In this document: positions 1 to 64,000 of the stretch, piece by piece
Numbering within the stretch: the first letter of the stretch is position 1
How the letters are laid out: every line of letters begins with the position of its first letter
Source of the DNA: Methylosinus sp. Sm6
Lineage (GTDB): Bacteria; Pseudomonadota; Alphaproteobacteria; Rhizobiales; Beijerinckiaceae
Length of the DNA: 64,000 nucleotides
Direction of reading: 5' to 3'
NCBI RefSeq assembly: GCF_019802345.1
Contig: NZ_JAINDZ010000020.1
Span: 1 to 64,000, forward strand
The notes under the pieces: model-generated
Database searches by the model: none
Told to the model about the DNA's origin: nothing
What the model saw: only the letters and a program-made list of their open reading frames with translations
Translations under genes and position numbers: made by a program

Positions 1-78
1 AAAACCCTCACCGACGAGCGCCTCGCGACCGCCCCGCGCTTCTCCGATCCCTGGAAAACCCCGACAGCCGCGAAATAA
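1..78 (+). CDS. C-terminal end of a protein that begins before the window
   Basis: An open frame runs from the first base to a TAA at 76-78 and encodes 25 residues ending in ...SDPWKTPTAAK. Only the tail is visible, so the product cannot be identified. The acidic and aromatic ending would suit a small stress-related or PRC-barrel-like protein, but that is a guess. Confidence 0.4.
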   Translation, partial: KTLTDERLATAPRFSDPWKTPTAAK

Positions 79-226
79 GGAGCAGGGCGGCCGAGACAGC
101 AAGGCCCCGCTCGAGCTGAGCCACATCGATGATGTCGCTCCGGCGGAACAACAGAGGGCGGCATGATGGGCTCGCCGCGAGGGCCAGGCCGACCAGCGCG
201 CATCGATAGGCGCGCTCGGCGCGCTC

Positions 227-1525
227 TCATTGCGTTTCCTGCGCGCATGCCGCATCGATGATGGACGCCGCCGCGTCGATTTCGCTTTCCTCGACCGTGA
301 GCCGGGGAAACAGGCCGAGGAACGACCCCATGGCGCGGGTGAGGAGCCCACGTTCGGCCAGCATTGCGCGCATCGGCTCCGCCTCTCCGGCGCATGCGAG
401 GCCCTGCATCAGGCCGATGCCGCCCAGCGCCGTGAATGCGCCGCGGCGCTTATAGAACAAGGCTGTGAGCTGGTCTTCGAGACGCCAACCTCGATTCTGC
501 ACGCGCTCCAGAAAGCCCGGAGCCGCCAGCGCATCCATGAGGGCGTGCCCGGTCACGAGCGCCGCCCGATCGACGGGGAGCGGGCGCTCCGGCGCCGCGC
601 GCGCCAATTTTTGCGTGACGACCAGCGCGGCCAGCGGCGGCGCGTTTTTCTGCCGATGAACGGCGACCATCGCGTCCGGGGGCACGCCCGTCCATTCATG
701 CGCCCATAGCATGCCCGTGCGACCGAAGCCGCAAGCGCTTTCGTCGAATGCGAGGACGAGTCCATATTCGTCCGCGGTCTCGCGCAGTCGGGCGAGCAGC
801 TCTCGCGGGACAATCTCGAAACCGGCTTTCGTCCTCACCGGAGCGATCAGAATTCCAGCGGTAGTCTTGTCGATTTCGGCGGCCAATGCGCCCGGATCGT
901 CGCTTTGGAGCGAAATGACGTCGCCATCGCCTTCCAAGCCAGGAGGCAAGCCTCCCGCTCCATGCGAAATTCCGGCGCAGACGATGAGCCGGCGCCGTTT
1001 TGGACGGCCGACGATCCGATGGCGCCGCCGCATCGTCTCGACCGCATAGCGCCAAGCCTCGGCCTCGGAATCGAATAAGAAAACGCGGTCGCCGAAAGAA
1101 ACGGGCGCGATTTTGGCGCAGAGCGCGTCGGAGAGCTCGGCCGCCTCCTGCGCCGCTTCCGATTCACTCGGATCGGAAACTGTTTGGAGCGAATGCGGAT
1201 CGATCGAAGGAGTCCGTTCTGGCGCGCGAAACGGCTCATCCATCAGCGGCGCCGATCCCGCGGAATTCTCAGGACAAACGAGCAGCGAACCTGAAAAGTC
1301 GATCGGACTCGCCGCCGCCGACCCGTCGCCGGCGGGCTCGATTTGGTCATTGGGCTCGCTGGCCGAATCTGATGATGCGCCTGACATGTTCTGCTGTTCG
1401 AGGGCGATACGGCGCGCTCGTGAAGCGTCGAGCGCGGCGCTTGGCGCCCTTTTGCGAGTTAAAAGCAAAAATCGAGCCATATGGGCGCGCGATTCGACGT
1501 CGGACGATTGCCGACGCCCGGGCAT
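227..1525 (-). CDS. degenerate class III aminotransferase homologue
   Basis: Residues about 145-430 resemble class III PLP-dependent aminotransferases such as acetylornithine aminotransferase: an EAEAW segment near 155, an SHG segment near 188 and FDESACGFGRTG near 260-271, which matches the usual DEVQ.GFGRTG block. The block that normally carries the PLP lysine (AKGLGGG) reads AVHRQKNAPP near 288-297, so the glycine-rich Schiff-base loop is rebuilt and only a displaced Lys remains. The first 130 residues are low-complexity, acidic and Ser/Ala-rich, and are not part of the family. The start is uncertain: ATG at 1480 or 1387 would remove part of this extension, and no candidate has a good ribosome binding site. 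It is probably not a normal aminotransferase and may be a decaying or repurposed paralogue. Confidence 0.6.
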   Translation of the reverse strand: MPGRRQSSDVESRAHMARFLLLTRKRAPSAALDASRARRIALEQQNMSGASSDSASEPNDQIEPAGDGSAAASPIDFSGSLLVCPENSAGSAPLMDEPFRAPERTPSIDPHSLQTVSDPSESEAAQEAAELSDALCAKIAPVSFGDRVFLFDSEAEAWRYAVETMRRRHRIVGRPKRRRLIVCAGISHGAGGLPPGLEGDGDVISLQSDDPGALAAEIDKTTAGILIAPVRTKAGFEIVPRELLARLRETADEYGLVLAFDESACGFGRTGMLWAHEWTGVPPDAMVAVHRQKNAPPLAALVVTQKLARAAPERPLPVDRAALVTGHALMDALAAPGFLERVQNRGWRLEDQLTALFYKRRGAFTALGGIGLMQGLACAGEAEPMRAMLAERGLLTRAMGSFLGLFPRLTVEESEIDAAASIIDAACAQETQ

Positions 1526-1618
1526 GTCTCGAGCAATCGCGCGAGGCGAAAAGCATGAGCTCCGTGTCGGCCCGGTGAGGCGAGCTTCCGCGCGCCTTCG
1601 CCGAATCGCGACTTTGGG

Positions 1619-1726
1619 CTAGAGCAGTTTCCGATCCCGAGTGGATCGAAAGCTGCTCCAGCTTTTTTTGATCTGGAGCGAATTCTGATCGATCGAACGA
1701 TTTCGTTTGATCGGAAAGCGCTCTAG
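1619..1726. repeat. CTAG-bounded palindromic repeat, copy 1
   Basis: A 108-bp element begins and ends in CTAG and consists of two palindromic halves. One half contains GATCGATCGAACG and its inverted partner, with the shared core GAATTCTGATCGATC. The other half is a diverged version of the TATCCGATC palindrome seen in other copies. It lies just upstream of mutL. Full copies also occur at 17678-17783, 55880-55984 and 63245-63350, with half copies at 6139, 7541 and 8638. Confidence 0.8.
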
Positions 1727-1738
1727 AAGTCCTCAATC

Positions 1739-3553
1739 ATGCGCATCCGCCGCCTCGATCCCATTCTCGTCGACCGCATCGCCGCCGGCGAGGTGATCGA
1801 GCGGCCGGCCTCCGCGGTCAAGGAACTCGTCGAAAATGCGCTCGACGCCGGCGCGACGCGCATCGATGTAGCGATCGAGGCGGGAGGGCGGCGGCTCATC
1901 CGCATCGTCGACGACGGCTCCGGCATGAGCCTCGAGGATCTGGCGCTCGCCGTCGAGCGTCACGCCACTTCGAAAATCCCCGACGGGGACCTCACCGCCA
2001 TCGCGACGCTCGGCTTTCGCGGCGAAGCGCTGCCCTCCATCGCCGCGGTCGCCGATCTTGCCATCGACACGCGCGCCCGCGGCGCCGAGGTCGGCGCGCA
2101 TATTCGCGTCGAGGCCGGCGAGCGGCGGGCGCTGCGCGCCGGCGACTGGCCGAAGGGCACGCGGGTGGAGGCGCGCAATCTGTTCGCGGCGACGCCGGCC
2201 AGGCTCAAATTCCTGAAGTCCGAGCGCGCCGAGACGGCGGCGGTGGCCGATGTGGTGAAGCGCCTCTCCATCGCCCATCCGGCCGTGCGCTTCGGCTTTG
2301 CCGCCGATATCGGCCAGAGCTTCGATCATCCCGCCTGCGGCGAGACGCGGGAGGGGCTGGCGCGCCGCCTCGCCCAGGCGCTCGGAGAGGATTTCGCCGC
2401 CAATGCGATCGCCCTCGACGCCGAGCGCGCCGGCGTGCGGCTCACCGGGCGCGCCGGGCTGCCGACCTTTCATCGCGCCAATGCGCAGATGCAATTCGTC
2501 TATGTCAACGGCCGGCCGGTGCGCGACAAGCTGTTCGCCGGCGCCGTGCGCGCGGCCTATCTCGATTTTCTGTCGCATGACCGCCATCCGGCGCTGGCCC
2601 TGTTCATCGACTGCGATCCTCGCATCGTCGATGTGAATGTCCATCCGGCCAAGGCGGAGGTGCGTTTCGCCGATCCCGGCCTCGTGCGCGGCCTCGTCGT
2701 CGGCGCGCTGAAGGAGGCGCTGGCCTGCGCGCTGCATCGCAGCGCCGACACGCCGGCGCGCGAAGCCCTGTCCCTGCTCGCGCGCGGCGGCGGCGCGCCG
2801 CAATGGCGCGGCGCGGCGCGGCCGCTCGACTGGGACCCGCGCCGCTCGCCCGCTGCCCCCACCGGCTTCGCCGAGGCGGCGCAGGAGGGCTTCGATCAAG
2901 CCCGTTTCGATGTGGGGCCGCCTTCGGCCGACGCCGGTCCCGCCGCGGCGCCCGCCGCCGGCGCCGACGCCGCGGCGCCGCTCGGCGCGGCGCGGGCGCA
3001 AATCCACGAGACCTATATCGTCGCCCAGACGCGCGACGGCCTCGTGATCGTCGATCAGCACGCCGCCCATGAGCGGCTCGTCTATGAGCGGCTGAAGGCC
3101 GAGCGCGCGGCGGCCGGCGTCGCCCGCCAGCTGCTGCTGGTCCCGCGCGTCGTCGAGCTCGATGCGGCGCCGCTCGACGCTCTGCTCGCGGCCCTGCCCG
3201 AGCTCGGCGAGCTCGGCCTCGTGCTGGAGCCCTTCGGCCCTGGCGCCGTGCTGGCGCGCGAGGTTCCGGCCGCGCTCGGCGACGCCGACGTCGAGCGGCT
3301 GATCGCCGATGTCGCCGATCTCCTCGCCGAGGAGGGGGACGCGCGCGGGTTGACGCGGCGGCTCGACGCCGTGCTGGCGCGCGCCGCCTGCCATCATTCG
3401 GTGCGCGCCGGGCGGCGGCTCGGCGCGCAGGAGATGAACGCGCTGCTGCGCGAGATGGAGCGCACGCCGGGCGCCGGCCAATGCAATCACGGCCGCCCGA
3501 CCTATGTGGAGCTCAAGCTCGCCGACATCGAAAAGCTGTTCGGGCGCGGCTGA
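1739..3553 (+). CDS. mutL: DNA mismatch repair protein MutL
   Basis: MutL couples mismatch recognition by MutS to strand removal. The N-terminal GHKL ATPase domain is clear: ELVENALDAGA near residue 28, DDGSGM near 60, HATSKI near 75 and GFRGEALPSI near 90. The C-terminal domain carries the metal-binding endonuclease motif DQHAAHERLVYE (the DQHA-x2-E-x4-E pattern) near 437, with the accessory ACHHSVRAG and CNHGRP motifs near the end. This is therefore the nicking type of MutL, as expected where MutH is absent. At 604 aa it has the usual length, with a Pro/Ala-rich linker near 330-400. ATG 1739 is the natural start, immediately before the conserved IRRLDP segment. The upstream repeat at 1619-1726 sits where the promoter would be. 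Confidence 0.97.
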   Translation: MRIRRLDPILVDRIAAGEVIERPASAVKELVENALDAGATRIDVAIEAGGRRLIRIVDDGSGMSLEDLALAVERHATSKIPDGDLTAIATLGFRGEALPSIAAVADLAIDTRARGAEVGAHIRVEAGERRALRAGDWPKGTRVEARNLFAATPARLKFLKSERAETAAVADVVKRLSIAHPAVRFGFAADIGQSFDHPACGETREGLARRLAQALGEDFAANAIALDAERAGVRLTGRAGLPTFHRANAQMQFVYVNGRPVRDKLFAGAVRAAYLDFLSHDRHPALALFIDCDPRIVDVNVHPAKAEVRFADPGLVRGLVVGALKEALACALHRSADTPAREALSLLARGGGAPQWRGAARPLDWDPRRSPAAPTGFAEAAQEGFDQARFDVGPPSADAGPAAAPAAGADAAAPLGAARAQIHETYIVAQTRDGLVIVDQHAAHERLVYERLKAERAAAGVARQLLLVPRVVELDAAPLDALLAALPELGELGLVLEPFGPGAVLAREVPAALGDADVERLIADVADLLAEEGDARGLTRRLDAVLARAACHHSVRAGRRLGAQEMNALLREMERTPGAGQCNHGRPTYVELKLADIEKLFGRG

Positions 3554-3708
3554 AGCAGGACCGCACGTGTTTACCGCAACGCAAAGCGCGGGAGCCGAGC
3601 TTTGATTTCGCGAGGGCGCCGTGGCATTGTCCAGGCGAGGGCGCGCCCCCATTTGATCCCGACTGCGAAAAAAAGTTCTCGCCCGAGCTTCGTCCGAAGG
3701 AACGCCAA

Positions 3709-4767
3709 GTGATCGAACAGGCGATGTATTTCGCGCTCGGGTTGCTCGCGGCCGGGCTGTTCACGCTGATGCTGCTGCCCGCCTTCTGGCGGCGCGCGAT
3801 GCGGCTGTCGCTGCGCCGGCTCGATCTGCTGACCCCGCTCTCGCTCGAGAAGATGGCGGCCGAGCGCGATCTGCTGCGCGCCGAATTCGCCGCGCGCTAC
3901 CGCCGCCTCGAGCAGAAGATGGAAGGGGTCGAGGCCGGCAAGGCGGCGGATATGCTGGCGATCGGGCAGGGCGTCGCGCGCATCGCCGAGCTCGACCGCA
4001 GGCTCGCCGAGGCGACCGCGCGCGGCAATTCGTTCGAGAAGAAATATGAGGAGACCAGGGGCTTCCTCGAGGAGCGCACGGCGCTGCTGCGCTCGACCGA
4101 ATCGGCTCTGAACGACATGACCGACCGCGTCGAGCAGCTCATCGGCAGCCTGCGCAATGTGGAGACCGACCGCGAGGAGCTCGGCCGGCTCACCCAATTG
4201 CACAGCACGCAGGTGGCGACGCATAAGTCGAGCATCGCCGGCCTGCATGTGCAGAACGCGGAAATGCGTCAGCGGCTCGACGCGCTGCAGGAGGAGCTGG
4301 CGCGGGCGCTCGCCGAGGCGCAGCGGCTCGGCGACGTCGATTGTGTGCTGGCGCAGACGACGCGCGAGCTCGACGTCGCCATCGTCGAAAAAACCGATCT
4401 GCAGCGCGATCTCAGCGAGACGGCCGCGCGGCTCGGCCTGCTGGAGCGCAGCTCCGCTGCGGAAATCGAGCGGCTGGAATCGGCGCTGCGCGTCGCCCGC
4501 GCCGAGGAGCGCGACCATGCCGACCGGCTGGAGGCCGCGCGCTCCGACAATGCGCTGCTGCAGGGGGCGGTGGACGTGCTGCGGCGCGAGCACGCGCATC
4601 TGCGCGAGGCCGTGACCGCCGGCCAGGACGCCGGAGAGGAGGGGCAGGGCGAGCGCGACGTGCTGGCCCTGCGCCAGGCGATCATCGACCTCGGCGCGAG
4701 AATGGCGGAAATGTCCGGCGCGCCGACGGCCAATTCCAACGAGGCCGCGCAATCGAAGCGCGCGTGA
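3709..4767 (+). CDS. membrane-anchored coiled-coil protein of unknown function
   Basis: A GTG at 3709, preceded by AAGGAA at 3697-3702, gives a 352-residue protein. One N-terminal membrane segment (about residues 6-24, AMYFALGLLAAGLFTLMLL) is followed by a basic stretch (RRAMRLSLRRL). The rest is almost all heptad-rich coiled coil with many Glu, Arg, Leu and Ala residues, which suggests an inner-membrane anchor with a long cytoplasmic or periplasmic rod. The frame stays open upstream into mutL, but that part looks noncoding. ATG at 3724 is an alternative start. I cannot assign a function. It is co-oriented with mutL 155 bp upstream. Confidence 0.75.
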   Translation: MIEQAMYFALGLLAAGLFTLMLLPAFWRRAMRLSLRRLDLLTPLSLEKMAAERDLLRAEFAARYRRLEQKMEGVEAGKAADMLAIGQGVARIAELDRRLAEATARGNSFEKKYEETRGFLEERTALLRSTESALNDMTDRVEQLIGSLRNVETDREELGRLTQLHSTQVATHKSSIAGLHVQNAEMRQRLDALQEELARALAEAQRLGDVDCVLAQTTRELDVAIVEKTDLQRDLSETAARLGLLERSSAAEIERLESALRVARAEERDHADRLEAARSDNALLQGAVDVLRREHAHLREAVTAGQDAGEEGQGERDVLALRQAIIDLGARMAEMSGAPTANSNEAAQSKRA

Positions 4768-4842
4768 CCGCTTGCGCCGTCGCTTGACGAGGACGTCCCC
4801 TTCTCTCGCTCGCGCCCGCATGCGGGAGAAGGAGCGCGCGCT

Positions 4843-5181
4843 TTACGACTTGTCGGCCGGCAGCTTGCCTTCGGGCGTCGCCTTGTCGATCGCCTTGGGC
4901 AGATATTCGGCGAGCTGCGCGGCGACCTTGTCCATCGGAACGCCGAATTTCGCTCCGAGCTCCTTCACGCGCTCCGAGCCGAGAGCCTGCTGCACCTGCT
5001 CGGCGGTGAGGGGCAGATTGGGCCCGGTCCCGATCCAGGACTTGACCTTCTCGCCATAGCCGCTCTTCTCGAAATCGGCGATGACATTCTGCAGCCCGCC
5101 GCGCTTCTCGACATAGCCGTTGATCAGAGTGGCGATCTCGACGCCGATCGCGCCGCCGATAATTCCGTCGAGCAGACCCAT
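4843..5181 (-). CDS. DUF937/YidB-like protein
   Basis: A 112-residue protein starts MGLLDGIIGGAIG, followed by a helical segment with LTAEQVQQALGSERVKELG and KVAAQLAEYLPKAID. This matches small YidB/DUF937 proteins of unknown function. ATG 5181 was chosen because GGAGGATCACA precedes it; the frame continues upstream to 5229 without such a signal. It is convergent with the coiled-coil gene and divergent from yebC. There is no signal peptide, and the glycine-rich N-terminal segment is typical of the family. Confidence 0.8.
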   Translation of the reverse strand: MGLLDGIIGGAIGVEIATLINGYVEKRGGLQNVIADFEKSGYGEKVKSWIGTGPNLPLTAEQVQQALGSERVKELGAKFGVPMDKVAAQLAEYLPKAIDKATPEGKLPADKS

Positions 5182-5384
5182 TGTGATCCTCCATCTCGTA
5201 GCGCCGCGGCCGGGATACGGCCGTGACACCGGCCTGACATAGGGCCGCCGCCGCCTCTGTCGACTTTCGCGGCGCGGCGCGACGCTGACGCCCGGCGGGA
5301 TTTATTTCCGCACGGCGGCGGCGTATATGACGCAGCGAAGCCCCGTCGGGGGCTTCGAAGGCGGGACTCTCAAGGGCCGGGACG

Positions 5385-6131
5385 ATGGCAGGGCATAGTC
5401 AGTTCAAGAATATCATGCACAAGAAGGGCAAGCAGGACGCGATCCGCTCCAAGCTCTTCTCCAAGCTGGCCCGCGAGATCACCGTCGCCGCCAAAATGGG
5501 CCTGCCCGATCCCAATATGAACGCGCGCCTGCGCGCCGCCGTGCTCGCCGCCCGCGCCGAGAACATGCCCAAGGACAATATCGAGCGCGCGATCAAGAAG
5601 GCCTCGGGCGCCGACGCCGAGAATTACGACGAGGTGCGCTATGAGGGCTACGCGCCGGGCGGCGTCGCCGTCATCATCGAGGCGCTGACCGACAATCGCA
5701 ACCGCACCGCCGGCGAGATCAGATCCTATTTCACCAAGGCCGGCGGCTCGCTCGCCGAGACCGGCGCAGTCTCCTTCATGTTCGATCGCGTCGGCCTCGT
5801 CGAGTTTCCGCGCAAGGCGGCTTCCGAGGACGCGATGATGGAGGCGGCGATCGAGGCCGGCGCCGAGGACGTCTCGGCGAACGAGGACAGCCACGAGATC
5901 ATCACCTCGATCGAGGGATTGCAGGACGTCGCCAAGGCGCTCGAGGCCAAGTTCGGCGAGCCGAAGAAGGCCGCGCTGGTGTGGCGGCCGCAGAACACCA
6001 TTGCCGTCGACGACGAGGCGGGCGAGAAGATCGTCAAGCTGATCGGCACGCTCGAGGATAATGACGACGTGCAGAATGTCTACGCCAATTTCGAGGTCTC
6101 GGACGCTCTGCTCGCGCGCCTCTCCGGCTGA
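5385..6131 (+). CDS. yebC: YebC/PmpR-family regulatory protein
   Basis: The start [18 protein letters not shown] is the family signature, and the 248 aa length is normal. Family members were long called transcriptional regulators; some act in translation, resolving ribosome stalling at polyproline. The conserved blocks [16 protein letters not shown] (near residue 60) and YEGYAPGG (near 85) are intact. The gene stands alone, with GGGCCGGGACG ahead of the start. A half copy of the palindromic repeat follows directly after the stop. Confidence 0.93.
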
Positions 6132-6138
6132 CGCCTGC

Positions 6139-6182
6139 GCTTTCCGATCGAACGAAATCGTTCGATCGATCAGAATTCGCTC
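6139..6182. repeat. half copy of the CTAG-family palindromic repeat
   Basis: GCTTTCCGATCGAACG and its inverted partner, followed by GATCAGAATTCGCTC, match one half of the 105-bp elements. It sits between yebC and the oxidoreductase gene and could form a hairpin in either transcript. Confidence 0.75.
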
Positions 6183-6212
6183 CAAATCAAAAAGGCCGGT
6201 TGGGAGACGATC

Positions 6213-7184
6213 ATGGCGAAGGCTGTTCGCGTGCGGGAGCTCGGCGGGCCCGAGGCGCTGCGTCTCGAGGATGTCGAGCCGCCGCCGCCGGGGCCCGGCG
6301 AGGCGCAAATCGTGCAGCGCGCCATCGGCGTCAATTTCATCGACATCTATTATCGCGCCGGCGCCTATCCGACGGCCTTGCCCTTCACGCCGGGCCATGA
6401 GGGCGCGGGCGATGTGATCGCGCTCGGCGAAGGGGTCGTGGATTTCGAGATCGGCGATCGTGTCGCCTATGTGGGCCCGCTCGGCGGCTATGCCGAAATC
6501 CGCAATGTTCCCGCCGCCTCGCTGGTCAAGCTGCCGAAGTCGTTTTCCTATGAGACCGGCGCGACGATGATGCTGAAGGGCCTCACCGCGCAATATCTGC
6601 TGCGGCGGACGCATAGGGTGAAGAAGGGCGACCGGCTGCTGGTGCATGCCGGCGCCGGCGGCATGGGCCAGCTGCTGTGCCGATGGGGCAGGGCGCTCGG
6701 CGCCCATGTGATCGCCACCGTCGGCGATGAGGACAAGGCGCAGATCGCCCGCGCCGCCGGCGCCGAGCACGCGATCCTGTATCGCAGCGAGGATTTCGTC
6801 GCGGCGGTGCGCGAGCTCACCAAGGGCAAGCTCTGCGACGTCATCTATGATGGCGTCGGCCGCGCCACTTTTCCGGCTTCCCTCGACTGCCTGCGGCCCT
6901 TCGGCCTGTTTGTCAGCTATGGCTCGGCTTCGGGGAAGATCGACGCCTTCGATCTCGCCCTCCTGTCGCAGAAGGGCTCGCTGTTCGCGACGCGGCCGTC
7001 GCTGTTCACCCATATCGCCCGCCGCGCCGATCTCGAGGAGATGACCAAGGACGTGGTGCGGGCGGTGAAAAAGGGCGATCTCGTCTTCGAGCGCCCGACG
7101 CTCTATCGGCTGGCCGACGCCGCGCGCGCCCATGCCGATCTCGAGGCGCGGCGCACGACCGGCGCGCTGGTCCTCATTCCGTGA
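6213..7184 (+). CDS. NADPH:quinone oxidoreductase (zeta-crystallin type MDR)
   Basis: A 323-residue zinc-independent medium-chain dehydrogenase/reductase. The N-terminal GroES-like domain contains IGVNFIDIYYRAGAYP (near residue 37) and PGHEGAGDV. The Rossmann nucleotide-binding motif HAGAGGMGQLLCRWGRALG is near 150. The zinc ligands of alcohol dehydrogenases are absent. Family members reduce quinones one electron at a time with NADPH, though the true substrate is often unknown. The length fits the family. It appears monocistronic, with the repeat half copy upstream and the noncoding RNA candidate downstream. Confidence 0.88.
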   Translation: MAKAVRVRELGGPEALRLEDVEPPPPGPGEAQIVQRAIGVNFIDIYYRAGAYPTALPFTPGHEGAGDVIALGEGVVDFEIGDRVAYVGPLGGYAEIRNVPAASLVKLPKSFSYETGATMMLKGLTAQYLLRRTHRVKKGDRLLVHAGAGGMGQLLCRWGRALGAHVIATVGDEDKAQIARAAGAEHAILYRSEDFVAAVRELTKGKLCDVIYDGVGRATFPASLDCLRPFGLFVSYGSASGKIDAFDLALLSQKGSLFATRPSLFTHIARRADLEEMTKDVVRAVKKGDLVFERPTLYRLADAARAHADLEARRTTGALVLIP

Positions 7185-7229
7185 CCGAAAAAGGCTCGCT
7201 CCGCCCCCCTGACGCAAAAACCTCGCGAC

Positions 7230-7518
7230 CGTGATATTTCTGTCACAGTGACGCGGCGGGACGCCGGCCGCCGCGCCGATGGAATCTAGCGCGTTGAATT
7301 GGCGGCGGCTGCCGATTCCGTCAGGCTCGCGGCGGAGCGTGGCCGCCGCCGCATGGGCTGCGTCGGCGCCTGCGCGCTGGACAAATGCGACCAAATATGC
7401 CGCGCGCCGCCGGGAGGAATCGGCTAGGTTTCATAGTTGTCCCGGCTTCGAGGTTCCTCCCACCTCACGATGGGCCCGGACCGCCTTCCAAAACCCGGCG
7501 ATGAGCCGGGTTTTTTTT
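7230..7518 (+). ncRNA. candidate structured noncoding RNA ending in an intrinsic terminator (possibly 6S-like)
   Basis: Nearly 490 bp separate the oxidoreductase from rsfS, and no frame here looks coding. The stretch contains GC-rich complementary segments, such as GGGAGGAA near 7410 pairing with TTCCTCCC near 7454, and ends in a strong terminator at 7492-7518. The segment around 7440-7485 (CTTCGAGGTTCCTCCCACC) reminded me of the 3' half of alphaproteobacterial 6S RNA. I cannot confirm this, and the 5' end is a guess. Confidence 0.35.
7492..7518 (+). terminator. intrinsic terminator
   Basis: AACCCGGC (7492-7499), a five-base loop and GCCGGGTT (7505-7512) form an eight-base-pair stem followed by an uninterrupted run of T to 7518. 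It ends the candidate noncoding RNA, or the oxidoreductase transcript. Confidence 0.85.
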
Positions 7519-7540
7519 CGCATTGCGTCAGAACTCTTTA

Positions 7541-7572
7541 CGCTCGAACGGAATTGTTCGAGCGATCAGAGC
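7541..7572. repeat. diverged half copy of the palindromic repeat
   Basis: CGCTCGAACGGAATTGTTCG followed by AGCGATCAGAGC keeps the inverted-repeat core of the CTAG repeat family. It lies between the terminator and rsfS. Confidence 0.6.
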
Positions 7573-7675
7573 ATAGACGTGAGCTTGACTGTTCATATAT
7601 CTGGTTGCAATCGCGCTGAAATCGGCTCATCTTGTGTGTGCGGCGCCAGCGCCGTGAAAACATGAGGGTCGCAAG

Positions 7676-8089
7676 CTGACGACAAGTGTTCTCGAAGGGA
7701 CGGCTCGCGCGCCGTCCCGGCCGGCCGCCGGGCCGATCGGCCCGCTCGCCGGCTCCATCGCGCCGAATATCCTGTCGAGCCTGGAAGACGCCAAGGCCGA
7801 GGATGTCATTTCCATCGATCTGCGCGGAAAGACGACCATCGCCGATGACATGATCATCGCGAGCGGCCGCTCGACCGTGCATGTCGGCGCCATCGCCGAC
7901 AAGGTGCTCAAAGCCTGCAAGGAGGCCGGACTCGTCGCGCCGCGCGTCGAGGGGCTGCCACAGTGCGATTGGGTGCTGATCGACGCGGGCGACGTCATCG
8001 TCCACGTCTTCCGTCCGGAAGTGCGCCAGTTCTACAATCTCGAGAAGATGTGGGGCGGGGCGCGCCCGACGGAGCTGCGCGTGGTCTGA
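7676..8089 (+). CDS. rsfS: ribosomal silencing factor RsfS, probable CTG start
   Basis: RsfS binds ribosomal protein uL14 and blocks subunit joining in starved cells. The conserved core is visible as SSLEDAKAEDV, the IASGRSTVHVGAIAD block, CDWVLIDAGDVIVHVF and the ending VRQFYNLEKMWG. The family core extends well upstream of the only in-frame ATG (7850), which would cut off the first strands. Reading back, the frame is open to a TGA at 7655-7657 and holds no ATG, GTG or TTG. A CTG at 7676 is preceded by GAGGG at 7664-7668, seven bases away, and gives LTTSVLEGTARAPS... (137 aa). I take this as the start. A nearby ATG at 7662 is out of frame and meets a stop after five codons. rlmH follows, as usual for this pair. 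Confidence 0.85.
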   Translation: MTTSVLEGTARAPSRPAAGPIGPLAGSIAPNILSSLEDAKAEDVISIDLRGKTTIADDMIIASGRSTVHVGAIADKVLKACKEAGLVAPRVEGLPQCDWVLIDAGDVIVHVFRPEVRQFYNLEKMWGGARPTELRVV

Positions 8090-8151
8090 CGCGCAGCGCG
8101 CGGCTCGAAGAGCAAGGGCGTCATTCGCGCCGCGAGTGACCACGAGGGCCG

Positions 8152-8631
8152 ATGCGTCTCGGATTGCTGTGTGTCGGGCGGCTGAAAGCCGGCCCGGAGC
8201 GTGAGTTGTTTGCGCGCTATGCGGCGCGCGTCGCCGCCATGCGCAATCTCGGCTTCGCCGGGCTCGATCTGCAGGAAATCGATGAGAGCAGAGCGCGCAG
8301 CCCCGCCGAGCGCATGGCGCAGGAGGGCGCGGGACTGCTCGCCGCTCTGCCGGCGGCGGCGGGGCTCATCGTGTTCGACGAGCGCGGCCGCGCCGCGTCC
8401 AGCGCCGATTTCGCCCGGCTGCTGGAAAGCGAGCGCGACAGGGGCGTCAAGGCGCTCGCCTTCGCCATCGGCGGCGCCGAAGGCCTGGCGCCCACCGTGC
8501 GGGAGCGGGCGCAGGCGATATTCTCGTTCGGCGCGATGACATTGCCGCATCAGCTCGTGCGCATTCTCGCCGCCGAGCAGATCTATCGCGCGATGACGAT
8601 CCTCTCCGGCCATCCCTATCATCGCGGTTGA
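8152..8631 (+). CDS. rlmH: 23S rRNA pseudouridine-1915 N3-methyltransferase RlmH
   Basis: RlmH is the SPOUT-class enzyme that methylates pseudouridine 1915 of helix 69. It has 159 residues, the family length. The SAM-binding knot is seen in FAIGGAEGL (near 103), and the C-terminal signature LPHQLVRILAAEQIYRAMTI leads to the family ending HPYHRG. It lies 62 bp downstream of rsfS in the same direction, the common rsfS-rlmH pairing. Confidence 0.95.
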   Translation: MRLGLLCVGRLKAGPERELFARYAARVAAMRNLGFAGLDLQEIDESRARSPAERMAQEGAGLLAALPAAAGLIVFDERGRAASSADFARLLESERDRGVKALAFAIGGAEGLAPTVRERAQAIFSFGAMTLPHQLVRILAAEQIYRAMTILSGHPYHRG

Positions 8632-8637
8632 TCGAAG

Positions 8638-8682
8638 CGCGTTCCGCTCGAACGGACTCGTTCGAACGATCGGAATTCGCTC
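8638..8682. repeat. diverged half copy of the palindromic repeat
   Basis: GCGCGTTCCGCTCGAACGGA with its inverted partner and GATCGGAATTCGCTCC lie just after the rlmH stop. This is the only recognisable structure in the 355-bp interval 8632-8986; the rest shows no gene I would defend. Confidence 0.65.
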
Positions 8683-8986
8683 CAAACAAAAAGCCGAGCA
8701 GTCCGCATTTTTCCTGGGCGCCGGGCGCCCAAGCTTTCGCCTGCGCGCGCCGCGCGCCGCCGCGGGATTGCGACAACTCTCTATTTCGAGGGCAATGCGC
8801 TCGGCCTGCGCTATTGGCGCGATCCTTGCCACTGATCCGCCCGAAAGGCGCGTCTCGCGCCGCCGGTCCAACGAAGGGCCACTTCGCATCGCCGCTGCTC
8901 TGGATGACGCATTCCGCGTCACTCCGGACAGCGGCTTTTTGTTTTTCCGAGCCCTTTGCGGGCTCCGATCGCGAGCGTCGAACGAC

Positions 8987-10090
8987 ATGAACAAGCCGAG
9001 GACCCGAAGCCGCCCGATTCCCTTTCTGTCGCTGTGCGCCGCCTCGGCGCTCTCCGTCGGCGCCGCCTGTGCGGCCGACGCGCCGGCCGTGAGTCTCGAG
9101 CCCGCGCCGTCCCCGCCGCCCCCGGCGCCGCTCGGCGTCTTCGGGGCGGACATGCCGCCCGAGGGCAAGCTCGTTCTGTCCATCATTCCGCAATTCGCCA
9201 ACGCCTCGACCTTGCTCAAAGGCACGCGCGCCATGTCGCCCGCGGAGGTGGTGACGACGACGCCCTGGCATTTGGATCCGACGAAGACGCTGCGCGGCGT
9301 GCCGCAGAATGCGTTCGTCGCCACGCAGACGGTCGCGCTCGCTTACGGCGTCGCCAAGGATCTCGCTCTGGTGGTGACGATCGGAATGGCCGAGAAAAAT
9401 CTCGACTTCCTGACCTTCAAAGGACCGAGCGGCGCCACGCCCCTCGGCGTCAGCCATACCGGAACCGACAGCCTCACCGACGCGACGGCCGCGGCGGTCT
9501 ACCGCATTTACGCGGACCCGGTGCATCGGGTGCAGATCAATCTCGGAATGTCCTTTCCGACCGGGAGCAATCACAACAGCTTCACTCTGCTGCAGGCCGA
9601 CGGGACCTATCTGACGAGCCGGGCCTTCTATGCGATGCAGATCGGGTCGGGCACATTCGACATCATGCCCGGCGCCGTCTATGCCGGCCATATCGACAAA
9701 TGGTCCTGGGGCCTCTCCTATCGCGGCCGCCTGCCCCTCGCCGCCAATCCGCAAAACTATCTCTACGGAGATCTGCATAGTTTCGACGCCTGGGGCGGCT
9801 ACACATGGATCCCCGGCCTCACCACCACGCTGCGCGTGAACGCCTCGCTGCAAGGACCGATTCGCGGTCAGGATGCGCTGATCGCCGGAAAGGCGCCGGC
9901 CGCAAATCCCCAATTCTACGGCGGCCAGCGGGTCGAGATTTTCGGCGGCGCGACCATCAGCGGAAAGTTCATCGGGCTCGACAATGTGAGCGTCGCGATC
10001 GAGGGCGGGCCGACCGTCTATCAAAATCTCAACGGTCCGCAATTGTCGAAGAACTGGCAGGCTGGCATGGCGCTGCGCTTCAAGATATAG
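8987..10090 (+). CDS. outer-membrane beta-barrel transporter-like protein
   Basis: A 367-residue protein with a signal peptide (basic MNKPRTRSR, hydrophobic core FLSLCAASALSVGAA, probable cleavage after ACA near residue 25), then a short Pro-rich segment. The body is rich in alternating aromatic and glycine residues and ends in a short strand with terminal aromatic and basic residues (GMALRFKI), typical of outer-membrane barrels. It resembles the broad family annotated as 'transporter' or phenol-degradation MetA-like channels; the match is only by eye. ATG 8987 was chosen because it begins the signal peptide, although the frame is open upstream. It precedes nasT in the same direction, so it might serve as an outer-membrane channel for the nitrate module. 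Confidence 0.65.
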   Translation: MNKPRTRSRPIPFLSLCAASALSVGAACAADAPAVSLEPAPSPPPPAPLGVFGADMPPEGKLVLSIIPQFANASTLLKGTRAMSPAEVVTTTPWHLDPTKTLRGVPQNAFVATQTVALAYGVAKDLALVVTIGMAEKNLDFLTFKGPSGATPLGVSHTGTDSLTDATAAAVYRIYADPVHRVQINLGMSFPTGSNHNSFTLLQADGTYLTSRAFYAMQIGSGTFDIMPGAVYAGHIDKWSWGLSYRGRLPLAANPQNYLYGDLHSFDAWGGYTWIPGLTTTLRVNASLQGPIRGQDALIAGKAPAANPQFYGGQRVEIFGGATISGKFIGLDNVSVAIEGGPTVYQNLNGPQLSKNWQAGMALRFKI

Positions 10091-10149
10091 CGCTTATGGC
10101 CGCGCGCGCCCGAGCGTGAGCGCCGCCGCAACATCGGACGCCGAGTGCA

Positions 10150-10722
10150 GTGAAGATCGTCATCGTCGACGAAAATCCGGTCCGCGCGGTCATTCTCTAC
10201 GAAGGACTGCGTGAGGCCGGCTTCACCGATGTCGAGCGCATCGGCGAGACGCGCAGTCTCCTCAAGCGCATCTATGCGCTCGACCCGGACGTCATTCTCA
10301 TCGATCTCGAAAATCCGTCGCGCGACACGCTGGAGCAGATGTTCCAGGTGAGCAGAGCCGTGCGCCGGCCGATCGCCATGTTCGTCGATCAGAGCGACAC
10401 GGCCTCGATCGAAGCTTCGGTCGAGGCCGGCGTCTCCGCTTACATCGTCGACGGATTGAAGAAGGAGCGCGTGAAGCCGATCCTCGAGCTCTGCGTCTCG
10501 CGCTTTCGCGCCTTCAGCAAGCTGCGCGATGAATTGGAGCGCGCCAAAACCGACCTCGACGAGCGCAAGGCGATCGAGCGCGCCAAGGGCATTTTGATGA
10601 AGGCCAAGAAGCTGACGGAAGACGAGGCCTACAAAATGATGCGCAGCGGGGCGATGCGCGAGAACAAGAAGATCGTCGACATCGCGCGCGCGATCATCAC
10701 CGCGGCGGAGATGTTCAAATGA
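10150..10722 (+). CDS. nasT: ANTAR-domain response regulator NasT
   Basis: NasT is an RNA-binding antiterminator for nitrate assimilation operons. Residues 1-120 form a receiver-like domain (MKIVIVDENPVRA..., VILIDLENPSRD). Residues 135-190 form the ANTAR three-helix domain, including ERAKGILMKAKKLTEDEAYK. The receiver is degenerate: DLENPS replaces the usual D.xMP.xDG context, which fits control by NasS binding rather than phosphorylation. The start is GTG 10150. Its 3' end overlaps nasS by ATGA at 10719-10722, so the two are translationally coupled. The expected RNA target lies 1.3 kb downstream at 12028-12077. Confidence 0.92.
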   Translation: MKIVIVDENPVRAVILYEGLREAGFTDVERIGETRSLLKRIYALDPDVILIDLENPSRDTLEQMFQVSRAVRRPIAMFVDQSDTASIEASVEAGVSAYIVDGLKKERVKPILELCVSRFRAFSKLRDELERAKTDLDERKAIERAKGILMKAKKLTEDEAYKMMRSGAMRENKKIVDIARAIITAAEMFK

Positions 10723-11867
10723 CCGATGCGACGCGCTTGCGAATCGGCTTCATCCCGCTCGTCGACGCGGCTGCGCTGCTCGTCGCCGTCGAGAAGGGCT
10801 TCGCCGCGGCGGAGGGGCTCGATGTGGAGCTCGTCCGCGAAGTATCCTGGGCGAATATCCGCGACAAGCTCGCCATCGGCCTGTTCGACGCCGCCCATCT
10901 TCTCTCGCCCATGGCGCTCGCGTCGAGCCTCGGCCTCGGCCATGTGCGCGCCCCGCTCGTCGCGCCGCTCATCATGGCGACGAACGGCAATGCGATCACC
11001 GTCTCGCCCGCGCTGCACGCCGAGCTCGCGGCAGGCGGCGCGATCGGCGATCCGGCCGCGAGCGCCCGCGCTTTCGCCGCGGTGGTCGAACAGCGCAAGC
11101 GAGACGGGCGCGAGCCTTTGACCTTCGGCATGACCTTCCCGTTCTCGATGCACAATTATCAATTGCGCTATTGGCTGGCGGAAGGCGGACTCGATCCGGA
11201 CGAGGACGTGCGCCTCGTCGTGCTGCCGCCTCCCTATATGGTCGAGAATCTGGCGCGCGGTCAGCTCGACGGCTTCTGTGTCGGCGCGCCTTGGAGCTCG
11301 GTGGCCGTCGAAGCCGGCGTCGGCGTCATCCTGCATTTCGGCTGCGATATTTTTCGGCGCGCGCCGGAGAAGGTCCTGGCCTTGCGCGAGAGCGCGGTGG
11401 AGAAGACCCCAGATGTCGCTGCGGCGCTGATCCGCGCGGTCGTCAAGGGCGCCGCGCATCTCGAAGACGCCGACGGCCGCGACGAAGCCGCGCGGATCAT
11501 GGCGCGACCGGAATTCGTCGGCGTCGACGCCGCGATGATCCGGCGCGTGCTCGACGGCCGCTTGCGCGTCGATGCGCTTACGGAGCGCTTGGCTGAAAAT
11601 TATCTCGTCGTCGGCGGGCGCGACGCCATGCGTCCGCAGCCGTGGCAGGCCGAATGGATCTATGCGCAAATGCTGCGTTGGCGACAGGCGCGCCACTCGC
11701 CGAGCCTCGCCAGCGAGGCGAAGCATGTGTGGCGTCCCGATCTCTACGACGTCGCCGTCGGCGGCGCCGCCGCGCCGGGCGATATCGGCGCCTTCGCCGG
11801 CGCGCCGCTCGATAGCCGCGACATTGCGGCTTATCTCGCCAGCTTCGCGATCGGCCAGCGCATCTGA
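10719..11867 (+). CDS. nasS: cytoplasmic nitrate sensor NasS (NrtA/CmpA-type)
   Basis: A 382-residue homologue of the periplasmic nitrate-binding proteins NrtA/CmpA, but without a signal peptide: it begins MTDATRLRIGFIPLVDAAAL. The family blocks AIGLFDAAHLLSPMA, GMTFPFSMHNYQLRYWL and GQLDGFCVGAPWSSVAVE are present. In known systems NasS holds NasT when nitrate is absent and releases it when nitrate or nitrite binds. The order here is nasT-nasS with an ATGA overlap. It ends 323 bp before nirB. Confidence 0.92.
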   Translation: MTDATRLRIGFIPLVDAAALLVAVEKGFAAAEGLDVELVREVSWANIRDKLAIGLFDAAHLLSPMALASSLGLGHVRAPLVAPLIMATNGNAITVSPALHAELAAGGAIGDPAASARAFAAVVEQRKRDGREPLTFGMTFPFSMHNYQLRYWLAEGGLDPDEDVRLVVLPPPYMVENLARGQLDGFCVGAPWSSVAVEAGVGVILHFGCDIFRRAPEKVLALRESAVEKTPDVAAALIRAVVKGAAHLEDADGRDEAARIMARPEFVGVDAAMIRRVLDGRLRVDALTERLAENYLVVGGRDAMRPQPWQAEWIYAQMLRWRQARHSPSLASEAKHVWRPDLYDVAVGGAAAPGDIGAFAGAPLDSRDIAAYLASFAIGQRI

Positions 11868-12027
11868 CGCGCTCATTCATTGCGCGAATGCGCCCAAGCG
11901 CTGGGCAATGGCGCCATGAAGATCGGCGCCGAAGCAATGCCGCCTCTGCTGAAAAAGCGTCAGATCGCTGCGCCGACAACAGAATGCGTTCGCGGCGCGA
12001 TCTGGCCCGAAAGCTGCAACGATAGGC

Positions 12028-12077
12028 GCGGTCAACGACGACCGCCGGTTCGCCGGTACGAGCCCATAGCCGGGCTC
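12028..12077 (+). promoter_or_regulatory. tandem hexaloop hairpins, probable NasT (ANTAR) RNA target in the nirB leader
   Basis: Two perfect six-base-pair hairpins with six-base loops lie 114-163 bp before nirB. P1 is GCGGTC-AACGAC-GACCGC (12028-12045) and P2 is GAGCCC-ATAGCC-GGGCTC (12060-12077). Both loops have A at position 1 and G at position 4, the published hallmark of ANTAR-regulated RNAs. The stems are 14 bases apart. A further imperfect hairpin (GAAGCG 12085-12090 with CGCTTC 12106-12111) follows and could be the terminator, although no run of T comes after it. The rest of the 323-bp gap is presumably promoter and leader. Confidence 0.8.
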
Positions 12078-12190
12078 TGTCACAGAAGCGCCGCCGCTCG
12101 AGGCGCGCTTCGGTCGTGTTGACGTCCCAATTCCCAAAGACGTGATGCGACCTGTGACGGAGCCGACAGGCTGTTCAACAGAGTCGGATC

Positions 12191-14668
12191 ATGGCTGCAT
12201 TGGAAAAACCGGACGCTCGCCAAAAGCTCGTCGTTATCGGCAATGGCATGGCCGCGGGGCGCGTGCTGGAGGAATTGCTCGAGCGCGACGCCAAGCGATT
12301 TCAGATCGTGACCTTCGGCGCCGAGCCGCGCGTCAATTACAATCGCATCCTGCTCTCGTCGGTGCTCGCCGGCGAGAAGGATTATGACGAGATCATCATT
12401 CATGATGAGGAATGGTATCGCCGCAATGGCGTGACTCTCCACAAGGGCGAGACGGCGGCGGCGATCGATCGCGCCGCCAAGACCGTCACCACCGCTTCCG
12501 GCATTTGTGAACGCTACGACAAGCTGCTGATCGCGACCGGCTCGACGCCGATCATGCTTCCAATTGCCGGCGCGCGTCTGCCGGGCGTCGTCGCCTTCCG
12601 TGATCTCGACGATGTCGACGTCATGCTGCGACAATCGGCGAAGGGTGGGCGCGCCGTGGTGATCGGCGGCGGCCTGCTCGGATTGGAGGCCGCGGCGGGC
12701 CTGCAATCCAGAGGGCTCGAGGTCACGGTCGTGCATCTCATGCAGACGCTGATGGAGCGTCAGCTCGATCCTTCCGCCGGCTATCTCCTGCAGAAGGCGA
12801 TCGAGAAGCGCGGCATCGAGGTGCTGACCGGCGCGACGACGCAGGCGATTCTCGGCGACACGAAGGTCGAAGGGATCGCGCTCTCGGACGAGCGTGTCAT
12901 TGCCTGCGACATGGTGGTGATGGCGGTCGGCATCAGGCCGAATGCGCGACTCGCCGCAGCGGCCGGCGTCGCCGTCGAGCGCGGCGTCACCGTCGACGAC
13001 GCCATGTCGACCAGCGATCCCGATATTTTCGCCGTCGGCGAATGCGTCGAGCATCGCGGAACATGCTACGGCCTCGTCGCGCCTCTGTTCGAAATGGCGA
13101 AGGTCGTCGCCGCGCGCCTTTGCGGAGACGAGACGGCCGCCTATCGCGGCTCCGTCACGTCCACGCGGCTGAAGGTCTCGGGCGTCGACCTCTTCTCGGC
13201 GGGCGATTTCTCGCAGGGCGAGGACGATGACGAGATCGTGCTGCGCGATCCGGCGCGCGGCGTCTACAAGCGCATCGTGCTGCGCGACAATCGCGTCAAG
13301 GGCGCGGTGCTCTATGGCGACACCGAGGACGGCGCCTTGTTGTTCGATCTTTTGCGGAAGGAGACGGATGTCGCGGCGATGCGCGACACGCTGATCTTCG
13401 GCGAAGCCTATCGAGGAGGCGCCCAAGCGGACCCTATGGCGGCCGTTGCAGCCTTGCCGGATGATGCGGAAATCTGCGGCTGCAACGGCGTATGCAAGGG
13501 AACCATCGTCGCGGCGATCGCGCGCGGCCTCGCCTCGCTCGAGGAGGTGAGGGGCGAGACCAAGGCCTCCGCCTCCTGCGGACAATGCACGTCGAAGGTC
13601 GAGGCGCTGATCGCTGCGACGCTCGGCGACGATTACCGCGTCTCCGCGCGCAAGCCCATGTGCAAGTGCACCGATCTCACCCATGAGGAGGTGCGCGGCT
13701 TCGTCGTCGCCAAAGAGCTGAAGTCCATGCCGGCGGTGATGCAGGAGCTCGGCTGGAAGAGTTCCTGCGGCTGTCCCTCCTGCCGGCCGGCGCTCAATTA
13801 TTATCTGCTCTGCGCATTTCCAAGCGACTATCGCGACGACGCACAGTCGCGCTTCGTCAATGAGCGCGTGCACGCCAATATTCAGAAGGACGGAACCTTC
13901 TCGGTCGTGCCGCGCATGTGGGGCGGGCTCACGACGCCTGCCGAGCTGCGCGCCATCGCCGATGTCGCCGAGCGCTTCGCTATTCCGACCGTGAAGGTCA
14001 CGGGCGGCCAGCGCATCGATCTGCTCGGCGTGAAGAAGGAGGATCTTCCCGCCGTCTGGGCGCAGCTCAACGCCGCCGGCCTCGTCTCGGGACACGCCTA
14101 CGCCAAAGGCCTGCGCACGGTGAAGACCTGCGTCGGCAAGGAATGGTGCCGCTTCGGCACGCAGGATTCGACGGCGCTCGGCGTGAAGCTCGAGCGGCTA
14201 TTGTGCGGCTCGTGGACGCCCGCGAAAATGAAGCTCGCGGTCTCCGGCTGCCCGCGCAATTGCGCGGAAGCGACGGTGAAGGACATCGGCGTCGTCTGCG
14301 TCGAGTCGGGCTATGACATTCACATCGCCGGCGCCGCGGGATTGCATGTGCGCGCCACCGATCTGCTCGGACACGTCGACACGGAGGAGGAGGCGCTCGA
14401 ACATGTCGCCGCGGTGATGCAACTCTATCGCGAGGAGGCCGCCTATCTCGATCGCCTCTATAAATGGGTGGAGAAGACCGGGCTCGAGCGCGTGCGTCTT
14501 GTGATCATGGAGGATCATGCGGCGCGAAAGGCGCTCTATGAGCGCTTTCTCGTCTCGCAGCGCGCCGTGCGCAAGGACCCCTGGGCCGAGCGCGTCGCGG
14601 GGCTCGAGGCCAAGGAATTCGCGCCGATCGCAATTCTATCGCCCATCGCGCGCATGGCCGCGGAGTGA
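12191..14668 (+). CDS. nirB: assimilatory nitrite reductase (NADH) large subunit NirB
   Basis: NirB reduces nitrite to ammonium with NADH. Domains in order: a FAD/NAD-dependent reductase (KLVVIGNGMAAGRVLEELL near residue 12, LIATGSTP near 115, GGGLLGLEAAAGLQ near 157, VGECVEHRG near 280); a BFD-like [2Fe-2S] domain (CGCNGVCKG near 430 and CGQCTSK near 465, with a second Cys-rich segment CKCTDL/CGCPSCRP near 495-535); and the nitrite/sulfite reductase domain with siroheme/[4Fe-4S] ligands (TCVGKEWCRFGTQDS near 645 and SGCPRNCAEA near 685). The length of 825 aa is normal. It probably depends on NasT antitermination at the leader hairpins. nirD and nasA follow closely. Confidence 0.96.
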   Translation: MAALEKPDARQKLVVIGNGMAAGRVLEELLERDAKRFQIVTFGAEPRVNYNRILLSSVLAGEKDYDEIIIHDEEWYRRNGVTLHKGETAAAIDRAAKTVTTASGICERYDKLLIATGSTPIMLPIAGARLPGVVAFRDLDDVDVMLRQSAKGGRAVVIGGGLLGLEAAAGLQSRGLEVTVVHLMQTLMERQLDPSAGYLLQKAIEKRGIEVLTGATTQAILGDTKVEGIALSDERVIACDMVVMAVGIRPNARLAAAAGVAVERGVTVDDAMSTSDPDIFAVGECVEHRGTCYGLVAPLFEMAKVVAARLCGDETAAYRGSVTSTRLKVSGVDLFSAGDFSQGEDDDEIVLRDPARGVYKRIVLRDNRVKGAVLYGDTEDGALLFDLLRKETDVAAMRDTLIFGEAYRGGAQADPMAAVAALPDDAEICGCNGVCKGTIVAAIARGLASLEEVRGETKASASCGQCTSKVEALIAATLGDDYRVSARKPMCKCTDLTHEEVRGFVVAKELKSMPAVMQELGWKSSCGCPSCRPALNYYLLCAFPSDYRDDAQSRFVNERVHANIQKDGTFSVVPRMWGGLTTPAELRAIADVAERFAIPTVKVTGGQRIDLLGVKKEDLPAVWAQLNAAGLVSGHAYAKGLRTVKTCVGKEWCRFGTQDSTALGVKLERLLCGSWTPAKMKLAVSGCPRNCAEATVKDIGVVCVESGYDIHIAGAAGLHVRATDLLGHVDTEEEALEHVAAVMQLYREEAAYLDRLYKWVEKTGLERVRLVIMEDHAARKALYERFLVSQRAVRKDPWAERVAGLEAKEFAPIAILSPIARMAAE

Positions 14669-14673
14669 GGCCC

Positions 14674-15012
14674 ATGACCGATCATTCGCCCGACTGGTTC
14701 GACATCGGCCCGCTCGAGCAAATCCCGCAGCGCGGCGCCCGCATCGTGCGCACGCCGCGGCGCGACATCGCTTTGTTCCGCACGGCGGGCGACGAGGTGT
14801 TCGCGCTGGAGAATCGCTGTCCGCATCGCGGCGGACCGCTCAGCGAAGGAATTGTGCATGGGCGCAAGGTCGCCTGTCCGCTGCACAATTGGGTCGTCGA
14901 TCTCGAGAGCGGCGAAGCGACGGGCGCCGATCGCGGCTGCGCGCGGCGCTTTCCGGTCAAGGTCGTGAAGGGTCGCATTTATCTCGAGATGGGAGTCGCG
15001 GTCGTTCCATGA
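14674..15012 (+). CDS. nirD: nitrite reductase small subunit NirD
   Basis: A 112-residue Rieske-fold protein. The motif positions CPHRGG (near 49) and CPLHNWVVDL (near 69) keep both Cys and both His, so this copy appears able to bind a [2Fe-2S] cluster, whereas many NirD proteins lack them. It partners NirB. ATG 14674 follows GGAGTGAGG; GTG 14665 overlaps the nirB stop and is an alternative. The stop overlaps the nasA start (ATGA at 15009-15012), showing tight coupling. Confidence 0.93.
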   Translation: MTDHSPDWFDIGPLEQIPQRGARIVRTPRRDIALFRTAGDEVFALENRCPHRGGPLSEGIVHGRKVACPLHNWVVDLESGEATGADRGCARRFPVKVVKGRIYLEMGVAVVP

Positions 15013-17681
15013 ATGCGCAGCCAAAGATCATTCGCACCACCTGCCCTTATTGCGGCACCGGCTGCGGCGTCGCGGCGCTGGTCTCGCCTTCGGGCGCGAT
15101 CGACATCTCCGGCGACGGCGAGCATCCGGCCAATTTCGGCAGGCTCTGTGTAAAAGGCGCGGCGCTCGCCGACACGCTCACCGAGGAGGGGCGCCTTCTC
15201 TATCCCAAAGTGAACGGCGCGCGCGTCGATTGGGATCATGCGCTCGGTCTCGTCGCGCGGCGCTTTCGCGAGACGATCGCCGAGCACGGGCCGCAGTCGG
15301 TCGCCTTCTATGTCTCGGGCCAGATGCTGACGGAGGATTATTATGTCGCCAACAAGCTGATGAAAGGCTTCATCGGCTCGGCCAACATCGACACCAATTC
15401 GCGGCTCTGCATGGCGTCTTCCGTCGCCGGCCACAAGCGCGCCTTCGGCGCCGATGTGGTTCCGAATGTCTACGAGGATCTCGAGAGCGCCGACCTCGTC
15501 CTGCTCGTCGGCTCCAATCTCGCCTGGTGTCATCCGGTGCTCTATCAGCGGCTCGAGGCGGCGAAGGCGCGGCGCCCGGAACTGCGCATCGTCGACATCG
15601 ATCCGCGCCGCACGGCGACGAGCGAAATCTGCGATGCGCATCTCGCGCTCGCGCCGGGCTCGGATGTGGCGCTGTTCCTCGGCCTGCTGCGCCATCTCGA
15701 GCGCGTCGACGCCGGCGATCGCGACTATGTCGAGCGCCACACGAGCGGGCTCGAGGCCGCGCTCGCCGTCGCGGAAGAGTGGAGCGCCGGGAAGGTCGCT
15801 CGCGCAACCGGCCTCGCGCGGAGCGAGGTCGAGGAGCTCTACGCGCTGTTCGCCGAGCATGAGCGCGTCGTCACCGTCTATTCGCAGGGCGTCAATCAAT
15901 CGGTGCATGGGACCGACAAGGTCAACGCCATTCTCAATTGTCATCTCTTCACCGGACGCATCGGCCGAGCCGGCTCGGGGCCGTTCTCCGTCACCGGCCA
16001 GCCCAATGCGATGGGTGGGCGCGAGGTCGGAGGGCTCGCCAATCAGCTCGCCTGCCATATGGAGCTCGACGATCCGCATCATCGCGCCATCGTGCAGAGT
16101 CATTGGCGCTCGCCGACCATCGCCGACCGCCCGGGCCTGAAGGCGGTCGATCTGTTCGAGGCCGTGCGCGAAGGCCATGTGCGCGCCCTGTGGATCATCG
16201 GCGCCAATCCGGCCGTCAGCCTGCCGCAGGCCGATGTCGTCCGCGCCGCGCTCGCGGCCTGTCCTTTCGTCGTCGTCTCCGATGTGATGGAGCACACCGA
16301 TACGACGGCCGTCGCATCCGTCGTGCTGCCGGCGCGGGCCTGGGGCGAGAAGGAGGGGACCGTCACCAATTCCGAGCGGCGCATCTCGCGGCAGCGCGCC
16401 TTGCGCGAGAGCGCAGGCGAATCTCTTCCCGATTGGCGCATCATCTGCCGCGTCGCGACCGCGATGGGGTTCGAAGGCTTCGACTACGCCTCGCCGTCGC
16501 AGATCTTCCGCGAATATGCGGCGCTGTCGGGACGCCTCAATGGCGGCGCGCGCGACTTCGACATTTCCGCTTACGAGGAGACGGAGCAGGCCGACTATGA
16601 TCGGCTCGCGCCCTTCCAATGGCCGAGCCGCAAGGGGGACCGCGAAAGCGGCGAAGCGAAGCGCTTCTTCGCGCAGGGCGGATTCTTCACGCCGGATCGA
16701 CGCGCGCGCTTCGTCGCGACGCCCTATGTCGCGCCGCCGCCGCGCGAGCCGGATGCGCCTTTCGTGCTCAACACGGGACGCATTCGCGATCAATGGCACA
16801 CGATGACGCGCACCGGCGTCTCGCCGCGCCTCTCGCGTCATATCGCCGAGCCCTTCGTCGAGATTCACCCTGCGGACGCGCGCGCGCTGCGCATCGCGCC
16901 GGCCGGCCTCGCGCGCCTCTCCAACGCGCGCGGATCGGTCGTGCTGCGCGCGCTCGTCACCGAGCGCCAGCGTTCCGGCGCGGCGTTCGCGCCGTTCCAT
17001 TGGACCGGCCTGCTGGCGAGCGCCGCGCGCGTCGACGCGCTGGTCGGTCCTGCGACCGATCCCGTCTCCGGACAGCCGGGATTGAAAGGCGCGCGCGTTG
17101 CGCTCGAGCCTTTTCCGGCGCGCTGGTTCGCCTTTGCGCTGACCCGCGAGAAGCCCGCGCAGATCGGCGCCGATTATTGGGCGTTGGCGCGCACGAGCTT
17201 CGGCTGGCGCATCGAGCTCGCGGGGCTGACGACGCCGCAGGACATGCGCGGCTTCGCGCAGGCGCTGCTCGGCTGGCGCGACGGCGACGCCCTCGCCAGC
17301 GCCGAGGATCGCGCGCGCGGCGCCTGGCGATTTCTCTGCGAGCGCGAGGGGCGCGCGCAAGGGCTGTTCATCGCTTCGCACGAGCCGGTCGCGGCGTCGC
17401 GCAGCTTTCTCGTCGACCATTTCGGCGACGTCGACGCCGCCCCGCTGCTGCTCGCGGGAGGGCCGGCTGCGGCGTCCGATCATGGGCGCACGATCTGCGT
17501 CTGCCACGGCGTCGGCGCGCGGGAGATCGAAGCGGCGATCGCGCGAGAGGCTTCGCCCGACGTCGATGCGATCGCCCGCGCGACGCGCGCGGGAACCGGA
17601 TGCGGCTCCTGCCGTCCAGAACTTCATCGCCTCGTCAAAGCCGCGGCCGAGCGCGCGTGCGAGCGGGCGGACGCCGTCTAG
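15009..17681 (+). CDS. nasA: assimilatory nitrate reductase catalytic subunit
   Basis: An 890-residue cytoplasmic molybdenum enzyme reducing nitrate to nitrite. The N-terminal [4Fe-4S] motif is CPYCGTGCGV...GRLCVKG (residues about 12-55). Mo-bisMGD domain blocks include NTNSRLCMASSVAGHKRAFG, GSNLAWCHPVLYQRL and TGRIGRAGSGPFSVTGQPNAMG. The C-terminus carries a BFD-type [2Fe-2S] domain, CVCHGVG (near 835) and GTGCGSCRPELHRL (near 866), as in NasA forms that take electrons without a separate small subunit. ATG 15009 overlaps the nirD stop; the frame is open upstream inside nirB/nirD but noncoding there. The TAG stop is part of the first CTAG of the palindromic repeat at 17678, so the repeat defines the C-terminus ...ERADAV. 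Confidence 0.96.
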   Translation: MNAQPKIIRTTCPYCGTGCGVAALVSPSGAIDISGDGEHPANFGRLCVKGAALADTLTEEGRLLYPKVNGARVDWDHALGLVARRFRETIAEHGPQSVAFYVSGQMLTEDYYVANKLMKGFIGSANIDTNSRLCMASSVAGHKRAFGADVVPNVYEDLESADLVLLVGSNLAWCHPVLYQRLEAAKARRPELRIVDIDPRRTATSEICDAHLALAPGSDVALFLGLLRHLERVDAGDRDYVERHTSGLEAALAVAEEWSAGKVARATGLARSEVEELYALFAEHERVVTVYSQGVNQSVHGTDKVNAILNCHLFTGRIGRAGSGPFSVTGQPNAMGGREVGGLANQLACHMELDDPHHRAIVQSHWRSPTIADRPGLKAVDLFEAVREGHVRALWIIGANPAVSLPQADVVRAALAACPFVVVSDVMEHTDTTAVASVVLPARAWGEKEGTVTNSERRISRQRALRESAGESLPDWRIICRVATAMGFEGFDYASPSQIFREYAALSGRLNGGARDFDISAYEETEQADYDRLAPFQWPSRKGDRESGEAKRFFAQGGFFTPDRRARFVATPYVAPPPREPDAPFVLNTGRIRDQWHTMTRTGVSPRLSRHIAEPFVEIHPADARALRIAPAGLARLSNARGSVVLRALVTERQRSGAAFAPFHWTGLLASAARVDALVGPATDPVSGQPGLKGARVALEPFPARWFAFALTREKPAQIGADYWALARTSFGWRIELAGLTTPQDMRGFAQALLGWRDGDALASAEDRARGAWRFLCEREGRAQGLFIASHEPVAASRSFLVDHFGDVDAAPLLLAGGPAAASDHGRTICVCHGVGAREIEAAIAREASPDVDAIARATRAGTGCGSCRPELHRLVKAAAERACERADAV

Positions 17682-17783
17682 AGCGCTATCCGATCCGAAT
17701 GGATCGGATAGCGCTCTAGCATCCTTTAGTTTGAGCGAATTCTGATCGATCGAACGTTTCCGTTCGATCGGAAAGCGCTCTAG
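17678..17783. repeat. CTAG-bounded palindromic repeat, copy 2
   Basis: A 106-bp element bounded by CTAG on both sides. It contains GAGCGCTATCCGATCC and its inverted partner (18-bp arms GAGCGCTATCCGATCCGA-like), then a spacer, then the second palindrome with GATCGATCGAACG. It is inverted relative to the copies at 55880 and 63245. It supplies the nasA stop codon and separates nasA from the transporter gene. Confidence 0.88.
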
Positions 17784-17813
17784 CCGACATTTTTCCATCG
17801 GAAAGGAGCAAAC

Positions 17814-19070
17814 ATGAAACTCGACGACTTCAAGAAAGCCGGCCATTGGCCGACTCTGCTCGCGGCCTTCCTCTATTTCGACGTGAGCTTCATGGCCTGG
17901 GTCTCGCTCGGACCGCTGATGATCTATATCGGCAAGGACATGGGCCTCTCGGTCGAGGACAAGCTGTCGCTCGTCGCCATTCCCGTGCTCGGCGGCGCTT
18001 TCTTCCGCGTGCCGCTCGGCCTCCTCGCCGATTCGATCGGCGCGAAGATCACCGGCGTCATGGCGCAGGCGATCGTGATGTTCGCCGTGTCGCTGGTCTG
18101 CGTCTTCGGTCTCACCGGACCGCTCGCCATCGCCCTCTTCGGCATCTCGCTCGGCATCGCCGGCGCCTCCTTCGCCGTCGCGCTGCCGCAGGCCGGCCGC
18201 TGGTATCCGCCGCAATATCAGGGCGTGGTGATGGGCGTCGCCGGCGCCGGCAATATGGGCGTCGTGCTCGACACGCTGTTCGCGCCCTCGATCGCGGAGG
18301 CTTATGGCTGGCGTGCGGTGTATGGCGTGCTGCTGGCGTTGATGGTGCTCGTGTTCATCGTCTATTGCGCCGCGGCCAAGGAAGCGCCCGTCGCGCGCAA
18401 AGCGATCACGCTCGCCGACTATGGCAGGCTGTTCGCCGACGCCGACAGCCGCTGGTTCATGTTCTTCTACTTCATCACCTTCGGCGGCTTCGTCGGACTG
18501 GCTTCGGCGCTGCCGCTGTATTTCACCACGCAATATCACGCGACCGGGGTCGCGGCGGGACTCGTCGTGGCGCTCATCGTCGCCTTCGGCTCGGGCTTTC
18601 GACCGGTCGGCGGCTATATCGCCGACCGTATCGGCGGGGTGCGCGCCCTGTCGGTGCTGTTCGTCGTCGTCTCCGCCTGCTATTTCGTCATCTCGCTGCT
18701 GCCGGAAGGGCCGGCGCCTGCAACGGGAGGTTGGAGCCTCACGCAGCTTCCGCCGATCGCTTTCGTCGCGGTCGCCGTGTTCTCGCTGGGCGTGCTCGCG
18801 CTCGGCATGGGCAATGGCGCGGTGTTCCAGCTGCTGCCGCAGCGGTTTCGCGCCGAGATCGGCGCGATGACCGGCCTCGTCGGCGCGGCCGGCGGCCTCG
18901 GCGGCTATTTCCTCGCCAAGACGCTCGCGGTCTCGAAAGGCATGACGGGAGGCTTCACGATCGGCTTCGCCTTCTTCAGCCTGCTCGCGCTGCTCGGCCT
19001 CGTCGGCCTCGTCTTCGTCAAGACGCGCTGGCGCACGACCTGGGGCGCCGTTTCCGGCGCGCGCATCTGA
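17814..19070 (+). CDS. NarK/NasA-type nitrate/nitrite MFS transporter
   Basis: A 418-residue inner-membrane protein with about 12 hydrophobic segments. Motifs of the nitrate/nitrite porter family include FDVSFMAWVSLGPL (helix 1), RVPLGLLADSIGAK (helix 2-3 loop) and the glycine-rich AGNMGVVLDTLFAP of helix 5. It probably imports nitrate for the reductases upstream. AAGGAG precedes ATG 17814. It lies 31 bp after the repeat and six bp before the phosphatase-kinase gene, so it probably shares a transcript with them. Confidence 0.93.
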   Translation: MKLDDFKKAGHWPTLLAAFLYFDVSFMAWVSLGPLMIYIGKDMGLSVEDKLSLVAIPVLGGAFFRVPLGLLADSIGAKITGVMAQAIVMFAVSLVCVFGLTGPLAIALFGISLGIAGASFAVALPQAGRWYPPQYQGVVMGVAGAGNMGVVLDTLFAPSIAEAYGWRAVYGVLLALMVLVFIVYCAAAKEAPVARKAITLADYGRLFADADSRWFMFFYFITFGGFVGLASALPLYFTTQYHATGVAAGLVVALIVAFGSGFRPVGGYIADRIGGVRALSVLFVVVSACYFVISLLPEGPAPATGGWSLTQLPPIAFVAVAVFSLGVLALGMGNGAVFQLLPQRFRAEIGAMTGLVGAAGGLGGYFLAKTLAVSKGMTGGFTIGFAFFSLLALLGLVGLVFVKTRWRTTWGAVSGARI

Positions 19071-19076
19071 AAGGGG

Positions 19077-20777
19077 ATGAGCTTGGCCCGCTCCGATCAT
19101 GATCTGCGTGTCGAAGCGGGCTTTGCGTCCGAGACGGGGAAGCGTCCCGACAATCAGGATTATGTCGCCGTCTGCTTCGGTCCGCGCGGCGGCGCGCTGC
19201 AGGGCGTCGTCGGCGCTGTCGCGGATGGCGTCGGCGGCCACAAGGGCGGGCGCGTCGCCGCCGAGATTTGCGTGCGCGCCTTCATCGAAGGCTATTATGC
19301 GAGCCCCGAGACGCTCGGAGTCGGCCGCGCGGCGGCGCGCGCGCTCGACGCCGCCAACCGCTGGATCGCCGCGCAAGCGCGCGTCGATCCGGCGCTCGAG
19401 GGCATGGCGACGACGTTCAGCGCGCTGATCCTCTCGCGCCGCGCCGCTCACATCCTCCATGTCGGCGACACGCGCGTCTATCGCCTCGGCGCCGGCGGCT
19501 TCGAGCTGCTCACGCGCGATCATGTGCTCGGCGGCGGCGATCTGCGTCATGTGCTGCGCCGCGCCGTCGGACTCGAGGATGCGCTGCCTTTCGATCAGGC
19601 CTGTTGCGCCGTCGCCCCGCATGATCGCTTCCTGCTGTGCTCGGACGGCGTCCATGGCGCGCTGCGCGACGTCGAGCTGCGCGCCTTCATGGCCGAGCGC
19701 CGCTCGCCGCAGGAGACCGCCGAGCGAATCGTCGAAGCGGCGCTCGCCGCCGGCGACGGCGACAACGCCACCGCGCTCGTCATCGACATCGTCGATCTGC
19801 CGTCGGCCGACGAGAGCGCGCTCGCCCGCGTCTTCGAGTCTCTGCCGATCCGCGAGCCGCCGAAGATCGGCGAGAGCGTCGACGGATTCACCATCGAGGA
19901 GCGCCTGTCCGACGGCCGCTACAGCATTTTGATGCGCGCGCGCGACGAGGCGACGGGGGCGGCGCTGGCGCTGAAGTTTCCGCATCCGCGCATAGCGCAG
20001 GACTCGAGCTACAGGCTCGCTTTCGTGCGCGAAGCCTGGGCGTCGGCGCGTGTGCGCAGCCCGTTCGTCGGCGAGATCGTCGAATTGCCGGCGGGACGCC
20101 AGAGCCGGCTCTATTCCGTGATGCCCTTTTATGCGGGCGAGACGCTGGAGCAGCGCATGCGACGCGCGAAGGTCGGCCTCGACGAGGGCCTTTCGATCGC
20201 GCTTCGACTCGCGCGCGGGCTCGCGGCCCTGCATCGCTGCGGGATCATCCATCGCGACGTGAAGCCGGACAATGTGATCCTGCTCGAGGACGGCGGCTTG
20301 CGGCTCGTCGACCTCGGCGTGTGCCGCGCGCCCAATCTCGAGGATTTTTCGCCGCAGGACGCGCCCGGCACGCCGAGCTATATGGCGCCCGAGCTCTTCG
20401 CCGGCGCGGCCGGCGACGAGGCGTCCGATCTCTATGCGCTCGGCGTCGCCATCTACCGCATGTTCTGCGGCGCTTATCCTCACGGCGAGATCGAGCCCTT
20501 CACCCGGCCGCGCTTCGGCAGGCCGAAGCCGCTGTCGGCGAGGCGCCCCGATCTCCCCGCCTGGCTCGACGCCGCGCTCCGGCGCGCGGTCGCCGTCGAT
20601 CCGCGCGAGCGGCATGGCGACGTGCTGGAATTCGCCTTCGAGCTCGAGAACGGGGCCGTGCGAACGCCGCCGTCGCCGCGCCTCGCGCCGCTCTATGCGC
20701 GCAATCCGCTGTTGTTCTGGCAGGGGCTGAGCCTGGCGCTGGTCGTCTTGCTGGCAATCTCTCTCTATCGTCGCTGA
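19077..20777 (+). CDS. PP2C phosphatase-Ser/Thr kinase fusion with C-terminal membrane anchor
   Basis: A 566-residue bifunctional protein. Residues about 10-245 are a PPM/PP2C phosphatase (KRPDNQDYVAV, VADGVGGHKGG, LLCSDGVHG, GDGDNATALV, with the metal-binding Asp residues present). Residues about 265-530 are a Hanks-type kinase (HRCGIIHRDVKPDNV near 395, DLGVCR in place of DFG, GTPSYMAPEL near 435). The C-terminus is one membrane helix (GLSLALVVLLAISLYRR). The ATP-binding Lys is within LALKFPHP. Similar fusions accompany nitrate assimilation genes in other proteobacteria, where they may tune transport or reductase activity. The start follows AAGGGG directly after the transporter gene. Confidence 0.9.
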   Translation: MSLARSDHDLRVEAGFASETGKRPDNQDYVAVCFGPRGGALQGVVGAVADGVGGHKGGRVAAEICVRAFIEGYYASPETLGVGRAAARALDAANRWIAAQARVDPALEGMATTFSALILSRRAAHILHVGDTRVYRLGAGGFELLTRDHVLGGGDLRHVLRRAVGLEDALPFDQACCAVAPHDRFLLCSDGVHGALRDVELRAFMAERRSPQETAERIVEAALAAGDGDNATALVIDIVDLPSADESALARVFESLPIREPPKIGESVDGFTIEERLSDGRYSILMRARDEATGAALALKFPHPRIAQDSSYRLAFVREAWASARVRSPFVGEIVELPAGRQSRLYSVMPFYAGETLEQRMRRAKVGLDEGLSIALRLARGLAALHRCGIIHRDVKPDNVILLEDGGLRLVDLGVCRAPNLEDFSPQDAPGTPSYMAPELFAGAAGDEASDLYALGVAIYRMFCGAYPHGEIEPFTRPRFGRPKPLSARRPDLPAWLDAALRRAVAVDPRERHGDVLEFAFELENGAVRTPPSPRLAPLYARNPLLFWQGLSLALVVLLAISLYRR

Positions 20778-20820
20778 CGCGCCGGCGATCGCCGCGACGG
20801 TCCCGATCGGCTCGGCGCTG

Positions 20821-21039
20821 TCAGGCGATGATATCGGGCGTGAGCTGATCCTCGAGAAAGACCAGGCGGTCGCGCAGCAGCAATTTGCGCTTCTTGAGCC
20901 TTTGGATCTGCAGCTGATCCGCGGCGCCGACGGCGATCAGCGCGTCGATCGCCGCTTCGAGGTCGTGGTGCTCCAGGCGCAGGCGCTCCAACTCCGTCTG
21001 GATCGCCGCGCGTTCGACTTCGCTGAGCCTATCGACCAT
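20821..21039 (-). CDS. DUF465 (YdcH-like) small coiled-coil protein
   Basis: A 72-residue protein, MVDRLSEVERAAIQTELERL..., with the DUF465 pattern: an acidic helix, LEHHDLEAAIDAL, then a basic IQRLKKRKLLLRDRLVFLEDQL. The function is unknown. The frame extends upstream to 21123, but that part is Pro/Gly-rich and unlike the family, so I start at ATG 21039. It is convergent with the kinase gene. A second DUF465 gene lies 1.7 kb away. Confidence 0.8.
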   Translation of the reverse strand: MVDRLSEVERAAIQTELERLRLEHHDLEAAIDALIAVGAADQLQIQRLKKRKLLLRDRLVFLEDQLTPDIIA

Positions 21040-21129
21040 TCGCCACCACTGACCGGACCCGCTCCCCGGCGGCGGCCGAGTCGCTGCGCCTCGATTATCG
21101 CTCGGCGCGGGCCTCCTGTTCAAGCCATA

Positions 21130-22560
21130 TCACGGCGCGCCATAGCCATAGGCCTCTCGCATCGAGGCGATATCGGCGAGCTTGGCGTCGAGCGCGCTCC
21201 AATCGTCGGCGGCGGCGACCGGCGTCCAGATCGCCTCCACCTCCTCGATCAGCATGGTGCAAGGCGTCTCGCGCCGGAAATAGGCGTGGTCGAGAGCGGC
21301 GGTCGGCGCGGTCTCGTGAGCGGCGAGGGCTTCCCTCAGCGGGCCGAACTCCGGCGCGTCGTAGAGCGCGGCTTGCGGGCTGCGGGCGGCGCGCTCGCGG
21401 CTGGCGAGGCCGCCGCGCCAATCGAAGAAGGTCTGCTCGAAATCCGCCTGCGATTTGCCGAGGAATTCGAGAAGGCTCTTGGCCAGCGCCGCCTCCGCCT
21501 CGGGTTCGGCCGCCGGCGCGAGGCCGAGGCGATCGAGGAGAGCGAGCTGGAACTCGCGCTGGATGATCGGCTGGTATTCGCCGAGGATCGCCTGTGTCCG
21601 CGGGAGGCCGGCGAGCGGCAGCAAGGTCTCGGCGAGCCGCGTCAAATTCCAGCCGAGCGCGCCCGGCTGGCGGCCGAAGGCATAGAGCCCGCTGTCGTCG
21701 AAATAAGCGGCGGTGAATTGCGGATCATAGCGCGGCGCGAAGCGCCAGGGACCATAGTCGAAGCTCTCGCCGGTGATGTTGATATTATCGGAATTGAGCA
21801 CGCCATGGACGAAGCCGGCGGCCATATAGCGCGCGCCGAGCCGCGCCACGCGCGCGGCGACGCGCTCCAGGAAATCCCCGGCGCGGCTCTCCGCCGGCTT
21901 GTCGGCGAGCTCCGGGAAATAATGGGCGACGCAATGGTCGACGAGACGCGCGATGGCCGCCTGATCGTCGAGGAAAGCGAGGCGCTGAAACGTGCCGATG
22001 CGGATGTGGGAATGGGAGAGCCGCACCAGCACGGCCGAGCGCGTGGGAGAGGGCTCGTCGCCGCGATAGAGCTGCTCGCCGGTCTCGATCAGGCTGAAGG
22101 TCTTGGAGGTGTCGACGCCCAGCGCCTCCAGCATCTCCGTCGCCAGGATTTCGCGCAGGCCGCCCTTGAGCGTCAGCTTTCCATCCCCCTGCCGCGACCA
22201 GGGCGTGCGTCCGCTGCCCTTGGTGCCGAGATCGAGCAGGCGTCCGTCCTCGGCGTCGCGCAATTGCGCGAACAGAAAGCCGCGCCCGTCGCCGATCTCG
22301 GGATTGTACATGTGGAACTGATGGCCGTGATACCGCAGCGCCAGCGGCTCGGGGAAATTCTCCGGCAGCGGTTCGAATTGGCCGAAATGGGCGATCCATT
22401 CCGCGTCGGTGAGCGTGTCGAGCCCGACGCGGGCGGCGGCGCGCTGGTTGCGATACCGCAGGATGTGACTGGGAAAGCGCGCCGGCTGGACGAGGTCGAA
22501 CAAGCCTTCGCCCAGGGTCGAATGCAGAGGCGCGGGGCGATAGCGCGGGGAGAGCGGCAT
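21130..22560 (-). CDS. selO: SelO/YdiU-family protein adenylyltransferase
   Basis: A 476-residue pseudokinase-fold enzyme; family members transfer AMP to Ser/Thr/Tyr residues of proteins during oxidative stress. Recognised blocks are RYHGHQFHMYNPEIGDGRGFLF (cited here by its flanks at residues about 80-101), LDLGTKGSGRTPWSR near 111, HGVLNSDNINITGES near 235 and DYGPWRF. ATG 22560 begins the family N-terminus MPLSPRYRPAPLHSTLG and has GAGG upstream. The frame is open to 22671, but that extension lacks family features. The selenocysteine found near the C-terminus of eukaryotic SelO is absent, as usual in bacteria. Confidence 0.92.
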   Translation of the reverse strand: MPLSPRYRPAPLHSTLGEGLFDLVQPARFPSHILRYRNQRAAARVGLDTLTDAEWIAHFGQFEPLPENFPEPLALRYHGHQFHMYNPEIGDGRGFLFAQLRDAEDGRLLDLGTKGSGRTPWSRQGDGKLTLKGGLREILATEMLEALGVDTSKTFSLIETGEQLYRGDEPSPTRSAVLVRLSHSHIRIGTFQRLAFLDDQAAIARLVDHCVAHYFPELADKPAESRAGDFLERVAARVARLGARYMAAGFVHGVLNSDNINITGESFDYGPWRFAPRYDPQFTAAYFDDSGLYAFGRQPGALGWNLTRLAETLLPLAGLPRTQAILGEYQPIIQREFQLALLDRLGLAPAAEPEAEAALAKSLLEFLGKSQADFEQTFFDWRGGLASRERAARSPQAALYDAPEFGPLREALAAHETAPTAALDHAYFRRETPCTMLIEEVEAIWTPVAAADDWSALDAKLADIASMREAYGYGAP

Positions 22561-22728
22561 GAGGAGCGCCTCTTTCGCTGGGGAGGGGAGGGGCCTGTGG
22601 ACGGATCCTCGGCGGGATGGGCCGAGGAAGCAATCGCGGCGCCTCGCGCGATCATTTGGGCCCGGCGACAAAAAAAGGCGGAGATCGCTCTCCGCCTCGG
22701 GCGCTTTTTCGGTCGAAGCCGAGCGTCG

Positions 22729-22908
22729 TCAATGCAATGTCGCGCCGTGCCGCAGCTTGGCGATCGCGTCCTTGAGCTGGAGCTTCTTACGCTTGAGCTC
22801 GTGGATCCTGATCTCGTCGCGCCGGCGGTGGTTCAGCTCCTGCTCGATTTCTTTCTTGAGCGCTTCGTGACGGCGTTCCAGTTCGACGAGATGACCCTGT
22901 AGCGACAT
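22729..22908 (-). CDS. DUF465 (YdcH-like) small coiled-coil protein, second copy
   Basis: A 59-residue protein, MSLQGHLVELERRHEALKKE..., rich in Glu/Lys/Arg heptads with the DUF465 ending IHELKRKKLQLKDAIAKL. ATG 22908 has a strong AAAGGAGG ten bases upstream. The function is unknown. The longer frame to 23007 lacks such a signal and does not match the family. Confidence 0.85.
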   Translation of the reverse strand: MSLQGHLVELERRHEALKKEIEQELNHRRRDEIRIHELKRKKLQLKDAIAKLRHGATLH

Positions 22909-23222
22909 AGTGGCGCCTCCTTTGGTTTCGTCTTCACGACAGAAGGACGAAGGAAGTGTGACACAAAGCCAGCGTCCCGCAAGAGGGAACGAGGTCGCGG
23001 TCGTCACGAAAAATCGCCGTGGAAGCGTTCAATTCTAAACGAATTGTCCATTTTTGCGCGCTCACGCCGGGGCCCATGGCGCGGTGGGCGACGGCGGTGT
23101 TTCATCCGGCGAACGGCGAAATCGACGCGCCGCGCCCTCGCGCAGCCGAGATCGAATTCGCCGCCTGCCGCCTTGCTCCGGCCGAGGAAAAATCCTATAA
23201 AACTGCGCGGTTCGCGCCATGA
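22909..23222. other. intergenic stretch without a recognised gene
   Basis: 314 bp between the DUF465 gene and tRNA-Gly. It should contain the promoters for both, but I see no clear gene, repeat or terminator in it. Confidence 0.5.
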
Positions 23223-23297
23223 GCGGGCGTAGTTCAGTGGTAGAACGACAGCTTCCCAAGCTGTATGTCGAGGGTTCGATTCCCTTCGCCCGCTCCA
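23223..23297 (+). tRNA. tRNA-Gly (anticodon CCC)
   Basis: A complete cloverleaf: acceptor arm GCGGGCG/CGCCCGC, D-arm GTTCAGTGGTAGAAC, anticodon stem ACAGC/GCTGT with loop TTCCCAA (anticodon CCC), T-arm GAGGGTTCGATTCCCTT, discriminator T and an encoded CCA end at 23295-23297. Confidence 0.95.
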
Positions 23298-23502
23298 AAA
23301 TTCATCAAGCGCGACAAGGGCTTGTGGCGTCAGCGTCGAGGACGGCGCGGGCCGGTCGCATCCGTCCTCGGGAGTCGCGCCGACCTTGCTTCCTGTGAGC
23401 TGCAGCCGAATCGCGCAAAAAGCCTCTCGGCGCCGAATATGCTGATGAGCAGTGTGCCTGGGAAGCGGCGCCGTCGGCGCTCTCGACCGTCGGCGACTTG
23501 CC

Positions 23503-23578
23503 TGGTGGAGCTGGGGGGATTCGAACCCCCGACCTCTGCAGTGCGATTGCAGCGCTCTCCCATCTGAGCTACAGCCCC
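23503..23578 (-). tRNA. tRNA-Ala (anticodon CGC)
   Basis: On the minus strand the sequence starts GGGGCTGTAGCTCAG, has anticodon stem CTGCA/TGCAG with loop ATCGCAC (anticodon CGC), T-arm CGGGGGTTCGAATCCCCC and acceptor AGCTCC, followed by A and an encoded CCA (23503-23505 on the plus strand). Confidence 0.94.
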
Positions 23579-23614
23579 GGTCAGCGCGGTGGGTACACGG
23601 AGCCCTCGGCGCTG

Positions 23615-25366
23615 TCAATCTGATCGATGACGTTTTCTTTTTTGGCGCCGACTCTTGCCGGGCCGAAGTTTGCGGTCTATAGACGCGCTCGTCCGCTCCC
23701 TTCGTCTAGTGGCCCAGGACGTCGCCCTCTCACGGCGAAAACAGGGGTTCGAGTCCCCTAGGGAGCGCCATTTGCGTATAAAACTGCGAACACCCTTGCC
23801 GACTTGTTCTCCGGCGACGACGGCCTGTTCGAGGCTGGATTTCGAGCCGTGAATGCGGATGACGTGGTCGTCGACCTCGACGGCTTCGACGACCGCCCGC
23901 AAATAGGCTCGGCGGAACGAAGTTTCGCCGACTGTGATCTTTTCGCGCATGAACGTCCCGAATCGCTCGAGCTGGTCCGGTTCGATTACGATTGACGGCG
24001 CGGACTGGGCTTTGATCCGGTGCAGCGCGGCTTTCGCCCGCTCCCGCTCCGATTTGAGCGCGGCGAGGCGATCACGAAGAAGATCGTCCATTTCGGTGAC
24101 GCCATTCTCGACCATTCTATAGAGGCGCTTCAGCTTGTCCTCGGACTGGGCGATTTCCGCTTGGAGGGCGCCCACTCGGCTGCGGACCTCGTCGTCGCCG
24201 GCGGCGCGCTTCTGGGCCAGGGAGGTCAAGATGCCGGCCAGCCGGTTCGGGCCGAACAGCCGGTCGGCGAGATGGGTCGTGACAAGTCCGTCGAGCCGGT
24301 CCATCGGGATCGAGCGCCCCTTGCAGCCGGTCTTGCCGACGCGGGCGGCCGTGGAGCAGCTGTAATAGCGATGCACCTTGCCGCTTTTCGAGGTCCCGGT
24401 GCGCAGCGTCATCGCGCCGCCGCAAGTGGCGCAGACGGCGAGCCCCGTGAGGAGGATGGGGCCAGTCACGACGCGGGGCGGCAGGACGCGCGGGTCACGG
24501 GCTTTCAGGCTCGCCTGGGCCTTGTCGAACACTGCCGTTTCGATGATCGGCGGAACGGCGATCTCTATTACTTCATTTTCGGCCTTGGCTCTCCCGGTTT
24601 TGGCCTCGCGCTTGTTGAAGCGCCACCGGCCCGCATAGACCGGATTGGTCAAGACCTTGTGGACCGACGCGACGCCGAAGCGCGCGCCGAGTCGCGTTCT
24701 CAGCCCGCGCCCATTGAGCGTCTTCGTCACCTCCTTGACGCCCATCGGCCCCTTGCCGGCCTCGCCTTCGAGATACAAGCGGTAGATCGTCCGCACGGTC
24801 TCGGCCTCGACAGGATCGACGACGAGCTTTTTCTTGGTCCTGTGTCCGCGCTTCTCCACTTCGGCGAGCGCATAGCCGAGCGGCAGGCGTGAGCCGTTGT
24901 AGAATCCCTGGCGGGCGTTCTCCTTCATCGCGCGCAAGACATGCTTGCCATTCTCACGGCTCTGATATTCGTCGAACAGCGCGATGACCTGGCGCATCAT
25001 CACTTGCGCCGGGTCGTCGCCGAGCTCCTGGGTGATGGAGACGAGCCGCACATTGTACTTGGCGAGCCTGCGCACATACATTTCCAGGCCGAAGGCGTCG
25101 CGGAAGAAGCGAGAGAACGAATGAACCACGATGACGTCGATCGGATGATCGTCGTCGCAAGCGCGCTCGATCATGCGCCGAAATTCGGGACGATGGTCGT
25201 CCATGGCGGAAGCGCCGGGTTCGACATATTCGGCGACGATGCGCCAACTATGGCGTGCGCAATAGGCACTCGTCTGCGCCTGCCGGTCGGGGATCGACAG
25301 GTCGACCTCCGCTTGCCGCGTTGTGGAAACCCGGAGATACAGCGCGGCGCGGGTGCAATCGGGCAT
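23615..25366 (-). CDS. serine recombinase (resolvase/integrase with recombinase zinc ribbon)
   Basis: A 583-residue site-specific recombinase. The N-terminal resolvase domain has the catalytic-Ser segment ALYLRVSTTRQ (near residue 8), then VIVVHSFSRFFRD and a long helix. The middle recombinase domain includes GSRLPLGYAL and VHKVLTNPVYAGRWRFNKRE. A zinc beta-ribbon has CATCGGAM and CSTAARVGKTGCKG, and a coiled coil follows. ATG 25366 has GGGAG upstream; ATG 25390 is an alternative. The last 50 or so residues (SLGDSNPCFRRERATSW...) are translation of the antisense strand of tRNA-Glu, so the frame runs out of the element into the chromosome. The native end was probably near RSFIRKW. It presumably integrated and excises this element. 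Confidence 0.88.
   Translation of the reverse strand: MPDCTRAALYLRVSTTRQAEVDLSIPDRQAQTSAYCARHSWRIVAEYVEPGASAMDDHRPEFRRMIERACDDDHPIDVIVVHSFSRFFRDAFGLEMYVRRLAKYNVRLVSITQELGDDPAQVMMRQVIALFDEYQSRENGKHVLRAMKENARQGFYNGSRLPLGYALAEVEKRGHRTKKKLVVDPVEAETVRTIYRLYLEGEAGKGPMGVKEVTKTLNGRGLRTRLGARFGVASVHKVLTNPVYAGRWRFNKREAKTGRAKAENEVIEIAVPPIIETAVFDKAQASLKARDPRVLPPRVVTGPILLTGLAVCATCGGAMTLRTGTSKSGKVHRYYSCSTAARVGKTGCKGRSIPMDRLDGLVTTHLADRLFGPNRLAGILTSLAQKRAAGDDEVRSRVGALQAEIAQSEDKLKRLYRMVENGVTEMDDLLRDRLAALKSERERAKAALHRIKAQSAPSIVIEPDQLERFGTFMREKITVGETSFRRAYLRAVVEAVEVDDHVIRIHGSKSSLEQAVVAGEQVGKGVRSFIRKWRSLGDSNPCFRRERATSWATRRRERTSASIDRKLRPGKSRRQKRKRHRSD
23695..23770 (+). tRNA. tRNA-Glu (anticodon CTC), likely integration site
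   Basis: GCTCCCTTCGTCTAGTGGCC begins the gene; the anticodon stem CGCC/GGCG holds loop CTCTCAC (anticodon CTC); the T-arm is CAGGGGTTCGAGTCCCCT; the acceptor ends in GGGAGCG with CCA at 23768-23770. A serine recombinase gene begins right after its 3' end on the opposite strand, so the tRNA 3' half is a plausible attachment site. I did not find the second copy that would mark the other end of the element. Confidence 0.93.
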
Positions 25367-25514
25367 GGGGAAAACTCCCGTCGTCATCAAATTCGTGGCA
25401 CGAGTCCGATCGATCGGCCGAGTCTATTCCCGAGATTCGCAGGCGTCACCGGAATTTCGGCTGCGCCAGCGACAATCGAATCGCCCAAGGATCGTCCCGT
25501 AATGAGAAGCAAGA

Positions 25515-25537
25515 CGAGCCGCGGAGACCGCGGCTCG
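25515..25537 (-). terminator. probable terminator of the Tat-signal gene
   Basis: A perfect ten-base-pair stem, CGAGCCGCGG / CCGCGGCTCG with a three-base loop. On the minus strand it follows the 25579-26157 gene and is followed by TCTTGCTTCT, which is only moderately T-rich. Confidence 0.5.
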
Positions 25538-25578
25538 AAAATTGTGCGATCGGCAATCTCGCCGTCACACGGCCCGCT

Positions 25579-26157
25579 TCAAAACTTCGGAAACGAATCG
25601 AGGCGACTGATACGGACCAAGTCGGTCAGCGCCGAACGGACCTGCGGCCAGGGAAATTCGGGGCAGTTCTCGCACCATTCGCCCTCACGGAGCACAGCGT
25701 GGAGCTTGGCCGCGACGCCTTCGACGGTCGACGCCGGCGTGGCCGCCAGCGCATCGGCGAGATCTCTCGCTATATCCGCGGCTCGCTCTTCGTCTTTTTT
25801 CGCTTCGGAGTAGCCGACAGCCAAATCGGCGGCGGCCCAGCGCGCCCGATAGATTTCCTCCTCGATGGCGCAGCCCGCCTCGGCGCCTTCGGCATCGTCG
25901 ACGCCGTCTGACGCGCGGATCAACTGCATCAATCGGGTTTCCAAGCTCTGCTGCTTCTGGCAGAGAACCTCGGTGAGGTACTGGGCGGTCTTCCATCGCG
26001 TCCACAGGGATGTTGCCGGGTCGACGATCATCGTATGAGTCGAGTCGGCGCTCGCCATTCCCTTGAATGGCGCCGGCGCGACGGCGCCGACGCTCGCAAC
26101 CAACAAAGTCCTTCGGGTGAGGGAAGACGCACTCGTGGTAGTCTCGGGGGCAGCCAT
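25579..26157 (-). CDS. hypothetical exported protein with Tat-like signal
   Basis: A 192-residue protein. The N-terminus SSLTRRTLLVASVGAVAPAP has twin arginines, a hydrophobic core and an Ala-Pro-rich end, which fits a Tat or Sec signal peptide. The mature part is helical and acidic, with QSLETRLMQLIRAS, an ARWAAADLAVGYSEAKKDEE segment and the ending WPQVRSALTDLV. A strong GAGGAG precedes ATG 26157. Proteins of this kind occur as cargo in mobile elements of Rhizobiales; I know no function. It lies between the recombinase and the XRE regulator inside the tRNA-Glu element. Confidence 0.65.
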   Translation of the reverse strand: MAAPETTTSASSLTRRTLLVASVGAVAPAPFKGMASADSTHTMIVDPATSLWTRWKTAQYLTEVLCQKQQSLETRLMQLIRASDGVDDAEGAEAGCAIEEEIYRARWAAADLAVGYSEAKKDEERAADIARDLADALAATPASTVEGVAAKLHAVLREGEWCENCPEFPWPQVRSALTDLVRISRLDSFPKF

Positions 26158-26355
26158 GATCCGAGCTCCTCATAAGCCGGGTTGTGGTCAGGCCGGGCGA
26201 GGTGTCGACACACGTCGTCCGGCCGCACAGGCGCGCGGCGCACACGGCTCGAGGCTGGTTCCAGTTGCTCGGGCGATGTGATAGCCAGAACGCCATGCGA
26301 GTGGAATCATATCACGCCCGCCGCGGAGATCAACAATATATCATATGAGCGGTAT

Positions 26356-26589
26356 ATGATCACTGGAGCGCAAATACGGGCGGCGCGCGCCCTCGTTCGT
26401 TGGACTGCCGAAGACTTGGCGTCTGCCGCAAAAGTCGGCATCGCCACCGTGCGACGAGCCGAGGGCGAAGACGGGCAGCCGTCGACCACCGCGGCAAACC
26501 TGAACGCTATTCGCATCGCCTTGGAGAATGCAGGCGTGGAATTCATTCCCGAGAATGGCGGCGGCGCCGGCGTGCGGCTGAAGAAGTAG
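26356..26589 (+). CDS. XRE-family helix-turn-helix regulator
   Basis: A 77-residue one-domain DNA-binding protein: MITGAQIRAARALVRWTAED, then LASAAKVGIATVRRAEG (HTH) and NLNAIRIALENAGVEFI, ending in GGGAGVRLKK. This is a common small HTH in mobile elements. It starts at ATG 26356; the frame upstream to 26182 is open but noncoding in appearance, and an AT-rich segment (ATATATCATATGAGCGGTAT) lies just before the start. It is divergent from the Tat-signal gene and might control it or the toxin-antitoxin region. Confidence 0.8.
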   Translation: MITGAQIRAARALVRWTAEDLASAAKVGIATVRRAEGEDGQPSTTAANLNAIRIALENAGVEFIPENGGGAGVRLKK

Positions 26590-26641
26590 AGGGATCGCCG
26601 TCGACCGGCAGCAAGTGGGCGATCTTCGTTTCCTTGCCCCT

Positions 26642-26878
26642 TCATCGACGTGGTCCGATTCGTTGGTCGAACAAGTCGCCGAGCCACGCCTCGATTACAT
26701 CGACCTCGGGGCACGTGACCGGGACATCTTCGGGCCAATCATCGGTGACAGTCCAAGCTTCGAGTTCTCGTTGCGCCTCTCGATCGATGTTCGACCGAGC
26801 GTGAATTCGCGCCGACACGACGCTGCGATCGGCGCCGCCGCAACGAGGATCGAGAGGATTTGCACGCGCTCGCGACAT
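26642..26878 (-). CDS. small hypothetical protein, mobile-element cargo
   Basis: A 78-residue frame with REAQRELEAWTVTDDWPEDV and VIEAWLGDLFDQRIG. I have a memory of similar short proteins beside conjugation genes in Rhizobiales, which supports the C-terminal 40 residues as real coding sequence. The first 30 residues and the start are doubtful, since no ribosome binding site precedes ATG 26878. It may be a decayed gene. Confidence 0.4.
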   Translation of the reverse strand: MSRARANPLDPRCGGADRSVVSARIHARSNIDREAQRELEAWTVTDDWPEDVPVTCPEVDVIEAWLGDLFDQRIGPRR

Positions 26879-26980
26879 CCCGGCAGGATCGCGCGCTCGG
26901 TCTCGAGCAAGAATGGCCTAATTTTACGCCGTGATGCGCTTTCCTACGCATCGCCATCGGAGAGACGGATGACGGCCGAC

Positions 26981-27340
26981 TCATGATCGCCGCGCTCGCC
27001 GAGGTCTCGGCGACACGGCGAGTCCGAGGAAGACGAGCACCGCTTGGTTGAGACGCAAAATGTCCTCTTCGTCCAAGCGCCCGACCTGTGCGCCGATCTT
27101 CGATTTCGGAACGGTGGTGACCTTGTCCGCCATCAAGCGGCAGGGCACGCGCAATCCGTTGCGCTCATTCGGCGCCACGGGCAGACGGAACAGAGGCGCG
27201 TCCGTCTCGTCTGTCGTGAAAGCGCAAATAGTGATGGAGTCCGTCGCGTCGAAACTGTCATCCTGTAGGATGACCACAGGGCGCGGCTTGCCTGCGTAGT
27301 CCTTGCCGCCGGCAACGGTCCAGATGTCGCCGCGTCTCAT
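26981..27340 (-). CDS. PemK/MazF-type toxin (endoribonuclease)
   Basis: A 119-residue protein with the family start MRRGDIWTVAGG and the blocks GKPRPVVILQDDSFDATDSI, FRLPVAPNERNGL, CRLMADKVTTVPKSKIG and LDEEDILRLNQAVLVFLGL. The conserved Arg-Pro-Val and the Lys/Thr positions typical of MazF mRNA cleavage are present. Its start overlaps the antitoxin stop at 27337-27340, giving coupled translation with the antitoxin first. Confidence 0.9.
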   Translation of the reverse strand: MRRGDIWTVAGGKDYAGKPRPVVILQDDSFDATDSITICAFTTDETDAPLFRLPVAPNERNGLRVPCRLMADKVTTVPKSKIGAQVGRLDEEDILRLNQAVLVFLGLAVSPRPRRARRS

Positions 27341-27576
27341 TCGTTACCGTTGTCATCGATGTCGATGACCGATGCCGCATCGATGAACGATTGGTCATCG
27401 AGAGAATGGGGGCTCATAGCGACGGCGAGCGACTGCCGATGCGCCTCTGCCCGGAAGGAAGCGGCGCGCACGTCCGGCACCCAAATCTGTATAGGGCGCA
27501 GCCCTTGGGCGCGCAGGCGCTCGCGATGATCGCGCACCTTGACGCGGGAGGGCTTGGGCTTCGCGACCGAGGCCAT
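27337..27576 (-). CDS. MazE-type (DUF3018) antitoxin
   Basis: A 79-residue protein: basic N-terminus, then RVKVRDHRERLRAQGLRPIQ, IWVPDVRAASFRAEAHRQS and an acidic tail ending in DIDDNGNE that would wrap the toxin. AGGAGACTGATC precedes ATG 27576. Its start lies 16 bp from the GGTTACATGTAACC palindrome, probably its autoregulatory operator. Confidence 0.85.
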   Translation of the reverse strand: MASVAKPKPSRVKVRDHRERLRAQGLRPIQIWVPDVRAASFRAEAHRQSLAVAMSPHSLDDQSFIDAASVIDIDDNGNE

Positions 27577-27591
27577 GATCAGTCTCCTATT

Positions 27592-27605
27592 GGTTACATG
27601 TAACC
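27592..27605. promoter_or_regulatory. palindromic operator upstream of the toxin-antitoxin pair
   Basis: GGTTACATGTAACC is a perfect 14-bp palindrome 16 bp upstream of the antitoxin ATG, where autorepression by the antitoxin complex would act. Confidence 0.6.
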
Positions 27606-27690
27606 TACCACGAGCCGTCGCGTTTCGACAATCCCGACCTTTTGCATCGGCTCGGGTCGCGGCCGGGCCTCCACGGGGCTCGAGTTTTCA

Positions 27691-29799
27691 TCATAGCCCC
27701 AGCCCGCGTTTCCGGCCGAGGTCCCACTCGATGCCGCCGCCGTCACGGTAAACGCCGCTGAGATATTGGCCGATGCGCTTTTCGAGAACGGGCTGCCAAG
27801 GCACGAGCTGGAAGCCGAGGCCGTCCTCGATCATCGCGAAGCGCCCGCTGGCCAGATTGGCGACGCCAGCCAGCCGCCCCGACACATATTCGCCCGGCCC
27901 GCTCGGCGAATACGATAGCCCGCGCTCGACCGCCATCTGACGGCCGACGCGTTCCACCTCCCGCCGCTCCAGCGTCGCGATGGCGCCGCGTGGGATGGAG
28001 ATGGATTTTCTATTGTCCGTCGCAAGGCCCATTTCCACCAGCCGCTCGGCGCGCCGGTGGAGCGCATTCTTCACGTCCCGACCGAAGCCTGCTTCTACTA
28101 TCGGACTCTGCTTGTCGGCGACGAGTTCGCGGTCGAGCCACGTCGCTCCGTCGCTCGCGATCTGCCGTTCGAGCTCGAAGGTCGAGAGCGTGCGCACGCG
28201 GAGTCCGTCGCCACCCTGGGCCAAATCATAACTTTGGCCGCGCTCGACGATATCCTTCGGGACGCGCCAATGGTCCGCGTCGACGCGTTCGACGTGCCCA
28301 GCCCGGCGCAGCGCCTCCAGCCGGCGGACATGGAAGCGAACGAATGCCTCCGGGTCCTTGCCCTGCCGCTCGAAGCTCGCGCGAATGCGTTCGAGATGAG
28401 CGCTCGGCCGGTAGACGCCGCCGTCCTCCGCGACGATGGCGATGTTGCGGTCGGCGGGCCTCTGACCGGAAACGGCGGGCGCGGCTTCGACGATCATGCC
28501 GCGGCCGACCTCCTCGATGCGGGTCGGATCGGCGAACTCCATGTGATGGACTCGTCCGTCGACGCCGTCGACGACGAGGTAGACGCGCTCACTCATCTCG
28601 TCGCCGGCCAGGCCTTTGGCCAGCACCCGGCCGATGATCTGCTCCTTTCCGGTCTCCCCGTGGCAAGCATATTGCCCGACGCCGCGCTCGTCCGCCAGAC
28701 CGTGACCGGCCAGCGCCCTACGGATGGTCTCGATCGCTTCGTTGCGCGCTCCCAATTCTTTCAGCATCGGCTCGGCACGGTCGGAAATGGTCCATCGTCC
28801 CGTCTCGAGTTCGGCAGCGAGCCCGTAGCGCTCCAGACGCCGCGCGCGACCGAGCAGCAGCGCCCGGTTTTCTCGGACAAGATAGGAGGCGCCTTCCCCG
28901 AGCCTGAGATCAATGACGCCGTGTTCGCGCTGCTCGGCGAGCAACATCTTGTCGAGCCGCGTCAGCCGCTCCGCCGCAACTTCGTTCGCGAGCTTCGTCT
29001 GAAGCTCGATCTCGCTCAGGTGGCCGAGCTCCAGCGTGACGAGTTCGCTCGCCCGGTGACGAACGCTGTGAGCGATATAGTCGCCGGCGATATTGAGGAT
29101 ACGGCCGTCGTCGAGCACACCCCGGACGATGATATGGGTGTGAGGATGGCCGGTGTTGTGATGGTCGACGGCGATCCAGTCGAGACCTGTGTCGAGGTCC
29201 TTCTCCACCTGCCGCATGAGGTCGCGGGTGAAGCCGCGTAGATCGGCCATGTCGACGGAATCCTCCAGCGCGACGATGAAGCGGAACTGATGACGATCGT
29301 CGCGTCCGCGCTCGACAAAGGCGCGGCCGTCCGCCTCATTCTCGATCGCCGAATAGGCGTGGCCTTTCTCGCCGTCGCGGGTGACGCCATCGCGTTCGAG
29401 ATAGTGGAGATGGGCATCGACGGCCTTGCTCATCGCGCCGCGCATCTTAGCACTATGAGAGCCGCGTTGTGGATTGAGCTTCACGACGCGCGCCTTGACG
29501 ACGACGCGACGCGATCGAAACCGTCCGGCGGAGTCGCGTTGCCAACCGCCGCCGTCTCTCGGCAACGACGCCGCCACCTTCGCGCCTCGTCCCCGCGCGT
29601 TGAACCGGCCGCTTCTTTCTCCTTTCCGGCCGTCCGCCGACGCCGGACCCAGGCCGATCCGGCCGGGATCGCCGCCGGCCTTTCGGACGGCGATCTCGAC
29701 CTGCCGGACGAAGGAAAGCGAGCGCGGACTGACGCTCCTTCCGCCGGTTCGGGATCGGCCGGGTCGAGTGTGGAAATCGTCTCTGTCGTCGCTCGCCAT
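27691..29799 (-). CDS. relaxase/mobilization nuclease with DUF3363 domain
   Basis: A 702-residue conjugative relaxase of the VirD2-like/DUF3363 type common in alphaproteobacterial integrative elements. The HUH-like metal site is seen in DHHNTGHPHTHIIVRG near residue 220. The N-terminal 120 residues are basic and low-complexity; the C-terminal half is the DUF3363 region (YLVVDGVDGRVHHMEF, QLVPWQPVLEKRIGQYLSGV). ATG 29799 gives MASDDRDDFHTRPGRSRTGG, the usual N-terminus; the frame extends upstream to 30006 without family similarity. The element has no visible type IV secretion genes in this window, so it is probably mobilizable rather than self-transmissible, or truncated. Confidence 0.88.
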   Translation of the reverse strand: MASDDRDDFHTRPGRSRTGGRSVSPRSLSFVRQVEIAVRKAGGDPGRIGLGPASADGRKGERSGRFNARGRGAKVAASLPRDGGGWQRDSAGRFRSRRVVVKARVVKLNPQRGSHSAKMRGAMSKAVDAHLHYLERDGVTRDGEKGHAYSAIENEADGRAFVERGRDDRHQFRFIVALEDSVDMADLRGFTRDLMRQVEKDLDTGLDWIAVDHHNTGHPHTHIIVRGVLDDGRILNIAGDYIAHSVRHRASELVTLELGHLSEIELQTKLANEVAAERLTRLDKMLLAEQREHGVIDLRLGEGASYLVRENRALLLGRARRLERYGLAAELETGRWTISDRAEPMLKELGARNEAIETIRRALAGHGLADERGVGQYACHGETGKEQIIGRVLAKGLAGDEMSERVYLVVDGVDGRVHHMEFADPTRIEEVGRGMIVEAAPAVSGQRPADRNIAIVAEDGGVYRPSAHLERIRASFERQGKDPEAFVRFHVRRLEALRRAGHVERVDADHWRVPKDIVERGQSYDLAQGGDGLRVRTLSTFELERQIASDGATWLDRELVADKQSPIVEAGFGRDVKNALHRRAERLVEMGLATDNRKSISIPRGAIATLERREVERVGRQMAVERGLSYSPSGPGEYVSGRLAGVANLASGRFAMIEDGLGFQLVPWQPVLEKRIGQYLSGVYRDGGGIEWDLGRKRGLGL

Positions 29800-30082
29800 T
29801 CCGAGATGATCGGCGCCGAAATCGCTCTGCGCAATGGCCTGCGAACTCCGATCGCAGGCGAGCGCAAAAATGCCGGCTGTAGCGTAGAAACGGCGAGGCA
29901 TGCCACGTCGCACCTCTCGAACGCGTGTCTCTATCATGCTGCAAATATGAACGAATTCGACTCTGGCGAAAACCGCCGCACATCGCGCCGTATCATGCCT
30001 GCGCATTTGTAGCCTGCAAAAACCAATGTGCAGACAACAAATTACGAGCGCAGCGAGGCGCGAACGTCAGTTCGCTTTATCT

Positions 30083-30760
30083 TGCCCTCCTAAACCGTAA
30101 GGGAGTTCCCCCGGCTTTGCCGGGGTGGCAGTATGAGTTTGACGTTTTCAGCAGTCCACCGTCGAAATTTCCAGTCGTGAGCCGCCAAGCACACGATGAG
30201 GAAATCCGACGTATGAAAGCTTAAGTCACACGCGGTGGGACTGCAAATATCACGTTGTGTTTATTCCCAAATGCGGCAGGAAGGCGCTGTATGGCGAACT
30301 GCGGCGTCACCTCGGGGAAGTTCAAGAAACTGGCCGCGCAGAAGGAGAGCCGGATCGAGGAGGGGCATTTGATGCCCGACCACGTGCACATGATGATCGC
30401 GATCCCGCCGAAATACGCGGTGTCCCAGGTGGTGGGATACATCAAAGGCAAGAGCGCGATCCATCTGGCGCGGGTTTACGCGGAGCGGAAGCGCAATTTC
30501 GTGGGGCAGCATTTTTGGGCGCGCGGATATTTCGTCTCGACCGTAGGTCGGGACGAACAGGTGATCCGGGAATATATCCGCAACCAGGAACTCGAAGATG
30601 CGCGTCTGGAACAGTTGAACCTTTGGCGATGACGAGACGCGGCCGCCTATAGGCGGCCAGGACCAATCGGGGCCGCGTCAGCGACCCCGTAGCCGCTATG
30701 AGCGGCTCACATCATAAAGCCCCCGGCTTTGCCGGGGGATACTTACTCGCCCTCCTAATC
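30083..30760 (+). mobile_element. IS200/IS605-family element, inactive
   Basis: A tnpA remnant is flanked by near-identical hairpins: CCCCGGC-TTT-GCCGGGG at 30109-30125 and again at 30721-30737. The ten-base sequence GCCCTCCTAA occurs just outside both ends (about 30084 and 30750). This fits the subterminal hairpins of IS200-type single-strand transposons. Boundaries are approximate, and no tnpB is present. Between the relaxase start (29799) and the element nothing else is recognised. Confidence 0.7.
30213..30632 (+). pseudogene. tnpA: IS200-type Y1 transposase tnpA, frameshifted twice
   Basis: The protein can be followed across frames: SLSHTRWDCKYHVVFIPKCG... then KLAAQKESRIEEGHLMPDHV..., with FWARGYFVSTVGRDEQVIREYIRNQE at the end (motif flanks only). 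The HUH pair is in MPDHVHMM, and the catalytic Tyr is in VIREYIRNQ. Two lesions break it: ATGAAAGCTTAAG near 30213 appears to have lost one A relative to the expected ATGAAAAGC, and GAAGTTCAAG near 30320 shifts the frame again. It cannot make a full transposase. Confidence 0.8.
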
Positions 30761-31130
30761 GAGCGTCGTCATGTTCACTTCTTCCCCACGTGTGTCTTCG
30801 TCTTTGGATCGTATCCGTTTCCTTTCCTCGATGCGACAGCCTACGTCGGGATGCGCTGCGAAGCGCCTAGCGGCCATATAGTCGTTCGTGCTCGGTCTCG
30901 CGTGTCGAGCGGGCGCACATTTTTGCGTCTGGATCTCGGCGCCACAAGCAGTCGGGCGCGCTGTCGGCCTCCGAGGAGGTGTCGCCGCCGGCAAGATATC
31001 GCGCTCTCCGCATCCGCTTCGATCCGCCAGGTTCTCTCCCGCCGAATGGCGGAACTCGTGTCGGCGCCGCGCCGTCAATTCGTCGTCGTGTCGTCGTTCC
31101 TGAGCGCTTCGATCGACTCCGCTGGCGCGC
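30761..31130. other. insertion-sequence debris without a recognised gene
   Basis: Between the IS200 element and the IS110 remnant I see only short frames with biased composition and nothing that matches a family I know. Confidence 0.4.
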
Positions 31131-32206
31131 TCACGACGCGATCGCCAGCGTCCTCTTCGCTCCTCTTTTCGGCGAGCCCGAGAACTCTTCCTGCGCCGAG
31201 ATGCGGAACGCGCCGTCGTCGATCCACATCCGATGCATGATGACGGCGAGCTTGCGCGCCACCGCGACGACGGCGCGCTTGTGGCCGCGCTTCACCGCGA
31301 TCTTGACGCCCCACGCCTTCACGGCGCACCATTTCTTCGAGCGCACGAGCATGGCGCTGTGGCCGCTTCGTAGAGCGCCGTGCGCTCTTCGCCGTCGCCG
31401 CATTTGGAGATATGGCCGTCGATATCGATCGTATCGCCGCTCTGAATTCGGCGCTACGTCAGTCCGAAATGCGCGCCGACGGTCTTGGATTTGGCGAAGC
31501 GGGTCGGATCGTCGACCGCCGCTTTGAACGACGGCACCGTCATCGGATCGACGCCCGGAATCGCCATGAAGCGGCGGCAGAACTCGTCGCAGCCGACCAA
31601 CTGGACGAGCAGCGTGTGCAGCCGCTTGTATTCGCTCCACAGCGTCGACCAGGCGCGCAGCATGCACTCCGTCACGCCGGCAATGAGCCGGTGATGCGCC
31701 ACGAGCTCGCGCACGCGTCTCGAACGAGCTACGCTGAACGCGCGGACCCAGCATCAAACCGAACACTTTCAGCGACTGACGAACTTCATTCTCTATGTCG
31801 GGAAGCTTGCGTTTCAGCGTGCGCCGATGCGTCAGCAACAATAGCAGCCGATGGCTCTCCACGCTCTTGACATGAACCGGCAGGAACCAGCCAGTGCGCA
31901 CCAGCTGCGCGAGCCCGTGGGCGTCGCTCCGGTCAGTCTTGTTGCGCTGAATCTTCAAAGCGGCGGCCGCCTGTCGGCGTTCCAGAAGCACCACGGGCAG
32001 AGGCCGAGCGCTGCCAATTCGCAGTGCAGCCAGGGCGCCACCGAGCCGACTTCATGGCCGATCCGTTCCAGACGCGGCAGATAGGGTTCGAGCGCCGCGG
32101 CGATCACGCCGGGATCGGTCGGAACGGCCGTCTCCAAGACGATCTCACCGTCTTTGCTCGCCACCACGCAGATGGTGGTCTTTGTCGAAGAAGTGTCGAC
32201 GAACAA
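31131..32206 (-). pseudogene. IS110-family (DEDD) transposase, several frameshifts
   Basis: Pieces in different frames line up as one IS110 transposase. The N-terminus is FVDTSSTKTTICVVASKDGE. Next come LLERRQAAAALKIQRNKTDR and SDAHGLAQLVRTGWF, with the DRSDAHGLA block typical of DEDD transposases. A middle piece contains LVGCDEFCRRFMAIPGVDPM, and a C-terminal piece contains KWCAVKAWGVKIAVKRGHKR and AVIMHRMWIDDG. The frame changes near 32000, near 31740 and near 31450, so it is inactive. It marks the left border zone of the small-molecule island. Confidence 0.75.
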
Positions 32207-32569
32207 GCCGTCGGAGCGTGGCGCGATAGCGGGCAGATCGCACGTGGCGGCAACAGCTGTCGTGTCGGTTGTCGTCCGAATTGGCGCCGGACGATTGGCG
32301 ACGCGTCGGCTGTCGTTCTGCTCGATGAACTGCGGAGCCTTGTCCAGAACGACAGCCCGGAGGCCGAGAGAACGGCGGATCGAGGGCTGTCATTTTCCTC
32401 GATCAGAGGGAGGAGCGCGGCTACATAGGCGACGGTCTCGGATGGCAATGAACGGCCCGTCACGATAATCCTCGTAGCAGCGTGGCGCCGCATTATAGGC
32501 CGCATTGTCGCAGCTGCGAGAACAGCCATTAGTTTGTCCGAGGGGTCTCGAAATCGCCTGGGCCTGATC

Positions 32570-32790
32570 AGCGGTGAACGGCCGGTCGCGCATTCTGAAG
32601 GCATCAACGGCGTTCTGCATGTCGACGGTTATGCCCGGGTCGAGCGATTGGCCGCCAAAGACGACGCAGTGCTCGCCGCCTGTTCGGCGCGCACGAGCCG
32701 CAAGTTTTACGAAGCGTCCGAAGCCACGGCCGTGCTCGTGGTGGCCGAAGCGTTGCGCCGGACCGGCGACTTCATGCCGTCGAGACACGC
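32570..32790 (+). pseudogene. IS66 transposase (TnpC) fragment
   Basis: The frame SGERPVAHSEGINGVLHVDG, RVERLAAKDDAVLAAC and SRKFYEASEATAVLVVAEAL matches the middle of IS66 TnpC (RP.AHL.GFSGVLQVDGYAGY...CWAHVRRRFYEL). CSARTSRKFYE replaces CWAH.RR.FYE, showing local damage. Both ends are missing. The neighbouring 32207-32569 shows no clear gene. A second IS66 remnant lies at 61.4-61.8 kb. Confidence 0.65.
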
Positions 32791-32888
32791 ACGCATATAT
32801 ATCTATAATTCATATAAACTATATAGACATATGCAGACGCTTGTTATATAAGCCATTGCTGGCCCATAGTAAGATGAGGTCGACAGCG

Positions 32889-33740
32889 ATGCAAAAGGTC
32901 CGTGACATTGCCGATGACGTGAAGGGCTTCGGACGGATATTGGCGCGTGCGCGTAAGGAGAGAGGATATAGTCAGCTCGCGCTGGCCATGATGGCGGAGG
33001 TTTCTCCCAAGCATCTCAGCTTTCTCGAGACGGGTCGATCGAGACCCAGCAGGGCGATGTTGGCGACGCTCGTCGAAACTCTGGCGGTGTCGGAAGACGA
33101 CAAGAGGGATTTCTATGTCGCGGCTGGTTTCGCGCCGCGCCAAAATCCGTATTTCGACGATATTTGCTCCTCGACGCTCTCCGGGATGTCGCTCATCTTG
33201 CGGAGCGCCGAGCCCTTTCCGGCCGTCGTGCTAGATCGATTCTGGCGCATCGTCATGATTAACCGTCCTTACGGCGTGTTTATCGAGGCGCTCAGTCGCG
33301 GCCGTATCGTCTCCGAGCAAGCATACACTCTGTTGCCTGAACCAAGGGTCAATTCGATCGAGGCGATGATCGGCTCCGACTATTATCTCTCGCGGGTCTT
33401 GTCATGGCGCGAGACGATCTCATCCGAACTGTCTCGCGTGAAACGAGAGGTATCGCTGGACCCCGATTCGCAACGACGCGCGTGGTTGTCGCGGATCGAG
33501 ATCGACGCGCGCTCTCGCGGCCTCATCTGCGGCCCGGAGTTCGAGCGGCGTGGCGACGACATCACGCCTTTTGTGCCCGTCAAGATGCGAATGGGACCGA
33601 TGGAGGCGAATCTGGTCAATGTCGTGATGCCGCTCCAGGGCGATGGACGCGACCGCCCGTCCGGCCTGCGCGTCAAACTCTATTATCCGGCCGACAATCG
33701 CGCCGAGCAAGCGCTCCGCGATTATGCGTTCAAGAATTGA
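32889..33740 (+). CDS. XRE-family regulator with MmyB-like ligand-binding domain
   Basis: A 283-residue regulator. The N-terminal HTH is GFGRILARARKERGYSQLAL, AMMAEVSPKHLSFLETGRSR and PSRAMLATLVETL. The C-terminal domain (about residues 105-283) matches the MmyB PAS-like domain: FPAVVLDRFWRIVMINRPYG. ATG 32889 is preceded by GAGG nine bases away; ATG 32874 is an alternative that adds MRSTA. An AT-rich promoter region (about 32790-32870) precedes it. It is convergent with the amidase gene, the 3' ends overlapping by 19 bp. It is the only regulator inside the island and so the first candidate to bind the three 17-bp operators, but nothing in the sequence proves this. Confidence 0.88.
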   Translation: MQKVRDIADDVKGFGRILARARKERGYSQLALAMMAEVSPKHLSFLETGRSRPSRAMLATLVETLAVSEDDKRDFYVAAGFAPRQNPYFDDICSSTLSGMSLILRSAEPFPAVVLDRFWRIVMINRPYGVFIEALSRGRIVSEQAYTLLPEPRVNSIEAMIGSDYYLSRVLSWRETISSELSRVKREVSLDPDSQRRAWLSRIEIDARSRGLICGPEFERRGDDITPFVPVKMRMGPMEANLVNVVMPLQGDGRDRPSGLRVKLYYPADNRAEQALRDYAFKN

Positions 33741-35107
33741 TCGACGGACTTGAGTTGCGGGCGACGCAGCGAAAATCCAGCTATTTTGTCGAAGGTCCTC
33801 GCCACATGGAAGAGCAGCCGCTCCCTCCCCTTCGGCGCGACCAATTGGCAGCCCACCGGCAATCCCTCCTCGGTAAAGCCGGCGGGCATCGCCAAGGCCG
33901 GATGTCCCGTGAGGTTGAACAGACAGGTGAAGCCGATATCGGTGGGCGATATGGGTAGCCTGTCGTCTGGCTCCACCGCTGTCAGCCGGTCGATTCGCGG
34001 CGGCGCAAAGCATTGAACCGGCGACAAGATCAGATCGACGCCGACGAACACATCCTCGATTGCGGACGCGAGGCGCTTTCGCTGGATAACCGCCGCCTCG
34101 ACCCTATCGGCATCGGCCGTCGCGCCGAAGGCGAGCAATCGCCGCAGACTCGGCGAAACCGGTGTTTCCAGCCCTGCGTGGACACCCACCGCTTCCCGAG
34201 CGCAGAGGATCATCCAGAGTTCTGCGCATTCGCGCCAAGCAGGCAGATGAATCGGCTCCAGCTTCATTCCGAGATCGACGAGGCGGCACTCGGTCTCCCT
34301 CATGGCTCGCGAAATGAGCGGGTCCACTGCCTCCTCGCTCCAAATTCGATCGACGCCGACGCGCAGCGCGCCTCCATCAGGCTCGTCGACTTCGACGCTC
34401 CTACGCGCGGCTCCCGCAAGCGCCATGAACAGCGCTTCGAGATCCGCTGGAGAGCGCGCCATCGGACCGACATGGTCGAGCGACGGCGCGAGTGGAAAAA
34501 CGCCCGTCGTGTCGACGAGGCCTGCGGTCGGCTTCAAGCCGAACAAATTGTTTGCGGCGCTCGGATGACGTATCGAGCCGCCGCTATCCGTTCCGACGGC
34601 GGCGAAGCAGAGGCCGGCCGCCGTCGCGACACCGGAGCCGCTGGACGAGGCGCCCGGCCAGTAGTCCATATGCCAGGGATTACGCGGCGCCCCGATGATG
34701 GGATCATGCAGACCGAAAGCTCCTTCCGGAAGGTTGAGCTTGCCGAGCATTACGAGGCCGGAGTCGTCGAGACGCGTCACGACCGCGGCGTCGCGGATCG
34801 GATAGTGGTCGGTCAGTCGCGCAGCGCCGTTCGATGTGGCGACGCCCCTTGTCGCGAGAGAATCCTTGACGGCAATCGGCACACCGTGCAGCGGGCTTCT
34901 GATCCGACCCGCCTCCAGCTCCGCATCCGCACGGCAGGCTTGTCGCCGCGCCAGCGACGCGGACACGGTGACATAGCTGCGCAAAACGGAATCTCGCGCA
35001 GTGATGCGGTCGAGCATGTGCTCGACGACATCGATCACGCGCAATTCGCGCCGATGCAATGCCTGCGCCAGCCGAACCGCCGTCCAATCGTGGATATGCT
35101 CGTTCAC
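33722..35107 (-). CDS. amidase-signature family hydrolase
   Basis: A 461-residue amidase-signature enzyme with an intact Ser-cisSer-Lys triad: Lys in PIAVKDSLAT (near residue 79), cis-Ser and nucleophile Ser in PGASSSGSGVATAAGL (near 151) and GTDSGGSIRHPSAANN (near 172). Family members hydrolyse amides or carbamates. The C-terminus (GHPALAMPAGFTEEGLPVGC) is typical. Its ATG overlaps the nitroreductase stop (35104-35107), so it is the last gene of a four-gene operon with the TonB receptor, flavin monooxygenase and nitroreductase. No signal peptide. Confidence 0.93.
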   Translation of the reverse strand: MNEHIHDWTAVRLAQALHRRELRVIDVVEHMLDRITARDSVLRSYVTVSASLARRQACRADAELEAGRIRSPLHGVPIAVKDSLATRGVATSNGAARLTDHYPIRDAAVVTRLDDSGLVMLGKLNLPEGAFGLHDPIIGAPRNPWHMDYWPGASSSGSGVATAAGLCFAAVGTDSGGSIRHPSAANNLFGLKPTAGLVDTTGVFPLAPSLDHVGPMARSPADLEALFMALAGAARRSVEVDEPDGGALRVGVDRIWSEEAVDPLISRAMRETECRLVDLGMKLEPIHLPAWRECAELWMILCAREAVGVHAGLETPVSPSLRRLLAFGATADADRVEAAVIQRKRLASAIEDVFVGVDLILSPVQCFAPPRIDRLTAVEPDDRLPISPTDIGFTCLFNLTGHPALAMPAGFTEEGLPVGCQLVAPKGRERLLFHVARTFDKIAGFSLRRPQLKSVDQFLNA

Positions 35108-35973
35108 CGCGCCAGGTTCAAATTGCGAAGGGCCGCATTATACGCCTCTCGCCCGTCTCGGGTATGCAAATTGAAGAGCCGGCGCAACGAATAGTCGCTC
35201 CAGACCACCTGTTTTAGTCTCTGCTCTCCCTGGAAATCGGCCATGCGGGCGTCGTAGCTCTCGACGAGAACCGCATCGGCGGCGGCGTCATAACGCTCTT
35301 TGTGAAGGACTGCATCCTGCGGCAATCGTGGTTTTACTCCCGTGGGACGATCGGGATCCGGATAACCGACGCACATGCCGAAGATCGGAACCACATGCGA
35401 CGGAAGCGCCAACTCATCGCGCAATTCCTGCTGATAAAGTCGTACGGCGCCGATGTAGCACAAGCCGAGGCCGAGCGATTCGAAGGCGACGGCGGCATTC
35501 TGAGCGGCGAGAGAGACATCGACCAAGGCCGTGGCCAAGGGGTCCAGATTATCGGGGTCGAGATCGTCGCCGTGCGCGGAGATCCTTTCGGCAACGCGTC
35601 GATGCCGCGACAAATCAGCGGACCATATCAGATACAGCGGAGCTTCACGTATCCACCTCTGGTCGGCGACGCCGAGACAGAGGCGCGCCTTTCTCGCCGG
35701 GTCCTCGACTGCGACCACGCTCCACAATTGCAGGTTGAGCGAGGACGAGGCCGATTGGGCTGCGGCGATTGCCGCCTGCAGAGCCCATGGTTCTACTGAT
35801 CGCGGGAGAAATGCGCGGACGGAACGATGCCCGAGTAGAACCGAGAGCGTCGGATTCCACTGCTCCGGCTCCGCGCAAGGCACGCGATAGCGCTCGTCCA
35901 ACGCTGCACGCGCTTCGACCCGCGTGTTCGTTGCCGCGATCGCAGATCGGATGTTTACGGCGGATGTCGACAT
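35104..35973 (-). CDS. nitroreductase-family flavin enzyme
   Basis: A 289-residue FMN-dependent nitroreductase-fold protein. LLGHRSVRAFLPRSVEPWAL (near residue 45) is the N-terminal FMN-binding block, AQSASSSLNLQLWSVVAVED follows, and AAQNAAVAFESLGLGLCYIG is the dimer-interface helix. The C-terminal segment resembles NfsA-type oxidoreductases that use NAD(P)H. ATG 35973 has AAAGG upstream; the frame extends to 36042 without such a signal. Next to a flavin monooxygenase, it may supply reduced FMN or reduce the product. The start lies 95 bp after the monooxygenase stop. Confidence 0.88.
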   Translation of the reverse strand: MSTSAVNIRSAIAATNTRVEARAALDERYRVPCAEPEQWNPTLSVLLGHRSVRAFLPRSVEPWALQAAIAAAQSASSSLNLQLWSVVAVEDPARKARLCLGVADQRWIREAPLYLIWSADLSRHRRVAERISAHGDDLDPDNLDPLATALVDVSLAAQNAAVAFESLGLGLCYIGAVRLYQQELRDELALPSHVVPIFGMCVGYPDPDRPTGVKPRLPQDAVLHKERYDAAADAVLVESYDARMADFQGEQRLKQVVWSDYSLRRLFNLHTRDGREAYNAALRNLNLAR

Positions 35974-36067
35974 TCGAAGGCCTTTCATGAGAATCGTCCG
36001 ATCGGCCGCTGTCGCGGCCGAAAGCAGCTCGCGAACTTGCAACCGATGATGATCGCAATCGGTCCAA

Positions 36068-37147
36068 TCAAGCCAATCTTCTCACCTCCGCGATGAGTTC
36101 CCGGCGTAGCGCTGTATCCTGCTCGGTCTCGGTCGACGCTTCGATCTGCGCGATATCGACGCCCGCGCGATGGAACGCGACAATCTGATTGGCGACGCTG
36201 CCGACAGAGCCGACGAGGAGATTGTCGAATGCGCGGCGAAAATCGTCGAGCGCCAGAGCGCGCAGATCGAAAGCGCCCGTCGCGAGGCGCTCGTCGCTCT
36301 CCCGGTTTCTCGCCGTTTGAGCTGACGCCGCGATTTCGGCGAGCGGGCGGCAGCTCAATAATTCTTCCGCCCTGCGGCGAAGCCTGTCGGCGATCTGTCG
36401 TGCGCCCGTATCTGTCTCTCCGAGCACCACCTTGAAATATTTCCAATATCTTAGACGCCGACCGTGTTGCGACGCAATTCCGCCGACGCGGTCGACAATG
36501 TTTCTCGTCTCCTCGACAGTTGGAAAGGAGGTGGCGTAGATATCCGCATATCGTGCGGCGAGATGCATAGCGGCCTCGGATGATCCACCGATGGATATGG
36601 GTGGACGAGGCTGCTGAAACGGACGGAAACCCACCCAAGCGTCCCGCACGCGATAATATTTTCCCTCGTAATCGAAAGGCTCCGCGGATTCCAGAGCCTT
36701 GGTAAAGACATCGAGATATTCTGCCGCGCGTTCATATCGTTCGGCCTTTGGAGAGAAGTCGCCGTCGCGCTGAACATCGACGTCGCTCGAGCCGATGACG
36801 ATGTGAACGGCGGAGCGTCCGCCCGACAGCTTGTCGAGGGTAGCGAAAGACCTCGCAGCGACAGTCGGTTGTGTGACTCCAGGACGGTGGGCTACTGTAA
36901 TCCGCAGGCGCGTCGTCGCGGACAGCGCCCAACCGGCGACGAGCCACGGATCTGGCCAAGCGCTGTAGATCGTGACCAAAGCGCTGTCCAAACCATCACT
37001 TTCCTCTTGCCGCGCTTTTTCCTGAACAAAGGCGGCCTTGACATCGCGGTTGCGCGGATCGGGAAGCGTCCTCGCGGCCTGACGGTCGAACGCAGTGTCG
37101 CCGGGAAGAGCAGCGGCGCGGACCCCTCCACGAATGTCGATGGTCAT
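36068..37147 (-). CDS. LLM-class flavin-dependent monooxygenase
   Basis: A 359-residue bacterial luciferase-like enzyme of the SsuD/alkanesulfonate or NtaA type. LRITVAHRPGVTQPTVAARS (near residue 80), LDKLSGGRSAVHIVIGSSD (near 103) and RDGDFSPKAERYERAAEYLD (near 125) are family blocks, followed by PPISIGGSSEAAMHLAARYADIYAT. Such enzymes use FMNH2 and O2 to cleave C-S or C-N bonds or oxidise heterocycles. ATG 37147 has AAGGAG upstream; the frame extends to 37183. It is 37 bp downstream of the TonB receptor. The pairing with a nitroreductase suggests a two-component monooxygenase. Confidence 0.9.
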   Translation of the reverse strand: MTIDIRGGVRAAALPGDTAFDRQAARTLPDPRNRDVKAAFVQEKARQEESDGLDSALVTIYSAWPDPWLVAGWALSATTRLRITVAHRPGVTQPTVAARSFATLDKLSGGRSAVHIVIGSSDVDVQRDGDFSPKAERYERAAEYLDVFTKALESAEPFDYEGKYYRVRDAWVGFRPFQQPRPPISIGGSSEAAMHLAARYADIYATSFPTVEETRNIVDRVGGIASQHGRRLRYWKYFKVVLGETDTGARQIADRLRRRAEELLSCRPLAEIAASAQTARNRESDERLATGAFDLRALALDDFRRAFDNLLVGSVGSVANQIVAFHRAGVDIAQIEASTETEQDTALRRELIAEVRRLA

Positions 37148-37183
37148 GGCGAAATGCTCCTTGTTGATCGCCCGCACGGTCAT

Positions 37184-39679
37184 CTAGAATTTGTAAGCCA
37201 TACGGGCATAATAATAGCCTCCGTTGACGCCGAAGGGCGAGAACGTCGGGAACACCGTCGCATTGTAGACCCGCGTGGACAAAAGCGTCTCATTGGGTCG
37301 AACGGCGAACAAATTATTCGCCCCGATCGCCGCGTGCAGGCCGCCGCCGAAGTCATAACCGATTTCGGCGTCGGTAATGACTTTCGGCGTTATCACATTC
37401 GTATAGTAGGGCGCCGTATCCGTCGTCGGCGTCGCCGACACCGCCGAAACGGTTCCGTATCTAGTCAGCCGCAATGAGAAGGTCCATGCATCTTTCAGAT
37501 AGGTGGCGCCGAGAATGATCTTCGTATGCGGCGCCCAATCAGTGATGTTCGAACGCGCCACCGGATCGAGGAGCGGCGCGCCATTGAACGCTGCAGGCGC
37601 CTCGCTCACGCGCAGAATGCTAGTGCTGTTGAAGCTTGCCGCGAAATCGAATCGAAATGCGCCATATTGGTCGAAATCCACGGCATAATCCGCTTTGATG
37701 TCGACTCCACGCGTGCGGGTGTCTGCGCCGTTGACGAAATAGCTCACGGTCGCATTGGCGGTCGGATCGATGACATTGCCGCTCGCCGCGATCGCGGCGA
37801 CCGCCGTGGGGCCGGTCAAGGCCCCCGTCGAAACGATGCGGTCGCGGATGTCGATCTGATAGAGGTCGACGGATCCATGCAACCCCGGCGTTATCTCGGT
37901 CACCAATCCCACACTGATATTCGTCGACTTTTCGGGTCGCAAGGACTGTGCGCCGGCGATGGCCGCCGCATTCGAGTTGGGCGGCAAGATCACATAGGCC
38001 GAGGTCGGCGACACTGCAGATTGCGAGAAATATTCCTCCGCCAATGTGGGGGCGCGAAATCCAGTGCTCAATGTGCCGCGCACAGCCAATTCCCGCGAGA
38101 AATCGAAGCGCGTGGAGAGCTTGCCATTGAGCGTGCCGCCGAAGTCGCTGTAGTTTTCATAGCGTCCGGCGACATCGACCTTCCAGTTCGGGAGGAGCTT
38201 CGTGCTCACGTCGACATAGCCCGCATAGACGTCGCGACCATGGCTGCCGGCGTCGGTTGGCCGAATTCCAGCGAAAGCGGCAGGGCCGGCCGAATAATAG
38301 GACCAAAAGTCGCCTTGCTTGATTTGATAGGTTTCACGCCTGTTTTCCGCGCCGATAGCGATATTGATCGGCTCCGGCGCGATGCTCAGCGAAAACGGTT
38401 TGATGAAATCGACGTTGATGGTCCGCTGAGTGCTCGAATACTGCCCGATATAGAAACTCGTCGGCGTCCAACCGGCGCCTGTCGTTGCGAGCGTATCGTT
38501 GAACAAGGTTCTGTTGGCGGAGTTGTTCAGATTGACGTCAACGGTGTCGCCGCCATAAGTCACGCTGACGTCCCACCGCCCATCCCCGAGGAAGGCTCCC
38601 TTCGAACCGATCGTGCCCGACCAGTCATACTCGCTTATCTTCTCCGTCGGAACAAAGCCATTGGGGTAGATGACGGCGTTCGAGGATGTCCCATTGAAGT
38701 CTGGCGCTCGGTAGTTCTGGAAGGATTCGGCGACGCGCGTTCCGCCTGTACCAAAGGCGTAGAGCTCATTTCCATTATCGAGTTCGAAACCCGAATTGAC
38801 GCCGAACAGAGGCAGAAAATATTTAGGATCTCCGATGACGGCGGCGACATTCGGATCAATCCATGGATAAGGGGTGCCGGGGCCGACGCGCAGACCATCC
38901 TGGAACGCATTCTGATCCGACCCGGTCTGATTGCTGTGCAAATGAGACGTCAACTGCCCGCTCAGGTGCACGAAACCGCGCTCGCCGAGATGGAACCCTT
39001 TGTCGATTTGTACATTTCGAGTGAAGCCGTCGCCGAGCGAATTGGGATTGTAGCTCTTTCCATATCGACCGACGACTGCGTCGATTTCGCCCGTATCGGG
39101 CGAATTCTTCAGGATGATGTTGACGACGCCGGCGATCGCGTCGGATCCGTATTGAGCGGCCGCGCCGTCCTCCAAGATTTCGATGTGGTCGACAGCCGAG
39201 ACCGGGATCAGATCGAGATCGGCGCCGGCCGAACCTTTTGGGAAGCCGCCGGTGGAAATGACGGCTGTTCCATGCCGGCGCTTACCGTTGACGAGGACGA
39301 GAACATGGTTCGCCGTGAGCCCACGCAGACGCGGCGAACGGACGAGAGCGCTCAAATCAAAATTGACGGCGTTGGCGTTATAGGACGGCGCAAGACGTAG
39401 CAGCGCATCCAAAATATTCGTCTGACCCGTTTCTTTCAACTTCTCCGAACCTATAATCGTAATAGGCGAAGAACTTTGTCTGGCCTTGACCCCATATTCA
39501 CGCGTGCCGGTCACAATGACATCCTCGACCGCGGCTTCCGCTGGCGCTGGATGAACGTTGGCTGAAGGGGCCGCTCGAGCGCCAATTGGCGCGCCGAGCG
39601 CCAGAAGGCAGACGCTCATCCATCCTTTCTGGTTGAAAAAAGCAGCGAGGTATTCGCACTCACATCTCGTGTGCAACAT
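37184..39679 (-). CDS. TonB-dependent outer-membrane receptor 1
   Basis: An 831-residue receptor. Signal peptide MSVCLLALGAPIGARA begins near residue 21 of the frame; a TonB-box-like EDVIVTGTR is near 52. The plug domain contains NILDALLRLAPSYNAN, RLRGLTANHVLVLVNGKRRH, DLIPVSAVDHIEILEDGAAA and YGSDAIAGVVNIILK. The 22-strand barrel follows and ends in YYYARMAYKF with a terminal Phe. It resembles receptors used by sphingomonads for organic substrates. It is first in the operon with the LLM monooxygenase, nitroreductase and amidase, and operator 1 lies 98 bp upstream. ATG 39679 has no strong ribosome binding site, so the exact start is uncertain. Confidence 0.93.
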   Translation of the reverse strand: MLHTRCECEYLAAFFNQKGWMSVCLLALGAPIGARAAPSANVHPAPAEAAVEDVIVTGTREYGVKARQSSSPITIIGSEKLKETGQTNILDALLRLAPSYNANAVNFDLSALVRSPRLRGLTANHVLVLVNGKRRHGTAVISTGGFPKGSAGADLDLIPVSAVDHIEILEDGAAAQYGSDAIAGVVNIILKNSPDTGEIDAVVGRYGKSYNPNSLGDGFTRNVQIDKGFHLGERGFVHLSGQLTSHLHSNQTGSDQNAFQDGLRVGPGTPYPWIDPNVAAVIGDPKYFLPLFGVNSGFELDNGNELYAFGTGGTRVAESFQNYRAPDFNGTSSNAVIYPNGFVPTEKISEYDWSGTIGSKGAFLGDGRWDVSVTYGGDTVDVNLNNSANRTLFNDTLATTGAGWTPTSFYIGQYSSTQRTINVDFIKPFSLSIAPEPINIAIGAENRRETYQIKQGDFWSYYSAGPAAFAGIRPTDAGSHGRDVYAGYVDVSTKLLPNWKVDVAGRYENYSDFGGTLNGKLSTRFDFSRELAVRGTLSTGFRAPTLAEEYFSQSAVSPTSAYVILPPNSNAAAIAGAQSLRPEKSTNISVGLVTEITPGLHGSVDLYQIDIRDRIVSTGALTGPTAVAAIAASGNVIDPTANATVSYFVNGADTRTRGVDIKADYAVDFDQYGAFRFDFAASFNSTSILRVSEAPAAFNGAPLLDPVARSNITDWAPHTKIILGATYLKDAWTFSLRLTRYGTVSAVSATPTTDTAPYYTNVITPKVITDAEIGYDFGGGLHAAIGANNLFAVRPNETLLSTRVYNATVFPTFSPFGVNGGYYYARMAYKF

Positions 39680-39776
39680 TCTCTATGAATCCCTATCCTT
39701 CGTGACGACGGAGTGTTGTCTCGCATTGCGAAAGCCACTATTTACCTATATTCACATCTGACTTTGCTTTTGAGCA

Positions 39777-39793
39777 ATTACCTCGGAGGTAAT
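39777..39793. promoter_or_regulatory. 17-bp palindromic operator 1 (ATTACCT-CGG-AGGTAAT)
   Basis: A perfect inverted repeat with seven-base arms and a three-base spacer, 98 bp upstream of TonB receptor 1. The same arms and spacing occur at 42482 and 51849. The rest of the 301-bp gap 39680-39980 holds no gene I recognise. Confidence 0.8.
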
Positions 39794-39980
39794 ATTTTGA
39801 CGAAATCTCGTTCGTCTTCCTCGCTCTGGTCGAGCCGTTGCGCTGCTCGCCCACGGCGATCTCGCCGACGATGGTCGGTAGAGAATTCGATGGCTATCGA
39901 TCGGGTCGACATCGCTCTTCATAAGCGGCGGCGCTCATCGACGAGGCGCGCACGCAGCGCTTCCGCGCGACAGTATCGGA

Positions 39981-42410
39981 TCACCATTTTGCAGCGAGCG
40001 TTACGCCGGCCATCAAGGGCGCGCCAACCGTGCCCGAAACGAGGCCTGCGCCCACTTGCAGAGCAGACTGCTGGTTCGTGTAATATTTCTGATCGAGAGC
40101 GTTATGTATCCATCCGACGAGCCTCCAGGCTTCGTCGTTGCTCTGGACGCCGACGTGCAGATTGAGGATGCCGTATGGGTGAATGATGCTGTAGATCGAA
40201 TCGCTCGTCTCCGAATAAACCGTGCTCTGCCAATTGAAATCGCCCCCGACGAATCCGAGCAGTGGCTTGTCCAGAAGGGGAAGTGTCGCGCCGATAGGCC
40301 GCTTGTATTCGCCGCCGACGGAGAACGACCAGCGAGGAACGATCGATAGGCGCTTGCCGGTGAAATCACAGGTCACATAGAGATTGGATACCTCCACGGG
40401 GCACGGCGCAGATTTAAAGGAATCGAAATAAGCATCGTTGAAGGTCGCCGAGCCGTACAAGTTCAAGCCTTCGATCGGCTGAGCCCGCACATCTGCTTCG
40501 ATGCCGCGTGAAATTGCGCGCTTCGCATTCGACAGAAAGCGTGTCGCGGTACCCCCCGATGAACTCAATTCCGCGACATTGGTGATGTAATTGCGGTCGA
40601 CTATCCAAAATGCAGCCAGATTGGCGAGAAGCCGCTGATCGAAAAACTCGCTCTTTATGCCAATCTCAAAATTGTCGAGTTCTTCCGCCTTCACCGTCGG
40701 TTTCGCCCCGACCGGCAAGTTGGCGGCTGCAAAGGCGATGTTCGGGCCGCCCGGACGAACGCCATGCGAATAGGTGGCGTAACCCAGAACGTCGGGCGAA
40801 AATTTATATGCGACGGATATCAGCCCCGAAGGAAGGCCCTCATGCGTCGCCGCGCTGTAATAGTAATAGGGAGGACCGAGCTGGTTGCTTCGCAAGGTCG
40901 CCGCCTGCAGTTGCTGGTTCGCGGTAAGGCCATCCAGTGATTGACCATATACTTGGCCAGTGGCCGCCGCCGATTTCGCTGTGTAGGAATAGCGCAAGCC
41001 CGCGCTGATATCGAGATTGGGAGTCACATGCCAGGTCGCGTGTGAAAAGGCTGCAATGCTGTTGGTCTGGACATTTGCGTAGCTGTTCCGATTGAGCCAA
41101 TCGAGCGCCGTCTTGTCGACTAGAGTTTGTTCAACGGTGGTCGGGTTGCCGAACCAAACGCCCGCTTGGCTGCCGTAACCCAACGAGTACCACAGACGAA
41201 ACTGCTCCCGATAGTAGAATAGGCCTGCCGTCGCCTCGATCGCCTCGCCGGGCGGGGTGGATATTTTCAGCTCCTCTTGAAAGGACTGAGCACTCGTCAC
41301 CGGATTGAGCACCCTATGCGTGTCGACATTGATTTGCGAGTTTCCTGTTTGATTTTGATTGAACCCATACTGTCGAAAAGCCGTTAGAGAGGAAAGCAGA
41401 TATCCGTTCAGATTGTAGCGAATATCAGCGGAACCGCCGTAGCTGTCGACCCGTTCGTAGAAGCTCTGTGCGGCAATGTCGGTGGCGTAATGCGAGAGCG
41501 CATCGAAGGATGAGGGCGCATAGCCGACCTTTGCGGCGCGAACAAAAAAGTTATTTGGAAAGGCCGCGCCATTCGCGTATCGCGTCACGGCCCCATTGGG
41601 CAAAAATAACGAGTTGGCCGTATTGGCGTAAGAGTAATCGACAATGACGCGAGCGGTCAGGTCATTGTCCGGCTGCAACAGCAATTGGGCCCGCACCCCC
41701 TTGTCATGCCAATCATTGTAGCGCTTTCCGGTCGTCGTGCTCGAACTGTATCCGTCGCGGTCGACCCCGTAGATAGACAGGCGAAACGCGGCTTTGTCGC
41801 TGCCGGCGATCGCTCCGGTCAGGCTTCCTTTGAGCTGGACGTGATTATACGTCCCATATGAAATCGCCAGCTTCGACTCCGGCTCGAAGGATGGCATGGC
41901 GGTGCTGATATGAACGGCGCCGCCAGTACTATCCCAGCCTCCTTTCGTCGATTGGGGTCCTTTCAGGACTTGTATGCCGACGAGATCCGGCACATCCGTC
42001 GTCCACGCCCCGGGACGCGCGAAATAGACCCCATCGACATAGATCGGGACCCCGTTGAAAATGCTGCTGAGATCGCTCGCATCCGAATTGCCTATCCCAC
42101 GCACGTTGTAAGTGAGATTTTGAGGACTCGTCTGCTTTATAACCAAGCTCGGCACGAGCTTTCTCGCTTGCTCCAAATTGTCGATTTGCGCTGCGCGAAT
42201 TTGATCTCGGGTTATGATGGTCGCAGCGACTGGCTTCGATTGTAGTGCGGTCGCTTGATTGTCGGCGTTCGTCGCCGAGGTAACGACGACATCCTCTACC
42301 GTCGTGGAATCGGTCGGGGCTTGCGCAACAGCGCCGATCGGAAACAGCATGATCGCCGCAGTCGCTAGCGCGCTGCTCGAAGTCAATCTCCACGTCTTTC
42401 GTAACCTCAT
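39981..42410 (-). CDS. TonB-dependent outer-membrane receptor 2
   Basis: An 809-residue receptor. Signal peptide RKTWRLTSSSALATAAIMLF...GAVAQA (about 29 residues), TonB-box-like VEDVVVTSA near 38, and plug blocks NLEQARKLVPSLVIKQTSPQ, NLTYNVRGIGNSDASDLSSI and LVGIQVLKGPQSTKGGWDST. The barrel ends in VTLAAKW with a terminal aromatic. It resembles the sphingomonad-type receptors linked to aromatic or xenobiotic uptake. GGGAG lies six bases before ATG 42410, and operator 2 is 72 bp upstream. It follows the two transporter genes but has its own promoter region. Confidence 0.93.
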   Translation of the reverse strand: MRLRKTWRLTSSSALATAAIMLFPIGAVAQAPTDSTTVEDVVVTSATNADNQATALQSKPVAATIITRDQIRAAQIDNLEQARKLVPSLVIKQTSPQNLTYNVRGIGNSDASDLSSIFNGVPIYVDGVYFARPGAWTTDVPDLVGIQVLKGPQSTKGGWDSTGGAVHISTAMPSFEPESKLAISYGTYNHVQLKGSLTGAIAGSDKAAFRLSIYGVDRDGYSSSTTTGKRYNDWHDKGVRAQLLLQPDNDLTARVIVDYSYANTANSLFLPNGAVTRYANGAAFPNNFFVRAAKVGYAPSSFDALSHYATDIAAQSFYERVDSYGGSADIRYNLNGYLLSSLTAFRQYGFNQNQTGNSQINVDTHRVLNPVTSAQSFQEELKISTPPGEAIEATAGLFYYREQFRLWYSLGYGSQAGVWFGNPTTVEQTLVDKTALDWLNRNSYANVQTNSIAAFSHATWHVTPNLDISAGLRYSYTAKSAAATGQVYGQSLDGLTANQQLQAATLRSNQLGPPYYYYSAATHEGLPSGLISVAYKFSPDVLGYATYSHGVRPGGPNIAFAAANLPVGAKPTVKAEELDNFEIGIKSEFFDQRLLANLAAFWIVDRNYITNVAELSSSGGTATRFLSNAKRAISRGIEADVRAQPIEGLNLYGSATFNDAYFDSFKSAPCPVEVSNLYVTCDFTGKRLSIVPRWSFSVGGEYKRPIGATLPLLDKPLLGFVGGDFNWQSTVYSETSDSIYSIIHPYGILNLHVGVQSNDEAWRLVGWIHNALDQKYYTNQQSALQVGAGLVSGTVGAPLMAGVTLAAKW

Positions 42411-42481
42411 CGCCTACTCCCTATACGACGCTCAATGAACTCAAGTCGAATTAAGCTACGTCGAATGGCGTTTTTCGCTCA

Positions 42482-42498
42482 ATTACTTCGAAGGTAAT
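42482..42498. promoter_or_regulatory. 17-bp palindromic operator 2 (ATTACTT-CGA-AGGTAAT)
   Basis: Same architecture as the sites at 39777 and 51849, with one arm base changed (ATTACTT for ATTACCT). It is 72 bp upstream of TonB receptor 2, between that gene and the MFS gene ending at 42652. Confidence 0.75.
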
Positions 42499-42651
42499 AT
42501 CGATCGCGTGTCACGGCGACCACGCATCCGCGGACGTGGGAAGAGCTCTTGCGCAATCGCGCCGACAAGGGAGCGAATGCGATCTCTGGAGTCCGCTCGA
42601 TGCTCCCCCGCTATTTTTCCGGCGGTGTATCGATAGTGAAGACCGTCATTG

Positions 42652-43815
42652 CTACGGTGCGACGCCGCTCATGCGCGACTGCCGCAGCCGAGAGGAGGCC
42701 AAGCCGGACAGCATTGCGAGGAGAATGACGACACCCCCGACATAGGCATTGGTCTGCGGGGAGAAATGATCCATCACCCCCGCCCCGATAAACGATCCGA
42801 AAGCGACGCCCAGTTGAATGGCGGAGGTGTTGATGCCGAGCTGAAACGATGCGGACGAGGGGGTTTGCTCGATCAGATATTTCTGGATCGCCGGTCCGGG
42901 CGCCATATTGAAGACGCACCACAACATCATGAGCGCGAGCAGGCTGGTCAATGAGATGGTGCTGGCCGGAAGAGCGAGCACGGCAATGGCATGCAACGGC
43001 AAGAAAGTCAGGAAAGTTTTCTGCGCGCTGAGCTTGTCGGTCGACCACCCCCCCAGCCACGCGCCGAAAATGCCACCGACGCCGTACACCAGTAGCACCA
43101 TACTGATCGTGACAGGGTCGAGGTCCATGGTTTGAGCCAGGAAGGGGCTGATATAGGTAAAGATCGTAAACTGGCCTGTCATCTGCAGGAGGGAAGCGAG
43201 ATGGGCGAACACGGATTCTTTGTCGAGCGTCGTTCCCATCTTCTTCCGTAGAGGCGCAGCGGGCGCGCCGGGCAACTGGCGCAGTTTGGACCGCACGACG
43301 GGTATGATGAGAATCGTCACCGCCGTCAAAAGGAAGAAGGTCATTCGCCAACCCCACTGCACGCCGACCAGCGTACCCAGCGGAACGCCCAGCACCAGGG
43401 AAGCGACGATGCCGGAAAAGATCATGCCGATGGCCCTGCCGCGCTGATCCTCCGTGACCATTGCCGCCGCCAAGGTGATCGCCAGCACGACGATGATCGA
43501 ACAACTGGACGCAACGATGATTCGCGACGCCATCAGGAGCAGGAAGCTGCCGCTCGCCGCGCTGAGCAGATTGGCTCCGGCGAACACCACAAGGCTCGTG
43601 ACCAGCAGCTTGCGGCGTTCGATATGCGAGGTCAGCGATATCAGCACTGGAGCGCCGAGCGCATAGACCAGCGCGTAAACGGTCATCAATAGGCCTGCCG
43701 ATCCCAGCGAAATCTGAAGATCTCGGGAAATTCCGTCGAGAATTCCGGCGATGACCAATTCGGCGGTTCCGACTACGAAGGCCAGAATCGCGAGGATGAA
43801 CACGCTAGGATTCAT
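42652..43815 (-). CDS. MFS transporter (DHA1 drug-efflux type)
   Basis: A 387-residue inner-membrane protein with 12 predicted helices. Helix 1 is FILAILAFVVGTAELVIAGI, and the AEL.I.G.L start is typical of AraJ/NepI-type DHA1 exporters. The helix 2-3 motif is reduced to SHIERRKLLVTSLV, and helix 5 has GVPLGTLVGVQWGWRMTFF. It probably exports a small molecule. ATG 43815 overlaps the stop of the upstream MFS gene (43812-43815). The frame is open far upstream, but that part is antisense to the other transporter. Confidence 0.9.
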   Translation of the reverse strand: MNPSVFILAILAFVVGTAELVIAGILDGISRDLQISLGSAGLLMTVYALVYALGAPVLISLTSHIERRKLLVTSLVVFAGANLLSAASGSFLLLMASRIIVASSCSIIVVLAITLAAAMVTEDQRGRAIGMIFSGIVASLVLGVPLGTLVGVQWGWRMTFFLLTAVTILIIPVVRSKLRQLPGAPAAPLRKKMGTTLDKESVFAHLASLLQMTGQFTIFTYISPFLAQTMDLDPVTISMVLLVYGVGGIFGAWLGGWSTDKLSAQKTFLTFLPLHAIAVLALPASTISLTSLLALMMLWCVFNMAPGPAIQKYLIEQTPSSASFQLGINTSAIQLGVAFGSFIGAGVMDHFSPQTNAYVGGVVILLAMLSGLASSRLRQSRMSGVAP

Positions 43816-45161
43816 CTCGTCAAACTCCGATGTTCGCGCATGTGGTCGGTCCGGCGCATCTCGCCCTCGCCCTCGACTTCGACCTGTTCGACATCGGTTG
43901 GCGCTGGCTGTGGAAACGGCCCGCAGCCATCCATCGGACGGCGCAGCTCGTAGCGATATGGGCCGAGGAGCAGCAATAGGCCGATGGCGACGACGAGTGC
44001 CGCGTCGAGCGCCCACAAGGCGGCGACATAGGAGCCGTGCTGATCGAAAAGATATCCGAGCAGATAGGAGCCGAGGCCGATCGAGAGCGCGAAAGTGAAC
44101 GGCTGAATCGATCCATAAATGACGCCGAAGCGCCTCAGTCCACAGTAGCGGCTCACAAAATATTGCGTCGAGCCGCTCTCCCCGCCGCCGCCGAATCCGA
44201 CAAGCAGAATGGCGAGCGGCAAAAGCGTGTTTTCGGGCCCGGCCTGCAACAGCAATAGGCCGGCGAGCGCGACTGCCGCGAACGGCAGGACGATCCGCGG
44301 TGTGTCGAAACGATCGAGCAAATGCCCCAGGACCGGCTGCGAGAGGCTCATCCCGATCCAAAGCATCGAGAAGGTCGCAGCCGCGTCAGTTCTGGACAGT
44401 CCGCGTTCGATCAACAAGGGCACGCCATGAGTGATGAGACCGGACATCACGAATACGGTCAAAACGAGATTGCCGATGACGAGCCAGAACCTTGCAGAGA
44501 GCCACGCTTCGACCAGCGTGTCTCCCGAATGGGCGTCGGGGAGAGGCCTGTCGTCGGCCGTCGACCACGGGCGCCGAGGTTCATGGAACAGCAGCCAGAT
44601 GAGAGGCGCGGCGACGACGAGTTCCGCTCCGCCGTAGAACAGATAAGACTGGCGCCATCCGAACGTATCGACGCACCAGCGGCCGACGACCAGGCTGAAG
44701 ACGCCGCCGAGGCCGAAGCCGAGCCCGAACAATCCATATGCCAAGCCTCGCCGATGTGTGAACCACATCCCGATGATCTTGCCGTAAGGCAGGTTTCCAG
44801 GCGCTAGAAGTCCGATGAAACAGAAAAGGCTTCGAATGGCGAGACCATTCTCCGCAGATGCGAGCGCCGAGATCGCCAACGCTAGCAAGAAGGTGAGCAA
44901 CAGCAACATCGGGCGAAGCCCGTAGCGATCCATCAACCAGCCTTTGACCGGACTCCCGAGCGCCACCGACAGACCGAAAAGCGTAATCATCGAGGACGCT
45001 TCCGTGCGGTCCCAACCGAATTCATCGCTCATCGGCTGGATAAACAGGCCGAAGCTATTGAGCATGAAGCCTGTAGGGCCGAGCATGACGCCGATGATCG
45101 AAACGATGAGGACTCCCGTCGCCGAAAGAGAAAATTCTGTTAGCGAAGTTGGACGCATCAT
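43812..45161 (-). CDS. MFS transporter (monocarboxylate/OxlT-like)
   Basis: A 449-residue 12-helix transporter. MLGPTGFMLNSFGLFIQPMS with DEFGWDRTEASSMITLFGLS is the monocarboxylate-type N-terminal signature, and GSPVKGWLMDRYGLRP is the helix 2-3 loop. The tail is polar and charged. This group usually moves organic acids, so it could import or export an acidic compound handled by the island. GGGAG lies four bases before ATG 45161. Having an OxlT-like and a DHA1-like carrier side by side with translational overlap suggests paired transport of a substrate and a product. Confidence 0.9.
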   Translation of the reverse strand: MMRPTSLTEFSLSATGVLIVSIIGVMLGPTGFMLNSFGLFIQPMSDEFGWDRTEASSMITLFGLSVALGSPVKGWLMDRYGLRPMLLLLTFLLALAISALASAENGLAIRSLFCFIGLLAPGNLPYGKIIGMWFTHRRGLAYGLFGLGFGLGGVFSLVVGRWCVDTFGWRQSYLFYGGAELVVAAPLIWLLFHEPRRPWSTADDRPLPDAHSGDTLVEAWLSARFWLVIGNLVLTVFVMSGLITHGVPLLIERGLSRTDAAATFSMLWIGMSLSQPVLGHLLDRFDTPRIVLPFAAVALAGLLLLQAGPENTLLPLAILLVGFGGGGESGSTQYFVSRYCGLRRFGVIYGSIQPFTFALSIGLGSYLLGYLFDQHGSYVAALWALDAALVVAIGLLLLLGPYRYELRRPMDGCGPFPQPAPTDVEQVEVEGEGEMRRTDHMREHRSLTR

Positions 45162-45246
45162 TTTCTCCCGTGGCGTCTGAAACGATATCGAACCACTCCG
45201 CAGCGCCGGCGCTGGACAGATTGAAGCCGAATGGCCGATCAGTAAT

Positions 45247-46803
45247 TCATGTCTCCGACCGACGCTTCGAGCAGCGCCACACTCGAACCATTATGTCCGT
45301 GACGTATCCATCGTCCCGCATTCGTCGTTCGGCGATGGCGCCCGTCGCCGCGAAAAACTCCGCGGCGCGCTCCGGTCCGACCAGCCCGCTATAGTAGGTG
45401 CCGAACGTCGCCGCGTGAAAGCGCTGGTACTCGGCCGAATCTCGCACACGCAGCACCGCCCGGCGCTCGGAAACCGAGTCGATCGCGAAACAGCGCTCCA
45501 GCAGGCGTCGAAGAGCGGACATGTCGCGGGTGCGGGTTCCAAGCGGAATAATGCCAGCCTCGCGGAATGTTTCGGCGACCGTGTCCGTTCGGCAGACGCC
45601 CATGTTGGCAAGCGCCTGCCGCACGATGTCGTCCTCCCCGCCGAGGCATTCATCGTCGTGGTCGGGGTGATGCGACGTCAGGAGAAGAACCCCTCCTGGC
45701 GCAAGATTTTCGCTGATCCACCGGAATGCGTCCGCCTCCTGCGGATACAACCAGTGCAGCACCGCCGTCATGGTCATCAATTCGGCTGGATGCTTCAGTG
45801 CCGGCGCTTCCAGCAGATCTCCTTCGATCAGTGTCAGCCGGTCACCAAGAAAGCCGAGCCGACGCCTCGCCGTCTTGAGGCGCATCGCGGATTTCTCCAG
45901 CCCGGTCACCGACTGCAAGTCCGGCCAGAGCGACGTCGCGGCTTCGAGCAGGCTCCCGATCCCGCAGCCGAGATCGGCTATGCTATGGGGAGAGAAACCG
46001 GCGAGTCCGAGCACCCAATCTTCGTCGCGACGCTGGAGAAGCGCGCTGGCTTCCTCATACCCAGCTAATGCGCTCGCCTGGTCGACGATCGTGCCAGCTA
46101 TCCTCTCTCGTTCGATCGCGATATCGATCTCGACTTCGGCCGACAGCTCTACGCTCGCGGCGCCATTCTCGAGCCGCGCGGAGGCCGGAAATGGGCGAAT
46201 GGCCCATTCGCAGCCGTGCCCGGCGTCGTTCTCGAAGAGGGTCCATTGAGGATGACAGCCTTTTGCCTGGACGAGGGCGGACAGTAGCTTCGTGCAAAAC
46301 GTACAAGCGGATTCCAGAGTGATCGGAGTGCCGGAAGCCCGCGCATGTTCGCGGTAATCCCAGATTGCGCAATGCGTATTGGTGAAAATGCCGACATCCG
46401 GATCCTCGTTCGCGATCTCGTAGATCGAGCCGTAGAGTTCCGCGTGCCGCGCGAGGCGATCGACGGCGGCGGCGGGAATAAAATAACCGTCCGGCTCGAG
46501 CGCGCGAGCGACATCGCCCGTCGCTTCTGCCCAAATGTCCAGTTCGGCCGCACCGTAATGTTCGACGATGAATTTTTCGATGAGCGCCTGAGCTCGAAAG
46601 AACGCTCGCTTCCAGCCCTCGATATTCGTGCTATGAGGCGCCGGCAGATCGGAATAGATCTGGGCGCTCACCTCGACCCATGGAGTGATGTCTCGTTTTG
46701 CATGACGCTGCAGAAGGGTCTGCGTCATTGCGGCCTGTGCCTCGAACAGGCGCTGTCGCCATAATGCCGCTTTTTCGTCTGTGCCGATCGATATCTTGCT
46801 CAT
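45247..46803 (-). CDS. two-domain SAM-dependent methyltransferase
   Basis: A 518-residue protein. The C-terminal part is a class I methyltransferase: SIADLGCGIGSLLEAATSLW (motif I, near residue 290), TLIEGDLLE, AELMTMTAVLHWLYP and LAPGGVLLLTSHH. The N-terminal 260 residues form a separate domain with helices and the Cys/His-rich block ACTFCTKLLSALVQAKGCHP then NDAGHGCEWAIRP. That pattern faintly recalls L-2-amino-thiazoline-4-carboxylate hydrolase-like proteins, but I cannot confirm it. It may select the substrate. ATG 46803 (MSKISIGTDEK) has no good ribosome binding site; ATG 46866 is an alternative. It lies in the main island operon between hydrolase and transporters. Confidence 0.8.
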   Translation of the reverse strand: MSKISIGTDEKAALWRQRLFEAQAAMTQTLLQRHAKRDITPWVEVSAQIYSDLPAPHSTNIEGWKRAFFRAQALIEKFIVEHYGAAELDIWAEATGDVARALEPDGYFIPAAAVDRLARHAELYGSIYEIANEDPDVGIFTNTHCAIWDYREHARASGTPITLESACTFCTKLLSALVQAKGCHPQWTLFENDAGHGCEWAIRPFPASARLENGAASVELSAEVEIDIAIERERIAGTIVDQASALAGYEEASALLQRRDEDWVLGLAGFSPHSIADLGCGIGSLLEAATSLWPDLQSVTGLEKSAMRLKTARRRLGFLGDRLTLIEGDLLEAPALKHPAELMTMTAVLHWLYPQEADAFRWISENLAPGGVLLLTSHHPDHDDECLGGEDDIVRQALANMGVCRTDTVAETFREAGIIPLGTRTRDMSALRRLLERCFAIDSVSERRAVLRVRDSAEYQRFHAATFGTYYSGLVGPERAAEFFAATGAIAERRMRDDGYVTDIMVRVWRCSKRRSET

Positions 46804-46899
46804 GCGTACAAATCCAACATTACATTCTCGAACAGAACGCGCCTGCGCATCGATGCGCGCTTTCATGAGCGACAGGCGCCGTCATGCCTATCCTCGCCT

Positions 46900-47820
46900 C
46901 TATGCCTGATGTAGCTCTTCGCCGTTATGCGCTTCGAGAAATGGCAGGAGCTGTTCGAGAACGGCGTCGGGCGCATCTTCGGGTAGCATGTGACTGGCGC
47001 CCTCGATCGGAGCCCCGCGAACATCGCCGCAAACCCATTTCCTCCAGATCGAGATCGGGTGACGGGATGCATCCGGATAGGGCCGATCCTGCCACAGAAC
47101 CAAGACCGGACACGTTATTCGACGATCGGTTGCACGGTCGGCGGCATCGGCCGCGGTGTCCGGCCCCAAGGCGGCGCGATAGTCCTCACACATCGCATGG
47201 CGGACGGACGAAGAGCGAAACGCCGTGCGATATGCGGCGAGAGCCTCGGGATGATAGATGTCCCGGCCGTTCGACATCGCGACCAGCGTTCGGTCGAGAA
47301 AATAATCCGGTTCTGACGCCAGAAGCTTTTCCGGAAGATCGAATGGCTGCGCTAGAAAAAACCAATGATAGGCGCGGGATGCGAAGGCCGTATTGACTTG
47401 GTCCCAGACGTCGATCGTCGGAATGACGTTCAATGACGTCAAGCTGACGACGCATTCGGGGCTATCGAGCGCGAGGCGGTATCCGACACGCGCGCCGCGA
47501 TCATGACCGACGACGGCAAATTTGTGATAGCCCAGCTGCGCCATGATTTCCTTCTGGTCGCGAGCGAGCGCCCGCTTGGTGAAAGCATCGGATTGGTTTG
47601 GCGCGGACGCGGCAGATTCGCCGTAACCACGCAGATCGGGAATCACCACTGTGAACCGCTCGGCGAGGGCCGGCGAGATTTTGTGCCAAGCTGCTCGGGT
47701 CTGCGGATAGCCATGCAGGAGAAGGACGGGTGGTCCGCCGCCTCCGGTCACGAGGGCTATCTCGCCGCCGGATGTCGCCAGCGTGACTTTCCGAAAATTA
47801 GGGAAGAGTACGTCTTCCAC
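46900..47820 (-). CDS. alpha/beta hydrolase of the haloacetate dehalogenase type
   Basis: A 306-residue alpha/beta hydrolase. The nucleophile elbow is VGHDRGARVGYRLALDSPE (near residue 104), with Asp as nucleophile rather than Ser. DLRGYGES is near 62 and HGYPQTRAAWHKI near 36; YHWFFLAQPFDLPEKLL near 151 contains the His-Trp pair that binds halide in fluoroacetate dehalogenases; the catalytic His is in GASHMLPEDAPD near 280. The start is GTG 47820 with GGAG/AAGG upstream. By motif it should cleave an alpha-halo acid or an epoxide or ester of similar shape. The true substrate is unknown. Confidence 0.87.
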   Translation of the reverse strand: MEDVLFPNFRKVTLATSGGEIALVTGGGGPPVLLLHGYPQTRAAWHKISPALAERFTVVIPDLRGYGESAASAPNQSDAFTKRALARDQKEIMAQLGYHKFAVVGHDRGARVGYRLALDSPECVVSLTSLNVIPTIDVWDQVNTAFASRAYHWFFLAQPFDLPEKLLASEPDYFLDRTLVAMSNGRDIYHPEALAAYRTAFRSSSVRHAMCEDYRAALGPDTAADAADRATDRRITCPVLVLWQDRPYPDASRHPISIWRKWVCGDVRGAPIEGASHMLPEDAPDAVLEQLLPFLEAHNGEELHQA

Positions 47821-47898
47821 GACCTTGTCTCCAACGGTGGCCGCTATGCCTGGCGCGAGTAAACTCGTGAGAGGCCGGTGACGCGCGATAAGAGCACA

Positions 47899-48507
47899 TC
47901 AGACGATGATGCTGATGCGACGCTGAGACGCCATGGACTCGTGATCGAGCCGCGTTATTCTTTCCAGTATTTTCAATGCTCCTTGCCTCTCTCGCAGTTT
48001 ATACGACGTCTCCCCGACGAACTCCCACGATTGCAGGTTCCTGAATTGATAGATGACGAAATTCGCCTTGACTCGGACGATGCCGGATTTGTGCTCCAGA
48101 ACGCGAATATTCGATATTATCCTGCGCGTTCTCGATCGTGGAACTTCGGCCAGAGCGCTTTTTTCAAGCAAATGCCGAATCCGCGTCTCGAGCCGCGTAT
48201 TGTCGTCGGACACCAAATAGAGGCTGTTTTTTGGGTTGCTGCTCTCAAGATACTGCAACGGCAAGACCTGATAGCGTCCCTCGTCGTCAAACAAAGACAA
48301 CCATTCATTCAGATCCCAATCGTCGAGCAGAGCCGATTCGAAGAAAAGAAACGATGTGATACGTGATGTCAGCTCGGCAGGGGGTGTCGGAATCGGAGCG
48401 GGCTGATATCCCTCGCGCGCGACGAGCATGCTGGTCATGGGCTTACTCCATGCTATTGCAAACTGCATAATCTGCGATTGCGTTATATTTTCGTGCTCAT
48501 TCCTCAA
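47899..48507 (-). CDS. aromatic-ring-hydroxylating dioxygenase beta subunit
   Basis: A 202-residue protein of the small-subunit (SnoaL-like cystatin fold) family. Blocks are FESALLDDWDLNEWLSLFDD (near residue 54), GRYQVLPLQYLE, YLVSDDNTRLETRIRHLLE and the conserved RTRRIISNIRVLE. It pairs with the Rieske alpha subunit at 50446-51747. Its ATG overlaps the stop of the amidotransferase gene (48504-48507). The beta gene is thus separated from alpha by the amidotransferase, an unusual order. Start M near 48507 is used; an internal M at residue 24 (MTSMLVAREGY) is possible. Confidence 0.88.
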   Translation of the reverse strand: MRNEHENITQSQIMQFAIAWSKPMTSMLVAREGYQPAPIPTPPAELTSRITSFLFFESALLDDWDLNEWLSLFDDEGRYQVLPLQYLESSNPKNSLYLVSDDNTRLETRIRHLLEKSALAEVPRSRTRRIISNIRVLEHKSGIVRVKANFVIYQFRNLQSWEFVGETSYKLRERQGALKILERITRLDHESMASQRRISIIV

Positions 48508-50339
48508 TGGTAGGAGATGTCGACGTTGTATTGTCGAAGCCAGCTGTCCAGGTTGAGAAGATAGGACATTCCCGCCGTAGGGCTCGCGGATGCGCGCGGG
48601 CTTGGCAGGGGACGCCCTTGTTCCAGCAACTCGGCCACTTTTGCAGGGTCGACGAGTTCGAAGACAGGCGCGCCGGGGGTAGAGAGAAGCTCCAGCGTTC
48701 GTTGACGCAGGCTCGCCAAATATTGGCGATTTGGATTGCTTGGAAAGCCGCTTTTTCGTCGTCTAAGGACTGATTGCGGCAGTAGGTCCGCGACAGCGCG
48801 CCGCAGCAGAGACTTTCCCTCTCCACCTTCATTTTTGTATCGCCACGGCAAGTTCCAGACATAATCCACGAGATGGTGATCGCAAAAGGGAACTCGGACT
48901 TCGAGACCGGTGGCCATGCTCATGCGGTCTTTTCGGTCGAGCATGGCGGGCAGCCATCGCGTCAACGCCAGATAGGATACTTCCCGCATCCTCTTGTCTA
49001 TTTCGTTCTCGTCCTCGATTGTGGGAACTTCCTCCAGCGCCTCGCGATAGCGACTTTCCACATAGTCCGCCGGCCGTATCGCGCTCTCCACTTCCGCCCT
49101 GAACAGGGTCCAGGGACTGCTCTTGTCGAGCAACCAAGGAAAGCCGGAATATGCTAGTGCGTCTCTATTATGAAAAAATGGGTAGCCTCCGAAAACCTCA
49201 TCTGCGGACTCGCCCGAGAGCGCCACCGTCGTGTGCTGCCGAACCTGCTTGAACAAAAAATAAAGCGATGTATCCAGCTCGCCCCAGCCCGGCAGATCAC
49301 GGGAATGAAGGACAGCATTTTCATGTGTGAGAGCAGATTCCGGAGTAACCAGGATCGTTCGGTGATCAGTGCCGACGTGCCGGGAAACTTCCAGCGCGAA
49401 TGGTTCGTCCCAACTATCCTGCCAGGCCGATGGGATGAACTCCGCCTGCCCATCAGGAAAATCCACAGAGAATGTCGGTAGCTTCTCTCCTCGGCGTTGC
49501 GCGGTCCGAGCGGCGAAGGCGGCGATGGCGCTGGAGTCGAGGCCTCCTGAGAGAAGTCCGCCGAGTGGCACGTCGGAAACCATCTGCTGTTCGACTATTT
49601 CTTCCAGCAACCGCCGGACATGATCGACGGAATCCTCCAAGCTGTCGCGATGCTCGGTCGCCGCGAGCGACCAATAGTTGTGAGATTCCACCCCGCGTCT
49701 CGATACTCGGATGGCCTCTCCAGGTTTGACTTGATAAAGGCCTTTATAAACGCCGTGCCCGGGAGTCGGGGCTGTGCTGAGGGCGAAGAGTTCCGCGATG
49801 CCAGTGGCATCCAATTCGGGCTTGACCGTTGGATTTGCGAAGATCGCCTTCGGCTCGGAACCAAAGATCACCCCAGAACTGGTCGGCAGATAATAAAGTG
49901 GCTTTATTCCGAACCGATCCCGAACGAGCCACAACTCGTCGCGTCCACTGTCCCAAATCGCGAATCCATACATTCCCCGCAATCTGACGAAGGACTCCCT
50001 TCCCCATTCCAGGAATGAGCGAAGCACAACCTCGGTATCCGAGCGCGTCCGGAATTCATGCCCCGCTCTCGCGAGCTCCTGACGGAGTTCTACGAAGTTG
50101 TAGACTTCTCCGGCATAGCTGAGGATAAAAGGATCTACGGCGACGGTCGACATCGGCTGCCGTCCGAATTCCAAATCGATGATCGACAATCGACGATGAC
50201 CGATAAAAGCATGTCGCGACACCCAGCTGCCCTCGGCGTCCGGTCCTCGTAGCGCCATTGAGCGGATCATGGCGGCGATCGTCGATCGCTCTTCCCGAAG
50301 ATCGCGGCGCCAGTCTATCCAGCCTACTATTCCGCACAT
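48504..50339 (-). CDS. asparagine-synthetase-type glutamine amidotransferase (AsnB-like)
   Basis: A 611-residue enzyme. MCGIVGWIDW starts the class II glutaminase domain with Cys-2 as nucleophile, so ATG 50339 is certain. RGPDAEGSW, GHRRLSIIDL, SYAGEVYNFVELRQEL and SDTEVVLRSF follow. The synthetase domain has the PP-loop LLSGGLDSSAIAAFAA near 262, then LSGESADEVFGGYPFF near 375 and LTRWLPAMLDRKDRMSMATG near 485. It should use glutamine and ATP to amidate a carboxylic acid. Within this island the acid may be a product or substrate of the dioxygenase rather than aspartate. It overlaps the beta subunit gene and starts 106 bp after the alpha subunit gene. Confidence 0.93.
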   Translation of the reverse strand: MCGIVGWIDWRRDLREERSTIAAMIRSMALRGPDAEGSWVSRHAFIGHRRLSIIDLEFGRQPMSTVAVDPFILSYAGEVYNFVELRQELARAGHEFRTRSDTEVVLRSFLEWGRESFVRLRGMYGFAIWDSGRDELWLVRDRFGIKPLYYLPTSSGVIFGSEPKAIFANPTVKPELDATGIAELFALSTAPTPGHGVYKGLYQVKPGEAIRVSRRGVESHNYWSLAATEHRDSLEDSVDHVRRLLEEIVEQQMVSDVPLGGLLSGGLDSSAIAAFAARTAQRRGEKLPTFSVDFPDGQAEFIPSAWQDSWDEPFALEVSRHVGTDHRTILVTPESALTHENAVLHSRDLPGWGELDTSLYFLFKQVRQHTTVALSGESADEVFGGYPFFHNRDALAYSGFPWLLDKSSPWTLFRAEVESAIRPADYVESRYREALEEVPTIEDENEIDKRMREVSYLALTRWLPAMLDRKDRMSMATGLEVRVPFCDHHLVDYVWNLPWRYKNEGGEGKSLLRRAVADLLPQSVLRRRKSGFPSNPNRQYLASLRQRTLELLSTPGAPVFELVDPAKVAELLEQGRPLPSPRASASPTAGMSYLLNLDSWLRQYNVDISYH

Positions 50340-50445
50340 GATCGTCACCGTTCGCCGTTGTCGGAGAATAAAGTCAGTCGCGGTCGCGCTCTCGATGTCT
50401 GCGAGGCGATTCACGAACTAGAATTTTTCGGGTTAAGCGAGAAGT

Positions 50446-51747
50446 TTATAGTCTCTCCGTGCTTACCGAACGAACAGACTCGGATGAACCAGCGCGCGTC
50501 CGTTCGGCGCCTATCCGCCTGCTCCATTCACGCCAAAAAGCGCGGTTTTGCTCCTCGTCGGTATGGTGTTGCGTGCCTGGACTCATGCCGCGCGAGAAAT
50601 CATTGTAGCCAATGCCGGCATGGGCGTAGGCGCGCTGACACGACTCGAGGAGTTCGACATCGTCAGGCGTGCCGAACCCGCCCGGTCCGATGAAAGAGAT
50701 AAGCCCGTTGATTCGCGCTGCCCTCTCCTCCTCGGTCTCATCAGAGAAGCCCGCGCCCCATACGGTGACGTCCACGGCGTCGAACGAGGTTGGAAAGAAC
50801 GTCCTGACGTTCAATCCGAGAATGTCGTTGATCACGAGGTTGGGGAAAATGAACAAGCTCTTGTTGGCATGAGCGATTTCTTCTGCTCTATTCTTGCCGT
50901 ACTTCGTCACCAGCGCACGAAATCTTCGATTGATTTCGTCCTTCATCCACTCTGGAAAGAGCGGGCTCCAATAAGCGATTGGACGGCCGGTGGACGGTGG
51001 ACCGCTGATAATGACCGAGTGGCCTCCGCTGAGCGGAAGTCCTTTTCCTATTCGCTTATGCGAACTGGGCTCGCCGCCCAACGTATCGATGTATTCGAGG
51101 AAACGTTTGTGCGTAAAAGGAAGATGGTATGCGTCCACGCCATTTTCCGCGAGGAGCTTCCAGTTCGCGCGTATCGAGTGATTGAATTCGCCCGGAATGA
51201 TTTCCAACTCCGATTCCGACTGCGCGCAAATCAAGTCGATATACGCCTTTGCTTCGCCGAGGTAATCCTCGAGGTCCTGCTCGGGGGCGACGTAAGAAAT
51301 GAAAATGAGGCCTCGATAGGTTGAATGATGGATCGGATTTAGGCTGAGATTCGAGTCGTTGCGAGCCTCCCGACCATATGCCGATCCTCCCGGCAGACCG
51401 ACCAGTCGGCCGTTCAGATCATACGTCCAGCCGTGATATGGGCAGGAAAAGCTCTGGGCGTTGCCTCTCGCCTCCTGACACACGATCGTCCCTCGATGGG
51501 CGCAAGCGTTCAACAAGACGTTTAGCTCTCCGAAAGTTGTCTTGGTCAGAATGAGGTTTCGTCCGCCCACGTTGCGGCGAAGAAAGTCCCCCGGCGCGCG
51601 AAGCTCGCTGACGTGTCCCGCATAAAGCCAGCATCTATCGAAAATATTCTCGAGCTCACTGCGATAAATATCTTGCAGAACATACGCGGAGCGGTGAACA
51701 CGAAAGAAGTTTGCTTGATCGGTAACGATGATTTGTGGATCGGCCAT
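50446..51747 (-). CDS. Rieske non-heme iron dioxygenase alpha subunit
   Basis: A 433-residue aromatic-ring-hydroxylating oxygenase. The Rieske motif is CAHRGTIVC...CPYHGWTYDL near residues 81-110. The mononuclear iron site is AENGVDAYHLPFTH near 218, with Asp and two His in the usual D-x2-H-x4-H spacing. The start follows AAAGGG, and operator 3 is 102 bp upstream. No ferredoxin or reductase gene is present in the island, so electrons must come from elsewhere. It is first in the main operon with asnB, beta, hydrolase, methyltransferase and the transporters. Confidence 0.93.
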   Translation of the reverse strand: MADPQIIVTDQANFFRVHRSAYVLQDIYRSELENIFDRCWLYAGHVSELRAPGDFLRRNVGGRNLILTKTTFGELNVLLNACAHRGTIVCQEARGNAQSFSCPYHGWTYDLNGRLVGLPGGSAYGREARNDSNLSLNPIHHSTYRGLIFISYVAPEQDLEDYLGEAKAYIDLICAQSESELEIIPGEFNHSIRANWKLLAENGVDAYHLPFTHKRFLEYIDTLGGEPSSHKRIGKGLPLSGGHSVIISGPPSTGRPIAYWSPLFPEWMKDEINRRFRALVTKYGKNRAEEIAHANKSLFIFPNLVINDILGLNVRTFFPTSFDAVDVTVWGAGFSDETEEERAARINGLISFIGPGGFGTPDDVELLESCQRAYAHAGIGYNDFSRGMSPGTQHHTDEEQNRAFWREWSRRIGAERTRAGSSESVRSVSTERL

Positions 51748-51848
51748 TGCGGTCTACCCTTTGGAATCACAGCCAATATCGGTTCCGGGCGATAAAAGGC
51801 TCAAGAGCACGAGTTTGCGTAAGTTTACCTGCCTGATGGAGTTCATCA

Positions 51849-51865
51849 ATTACCTGACAGGTAAT
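51849..51865. promoter_or_regulatory. 17-bp palindromic operator 3 (ATTACCT-GAC-AGGTAAT)
   Basis: Perfect seven-base arms with a three-base spacer, 102 bp upstream of the dioxygenase alpha gene. It is the third member of the site family at 39777 and 42482. The surrounding interval 51748-52005 has no gene. Confidence 0.8.
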
Positions 51866-52005
51866 CTTCGGCAGAAAAAAGTTCAGAGGTTGAAGGCCGT
51901 CGCAGGATGGCGCGGGAATCCCAGGCCTCATCAAGTTACAAATTTAACTTCAATCTGATAGGCGTTCGCATCTTTGTCCCGACCGGCGCGCCATTGCCTC
52001 GCGCA

Positions 52006-52854
52006 TCATATTGAATTTCCCTTCGTTTTTCCCTGTTTTCCCAAACTTTTCGATCCCGGTTTGGGCGATTTGTTCCCTTCCCGCCCCGCCTCCAATCTCA
52101 GTATTGCCGCCTCGGCCAGCCGCTCTTGATCCGCGTCGCGCGTATAGCGCTCCGCTTCGGCGAGCGTCTTGTGGCCGAGGATCGCCATGATTTCGCGCGC
52201 CGAACAGCCGGCCTCGGCGAGGCGCCGGCCCGCGGCCTTGCGCAGGCCATGCGGCCGGCATTCGAGCGGGAGCCCCGCCTCGGCGATTGCGTCTCGCATG
52301 AAGCCGGAAAAGCCGTCGACGGTGAAGGGCTTGCCGAACGCTGTGTTCAAGATCGTGACATGCTCTCGCGCCGCAACGGCGAGGATGGCCCGCAGATCGC
52401 GGTGAAGCGGTATGACGAGGCGCGCGCCTGTCTTTTGCTGCGTCAATCGGATCGTATCGCCCGTCACATCGCCCCAGGTCATTCGATGCACGTCCGAGCG
52501 GCGCTGCCCGGTAAAGAGCATCACCGCGAAGGCAAGGCGCTCGCGCGTGCCGACCGGCCAGCGCTTTTCGAATTGCTTGATTTCATGCTCGGACCAGGAC
52601 CGAATTTCGTGCGTCTTCGGCCGCTTGATCCCGAGCGACGGGTCATGCTTCAGCCAGCCGATATCGATAGCGTGGCGGATCAGCACCCGGAGCATCTTCA
52701 AAATGGCGAGCCGCTGGCCCGGCCGATCGGCGTAGGGCTGCAAAATCTTCGTGATGATCCCTTCGCGCGCCCCCTTGCCACGCCGGAAGTATATTCACAG
52801 TTTACCATGCCGATCCGTCCAGGCTTCAACATGGGGCGGGCGCTTGCGCGACAT
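52006..52854 (-). pseudogene. tyrosine recombinase (phage-type integrase), nonsense mutation and internal deletion
   Basis: The catalytic domain is readable: TGQRRSDVHRMTWGDV (Arg box I), ECRPHGLRKAAGRRLAEAG (HxxR) and ILGHKTLAEAERYTRDAD with the nucleophile Tyr. Upstream, in the same frame, is MSRKRPPHVEAWTDRHGKL, a TGA at 52795-52797, then IYFRRGKGAREGIITKILQP. The stop falls where related integrases have Arg (GKLRIYF), so CGA to TGA is likely. The N-terminal core-binding domain is also shortened, RGKGAR joining too soon to ITKILQPYADRPGQ. It is probably inactive. It marks the right edge of the island. Confidence 0.8.
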
Positions 52855-52856
52855 GC

Positions 52857-53090
52857 TCAATCGCTCCAACTGTCGTCGGGCGCGGCGGCGCCGTCATGCG
52901 GAAGATGATCGGCGAATGTGTCGAGTTCGTTCCGATCCCATACCTTGAAGGAATACAGCTTCTTCGGCGCTGGAACGACGCCATCCTTGACCAGCTTGTC
53001 GAAGGTCACGGGCGACATGTCGAGATAGCTTGCGGCGCGCTCACGGCGGAGCAGCCTCGGCGCTATGCCGAGTTTCTGTGTTGCGCTCCT
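52857..53090 (-). pseudogene. AlpA/excisionase-like helix-turn-helix frame
   Basis: On the minus strand PRLLRRERAASYLDMSPVTF, DKLVKDGVVPAPKKLYSFKV and WDRNELDTFADHLPHDG read as a MerR/AlpA-type excisionase. The TGA at 52857-52859 lies two bases before the integrase ATG. I find no ATG, GTG or TTG in frame before the HTH; a purine-rich AGGAGGAGGGGAGGAG lies upstream. It may use an unusual start or be decayed. The next 500 bp (to 53605) contain no gene I can support. Confidence 0.5.
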
Positions 53091-53605
53091 CCCCTCCTCC
53101 TCCTCGTGACGACGCGAGCAGGGAAGTGCAGGTGATCGTTAGCGCTGAGAGTCATATCCGTCAACCCGGCGTTATGTCTCGCGATCGAACGCAGCGTGAG
53201 CGAATGGAGGCGCATCTCTGGCCACCAAGCCGCGAGGGACGGGCATCTATATCGAGCCTCCGGTAAAGGGTCGCAAGCTCGCAAGACGCCGTCGCTATTG
53301 GTCGGCGGAGTCCTGCGACATCGCGTTTCTCGGGACGATGATGAACGATCAGACGAATTCGTTCGACGGCTGCTGCGACAATTTAGCTCAGGGAACGATA
53401 TGGCCGCGTAACCGCAGTGCTTGGACGTGCTCGTTCAAGAAGTTGGACGCGGTGTCGAAGCAGCGATGGCTCCGCATTCAGTTTCACTTGGAAAGGGACA
53501 CCGCGATGATATAGTCGCTCTCGCATTCTCGAAAAAAAATACAAATGTCGGCCTTCAAGAGATCGCAGGCGGGCCAATCGAAGGCAGCCACACGAGGATT
53601 CCACC

Positions 53606-54823
53606 ATGGATCCGTCTCGTCGTCACGTTCTTCTCAGCGCGATGGTTTCCGTCATGAGTGCTCCGGTTCTTGCCAATGACATCGCTCGATCGCCGTCGGC
53701 GCCGAGTCTGGCTGAAGAGGTGAAGAAGCTGGTCGAGGATCAGTTCTATGATCCCGACCGCGCCAAACGATTTGGCGCGGAAGTTGCCGCCAAGACTGAA
53801 TCTGACATCGAAGCGGTTCGCCGCGGTTTGGCGGCGTTGCGCGCATCTCACACGGCGCTCTATACGGGCGCCGACTTGGACTACTACGAACTGATCGATA
53901 TATTTCTTCCCATTCTACGCAAGCGCAACGACGCCGTGCTGAAGGAGATTTTTCCACCCGATGGGACGCCGTTCTACGACGGGATCGGCATCGCTACCGT
54001 CCGGTCGGGCGACGGGTGGCATGTGTCGGATGTCTACGATGCAGGGCCGGCGCGAGAGGCGGATTTTAAGGTCGGCGATCTATTGGTCAGCGCCGACGGA
54101 CAACCGTTTCATCCGATCCATTCGTTCGTGGGAAGAGGGGGAACGACTGCCACCGTGACGATAAGATCGAGTCTCCGAGGACCGACGCATGAGGTGCGCG
54201 TCAAGGTGAACCGCTTTCGTCCAAATGCGCTTCAAGACGCTTCGATCAAGAGCAGTGTGAAGACGTTCAAGGTCGACGGGACGGAGATCGGATACGTGCG
54301 GCTCTGGACGCACTCCACCCCAGAGTCCCAAAAGGCTCTGCAGTCTCTTCTTTCGACGGAACCATTGAATCGGGCGTCGGCGTTGGTTGTCGATCTCCGG
54401 TGCCGCCATGGAGGGAGCCCGCCACAAGCGGCAGAGATCTTTGTCGGCGCGAGTCCTCAGATCGAAATGATCGGCAGAACAGATTCGATCGTCAATAACT
54501 TTCGATACCGAAAGCCTGTCGTTGGCATAATAGACGGCGGCACGCGGAGCGGAATGGAGCTGTTTGCTTACACCTTGAAGAAAGCAGGAGTCCCACTCGT
54601 GGGCTCCAAGACCGAAGGCGCCGTCTTGGGCGGAACACTCTTTTTGCTCAACGACAAATCATTACTCTATCTCGCAGTCATGGACATCAAAGTAGATGGC
54701 CAACGCCTCGAAGGCCATGGCGTCACTCCAACGGTACCCGTGGCATGGGATAAGCTCTACAGTGAAGGTCGTGATCCGCAATTGTCAGAGGCGATAAGAC
54801 AAGCGAGTGTGTTGTCGCGATAG
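53606..54823 (+). CDS. S41-family peptidase with PDZ domain, exported
   Basis: A 405-residue protein with a signal peptide (RRHVLLSAMVSVMSAPVLA, cleavage near residue 24). The PDZ-like region is near 130-190 (VYDAGPAREADFKVGDLLVS). The peptidase region has IGYVRLWTHSTPESQKALQS, LVVDLRCRHGGSPPQAAEIF, the catalytic Ser in DGGTRSGMELFAYTLKKAG (near 318) and the Lys in GSKTEGAVLG. Ending GHGVTPTVPV is typical of C-terminal processing peptidases. It should cleave exported proteins near their C-termini. GAGGATTCCACC precedes ATG 53606. It stands between the integrase remnant and the RTX remnant. Confidence 0.88.
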   Translation: MDPSRRHVLLSAMVSVMSAPVLANDIARSPSAPSLAEEVKKLVEDQFYDPDRAKRFGAEVAAKTESDIEAVRRGLAALRASHTALYTGADLDYYELIDIFLPILRKRNDAVLKEIFPPDGTPFYDGIGIATVRSGDGWHVSDVYDAGPAREADFKVGDLLVSADGQPFHPIHSFVGRGGTTATVTIRSSLRGPTHEVRVKVNRFRPNALQDASIKSSVKTFKVDGTEIGYVRLWTHSTPESQKALQSLLSTEPLNRASALVVDLRCRHGGSPPQAAEIFVGASPQIEMIGRTDSIVNNFRYRKPVVGIIDGGTRSGMELFAYTLKKAGVPLVGSKTEGAVLGGTLFLLNDKSLLYLAVMDIKVDGQRLEGHGVTPTVPVAWDKLYSEGRDPQLSEAIRQASVLSR

Positions 54824-55502
54824 CGACCGCCGGCAGCAACGCCCTCTATCTGAGCGTCGAAGAGCCCTATGTCGCGGGCAAAATCATCCTCGACAAAGTC
54901 GGCCAGTCCCGGAGGTTCTCGGGCGATGACAGCAATCCTGTGACAGGCCGCTCTTTGGTCTTGCTCGCCCAAGACGCATTGTCCGGCATCGTCCTCGACG
55001 GCAACGGGGGCGGCGTTCGCCTGCTCACGTCGACCGATGTCTACGGCGTGTCCCGAGCGATCGACTTGGTGCCCCGAGCGATCGACTTGGGCTCCACCGG
55101 CAACAGCGGCTCGATCCTCGTCGGAGTACGGCAGCCGCCTCGTTCACGCCCGGCTCTATCGTGAGCGCGGCGTCCGACGGCCTCACCGTTCGCTCCACGC
55201 ATGACGGCTTCGACACCACGCTCGCCATCGGCGCCGACGCCGCCGTCACGCTCACCCAGGCGAGCGGCGCCGACACGCTGGATGGCGGCGCGGGCGTGGA
55301 TGCGCTCGATTACAGCAATAAATTCGAGTCGGTCGTGCTGACGCTGAAGGGGTCGGCCAATACGGTCGCCCCGGTCGACGGCGTCGCCGAGGACACGATC
55401 CGTAATATCGAGAACGTCTACAGCGGCTCGGGCGACGACGTGCTGAGCGGCGACGATCTCGCCAACCTCCTCTCTGGAGGCGGAGGAAACGATGTTTTTT
55501 GA
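54824..55502 (+). pseudogene. RTX/hemolysin-type calcium-binding protein remnant
   Basis: The first part reads ATAGSNALYLSVEEPYVAGK and VGQSRRFSGDDSNPVTGRSL, and after a frame change FTPGSIVSAASDGLTVRSTH. The end carries glycine/Asp-rich RTX repeats: SGADTLDGGAGVDALDYS and GSGDDVLSGDDLANLLSGG, stopping abruptly at GGNDVF. The longest open piece is 55161-55502. A full RTX protein would be much larger, so this is a fragment, probably cargo of the type I secretion system that follows. Confidence 0.7.
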
Positions 55503-55879
55503 GCGGTGTCGGAGGTCGTGGAGCGTCACGTTTCCGCGGCTCCCGAGAACAGCGCAACAGCTTGGAGTCGACGACGATCGCGGCCATCGCTGCGGACACG
55601 ATCGCTCCGAGATTTGTTTGATGGTCTTGAAACTCTCGAGCGCGTGTCGTCGACGACACGCGCTCGAGAAACGCCGACAATCGACAATAGAGCCCGACAT
55701 GATCCGGAACGGCGTTCGTCACCGAAATCGGTGAACGCGCGTCACGCTAGTGCCCCGCTTCATCGAATTTGATGGGCTTCGAGAGCGAGCCTCTCGGGCC
55801 CGCAGTCCAGGGGCCGCGCTTGGACCGCGAGCCCTCAGGCTCGCCCTTCCCCCCGGTCAAATCGGCTGAAGCGCGCCAC
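55503..55879. other. noncoding stretch with a 36-bp perfect palindrome
   Basis: No gene is recognised. A perfect palindrome runs from 55634 to 55669 with arms TCTCGAGCGCGTGTCGTC and its complement. Outside it there may be traces of an insertion sequence end, but I cannot name the family. Confidence 0.6.
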
Positions 55880-55984
55880 TAGAGCGCTTTCCGATCGAAC
55901 GGAATCGTTCGATCGATCAGAATTCGCTCAAACTAAAGAATCCTAGAGCGTTATCCGATCCGTTCGGATCGGATAACGCTCTAG
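55880..55984. repeat. CTAG-bounded palindromic repeat, copy 3
   Basis: A 105-bp element: CTAGAGCGCTTTCCGATCG with the GATCGATCAGAATTCGCTC core, a spacer, then the GAGCGTTATCCGATCC palindrome ending in CTAG. On the minus strand its CTAG supplies the TAG stop of tolC. Confidence 0.88.
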
Positions 55985-57441
55985 TTGTCTCCCGGTCCGT
56001 CCAGCCCGAACCATTTGCCGCGGGCCTTCTCGAGATGGGACGCCGCATCGTAGATCGTCGTTTCCAGCCGCAGCTGCTCGGCCGAGAGGCGGCCGACCGC
56101 GGCGAGCGACGCGTAGGCGGCGACGATGCGGTCGCGTTGCGCGCTCACCAGATCGACGCGCGCGTTGAGCAGCGCCTGCTGGGCGTTCAGCACGTCGAGC
56201 GTCGTGCGCTGCCCCAGCTGCGCCTCGTCGCGCACGCCCTTCAGCGCCACTTCCGCCGCTTTCACCGCCACCCGCCCCGCGGCAATCGAGCCGATCGCCA
56301 TCTTCAGCTGGCTGAAGCTCGATACGACGGCGGCGCGCGCCGCGTCGCGCTGCAGGTCGGCGTTGAAGCGCGCCTGGCTCAATTGCGCCTTGGCCTGGCG
56401 GACCGACGCATATTCGACGCCGCCCTGGTAGATCGGCACGTTGAGCGCGCCGCTCACCTGCGCGGTGAGCTGCCGCGTGCCCGGAATGCCGAAATAGGAT
56501 TCATATTGTTGATTGACCTGCAGATTCGCCGACACGGTGGGGAGCAGCGCGCCTTCGCCGACTTTCACCGCCGACTCGGCGGCGTCGACCTGGTGTCGCG
56601 CCGCGACGACGCTCGGATGCTCTGCGAGCGCGATGCCGATCGCCTCGCCAGAGGACTTCGGCAACAAATGCTCGATCGTCGCCGCCGGCTCCAAATGCTG
56701 CGGCTCGACGCCGACCACCTGACGGAAATTGGCGGCGCTGGTCGCGAGCGTCGCCTCGGCCGAATTCGCCTCCATCTCCGCATGGGCGAGCGCCGCCTGC
56801 GCTTGCGCGACATCGGTGAGGCTGAGCTCGCCGAGCTCCTGCCGATGCCGCGTCACCCGCAATTGCTCTTTCAGGACAGCGATATTGTTCTTGCGCAGGC
56901 CGAGAACGGCCGTGTCGCGCAACACATTCATATAGGCGGTCGCGGCGTTCTGGAGCGTCGTCTGTTCCGTGAGCCGCATCGTCGCTCGCGCGGCGAAAAC
57001 GCCCGACTCGGCCTGACGGACGGAATTATCCGTGCGCCATCCGTCGAACAGCGGCTGCGACAGCACGAAGCCGGCGGCGCGCGGCTCGCCGATGATCTGC
57101 TCGGTGACGTAGAGCCGCTCGTTGAAACCATTGCGGCCGGCCGGCTGGCGCAGCCGGTTGAATTGCGGACCGCCGTTGACGGAGGCGTTGAGCTTCGGCC
57201 GCATGCCTCCCGCCGCCTTGGCGACATCCTCGTCACGCGCCCAGACATTGGCCCGCTGTTGGTTGAGGTCCGGATTGCCGACATAGGCCTTGGCCAGCGC
57301 CGACCCCATGGTTTCCGCCCGCGTCGCGCGGCCATGGAGCGAGGCCAGCAGAGCCGCGCCGAGCAAGAGAGCTCGCCCGAACGGAGCCTCACGTGGAGGG
57401 GCCGCCGACGCCGCGCATCGGTGCGATTTTCGAAACGCCAT
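55981..57441 (-). CDS. TolC-like outer-membrane factor of a type I secretion system
   Basis: A 486-residue protein with a signal peptide (RALLLGAALLASLHGRATRA, cleavage near residue 44). The paired coiled-coil repeats of TolC are visible: LGELSLTDVAQAQAALAHAE (near residue 200) and LGQRTTLDVLNAQQALLNAR (near 415). It forms the outer-membrane tunnel for the adjacent HlyD/HlyB pair. ATG 57441 gives MAFRKSHRC; the frame reaches 57495. The TAG stop at 55981-55983 comes from the palindromic repeat, so the original C-terminus may have been altered. Confidence 0.93.
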   Translation of the reverse strand: MAFRKSHRCAASAAPPREAPFGRALLLGAALLASLHGRATRAETMGSALAKAYVGNPDLNQQRANVWARDEDVAKAAGGMRPKLNASVNGGPQFNRLRQPAGRNGFNERLYVTEQIIGEPRAAGFVLSQPLFDGWRTDNSVRQAESGVFAARATMRLTEQTTLQNAATAYMNVLRDTAVLGLRKNNIAVLKEQLRVTRHRQELGELSLTDVAQAQAALAHAEMEANSAEATLATSAANFRQVVGVEPQHLEPAATIEHLLPKSSGEAIGIALAEHPSVVAARHQVDAAESAVKVGEGALLPTVSANLQVNQQYESYFGIPGTRQLTAQVSGALNVPIYQGGVEYASVRQAKAQLSQARFNADLQRDAARAAVVSSFSQLKMAIGSIAAGRVAVKAAEVALKGVRDEAQLGQRTTLDVLNAQQALLNARVDLVSAQRDRIVAAYASLAAVGRLSAEQLRLETTIYDAASHLEKARGKWFGLDGPGDN

Positions 57442-57504
57442 CACGCAACGCTCTCGACTCTTGGACGCTCTCGACGAGGAGCCATCGGGCTCCATGCCGC
57501 CTTC

Positions 57505-58962
57505 TCATCTTTCACGCAATGCTCGCGACGCGGTCTCGACCAGCGGCGAAAACAAATATTCGAGAATCCGCCGCTTGCCGGTCCTGATCTCGACCGCCAC
57601 GGACATTCCCGGCGAGAGGGGAACATCGACGCCGTCCACGGTCATGAACCGCCGCTCGGGCGCCACGGTCACCGGAAACACCAGATTCTGCACGCGCTGC
57701 GCGCCGCCGAAATAGCTCGCCTTCTGCGACTTGGCCGGATTGGCTTCGGCGATCTGCGCGTCCGGCTCCGGAATGGCGTCGCGCGCCACGCGCGTGACGG
57801 CGCCGTCGAGAGATCCGTAGCGAGTGAAAGGAAAAGACTCGATCTTGATCACCGCCTTTTGACCCGCTTGGATGAAGCCGACGTCCTTGTTCTCCGCATA
57901 GCATTCGATCTCGAGGCCGGCGTCGTCCGGGACGATGCGCATGAGCTCCTCGCCCGGCGAAACGACCTGATGCTTCGAGGTGATGGAGAGTCCGAGAATC
58001 GTGCCGGCGATCGGGCTGACGAGCGTCATATGGCCGGTCCGCGCATGGGCCTTCGACGCCTTCTGCTCGAGATCGTCGATCTGGCGCCCGGCCTCGGCGA
58101 ATTTCTGCGCATTATCGGCGATGAAGCTTTCGAACGCCTTCTCGCGCTCCTTGGCGAGAACATCGACATTGGCGCTGGCCTCGACGAGCTGGCCCTTCTG
58201 CGTCGCCAGCGCCGTCTGCTGGTTCTGCAGCGTCTCCTGAGCGTCGAGCAGGCTCGCCGGCGCGATCGCCTTGCGCGTGACCAGCGCGGCGCGCATCTCG
58301 ACGCGCTTCTTCAGCGTCTCGATGAGAACTTCCTGCGCGGCGATCGTGTTGTCGAGGCGCTTTTCTTCGGCGCGCTTCTCGACGATCTGCGCCTCGAAGC
58401 TCTGCGCCGAGGATCGCAATTGCGCCAAATCGCCGTCGAGGACTCTCTGCTCGCGGCGACGCGTGTCGAGCGGAATATCCTCCGGCCAATCGATCTTCTG
58501 CGCCGGCGCGACCTCTCGCCGCTCGGCCGCGGCGATGGCGATTTTGCGCCGCAGCCATTCGGCGCGGAAGGCGGCGAGCGCCGCCTTGGACGAGGCTTCA
58601 TCCGCGACGGCCTCGGTCGGATCGAGCTCGATCAGAATGTCTCCGGCAGCGACATGTCGTCCGTTCTCCACATGAACGGCGGCGACCTTGCCGATCTCCA
58701 GAGGCTGCACGGTCTTCACGCGGCCGGACGGCTGGATCTTTCCTTGGGCTGTCGCCAATATGTCGATCTCTCCGAAATAGCTCCAGCCGATCGCGAAGAC
58801 CGCCAGCAGGCATATGCTCCACAACAGGCCGATCTGGATCGGCGAGGGCGGCGTTTCCAGAATGGCGAGCGCCGCCGGCAGGAACTCCTGGTCGGAGCGC
58901 GTCATGCGCTGTCGAACCATGTCTCTCTGCTTGTCGGCGAAGCGACGCCAGATCGTCATCAC
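57505..58962 (-). CDS. HlyD-family periplasmic adaptor of a type I secretion system
   Basis: A 485-residue membrane fusion protein. One N-terminal membrane segment (LLWSICLLAVFAIGWSYF, near residue 45) is followed by GKIQPSGRVKTVQPLEIGKV, the lipoyl half-motif VENGRHVAAGDILIELDPTE, long coiled coils (about 120-340), the second lipoyl half and the HlyD signature SPGMSVAVEIRTGKRRILEY near the end. It connects the ABC exporter to TolC. Its ATG overlaps the exporter stop (58959-58962). Confidence 0.94.
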   Translation of the reverse strand: MMTIWRRFADKQRDMVRQRMTRSDQEFLPAALAILETPPSPIQIGLLWSICLLAVFAIGWSYFGEIDILATAQGKIQPSGRVKTVQPLEIGKVAAVHVENGRHVAAGDILIELDPTEAVADEASSKAALAAFRAEWLRRKIAIAAAERREVAPAQKIDWPEDIPLDTRRREQRVLDGDLAQLRSSAQSFEAQIVEKRAEEKRLDNTIAAQEVLIETLKKRVEMRAALVTRKAIAPASLLDAQETLQNQQTALATQKGQLVEASANVDVLAKEREKAFESFIADNAQKFAEAGRQIDDLEQKASKAHARTGHMTLVSPIAGTILGLSITSKHQVVSPGEELMRIVPDDAGLEIECYAENKDVGFIQAGQKAVIKIESFPFTRYGSLDGAVTRVARDAIPEPDAQIAEANPAKSQKASYFGGAQRVQNLVFPVTVAPERRFMTVDGVDVPLSPGMSVAVEIRTGKRRILEYLFSPLVETASRALRER

Positions 58963-61118
58963 GTCCTCGTCAGATCGTTCTGCAACGCCCAGAGATGCGC
59001 ATAAATCCCCTTCCCGGCGAGCAGCTCGTCATGCGTTCCGACCTCGACGATCCGCCCCTCGTGCATGCCGATGATCTTGCTGCAGGGACGCACCGCCTGA
59101 AGCCGATGGGCGATGATGATGACGGTGCGGCCCTTGACGATTTCGAGCATATTCTTCTGGATCACGCGCTCGCTTTCGTAATCGAGCGCGCTGGTCGCCT
59201 CGTCGAAAATCAGGATCGGCGGATTCATGGCGAGCGCGCGGGCGATGGCGATGCGCTGCCGCTGCCCGCCCGAGAGATTGGCGCCGCGCTCCTCGATCAC
59301 CGTGTCATAGCCGCGCGGCAGCTTGCCGACGAATTCGTCGGCGCCGGCGAGCCGCGCCACGCCCATCGCCTGAGCGCGCGACATCGCGGGGTTGGAGAGC
59401 GCGATATTGTCGTGGATCGAGCGGTTGAAAAGAAGATTTTCCTGCAGCACGACGCCGATCTGCGCGCGCAGCCAAGCCGGGCTCACCTGCGAGAGATCGA
59501 CGCCATCGACCAGCACCTGTCCCTGTTCGGGCAGATAGAAGCGCTGAATGAGCTTGGTGAGCGTCGATTTTCCCGACCCCGAGCGGCCGACGACGCCGAC
59601 GACCTCGCCCGGCCGGATCGACAGCGAAATATTCTTCAACACCTCCGGCGCGCCGGGACGATAGCGGAAGGAGACATTGCGCAGCTCGATCGCGCCCTTG
59701 GCCCGCGGCAGATGGCCATGCGCGACATTCAGCGGCTCGGTCGGCATGTTGAGAATGTCGCCGAGCCGGTCGATGGAGATCTGCACCTGCTGGAAATCCT
59801 GCCAGATCTGCGACAGCCGCAGGATCGGCTGCGCCACCTGTCCCGAGATCATGTTGAAGGCGACGAGCTCTCCGACCGACAGCTCGCCGTCGATCACCGC
59901 CTTGGCGCCGAACAGCAGCAGGGCCGCATTGGTCAGCTTGCTCACATATTGGATCGCGCTCTGCCCGCCCGCGCCGACCAATCCCGCGTCAAAGGAGCAG
60001 GAGACATAAGCTGCGAGCTTCTCCTCCCATTGCGCCTGCATGGTCGGCTCGACGGCCGCCGCCTTTATGGTCTGCACGCCGACGATCGACTCGACCAGCA
60101 TCTGCTGGCTTTCGGCCCCGCGGTTGAACTTCTCCTTGATCAGCTCGCGAAGCGCCGGGCGGACCAATTGCGCGATGAGCAGATAGAGCGGGATCGAGAG
60201 CAGCACGATCAGCGTCAGCTTCCACGAATAGGCGAAGAGGACGATGATGAAGACGATGGTGAAGAAGATGTCGAGCGCCGAGAACAGCCCCTGGCCGGTG
60301 AGGAAGGAGCGGATGGTCTCGAGCTCGCGAACGCGCGCGACCGTCTGTCCGGCCGGACGGGTTTCGAAATAGCTCATCGGCAGGCGGAAGAGATGAAAGA
60401 ACAGCCGCCGCCCGAGCTCCACGTCGATCCTGTTGGTCGTGTGCGACAGCGCATAGGTGCGCAGATATTGCAGAACGACGTCGAACAGGCCGATGACGGC
60501 GAGGCCGCCGACGAGGACGAACAGCGTGTCATAGCCCTTGTGGCTGAGCACCTTGTCGATCACCACCTGGAAGAACAGCGGCGTCACGAGCGCGAAGATC
60601 TGCACGATGAAGGAGGCGGCGATCACATGCGCGAGCGCGCGCCGGTAGCGCCAGATCGACGGCAGGAACCATTTGAAGCCGAATGTCTGCGGATCGACGC
60701 CGGCGCCGCCGAGCTTGCGCGAGATGAGGATCGCTTCGCCGCCCATCTCCTCGACGAGGCGCTCGAGCGGCAGCTCGCGATCCGCCCGCGTGATCGGATC
60801 GACCAGCCGATAATTGCCGGACGGGAGCCTTCCGCCGAGCACCTGGAACAAGCCGTCGCGCATGCGGAGGATCGACGGAGCCGGCAAGGCGCCGACGCGA
60901 TCCGCGTCCGGATCGGCGACGATGCGGGCCTTGAGGCCGATCAGAAGCGCGGCGCGCACGATATCCTGAGAACTCACTGGTCCGTCGCGCAGCGCGAGTT
61001 CTCTGCGAATATGCGCCGGATCCGCCACGATTCGGTAATAGGCGGCGACGCCGCATAGCGCCTGCAGTCCGGAATCGACGATTCGCGCGCTGGCGTCCGC
61101 TCCCGCGGCGACATTCAT
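58959..61118 (-). CDS. HlyB-type ABC exporter of a type I secretion system
   Basis: A 719-residue exporter. The N-terminal 130 residues are a C39-like domain (SGLQALCGVAAYYRIVADP) lacking the catalytic His, as in RTX exporters that do not process a leader. The membrane domain (about 155-440) has MSYFETRPAGQTVARVRELE, and the nucleotide-binding domain has GRSGSGKSTLTKLIQRFYLP (Walker A), LSGGQRQRIAIARAL (signature) and ILIFDEATSALD (Walker B). ATG 61118 gives MNVAAGADASAR; the longer frame to 61316 lacks similarity. The neighbouring RTX remnant points to RTX-type cargo. Confidence 0.94.
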   Translation of the reverse strand: MNVAAGADASARIVDSGLQALCGVAAYYRIVADPAHIRRELALRDGPVSSQDIVRAALLIGLKARIVADPDADRVGALPAPSILRMRDGLFQVLGGRLPSGNYRLVDPITRADRELPLERLVEEMGGEAILISRKLGGAGVDPQTFGFKWFLPSIWRYRRALAHVIAASFIVQIFALVTPLFFQVVIDKVLSHKGYDTLFVLVGGLAVIGLFDVVLQYLRTYALSHTTNRIDVELGRRLFFHLFRLPMSYFETRPAGQTVARVRELETIRSFLTGQGLFSALDIFFTIVFIIVLFAYSWKLTLIVLLSIPLYLLIAQLVRPALRELIKEKFNRGAESQQMLVESIVGVQTIKAAAVEPTMQAQWEEKLAAYVSCSFDAGLVGAGGQSAIQYVSKLTNAALLLFGAKAVIDGELSVGELVAFNMISGQVAQPILRLSQIWQDFQQVQISIDRLGDILNMPTEPLNVAHGHLPRAKGAIELRNVSFRYRPGAPEVLKNISLSIRPGEVVGVVGRSGSGKSTLTKLIQRFYLPEQGQVLVDGVDLSQVSPAWLRAQIGVVLQENLLFNRSIHDNIALSNPAMSRAQAMGVARLAGADEFVGKLPRGYDTVIEERGANLSGGQRQRIAIARALAMNPPILIFDEATSALDYESERVIQKNMLEIVKGRTVIIIAHRLQAVRPCSKIIGMHEGRIVEVGTHDELLAGKGIYAHLWALQNDLTRT

Positions 61119-61382
61119 GGCGCGGCGACTGTGGCGCGGACGAACGGCGTGAAGCCGAGGAGGCCGGGAACGGCCCAAAAGACGAGACACATGGCGTAAC
61201 AACTCTATATACGAATGGCTATGCCGCTTTTCTTCATCAGTAAGCCGGCGAGTGAGCCTCAGGCAAGCCAAAAAACGAATCGGAAGACGGGAAACGGCGG
61301 CAAAGTCAGAACGCATTCCTCAGGTTGCGAAATGCTCATTGTGAGACTCGTCATTGACAGAATCCACTCACTCGATGGGCTT

Positions 61383-61479
61383 GAAATTCTAGGGCATGAG
61401 CGCCTCCATGTCCTTGTCGGGCCATCGGTCGGCGATTTGTTCGAGGGTCTGCTGGGCAAAGGCGGACGGGGCAGGGCGA
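61383..61479 (-). pseudogene. IS66 TnpC C-terminal fragment
   Basis: On the minus strand the frame reads QQTLEQIADRWPDKDMEALM then P, a TAG at 61389-61391, and NF. IS66 TnpC proteins end in ...LMPWNF, so TGG has become TAG. Its upstream part is cut by the MITE-like element at 61480. Confidence 0.6.
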
Positions 61480-61652
61480 TCGGGTGAAGAACGACAGGCC
61501 CATCACCCTCGTCCCAAGGAGCCCGCGAAGCGGGCGTCTCGAAGGACGGCAACGGGAAGAAACCTAAAGATTTCGCCGCACGGCCGTCCTTCGAGACGCC
61601 GCCTTCGGCGGCCCCTCAGGACGAGGGTCGGGGATATTATTCTTCACCCGAT
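61480..61652. mobile_element. MITE-like element with 13-bp perfect terminal inverted repeats
   Basis: ATCGGGTGAAGAA at 61480-61492 is perfectly inverted as TTCTTCACCCGAT at 61640-61652. Inside, CCTCGTCC, GGAGCCCGC, GTCTCGAAGGACGG and their counterparts CCGTCCTTCGAGAC, CAGGACGAGG form a long imperfect hairpin. The element is 173 bp long and has no coding capacity. It sits inside an IS66 remnant. I see no clear target duplication. Confidence 0.7.
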
Positions 61653-61790
61653 TGTCCAGGGCTCCCCGCTGTCGGCCAACAGAAATACGAATGCTCCAGG
61701 CGCTCGGCGAACAGACAAAGACCCGACCCGTCCCACCACACGATCTCGATCCGGTCGGGTCTTTTCGCTCGGAAAACGCTCGTCGCGGCT
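61653..61790 (-). pseudogene. IS66 TnpB (Orf2) fragment
   Basis: On the minus strand RPDRIEIVWWDGSGLCLFAE and RLEHSYFCWP match IS66 TnpB, whose hallmark is ...I.WWDG.GL.LF.KRLE...F.WP. Both ends are missing. Upstream of it, to 61946, lies only the promoter region for the STN-domain gene. Confidence 0.7.
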
Positions 61791-61946
61791 ATAAGCAAAA
61801 TTTGCGCTGCATCCGCCGTCGGCGCCTGAGCCGAGGAACCCGCCGGCGACATCGGAGCCCGCTCACGGCATGACACGAGATTGCAATAATTCTTGTCTAA
61901 CCTTCGGCCACTCATGATACTCTTGTGACGTCGAGGGGCGTAGCGT

Positions 61947-62606
61947 TTGATCACCGTGTCGGTCGGAATGGTTCCTCGCGTCGTCGCCATCGTCGGCTTT
62001 GTCGGCGCCGGGAGTTGGACAGCGGCGGAGGAACTGCCCGCGCGTTTCGACATACCGGCCGAGGCTCTTTCGGACGCGCTCTACGCCTACAGCGCGGCGA
62101 CGGGGATCGAGGTCCTCGTTCGGAGCGATATGGTGGAGCGTCGGCAATCGGCCCGGGTCGCTGGGACATATGTCCCGACCGACGCCTTGCGCGCCTTGCT
62201 CTCGGGCACCGGGCTCAGCGCCCGGGCCATCGGCGCGAACGCCGTCACTCTGGCCTCGGCGAACGCCGTCGCGCCGCCCCCGACCGTATTTGTCGCGCCG
62301 CTTTATCCCGATTATTCGTCGGCGTTGCAGGCGGCCGTGACGAGCGCGCTGTGTCGTATGCGCGAGACCCGTCCGGGAGATTATCGGCTCGCGGCGCGTC
62401 TTTGGGTCGGGCGCTCCGGCGCGGTGACGCAGGTGGCTCTGCTGGGAACGACAGGCGACGGCGGCCGCGACGCCCTTCTGACCGCGGCGCTCCGCCGCGT
62501 CGAAGTGGGCGAAGCGCCGCCGGCCGATCTGATCCAGCCGACCACCATGCTGATTTTGCCGAGGCGGCGCGAAACGGCCGAGTGCGCGGGGCGGGCGACT
62601 CCGTGA
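61947..62606 (+). CDS. exported STN-domain protein with TonB-like C-terminus
   Basis: A 219-residue protein: signal peptide (RVVAIVGFVGAGSWTAAEE), then an STN (secretin and TonB N-terminal) domain, FDIPAEALSDALYAYSAATG and IEVLVRSDMVERRQSARVAG, with the block GTYVPTDALRALLSGTGLSA. A TonB-like C-terminal region follows (YSSALQAAVTSALCRMRE, ...ALLTAALRRVEVGEAPPADL). STN domains normally lie in front of TonB receptors and talk to FecR; here the domain is a separate protein. TTG 61947 has AGGGG eight bases upstream; GTG 61956 or ATG 61968 are alternatives. It overlaps the sigma factor gene by four bases. Confidence 0.75.
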   Translation: MITVSVGMVPRVVAIVGFVGAGSWTAAEELPARFDIPAEALSDALYAYSAATGIEVLVRSDMVERRQSARVAGTYVPTDALRALLSGTGLSARAIGANAVTLASANAVAPPPTVFVAPLYPDYSSALQAAVTSALCRMRETRPGDYRLAARLWVGRSGAVTQVALLGTTGDGGRDALLTAALRRVEVGEAPPADLIQPTTMLILPRRRETAECAGRATP

Positions 62607-63154
62607 CCGAGGTCAGCTGGATGGCGCTGAGCGCAATTCTCGTCGATCGCTATAGCGATTTGAAGGCGCGCCTCGCGCGTCGGCTGGGCGCGACCGAGCT
62701 CGCCGCCGAGGCGCTGCAGGAGACGTGGCTGCGTCTGCAGCGCCCCGGCTATGTGGGAGCGCTGCAGCGGCCGGACGCCTATCTGTTCCGGGTCGCCCTC
62801 AATATAGCGGCCGACCATCGCGTGGCCGAACGCCGACGGCTGGCCTTGTCGGAGGTCGAGGCGCTGCGCCACGCCGACGACGACGAGCTCGATCCCGAAC
62901 GCATCATCGCCTCGCGCGCGGAGATCGCCGCTCTCGCCGATGCGCTCGACGAATTGCCGCAGCGGCGGCGGGCCATTTTCCTGGCTGCGCGGCTCGACGA
63001 ATTGCCGCATAAGATCATCGCCGAGCGTCACGGCGTGTCCACCCGGCTCGTCGAGCGCGAGCTCAAGCTGGCGCTCGAGCATTGCAGCGAGCGGCTCGGG
63101 AGAGGAATGCCCGCGCGTTTCGGGGCGCCGCCCCGAGAACCGTCTAAGGAATAG
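62603..63154 (+). CDS. ECF sigma factor (FecI-like)
   Basis: A 183-residue sigma factor. Region 2 is seen in LARRLGATELAAEALQETWL and LQRPDAYLFRVALNIAADHR; region 4 is ALDELPQRRRAIFLAARLDE and LPHKIIAERHGVSTRLVERE, the FecI-type DNA-binding helix. The start GTG 62603 overlaps the upstream stop; ATG 62621 with GAGG nine bases upstream is an alternative. With fecR downstream it forms a cell-surface signalling pair. The target receptor gene is probably beyond the window. Confidence 0.9.
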   Translation: MTEVSWMALSAILVDRYSDLKARLARRLGATELAAEALQETWLRLQRPGYVGALQRPDAYLFRVALNIAADHRVAERRRLALSEVEALRHADDDELDPERIIASRAEIAALADALDELPQRRRAIFLAARLDELPHKIIAERHGVSTRLVERELKLALEHCSERLGRGMPARFGAPPREPSKE

Positions 63155-63223
63155 GCGGCTGTCGCCGCGAGAGCGACAGCGCGCCCCATGCCGAGCGCGC
63201 CCCATGCCGAGACATCGCCGACG

Positions 63224-64000
63224 ATGACCGAGCCCCGGAAACCCTTAGAGCGCTTTCCGATCGAACGGGATCGTTCGATCGATCAGAATTCGCTCGAACG
63301 GAAGAATGTCGGAGCGCTATCCGATCCAATCGGATCGGATAGCGCGCTAGCGGAACAGGACGCGATACGCCGCGAGGCGCGCGACTGGGTGGTGCGGTTG
63401 ACCTCCGGCGAGGCGACGACCGCGGACGCCGAGGCGCTCGATCGCTGGCGGCGGACCAGTCCCGCGCATCGTCTCGCCTTCGCCGAGGCCAATCGCCTCT
63501 GGGACGGGCTGCGCCCGGCGGCCGTCGAGTCGAAGGCGCGGCGGGCGAGCTCCGCGACCGAAGGCCGCCTGATCGGCCGGCGAGCGGTGCTCGGCGGCGC
63601 GCTCGCGGCCTCGGCCGCCGGCTATGCGGTCCTCGGTCCGCAGATACGCCTGTCGCTGGCGGAGATGACGGCCGACTTCCGCACCGGCGCCGGCCAGCGG
63701 CGAGCTGTCGCCTTCGAAGGCGGCGCTTCGGCGCAGCTCAACACGCGAACCAGCATCGCCTTGCTCTCTCCGCGCTCGGCGGAGAACGGGGTGGAGGAGA
63801 TCGAGCTGATTGCCGGCGAAGCGGTGATAACAACCGCTCCGCGAGGGCAAAAATCCTTCGTCGTCGTCGCGGAGGGGGGCCGCACCATCTCGACCGACGC
63901 CCGTTTCAATATCCGCAACACCGGCGTCGCGGTATGCGTCGCCTGCGTGGCCGGAAGCGTCGAGGTCGAGCATCTGGGCCGGGTCGCGAAACTGACCGCC
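63224..64000 (+). CDS. FecR-family anti-sigma regulator, 5' part, carrying an in-frame palindromic repeat
   Basis: An open frame runs from ATG 63224 to the window end (259 codons, incomplete). Residues about 45-80 are the FecR cytoplasmic domain (DAIRREARDWVVRLTSGEAT, EALDRWRRTSPAHRLAFAEA), then a Tat/anchor-like GRRAVLGGALAASAAGYAVL and the periplasmic FecR domain (TGAGQRRAVAFEGGASAQLN, AGEAVITTAPRGQKSFVVVA). Residues about 8-42 (LERFPIERDRSIDQNSLE, then ALSDPIGSDSALA) are pure translation of the CTAG-type repeat at 63245-63350, in frame. A FecR usually starts close to the ...EARDWVVRL segment, so the repeat adds about 34 residues, or the true start lies beyond it. Confidence 0.85.
   Translation, partial: MTEPRKPLERFPIERDRSIDQNSLERKNVGALSDPIGSDSALAEQDAIRREARDWVVRLTSGEATTADAEALDRWRRTSPAHRLAFAEANRLWDGLRPAAVESKARRASSATEGRLIGRRAVLGGALAASAAGYAVLGPQIRLSLAEMTADFRTGAGQRRAVAFEGGASAQLNTRTSIALLSPRSAENGVEEIELIAGEAVITTAPRGQKSFVVVAEGGRTISTDARFNIRNTGVAVCVACVAGSVEVEHLGRVAKLTA
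63245..63350. repeat. CTAG-type palindromic repeat, copy 4, inside fecR
   Basis: The 106-bp element runs from TTAG (63245-63248, one base off CTAG) to CTAG (63347-63350), with the same two palindromes as the copy at 55880. If the four-base end is counted once, as a target duplication, the net insertion is 102 bp, exactly 34 codons. It contains no stop in the fecR frame. Confidence 0.88.

Follow-up and report, generated by a model that had tools for sequence, protein, structure and literature searches.

MltR-type XRE regulators are widespread, and a fatty-acid-like or furan-type signal is the ligand expected for regulators of the MmyB/MltR type. For MltR (Caur_2278, PDB 3pxp) of Chloroflexus aurantiacus, passages of the original paper predict a dimer on a palindrome that reads two successive major grooves, and give no operator sequence. 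MmyB, from the methylenomycin cluster of Streptomyces, was suggested to recognise pseudo-palindromic 'B-boxes', according to the portion of the source considered here (PMC3406030). A 2025 collection of palindromic motifs predicts 223 motif clusters in front of XRE genes and demonstrates binding for 9 of the 10 cases tested; the passages considered contain no match to ATTACC, TTACCT or AGGTAA, and Table S1 could contain the operator described below (PMC12565409). MsrR of Corynebacterium glutamicum is described, in the part of the report used, as an XRE regulator that controls itself and a divergent MFS gene via a site in the promoter region that the two share (PMC7532634). Among the open-access papers listed, supplements aside, we recognised none giving an ATTACCT-N3-AGGTAAT operator, and found no operator sequence for MltR-type XRE regulators in the literature passages.

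We analysed a 64,000-nucleotide stretch of Methylosinus sp. Sm6 (the window), in which an island of uptake and enzyme genes carries three 17-bp sites (Table 1). Our analyses predict, with a probability of about 0.86, that these sites are operators of the island's own MmyB/MltR-type XRE regulator, which would govern three units.

Three sites, one regulator and twelve genes

Table 1. Regulator, 17-bp sites, putative promoter elements and genes of the island. The limits of the units are predicted.
Feature	Coordinates	Strand	Details
XRE regulator	32889-33740	+	HTH (PF13560/PF01381) and MmyB-like ligand-binding domain (PF17765)
Amidase	33722-35107	-	Unit 1, end; tail-to-tail with XRE gene, 19-base overlap
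Nitroreductase-family flavoprotein	35104-36042	-	Unit 1
Luciferase-like (LLM) flavin monooxygenase	36068-37183	-	Unit 1
TonB-dependent receptor 1	37184-39679	-	Unit 1, first gene
Site 1, possible -10	39750-39745		TATAGG; unusual distance
Site 1, putative -35-like element	39777-39772		TTGCTC
Candidate operator 1	39777-39793	-	ATTACCT-CGG-AGGTAAT; upstream of TonB receptor 1 unit; kept in G564 and G577
TonB-dependent receptor 2	39981-42410	-	Unit 2
Site 2, -10-like element	42458-42453		TAGCTT
Site 2, putative -35-like element	42482-42477		TTGAGC
Candidate operator 2	42482-42498	-	ATTACTT-CGA-AGGTAAT; precedes TonB receptor 2; retained in G564, next to an insertion
MFS transporter	42652-43830	-	Unit 3, last gene
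MFS transporter	43812-45161	-	Unit 3
Class I methyltransferase	45247-46866	-	Unit 3; N-terminal stretch without Pfam match
Alpha/beta hydrolase	46900-47820	-	Unit 3
Ring-hydroxylating dioxygenase beta subunit	47899-48507	-	Unit 3
Glutamine-hydrolysing asparagine-synthase-type amidotransferase	48504-50414	-	Unit 3
Rieske ring-hydroxylating dioxygenase alpha subunit	50446-51747	-	Unit 3, first gene
Site 3, -10-like element	51827-51822		TAAACT
Site 3, putative -35-like element	51849-51844		TTGATG
Candidate operator 3	51849-51865	-	ATTACCT-GAC-AGGTAAT; upstream of dioxygenase operon; kept in G564

The sequence-only reading had reported three matching sites, one upstream of the first gene of each unit, and no other in the window. 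The letters and positions agree, with a single arm base of the second site departing from a perfect palindrome, and the site edges lie 97, 71 and 101 bp from the start codons of TonB receptor 1, TonB receptor 2 and dioxygenase alpha (39679, 42410 and 51747, all on the - strand). Allowing up to 3 mismatches, the window holds these 3 sites in total versus 0.27 expected, and three matches were reached in none of 100 dinucleotide shuffles. The genome scan that the same reading had called for covered 162 contigs (5,133,925 bases) with the pattern ATTACYT-N3-ARGTAAT at up to 2 mismatches. It returned 9 sites, namely the three island sites with 0 mismatches and six sites with two, while the reversed pattern returned 4. 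No match with 0 or 1 mismatch, and hence none of equal quality, was found in the 5.13-Mb genome beyond the island. The six 2-mismatch sites were rejected as regulon members because their frequency is near that of the reversed control (6 vs 4).

Every island site abuts a -35-like TTG. The bases TG directly follow the operator at all three island promoters and at both sites of the congener G577, yielding this TTG. The promoter of TonB receptor 1 has no TANNNT -10 at the expected spacing; the G577 promoter of a binding-protein gene has a near-consensus TATAAC.

The regulator scores above the Pfam cut-offs for both an N-terminal HTH (HTH_31, 41.1 bits, cut-off 27) and a C-terminal MLTR_LBD (37.5 bits, cut-off 26.3), which places it in the MmyB/MltR type. 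Searched against its own genome at E<=0.01 it matches itself alone; it is the sole regulator of this type detected in the genome, and it lies within the island. The actinomycete pattern, in which regulator and target genes diverge from a common upstream region, does not apply to the XRE gene of the island, which runs tail-to-tail with the amidase gene.

The best named model for the LLM monooxygenase is alkanesulfonate monooxygenase, at a score far under its cut-off. This enzyme and an SsuA-type binding protein of G577 hint at organosulfur chemistry, and a fatty-acid hydroxylase of G577 hints at a lipid compound. Integrase and relaxase-like genes lie near the island in the window. Among 945 plasmid records, no relative of the dioxygenase reached 60% identity, and close DNA similarity to the island was limited to 103 bases of a TonB gene.

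Association of the site with XRE regulators in other genomes

We profiled the connection between site and regulator in both directions. Blind scans for exact sites covered 397 genomes of the order and 372 of the class, and a 3-kb stretch around each site was inspected for an HLSF-type XRE HTH. The exact pattern occurred in 20 of the order genomes and 16 of the class genomes, own genome included in both (the reversed pattern gave 8 sites, spread over 7 genomes, and 1 site, respectively). An XRE HTH was present in 18 of the 19 non-own site stretches of the order and in 12 of the 15 of the class; in combination, a gene for an MmyB/MltR-type regulator lies within about 1.5 kb of the exact site in 30 of 34 other genomes. 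Genes of this kind are uncommon, with 46 matches across 150 genomes of the order, so by our own arithmetic chance proximity within 1.5 kb would be on the order of 2 in 10,000 for each site. Genomes that carry two of these regulators (6 of the 150, with 34 carrying one) occur at about the chance frequency by the same kind of arithmetic, and therefore we make no claim from their rarity. Searching a species-level genome collection gave at least 80 loci of dioxygenase relatives (27-42% identical), which were reused as background; the HTH pattern was found at 0 of 80 of these loci (1.45 Mb), which come from mixed phyla and are therefore not a matched control.

From the side of the regulator, 48 XRE loci outside the window were picked by protein, 46 of them with a readable HTH. 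A site with up to 3 mismatches lies 143-196 bp before the HTH in 37 of these 46 family genes and is absent from 9, compared with 5 of 459 other 300-bp windows from the same loci. The proportion was 15 of 19 for genes from searches with the window protein only and 22 of 27 for those from a profile of site-bearing proteins, the latter figure being partly circular because the profile was built from such proteins. A single mismatch separates the sites of the copies in Cupriavidus, Burkholderia, Xanthomonas and Sinorhizobium (one record per genus) from the pattern, and the 17-bp site is missing from two Streptomyces family members, whose best matches have 6 and 7 mismatches. These comparisons strongly support the 17-bp sequence as a predicted mark of promoters of the MmyB/MltR-type XRE family in Alpha-, Beta- and Gammaproteobacteria.

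Operator carriers share the recognition-helix pattern S-x-[RK]-H-[LVI]-S-F-x-E-x-G-R, present as SPKHLSFLETGR in the window XRE. Its S, H, S, F, E, G and R are invariant in 16 of 16 aligned proteins; the window protein is 23-28% identical to 14 of the other 15 and 71% identical to that of G577. At one position of the helix it has K in place of R, and six K-bearing homologues have sites (L195, L197, L198 and L199, 3 mismatches; L208, 1; L210, exact). C74, a strong PF17765 paralogue, was considered as the regulator and rejected because its HTH differs (GSTWYTWLEQGR) and no match with fewer than 5 mismatches occurs at its locus.

Among 10 congeners, exact sites and strong XRE matches co-occur in three (G564, G577 and the own genome), and neither occurs in the other 7. 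The sites are retained in two related islands; their loss there would have spoken against the sequence-only reading. G564 has the complete island with all three sites; this alone is weak evidence, as the surrounding DNA shares 87-98% identity. In G577 the island is rearranged, with 70-79% identity in five proteins, and each of the two target promoter regions present on its contig carries a site. The DNA upstream of its TonB1 gene is otherwise barely alignable, yet the site is retained, as are the 5 bases that follow it; the XRE gene is divergent from TonB1, and the amidase gene is again tail-to-tail with an overlap. Two further congeners have related dioxygenase/TonB clusters with neither regulator nor sites, and G487 lacks a site and has two weak XRE matches that cover just the HTH region.

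Predicted control of the island

The island sites match the sequence usual before XRE-family genes, and therefore the island's own regulator very probably controls the island, switching the whole of it together. That one DNA-binding protein serves the three units, as first proposed from the letters of the window, is now strongly supported by the family-wide site and the co-occurrence in congeners, and the XRE protein then named as nearest candidate gains support from its position and uniqueness. We envisage an XRE dimer that would bind the palindrome directly upstream of, and touching, the -35-like element. With this arrangement at three promoters, a single ligand-sensing protein would reach 12 genes. 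The C-terminal domain may sense the imported compound or its product.

We lean slightly towards repression released by ligand over activation. The opposite view, to which we give not quite an even chance, accepts that the XRE protein binds the sites and holds that it activates the promoters when ligand-bound, like MmyB. In its favour, a -10 located 22-23 nt downstream would place the centre of the site near -43 to -44 (arithmetic), and the lambda CI dimer beside the -35 of its own promoter is a parallel. Passages on MmyB describe it as turning on its cluster once triggered by signal molecules (PMC3406030). Against this, the TG after the operator, which gives the TTG, is retained at all the promoters listed above and the G577 TATAAC is near consensus, so these promoters may need no help, and MsrR, an XRE protein that has been characterised, acts as a repressor of itself and of neighbouring genes, as far as the text considered describes it (PMC7532634).

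The sites could instead belong to a regulator of another family (e.g. MarR, TetR or GntR) encoded elsewhere, with the XRE protein as a bystander. The promoter of the window XRE does lack the operator that 37 of 46 relatives have at theirs (best match upstream of 32889, 5 mismatches), a 1-mismatch site in the congener G552 precedes a gene read as ArsR-type in a genome where the regulator is absent, and 4 of the 34 site loci (L102, L209, L212 and L214) have no recognisable XRE HTH in the stretch examined. We nevertheless consider such a regulator improbable in view of the two-way association with XRE genes, at a nearly fixed distance and far above the controls, and of the joint presence of exact sites and strong XRE matches among congeners. 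Chance palindromes or a mobile-DNA repeat, the latter suggested by the neighbouring integrase and relaxase-like genes, are very improbable given the shuffles, the differing flanks of the three sites, the site kept in G577 while its flanks diverged and the lack of equal matches elsewhere in the genome.

Beyond operators of the island's own XRE regulator, we put at even odds a wider interpretation: the near-invariant ATTACCT-N3-AGGTAAT may be a common code of the MltR-type XRE branch, normally used for self-control in three proteobacterial classes, and here moved from the regulator's own promoter to three others. The resulting regulon would be mobile and substrate-specific, serving the import and chemical modification of a compound detected by a lipid-binding-type sensor domain. 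With a conserved operator, the regulons of MltR-type XRE proteins could be read directly from genome sequences; it would also provide a direct binding test for many uncharacterised regulators. In this island it would link a dioxygenase/amidotransferase pathway to two outer-membrane receptors and so leave fewer candidates for the compound: an inducer of one promoter should induce all three.

Comparison with MsrR, MmyB and MltR

MsrR, in the passages considered, is a thiol-oxidation sensor acting at a single locus, versus three separate promoters here (PMC7532634). MmyB belongs to the same regulator family as the window XRE but is an actinomycete activator of an antibiotic cluster (PMC3406030). 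MltR shares the XRE-type HTH and the PAS-like ligand-binding domain (PF17765, above cut-off here). It is the sole sequence-profile entry matched beyond the HTH region (E 1.5e-05), although HTH-only chains score higher, and the sequences are about 17% identical. It is also the top fold match of the predicted model of the window XRE (mean pLDDT 81), over 296 alignment columns (E 3.9e-11, TM 0.42-0.46), with the orientation of the two modelled domains poorly matched (rmsd 17). The neighbours of the MltR gene, as given in passages of its paper, are an MDR gene and a beta-lactamase-domain gene, whereas the window XRE lies in an uptake and dioxygenase island.

Three probable operators in the window and a candidate regulator

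The sequence-only reading had claimed that three matching operators (ATTACCT-N3-AGGTAAT type) tie the island into one regulon, with the XRE protein as the nearest candidate regulator. All three palindromes are present in the window, and its claim of no further site there held: a scan allowing up to three mismatches returned only these three matches (0.27 expected), and none of 100 dinucleotide shuffles gave as many as three. Site 2 departs from the perfect palindrome by a single arm base. Genome-wide, the island sites are the sole zero-mismatch matches to a relaxed pattern. At up to two mismatches this pattern gave nine sites, three with none and six with two, the latter near the level of the reversed-pattern control (four sites). 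A perfect 7-3-7 palindrome two changes away from the operator, ATCACCT-CAT-AGGTGAT, was also seen (G000:C101:5264-5280, locus L007). Judging from gene spacing, the 12 target genes, separated by small gaps, would form three operons.

Features of the island and its surroundings in the window
Feature	Position	Strand	Content or remark
Site 1	39777-39793		97 bp from start codon to site edge
Site 2	42482-42498		71 bp from start codon to site edge
Site 3	51849-51865		101 bp from start codon to site edge
Unit 1	39679 down to 33722	-	TonB-dependent receptor 1 (TonB1), luciferase-like monooxygenase, nitroreductase, amidase
Unit 2	42410-39981	-	TonB-dependent receptor 2 (TonB2)
Unit 3	51747 down to 42652	-	Rieske dioxygenase alpha, amidotransferase, dioxygenase beta, hydrolase, methyltransferase, two MFS
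Methyltransferase	45247-46866		N-terminal ~240 residues without any Pfam match
XRE regulator	32889-33740	+	MmyB/MltR type
Very A+T-rich stretch	32795-32860		short palindrome-like repeats just upstream of XRE; operator position in relatives
DUF3363 protein	27691-30006		relaxase-like
Tyrosine-recombinase fragment	52006-52743		at island edge
Three tRNA genes	23223-23770

The window XRE matches PF17765 (the MmyB-like ligand-binding domain) above cut-off, and its predicted structure is most similar to MltR (3pxp). Searching its own genome with this protein (E<=0.01) found nothing besides itself; the only other PF17765 protein found was rejected, as its HTH differs and no site lies nearby. The recognition helix is that of site-bearing relatives except for K in place of R at one position, a change also present in six site-bearing homologues. 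Unlike in most relatives, the operator is absent from the regulator's own promoter.

Co-occurrence of the site and the regulator gene

Scanning 397 genomes of the order with the zero-mismatch pattern gave 20 positive genomes, our own included (reversed-pattern control: 8 sites in 7 genomes). An MmyB-like XRE HTH was found within the 3-kb stretch around the site in 18 of the 19 others, the exception being a 7-kb contig (L102), and these XRE proteins are homologous to one another. The regulator is rare in the order (46 matches in 150 genomes, 40 of which have at least one), so by our own arithmetic chance proximity would be about 2 in 10,000 per site. Around distant dioxygenases, a mixed-phyla and unmatched control, the HTH pattern was found in 0 of 80 loci (1.45 Mb). 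The class scan gave 16 of 372 genomes, our own counted, against one reversed-control site; 12 of the 15 others have the XRE HTH in the site stretch, and it was not found in L209, L212 and L214. By eye, L214 carries NTF2-like and small membrane genes like the usual neighbours of these regulators. One class-scan genome (G868) has two exact sites on different contigs. Three tandem operators exactly 22 bp apart lie upstream of an MmyB-like XRE gene in G180 (C38:13037-13097; L103/L127).

Starting from the regulator, we collected 48 XRE loci outside the window (29 with profile A1, 3 and 7 from further searches, and 9 plasmid records). The HTH was readable in 46, and 37 of these have a site with at most three mismatches 143-196 bp before it (no mismatch in 4, one in 16, two in 8 and three in 9), compared with 5 of 459 control windows from these loci. 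No such site precedes the HTH in L146, L147, L151, L152, L156, L200, L203, L205 and L207; the unreadable L166 and L171 have sites somewhere within the locus, with one and two mismatches, respectively. Profile A1 was built mainly from regulators originally detected next to sites, its 29 loci are the top-scoring ones, and five of its genomes (G005, G015, G055, G071, G126) overlap with the site list. Sites were found in 22/27 A1-derived loci and in 15/19 loci retrieved by the window protein alone. Copies from Cupriavidus, Burkholderia, Xanthomonas and Sinorhizobium (one record each) have one-mismatch sites; two Streptomyces copies have none, and the best match in a Nonomuraea copy has four mismatches.

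Related islands in congeners

The sites are kept in the related islands of two congeners, as the single-regulon claim had called for. The island is also present in G564 (DNA identity 93-98%), where none of the three sites is missing. A ~1.26-kb insertion there (C5:1291059-1292324, L111), whose protein we read as an IS3-type transposase, ends 8 bases from an intact site 2. Similarity to G564 stops at window position 52002; the DUF3363 protein, tyrosine-recombinase fragment and tRNA genes are signs of an integrated mobile element.

G577 is more telling than G564. Its island, on a 14.7-kb contig (C443, L186), is diverged and rearranged, with 70% identity for XRE, 73% for amidase, 79% for nitroreductase, 79% for TonB1 (cut by the contig end) and 74% for TonB2 (cut). 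It has two tandem amidotransferases (63% and 42%) and additionally encodes a fatty-acid hydroxylase and a binding protein of the SsuA type. One site precedes the first possible start of a binding protein-nitroreductase-amidase unit by 97 bp, and another lies 134 bp upstream of TonB1; in our reading of gene spacing, the contig shows just these two target promoter regions. The DNA upstream of TonB1 is barely alignable to the window, yet ATTACCT-N3-ARGTAATTGCTC is kept. A stand-alone relative of the methyltransferase N-terminal stretch (L186:2429-3265, 41% identity) lacks the methyltransferase part; by eye, both share CxxC and HGC-type motifs.

G463 and G431 (L142-L145) carry dioxygenase alpha (65%) and beta (48-50%), a TonB2 relative (47-48%) and, by eye, genes for MFS, methyltransferase and hydrolase proteins close to a gene of LysR type. 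These clusters contain neither the XRE nor the 17-bp site, and apparently represent a similar module under a different regulator. Of the 10 congeners, the three with exact sites are also the three with strong XRE matches. The lists are not perfectly matched: G487 has no site and two weak XRE matches (E 2.5e-7 and 2.4e-6), both confined to the HTH region; G552, with no XRE match, has a one-mismatch site directly before an ArsR-type gene (L187:7579).

Promoter geometry and comparison with known regulators

The 37 autosites share the consensus CG-ATTACCT-N3-AGGTAAT-[TG]G. With ties shared, 18.2 of the 37 have their best TATAAT-like hexamer starting 21-23 nt past the site (500 shuffles: mean 3.9, maximum 9.1), and 29 of the 33 TANNNT motifs found 8-36 nt past the site fall at this distance too. 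TTG abuts the site at all three island promoters and both in G577. A TANNNT motif follows 23 nt past the site at the TonB2 promoter and 21 nt past it at the dioxygenase promoter. At TonB1 the unbiased count gave no such motif, and TATAGG is at 26 nt. The abutting TTG and the downstream -10-like spacing indicate that the operator touches the -35 region, which would suit a regulator that blocks RNA polymerase as well as one that activates by contact.

Both the family and the notion that its members recognise palindromes are already known (PMC3406030, PMC12565409, PMC7532634). We recognised no published source of this operator in the literature searched; Table S1 of PMC12565409 may contain it. 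The identity of the operator across the family looks new, as does its use in an uptake and modification island, where it stands at three separate promoters but not at that of the regulator; no other genome in the order scan (397 genomes) has exact sites at separate promoters. We favour repression by the XRE, at close to even odds, because the promoters look usable unaided and MsrR, a studied XRE protein, is described as a repressor (PMC7532634); the balance is near even because MmyB is an activator (PMC3406030).
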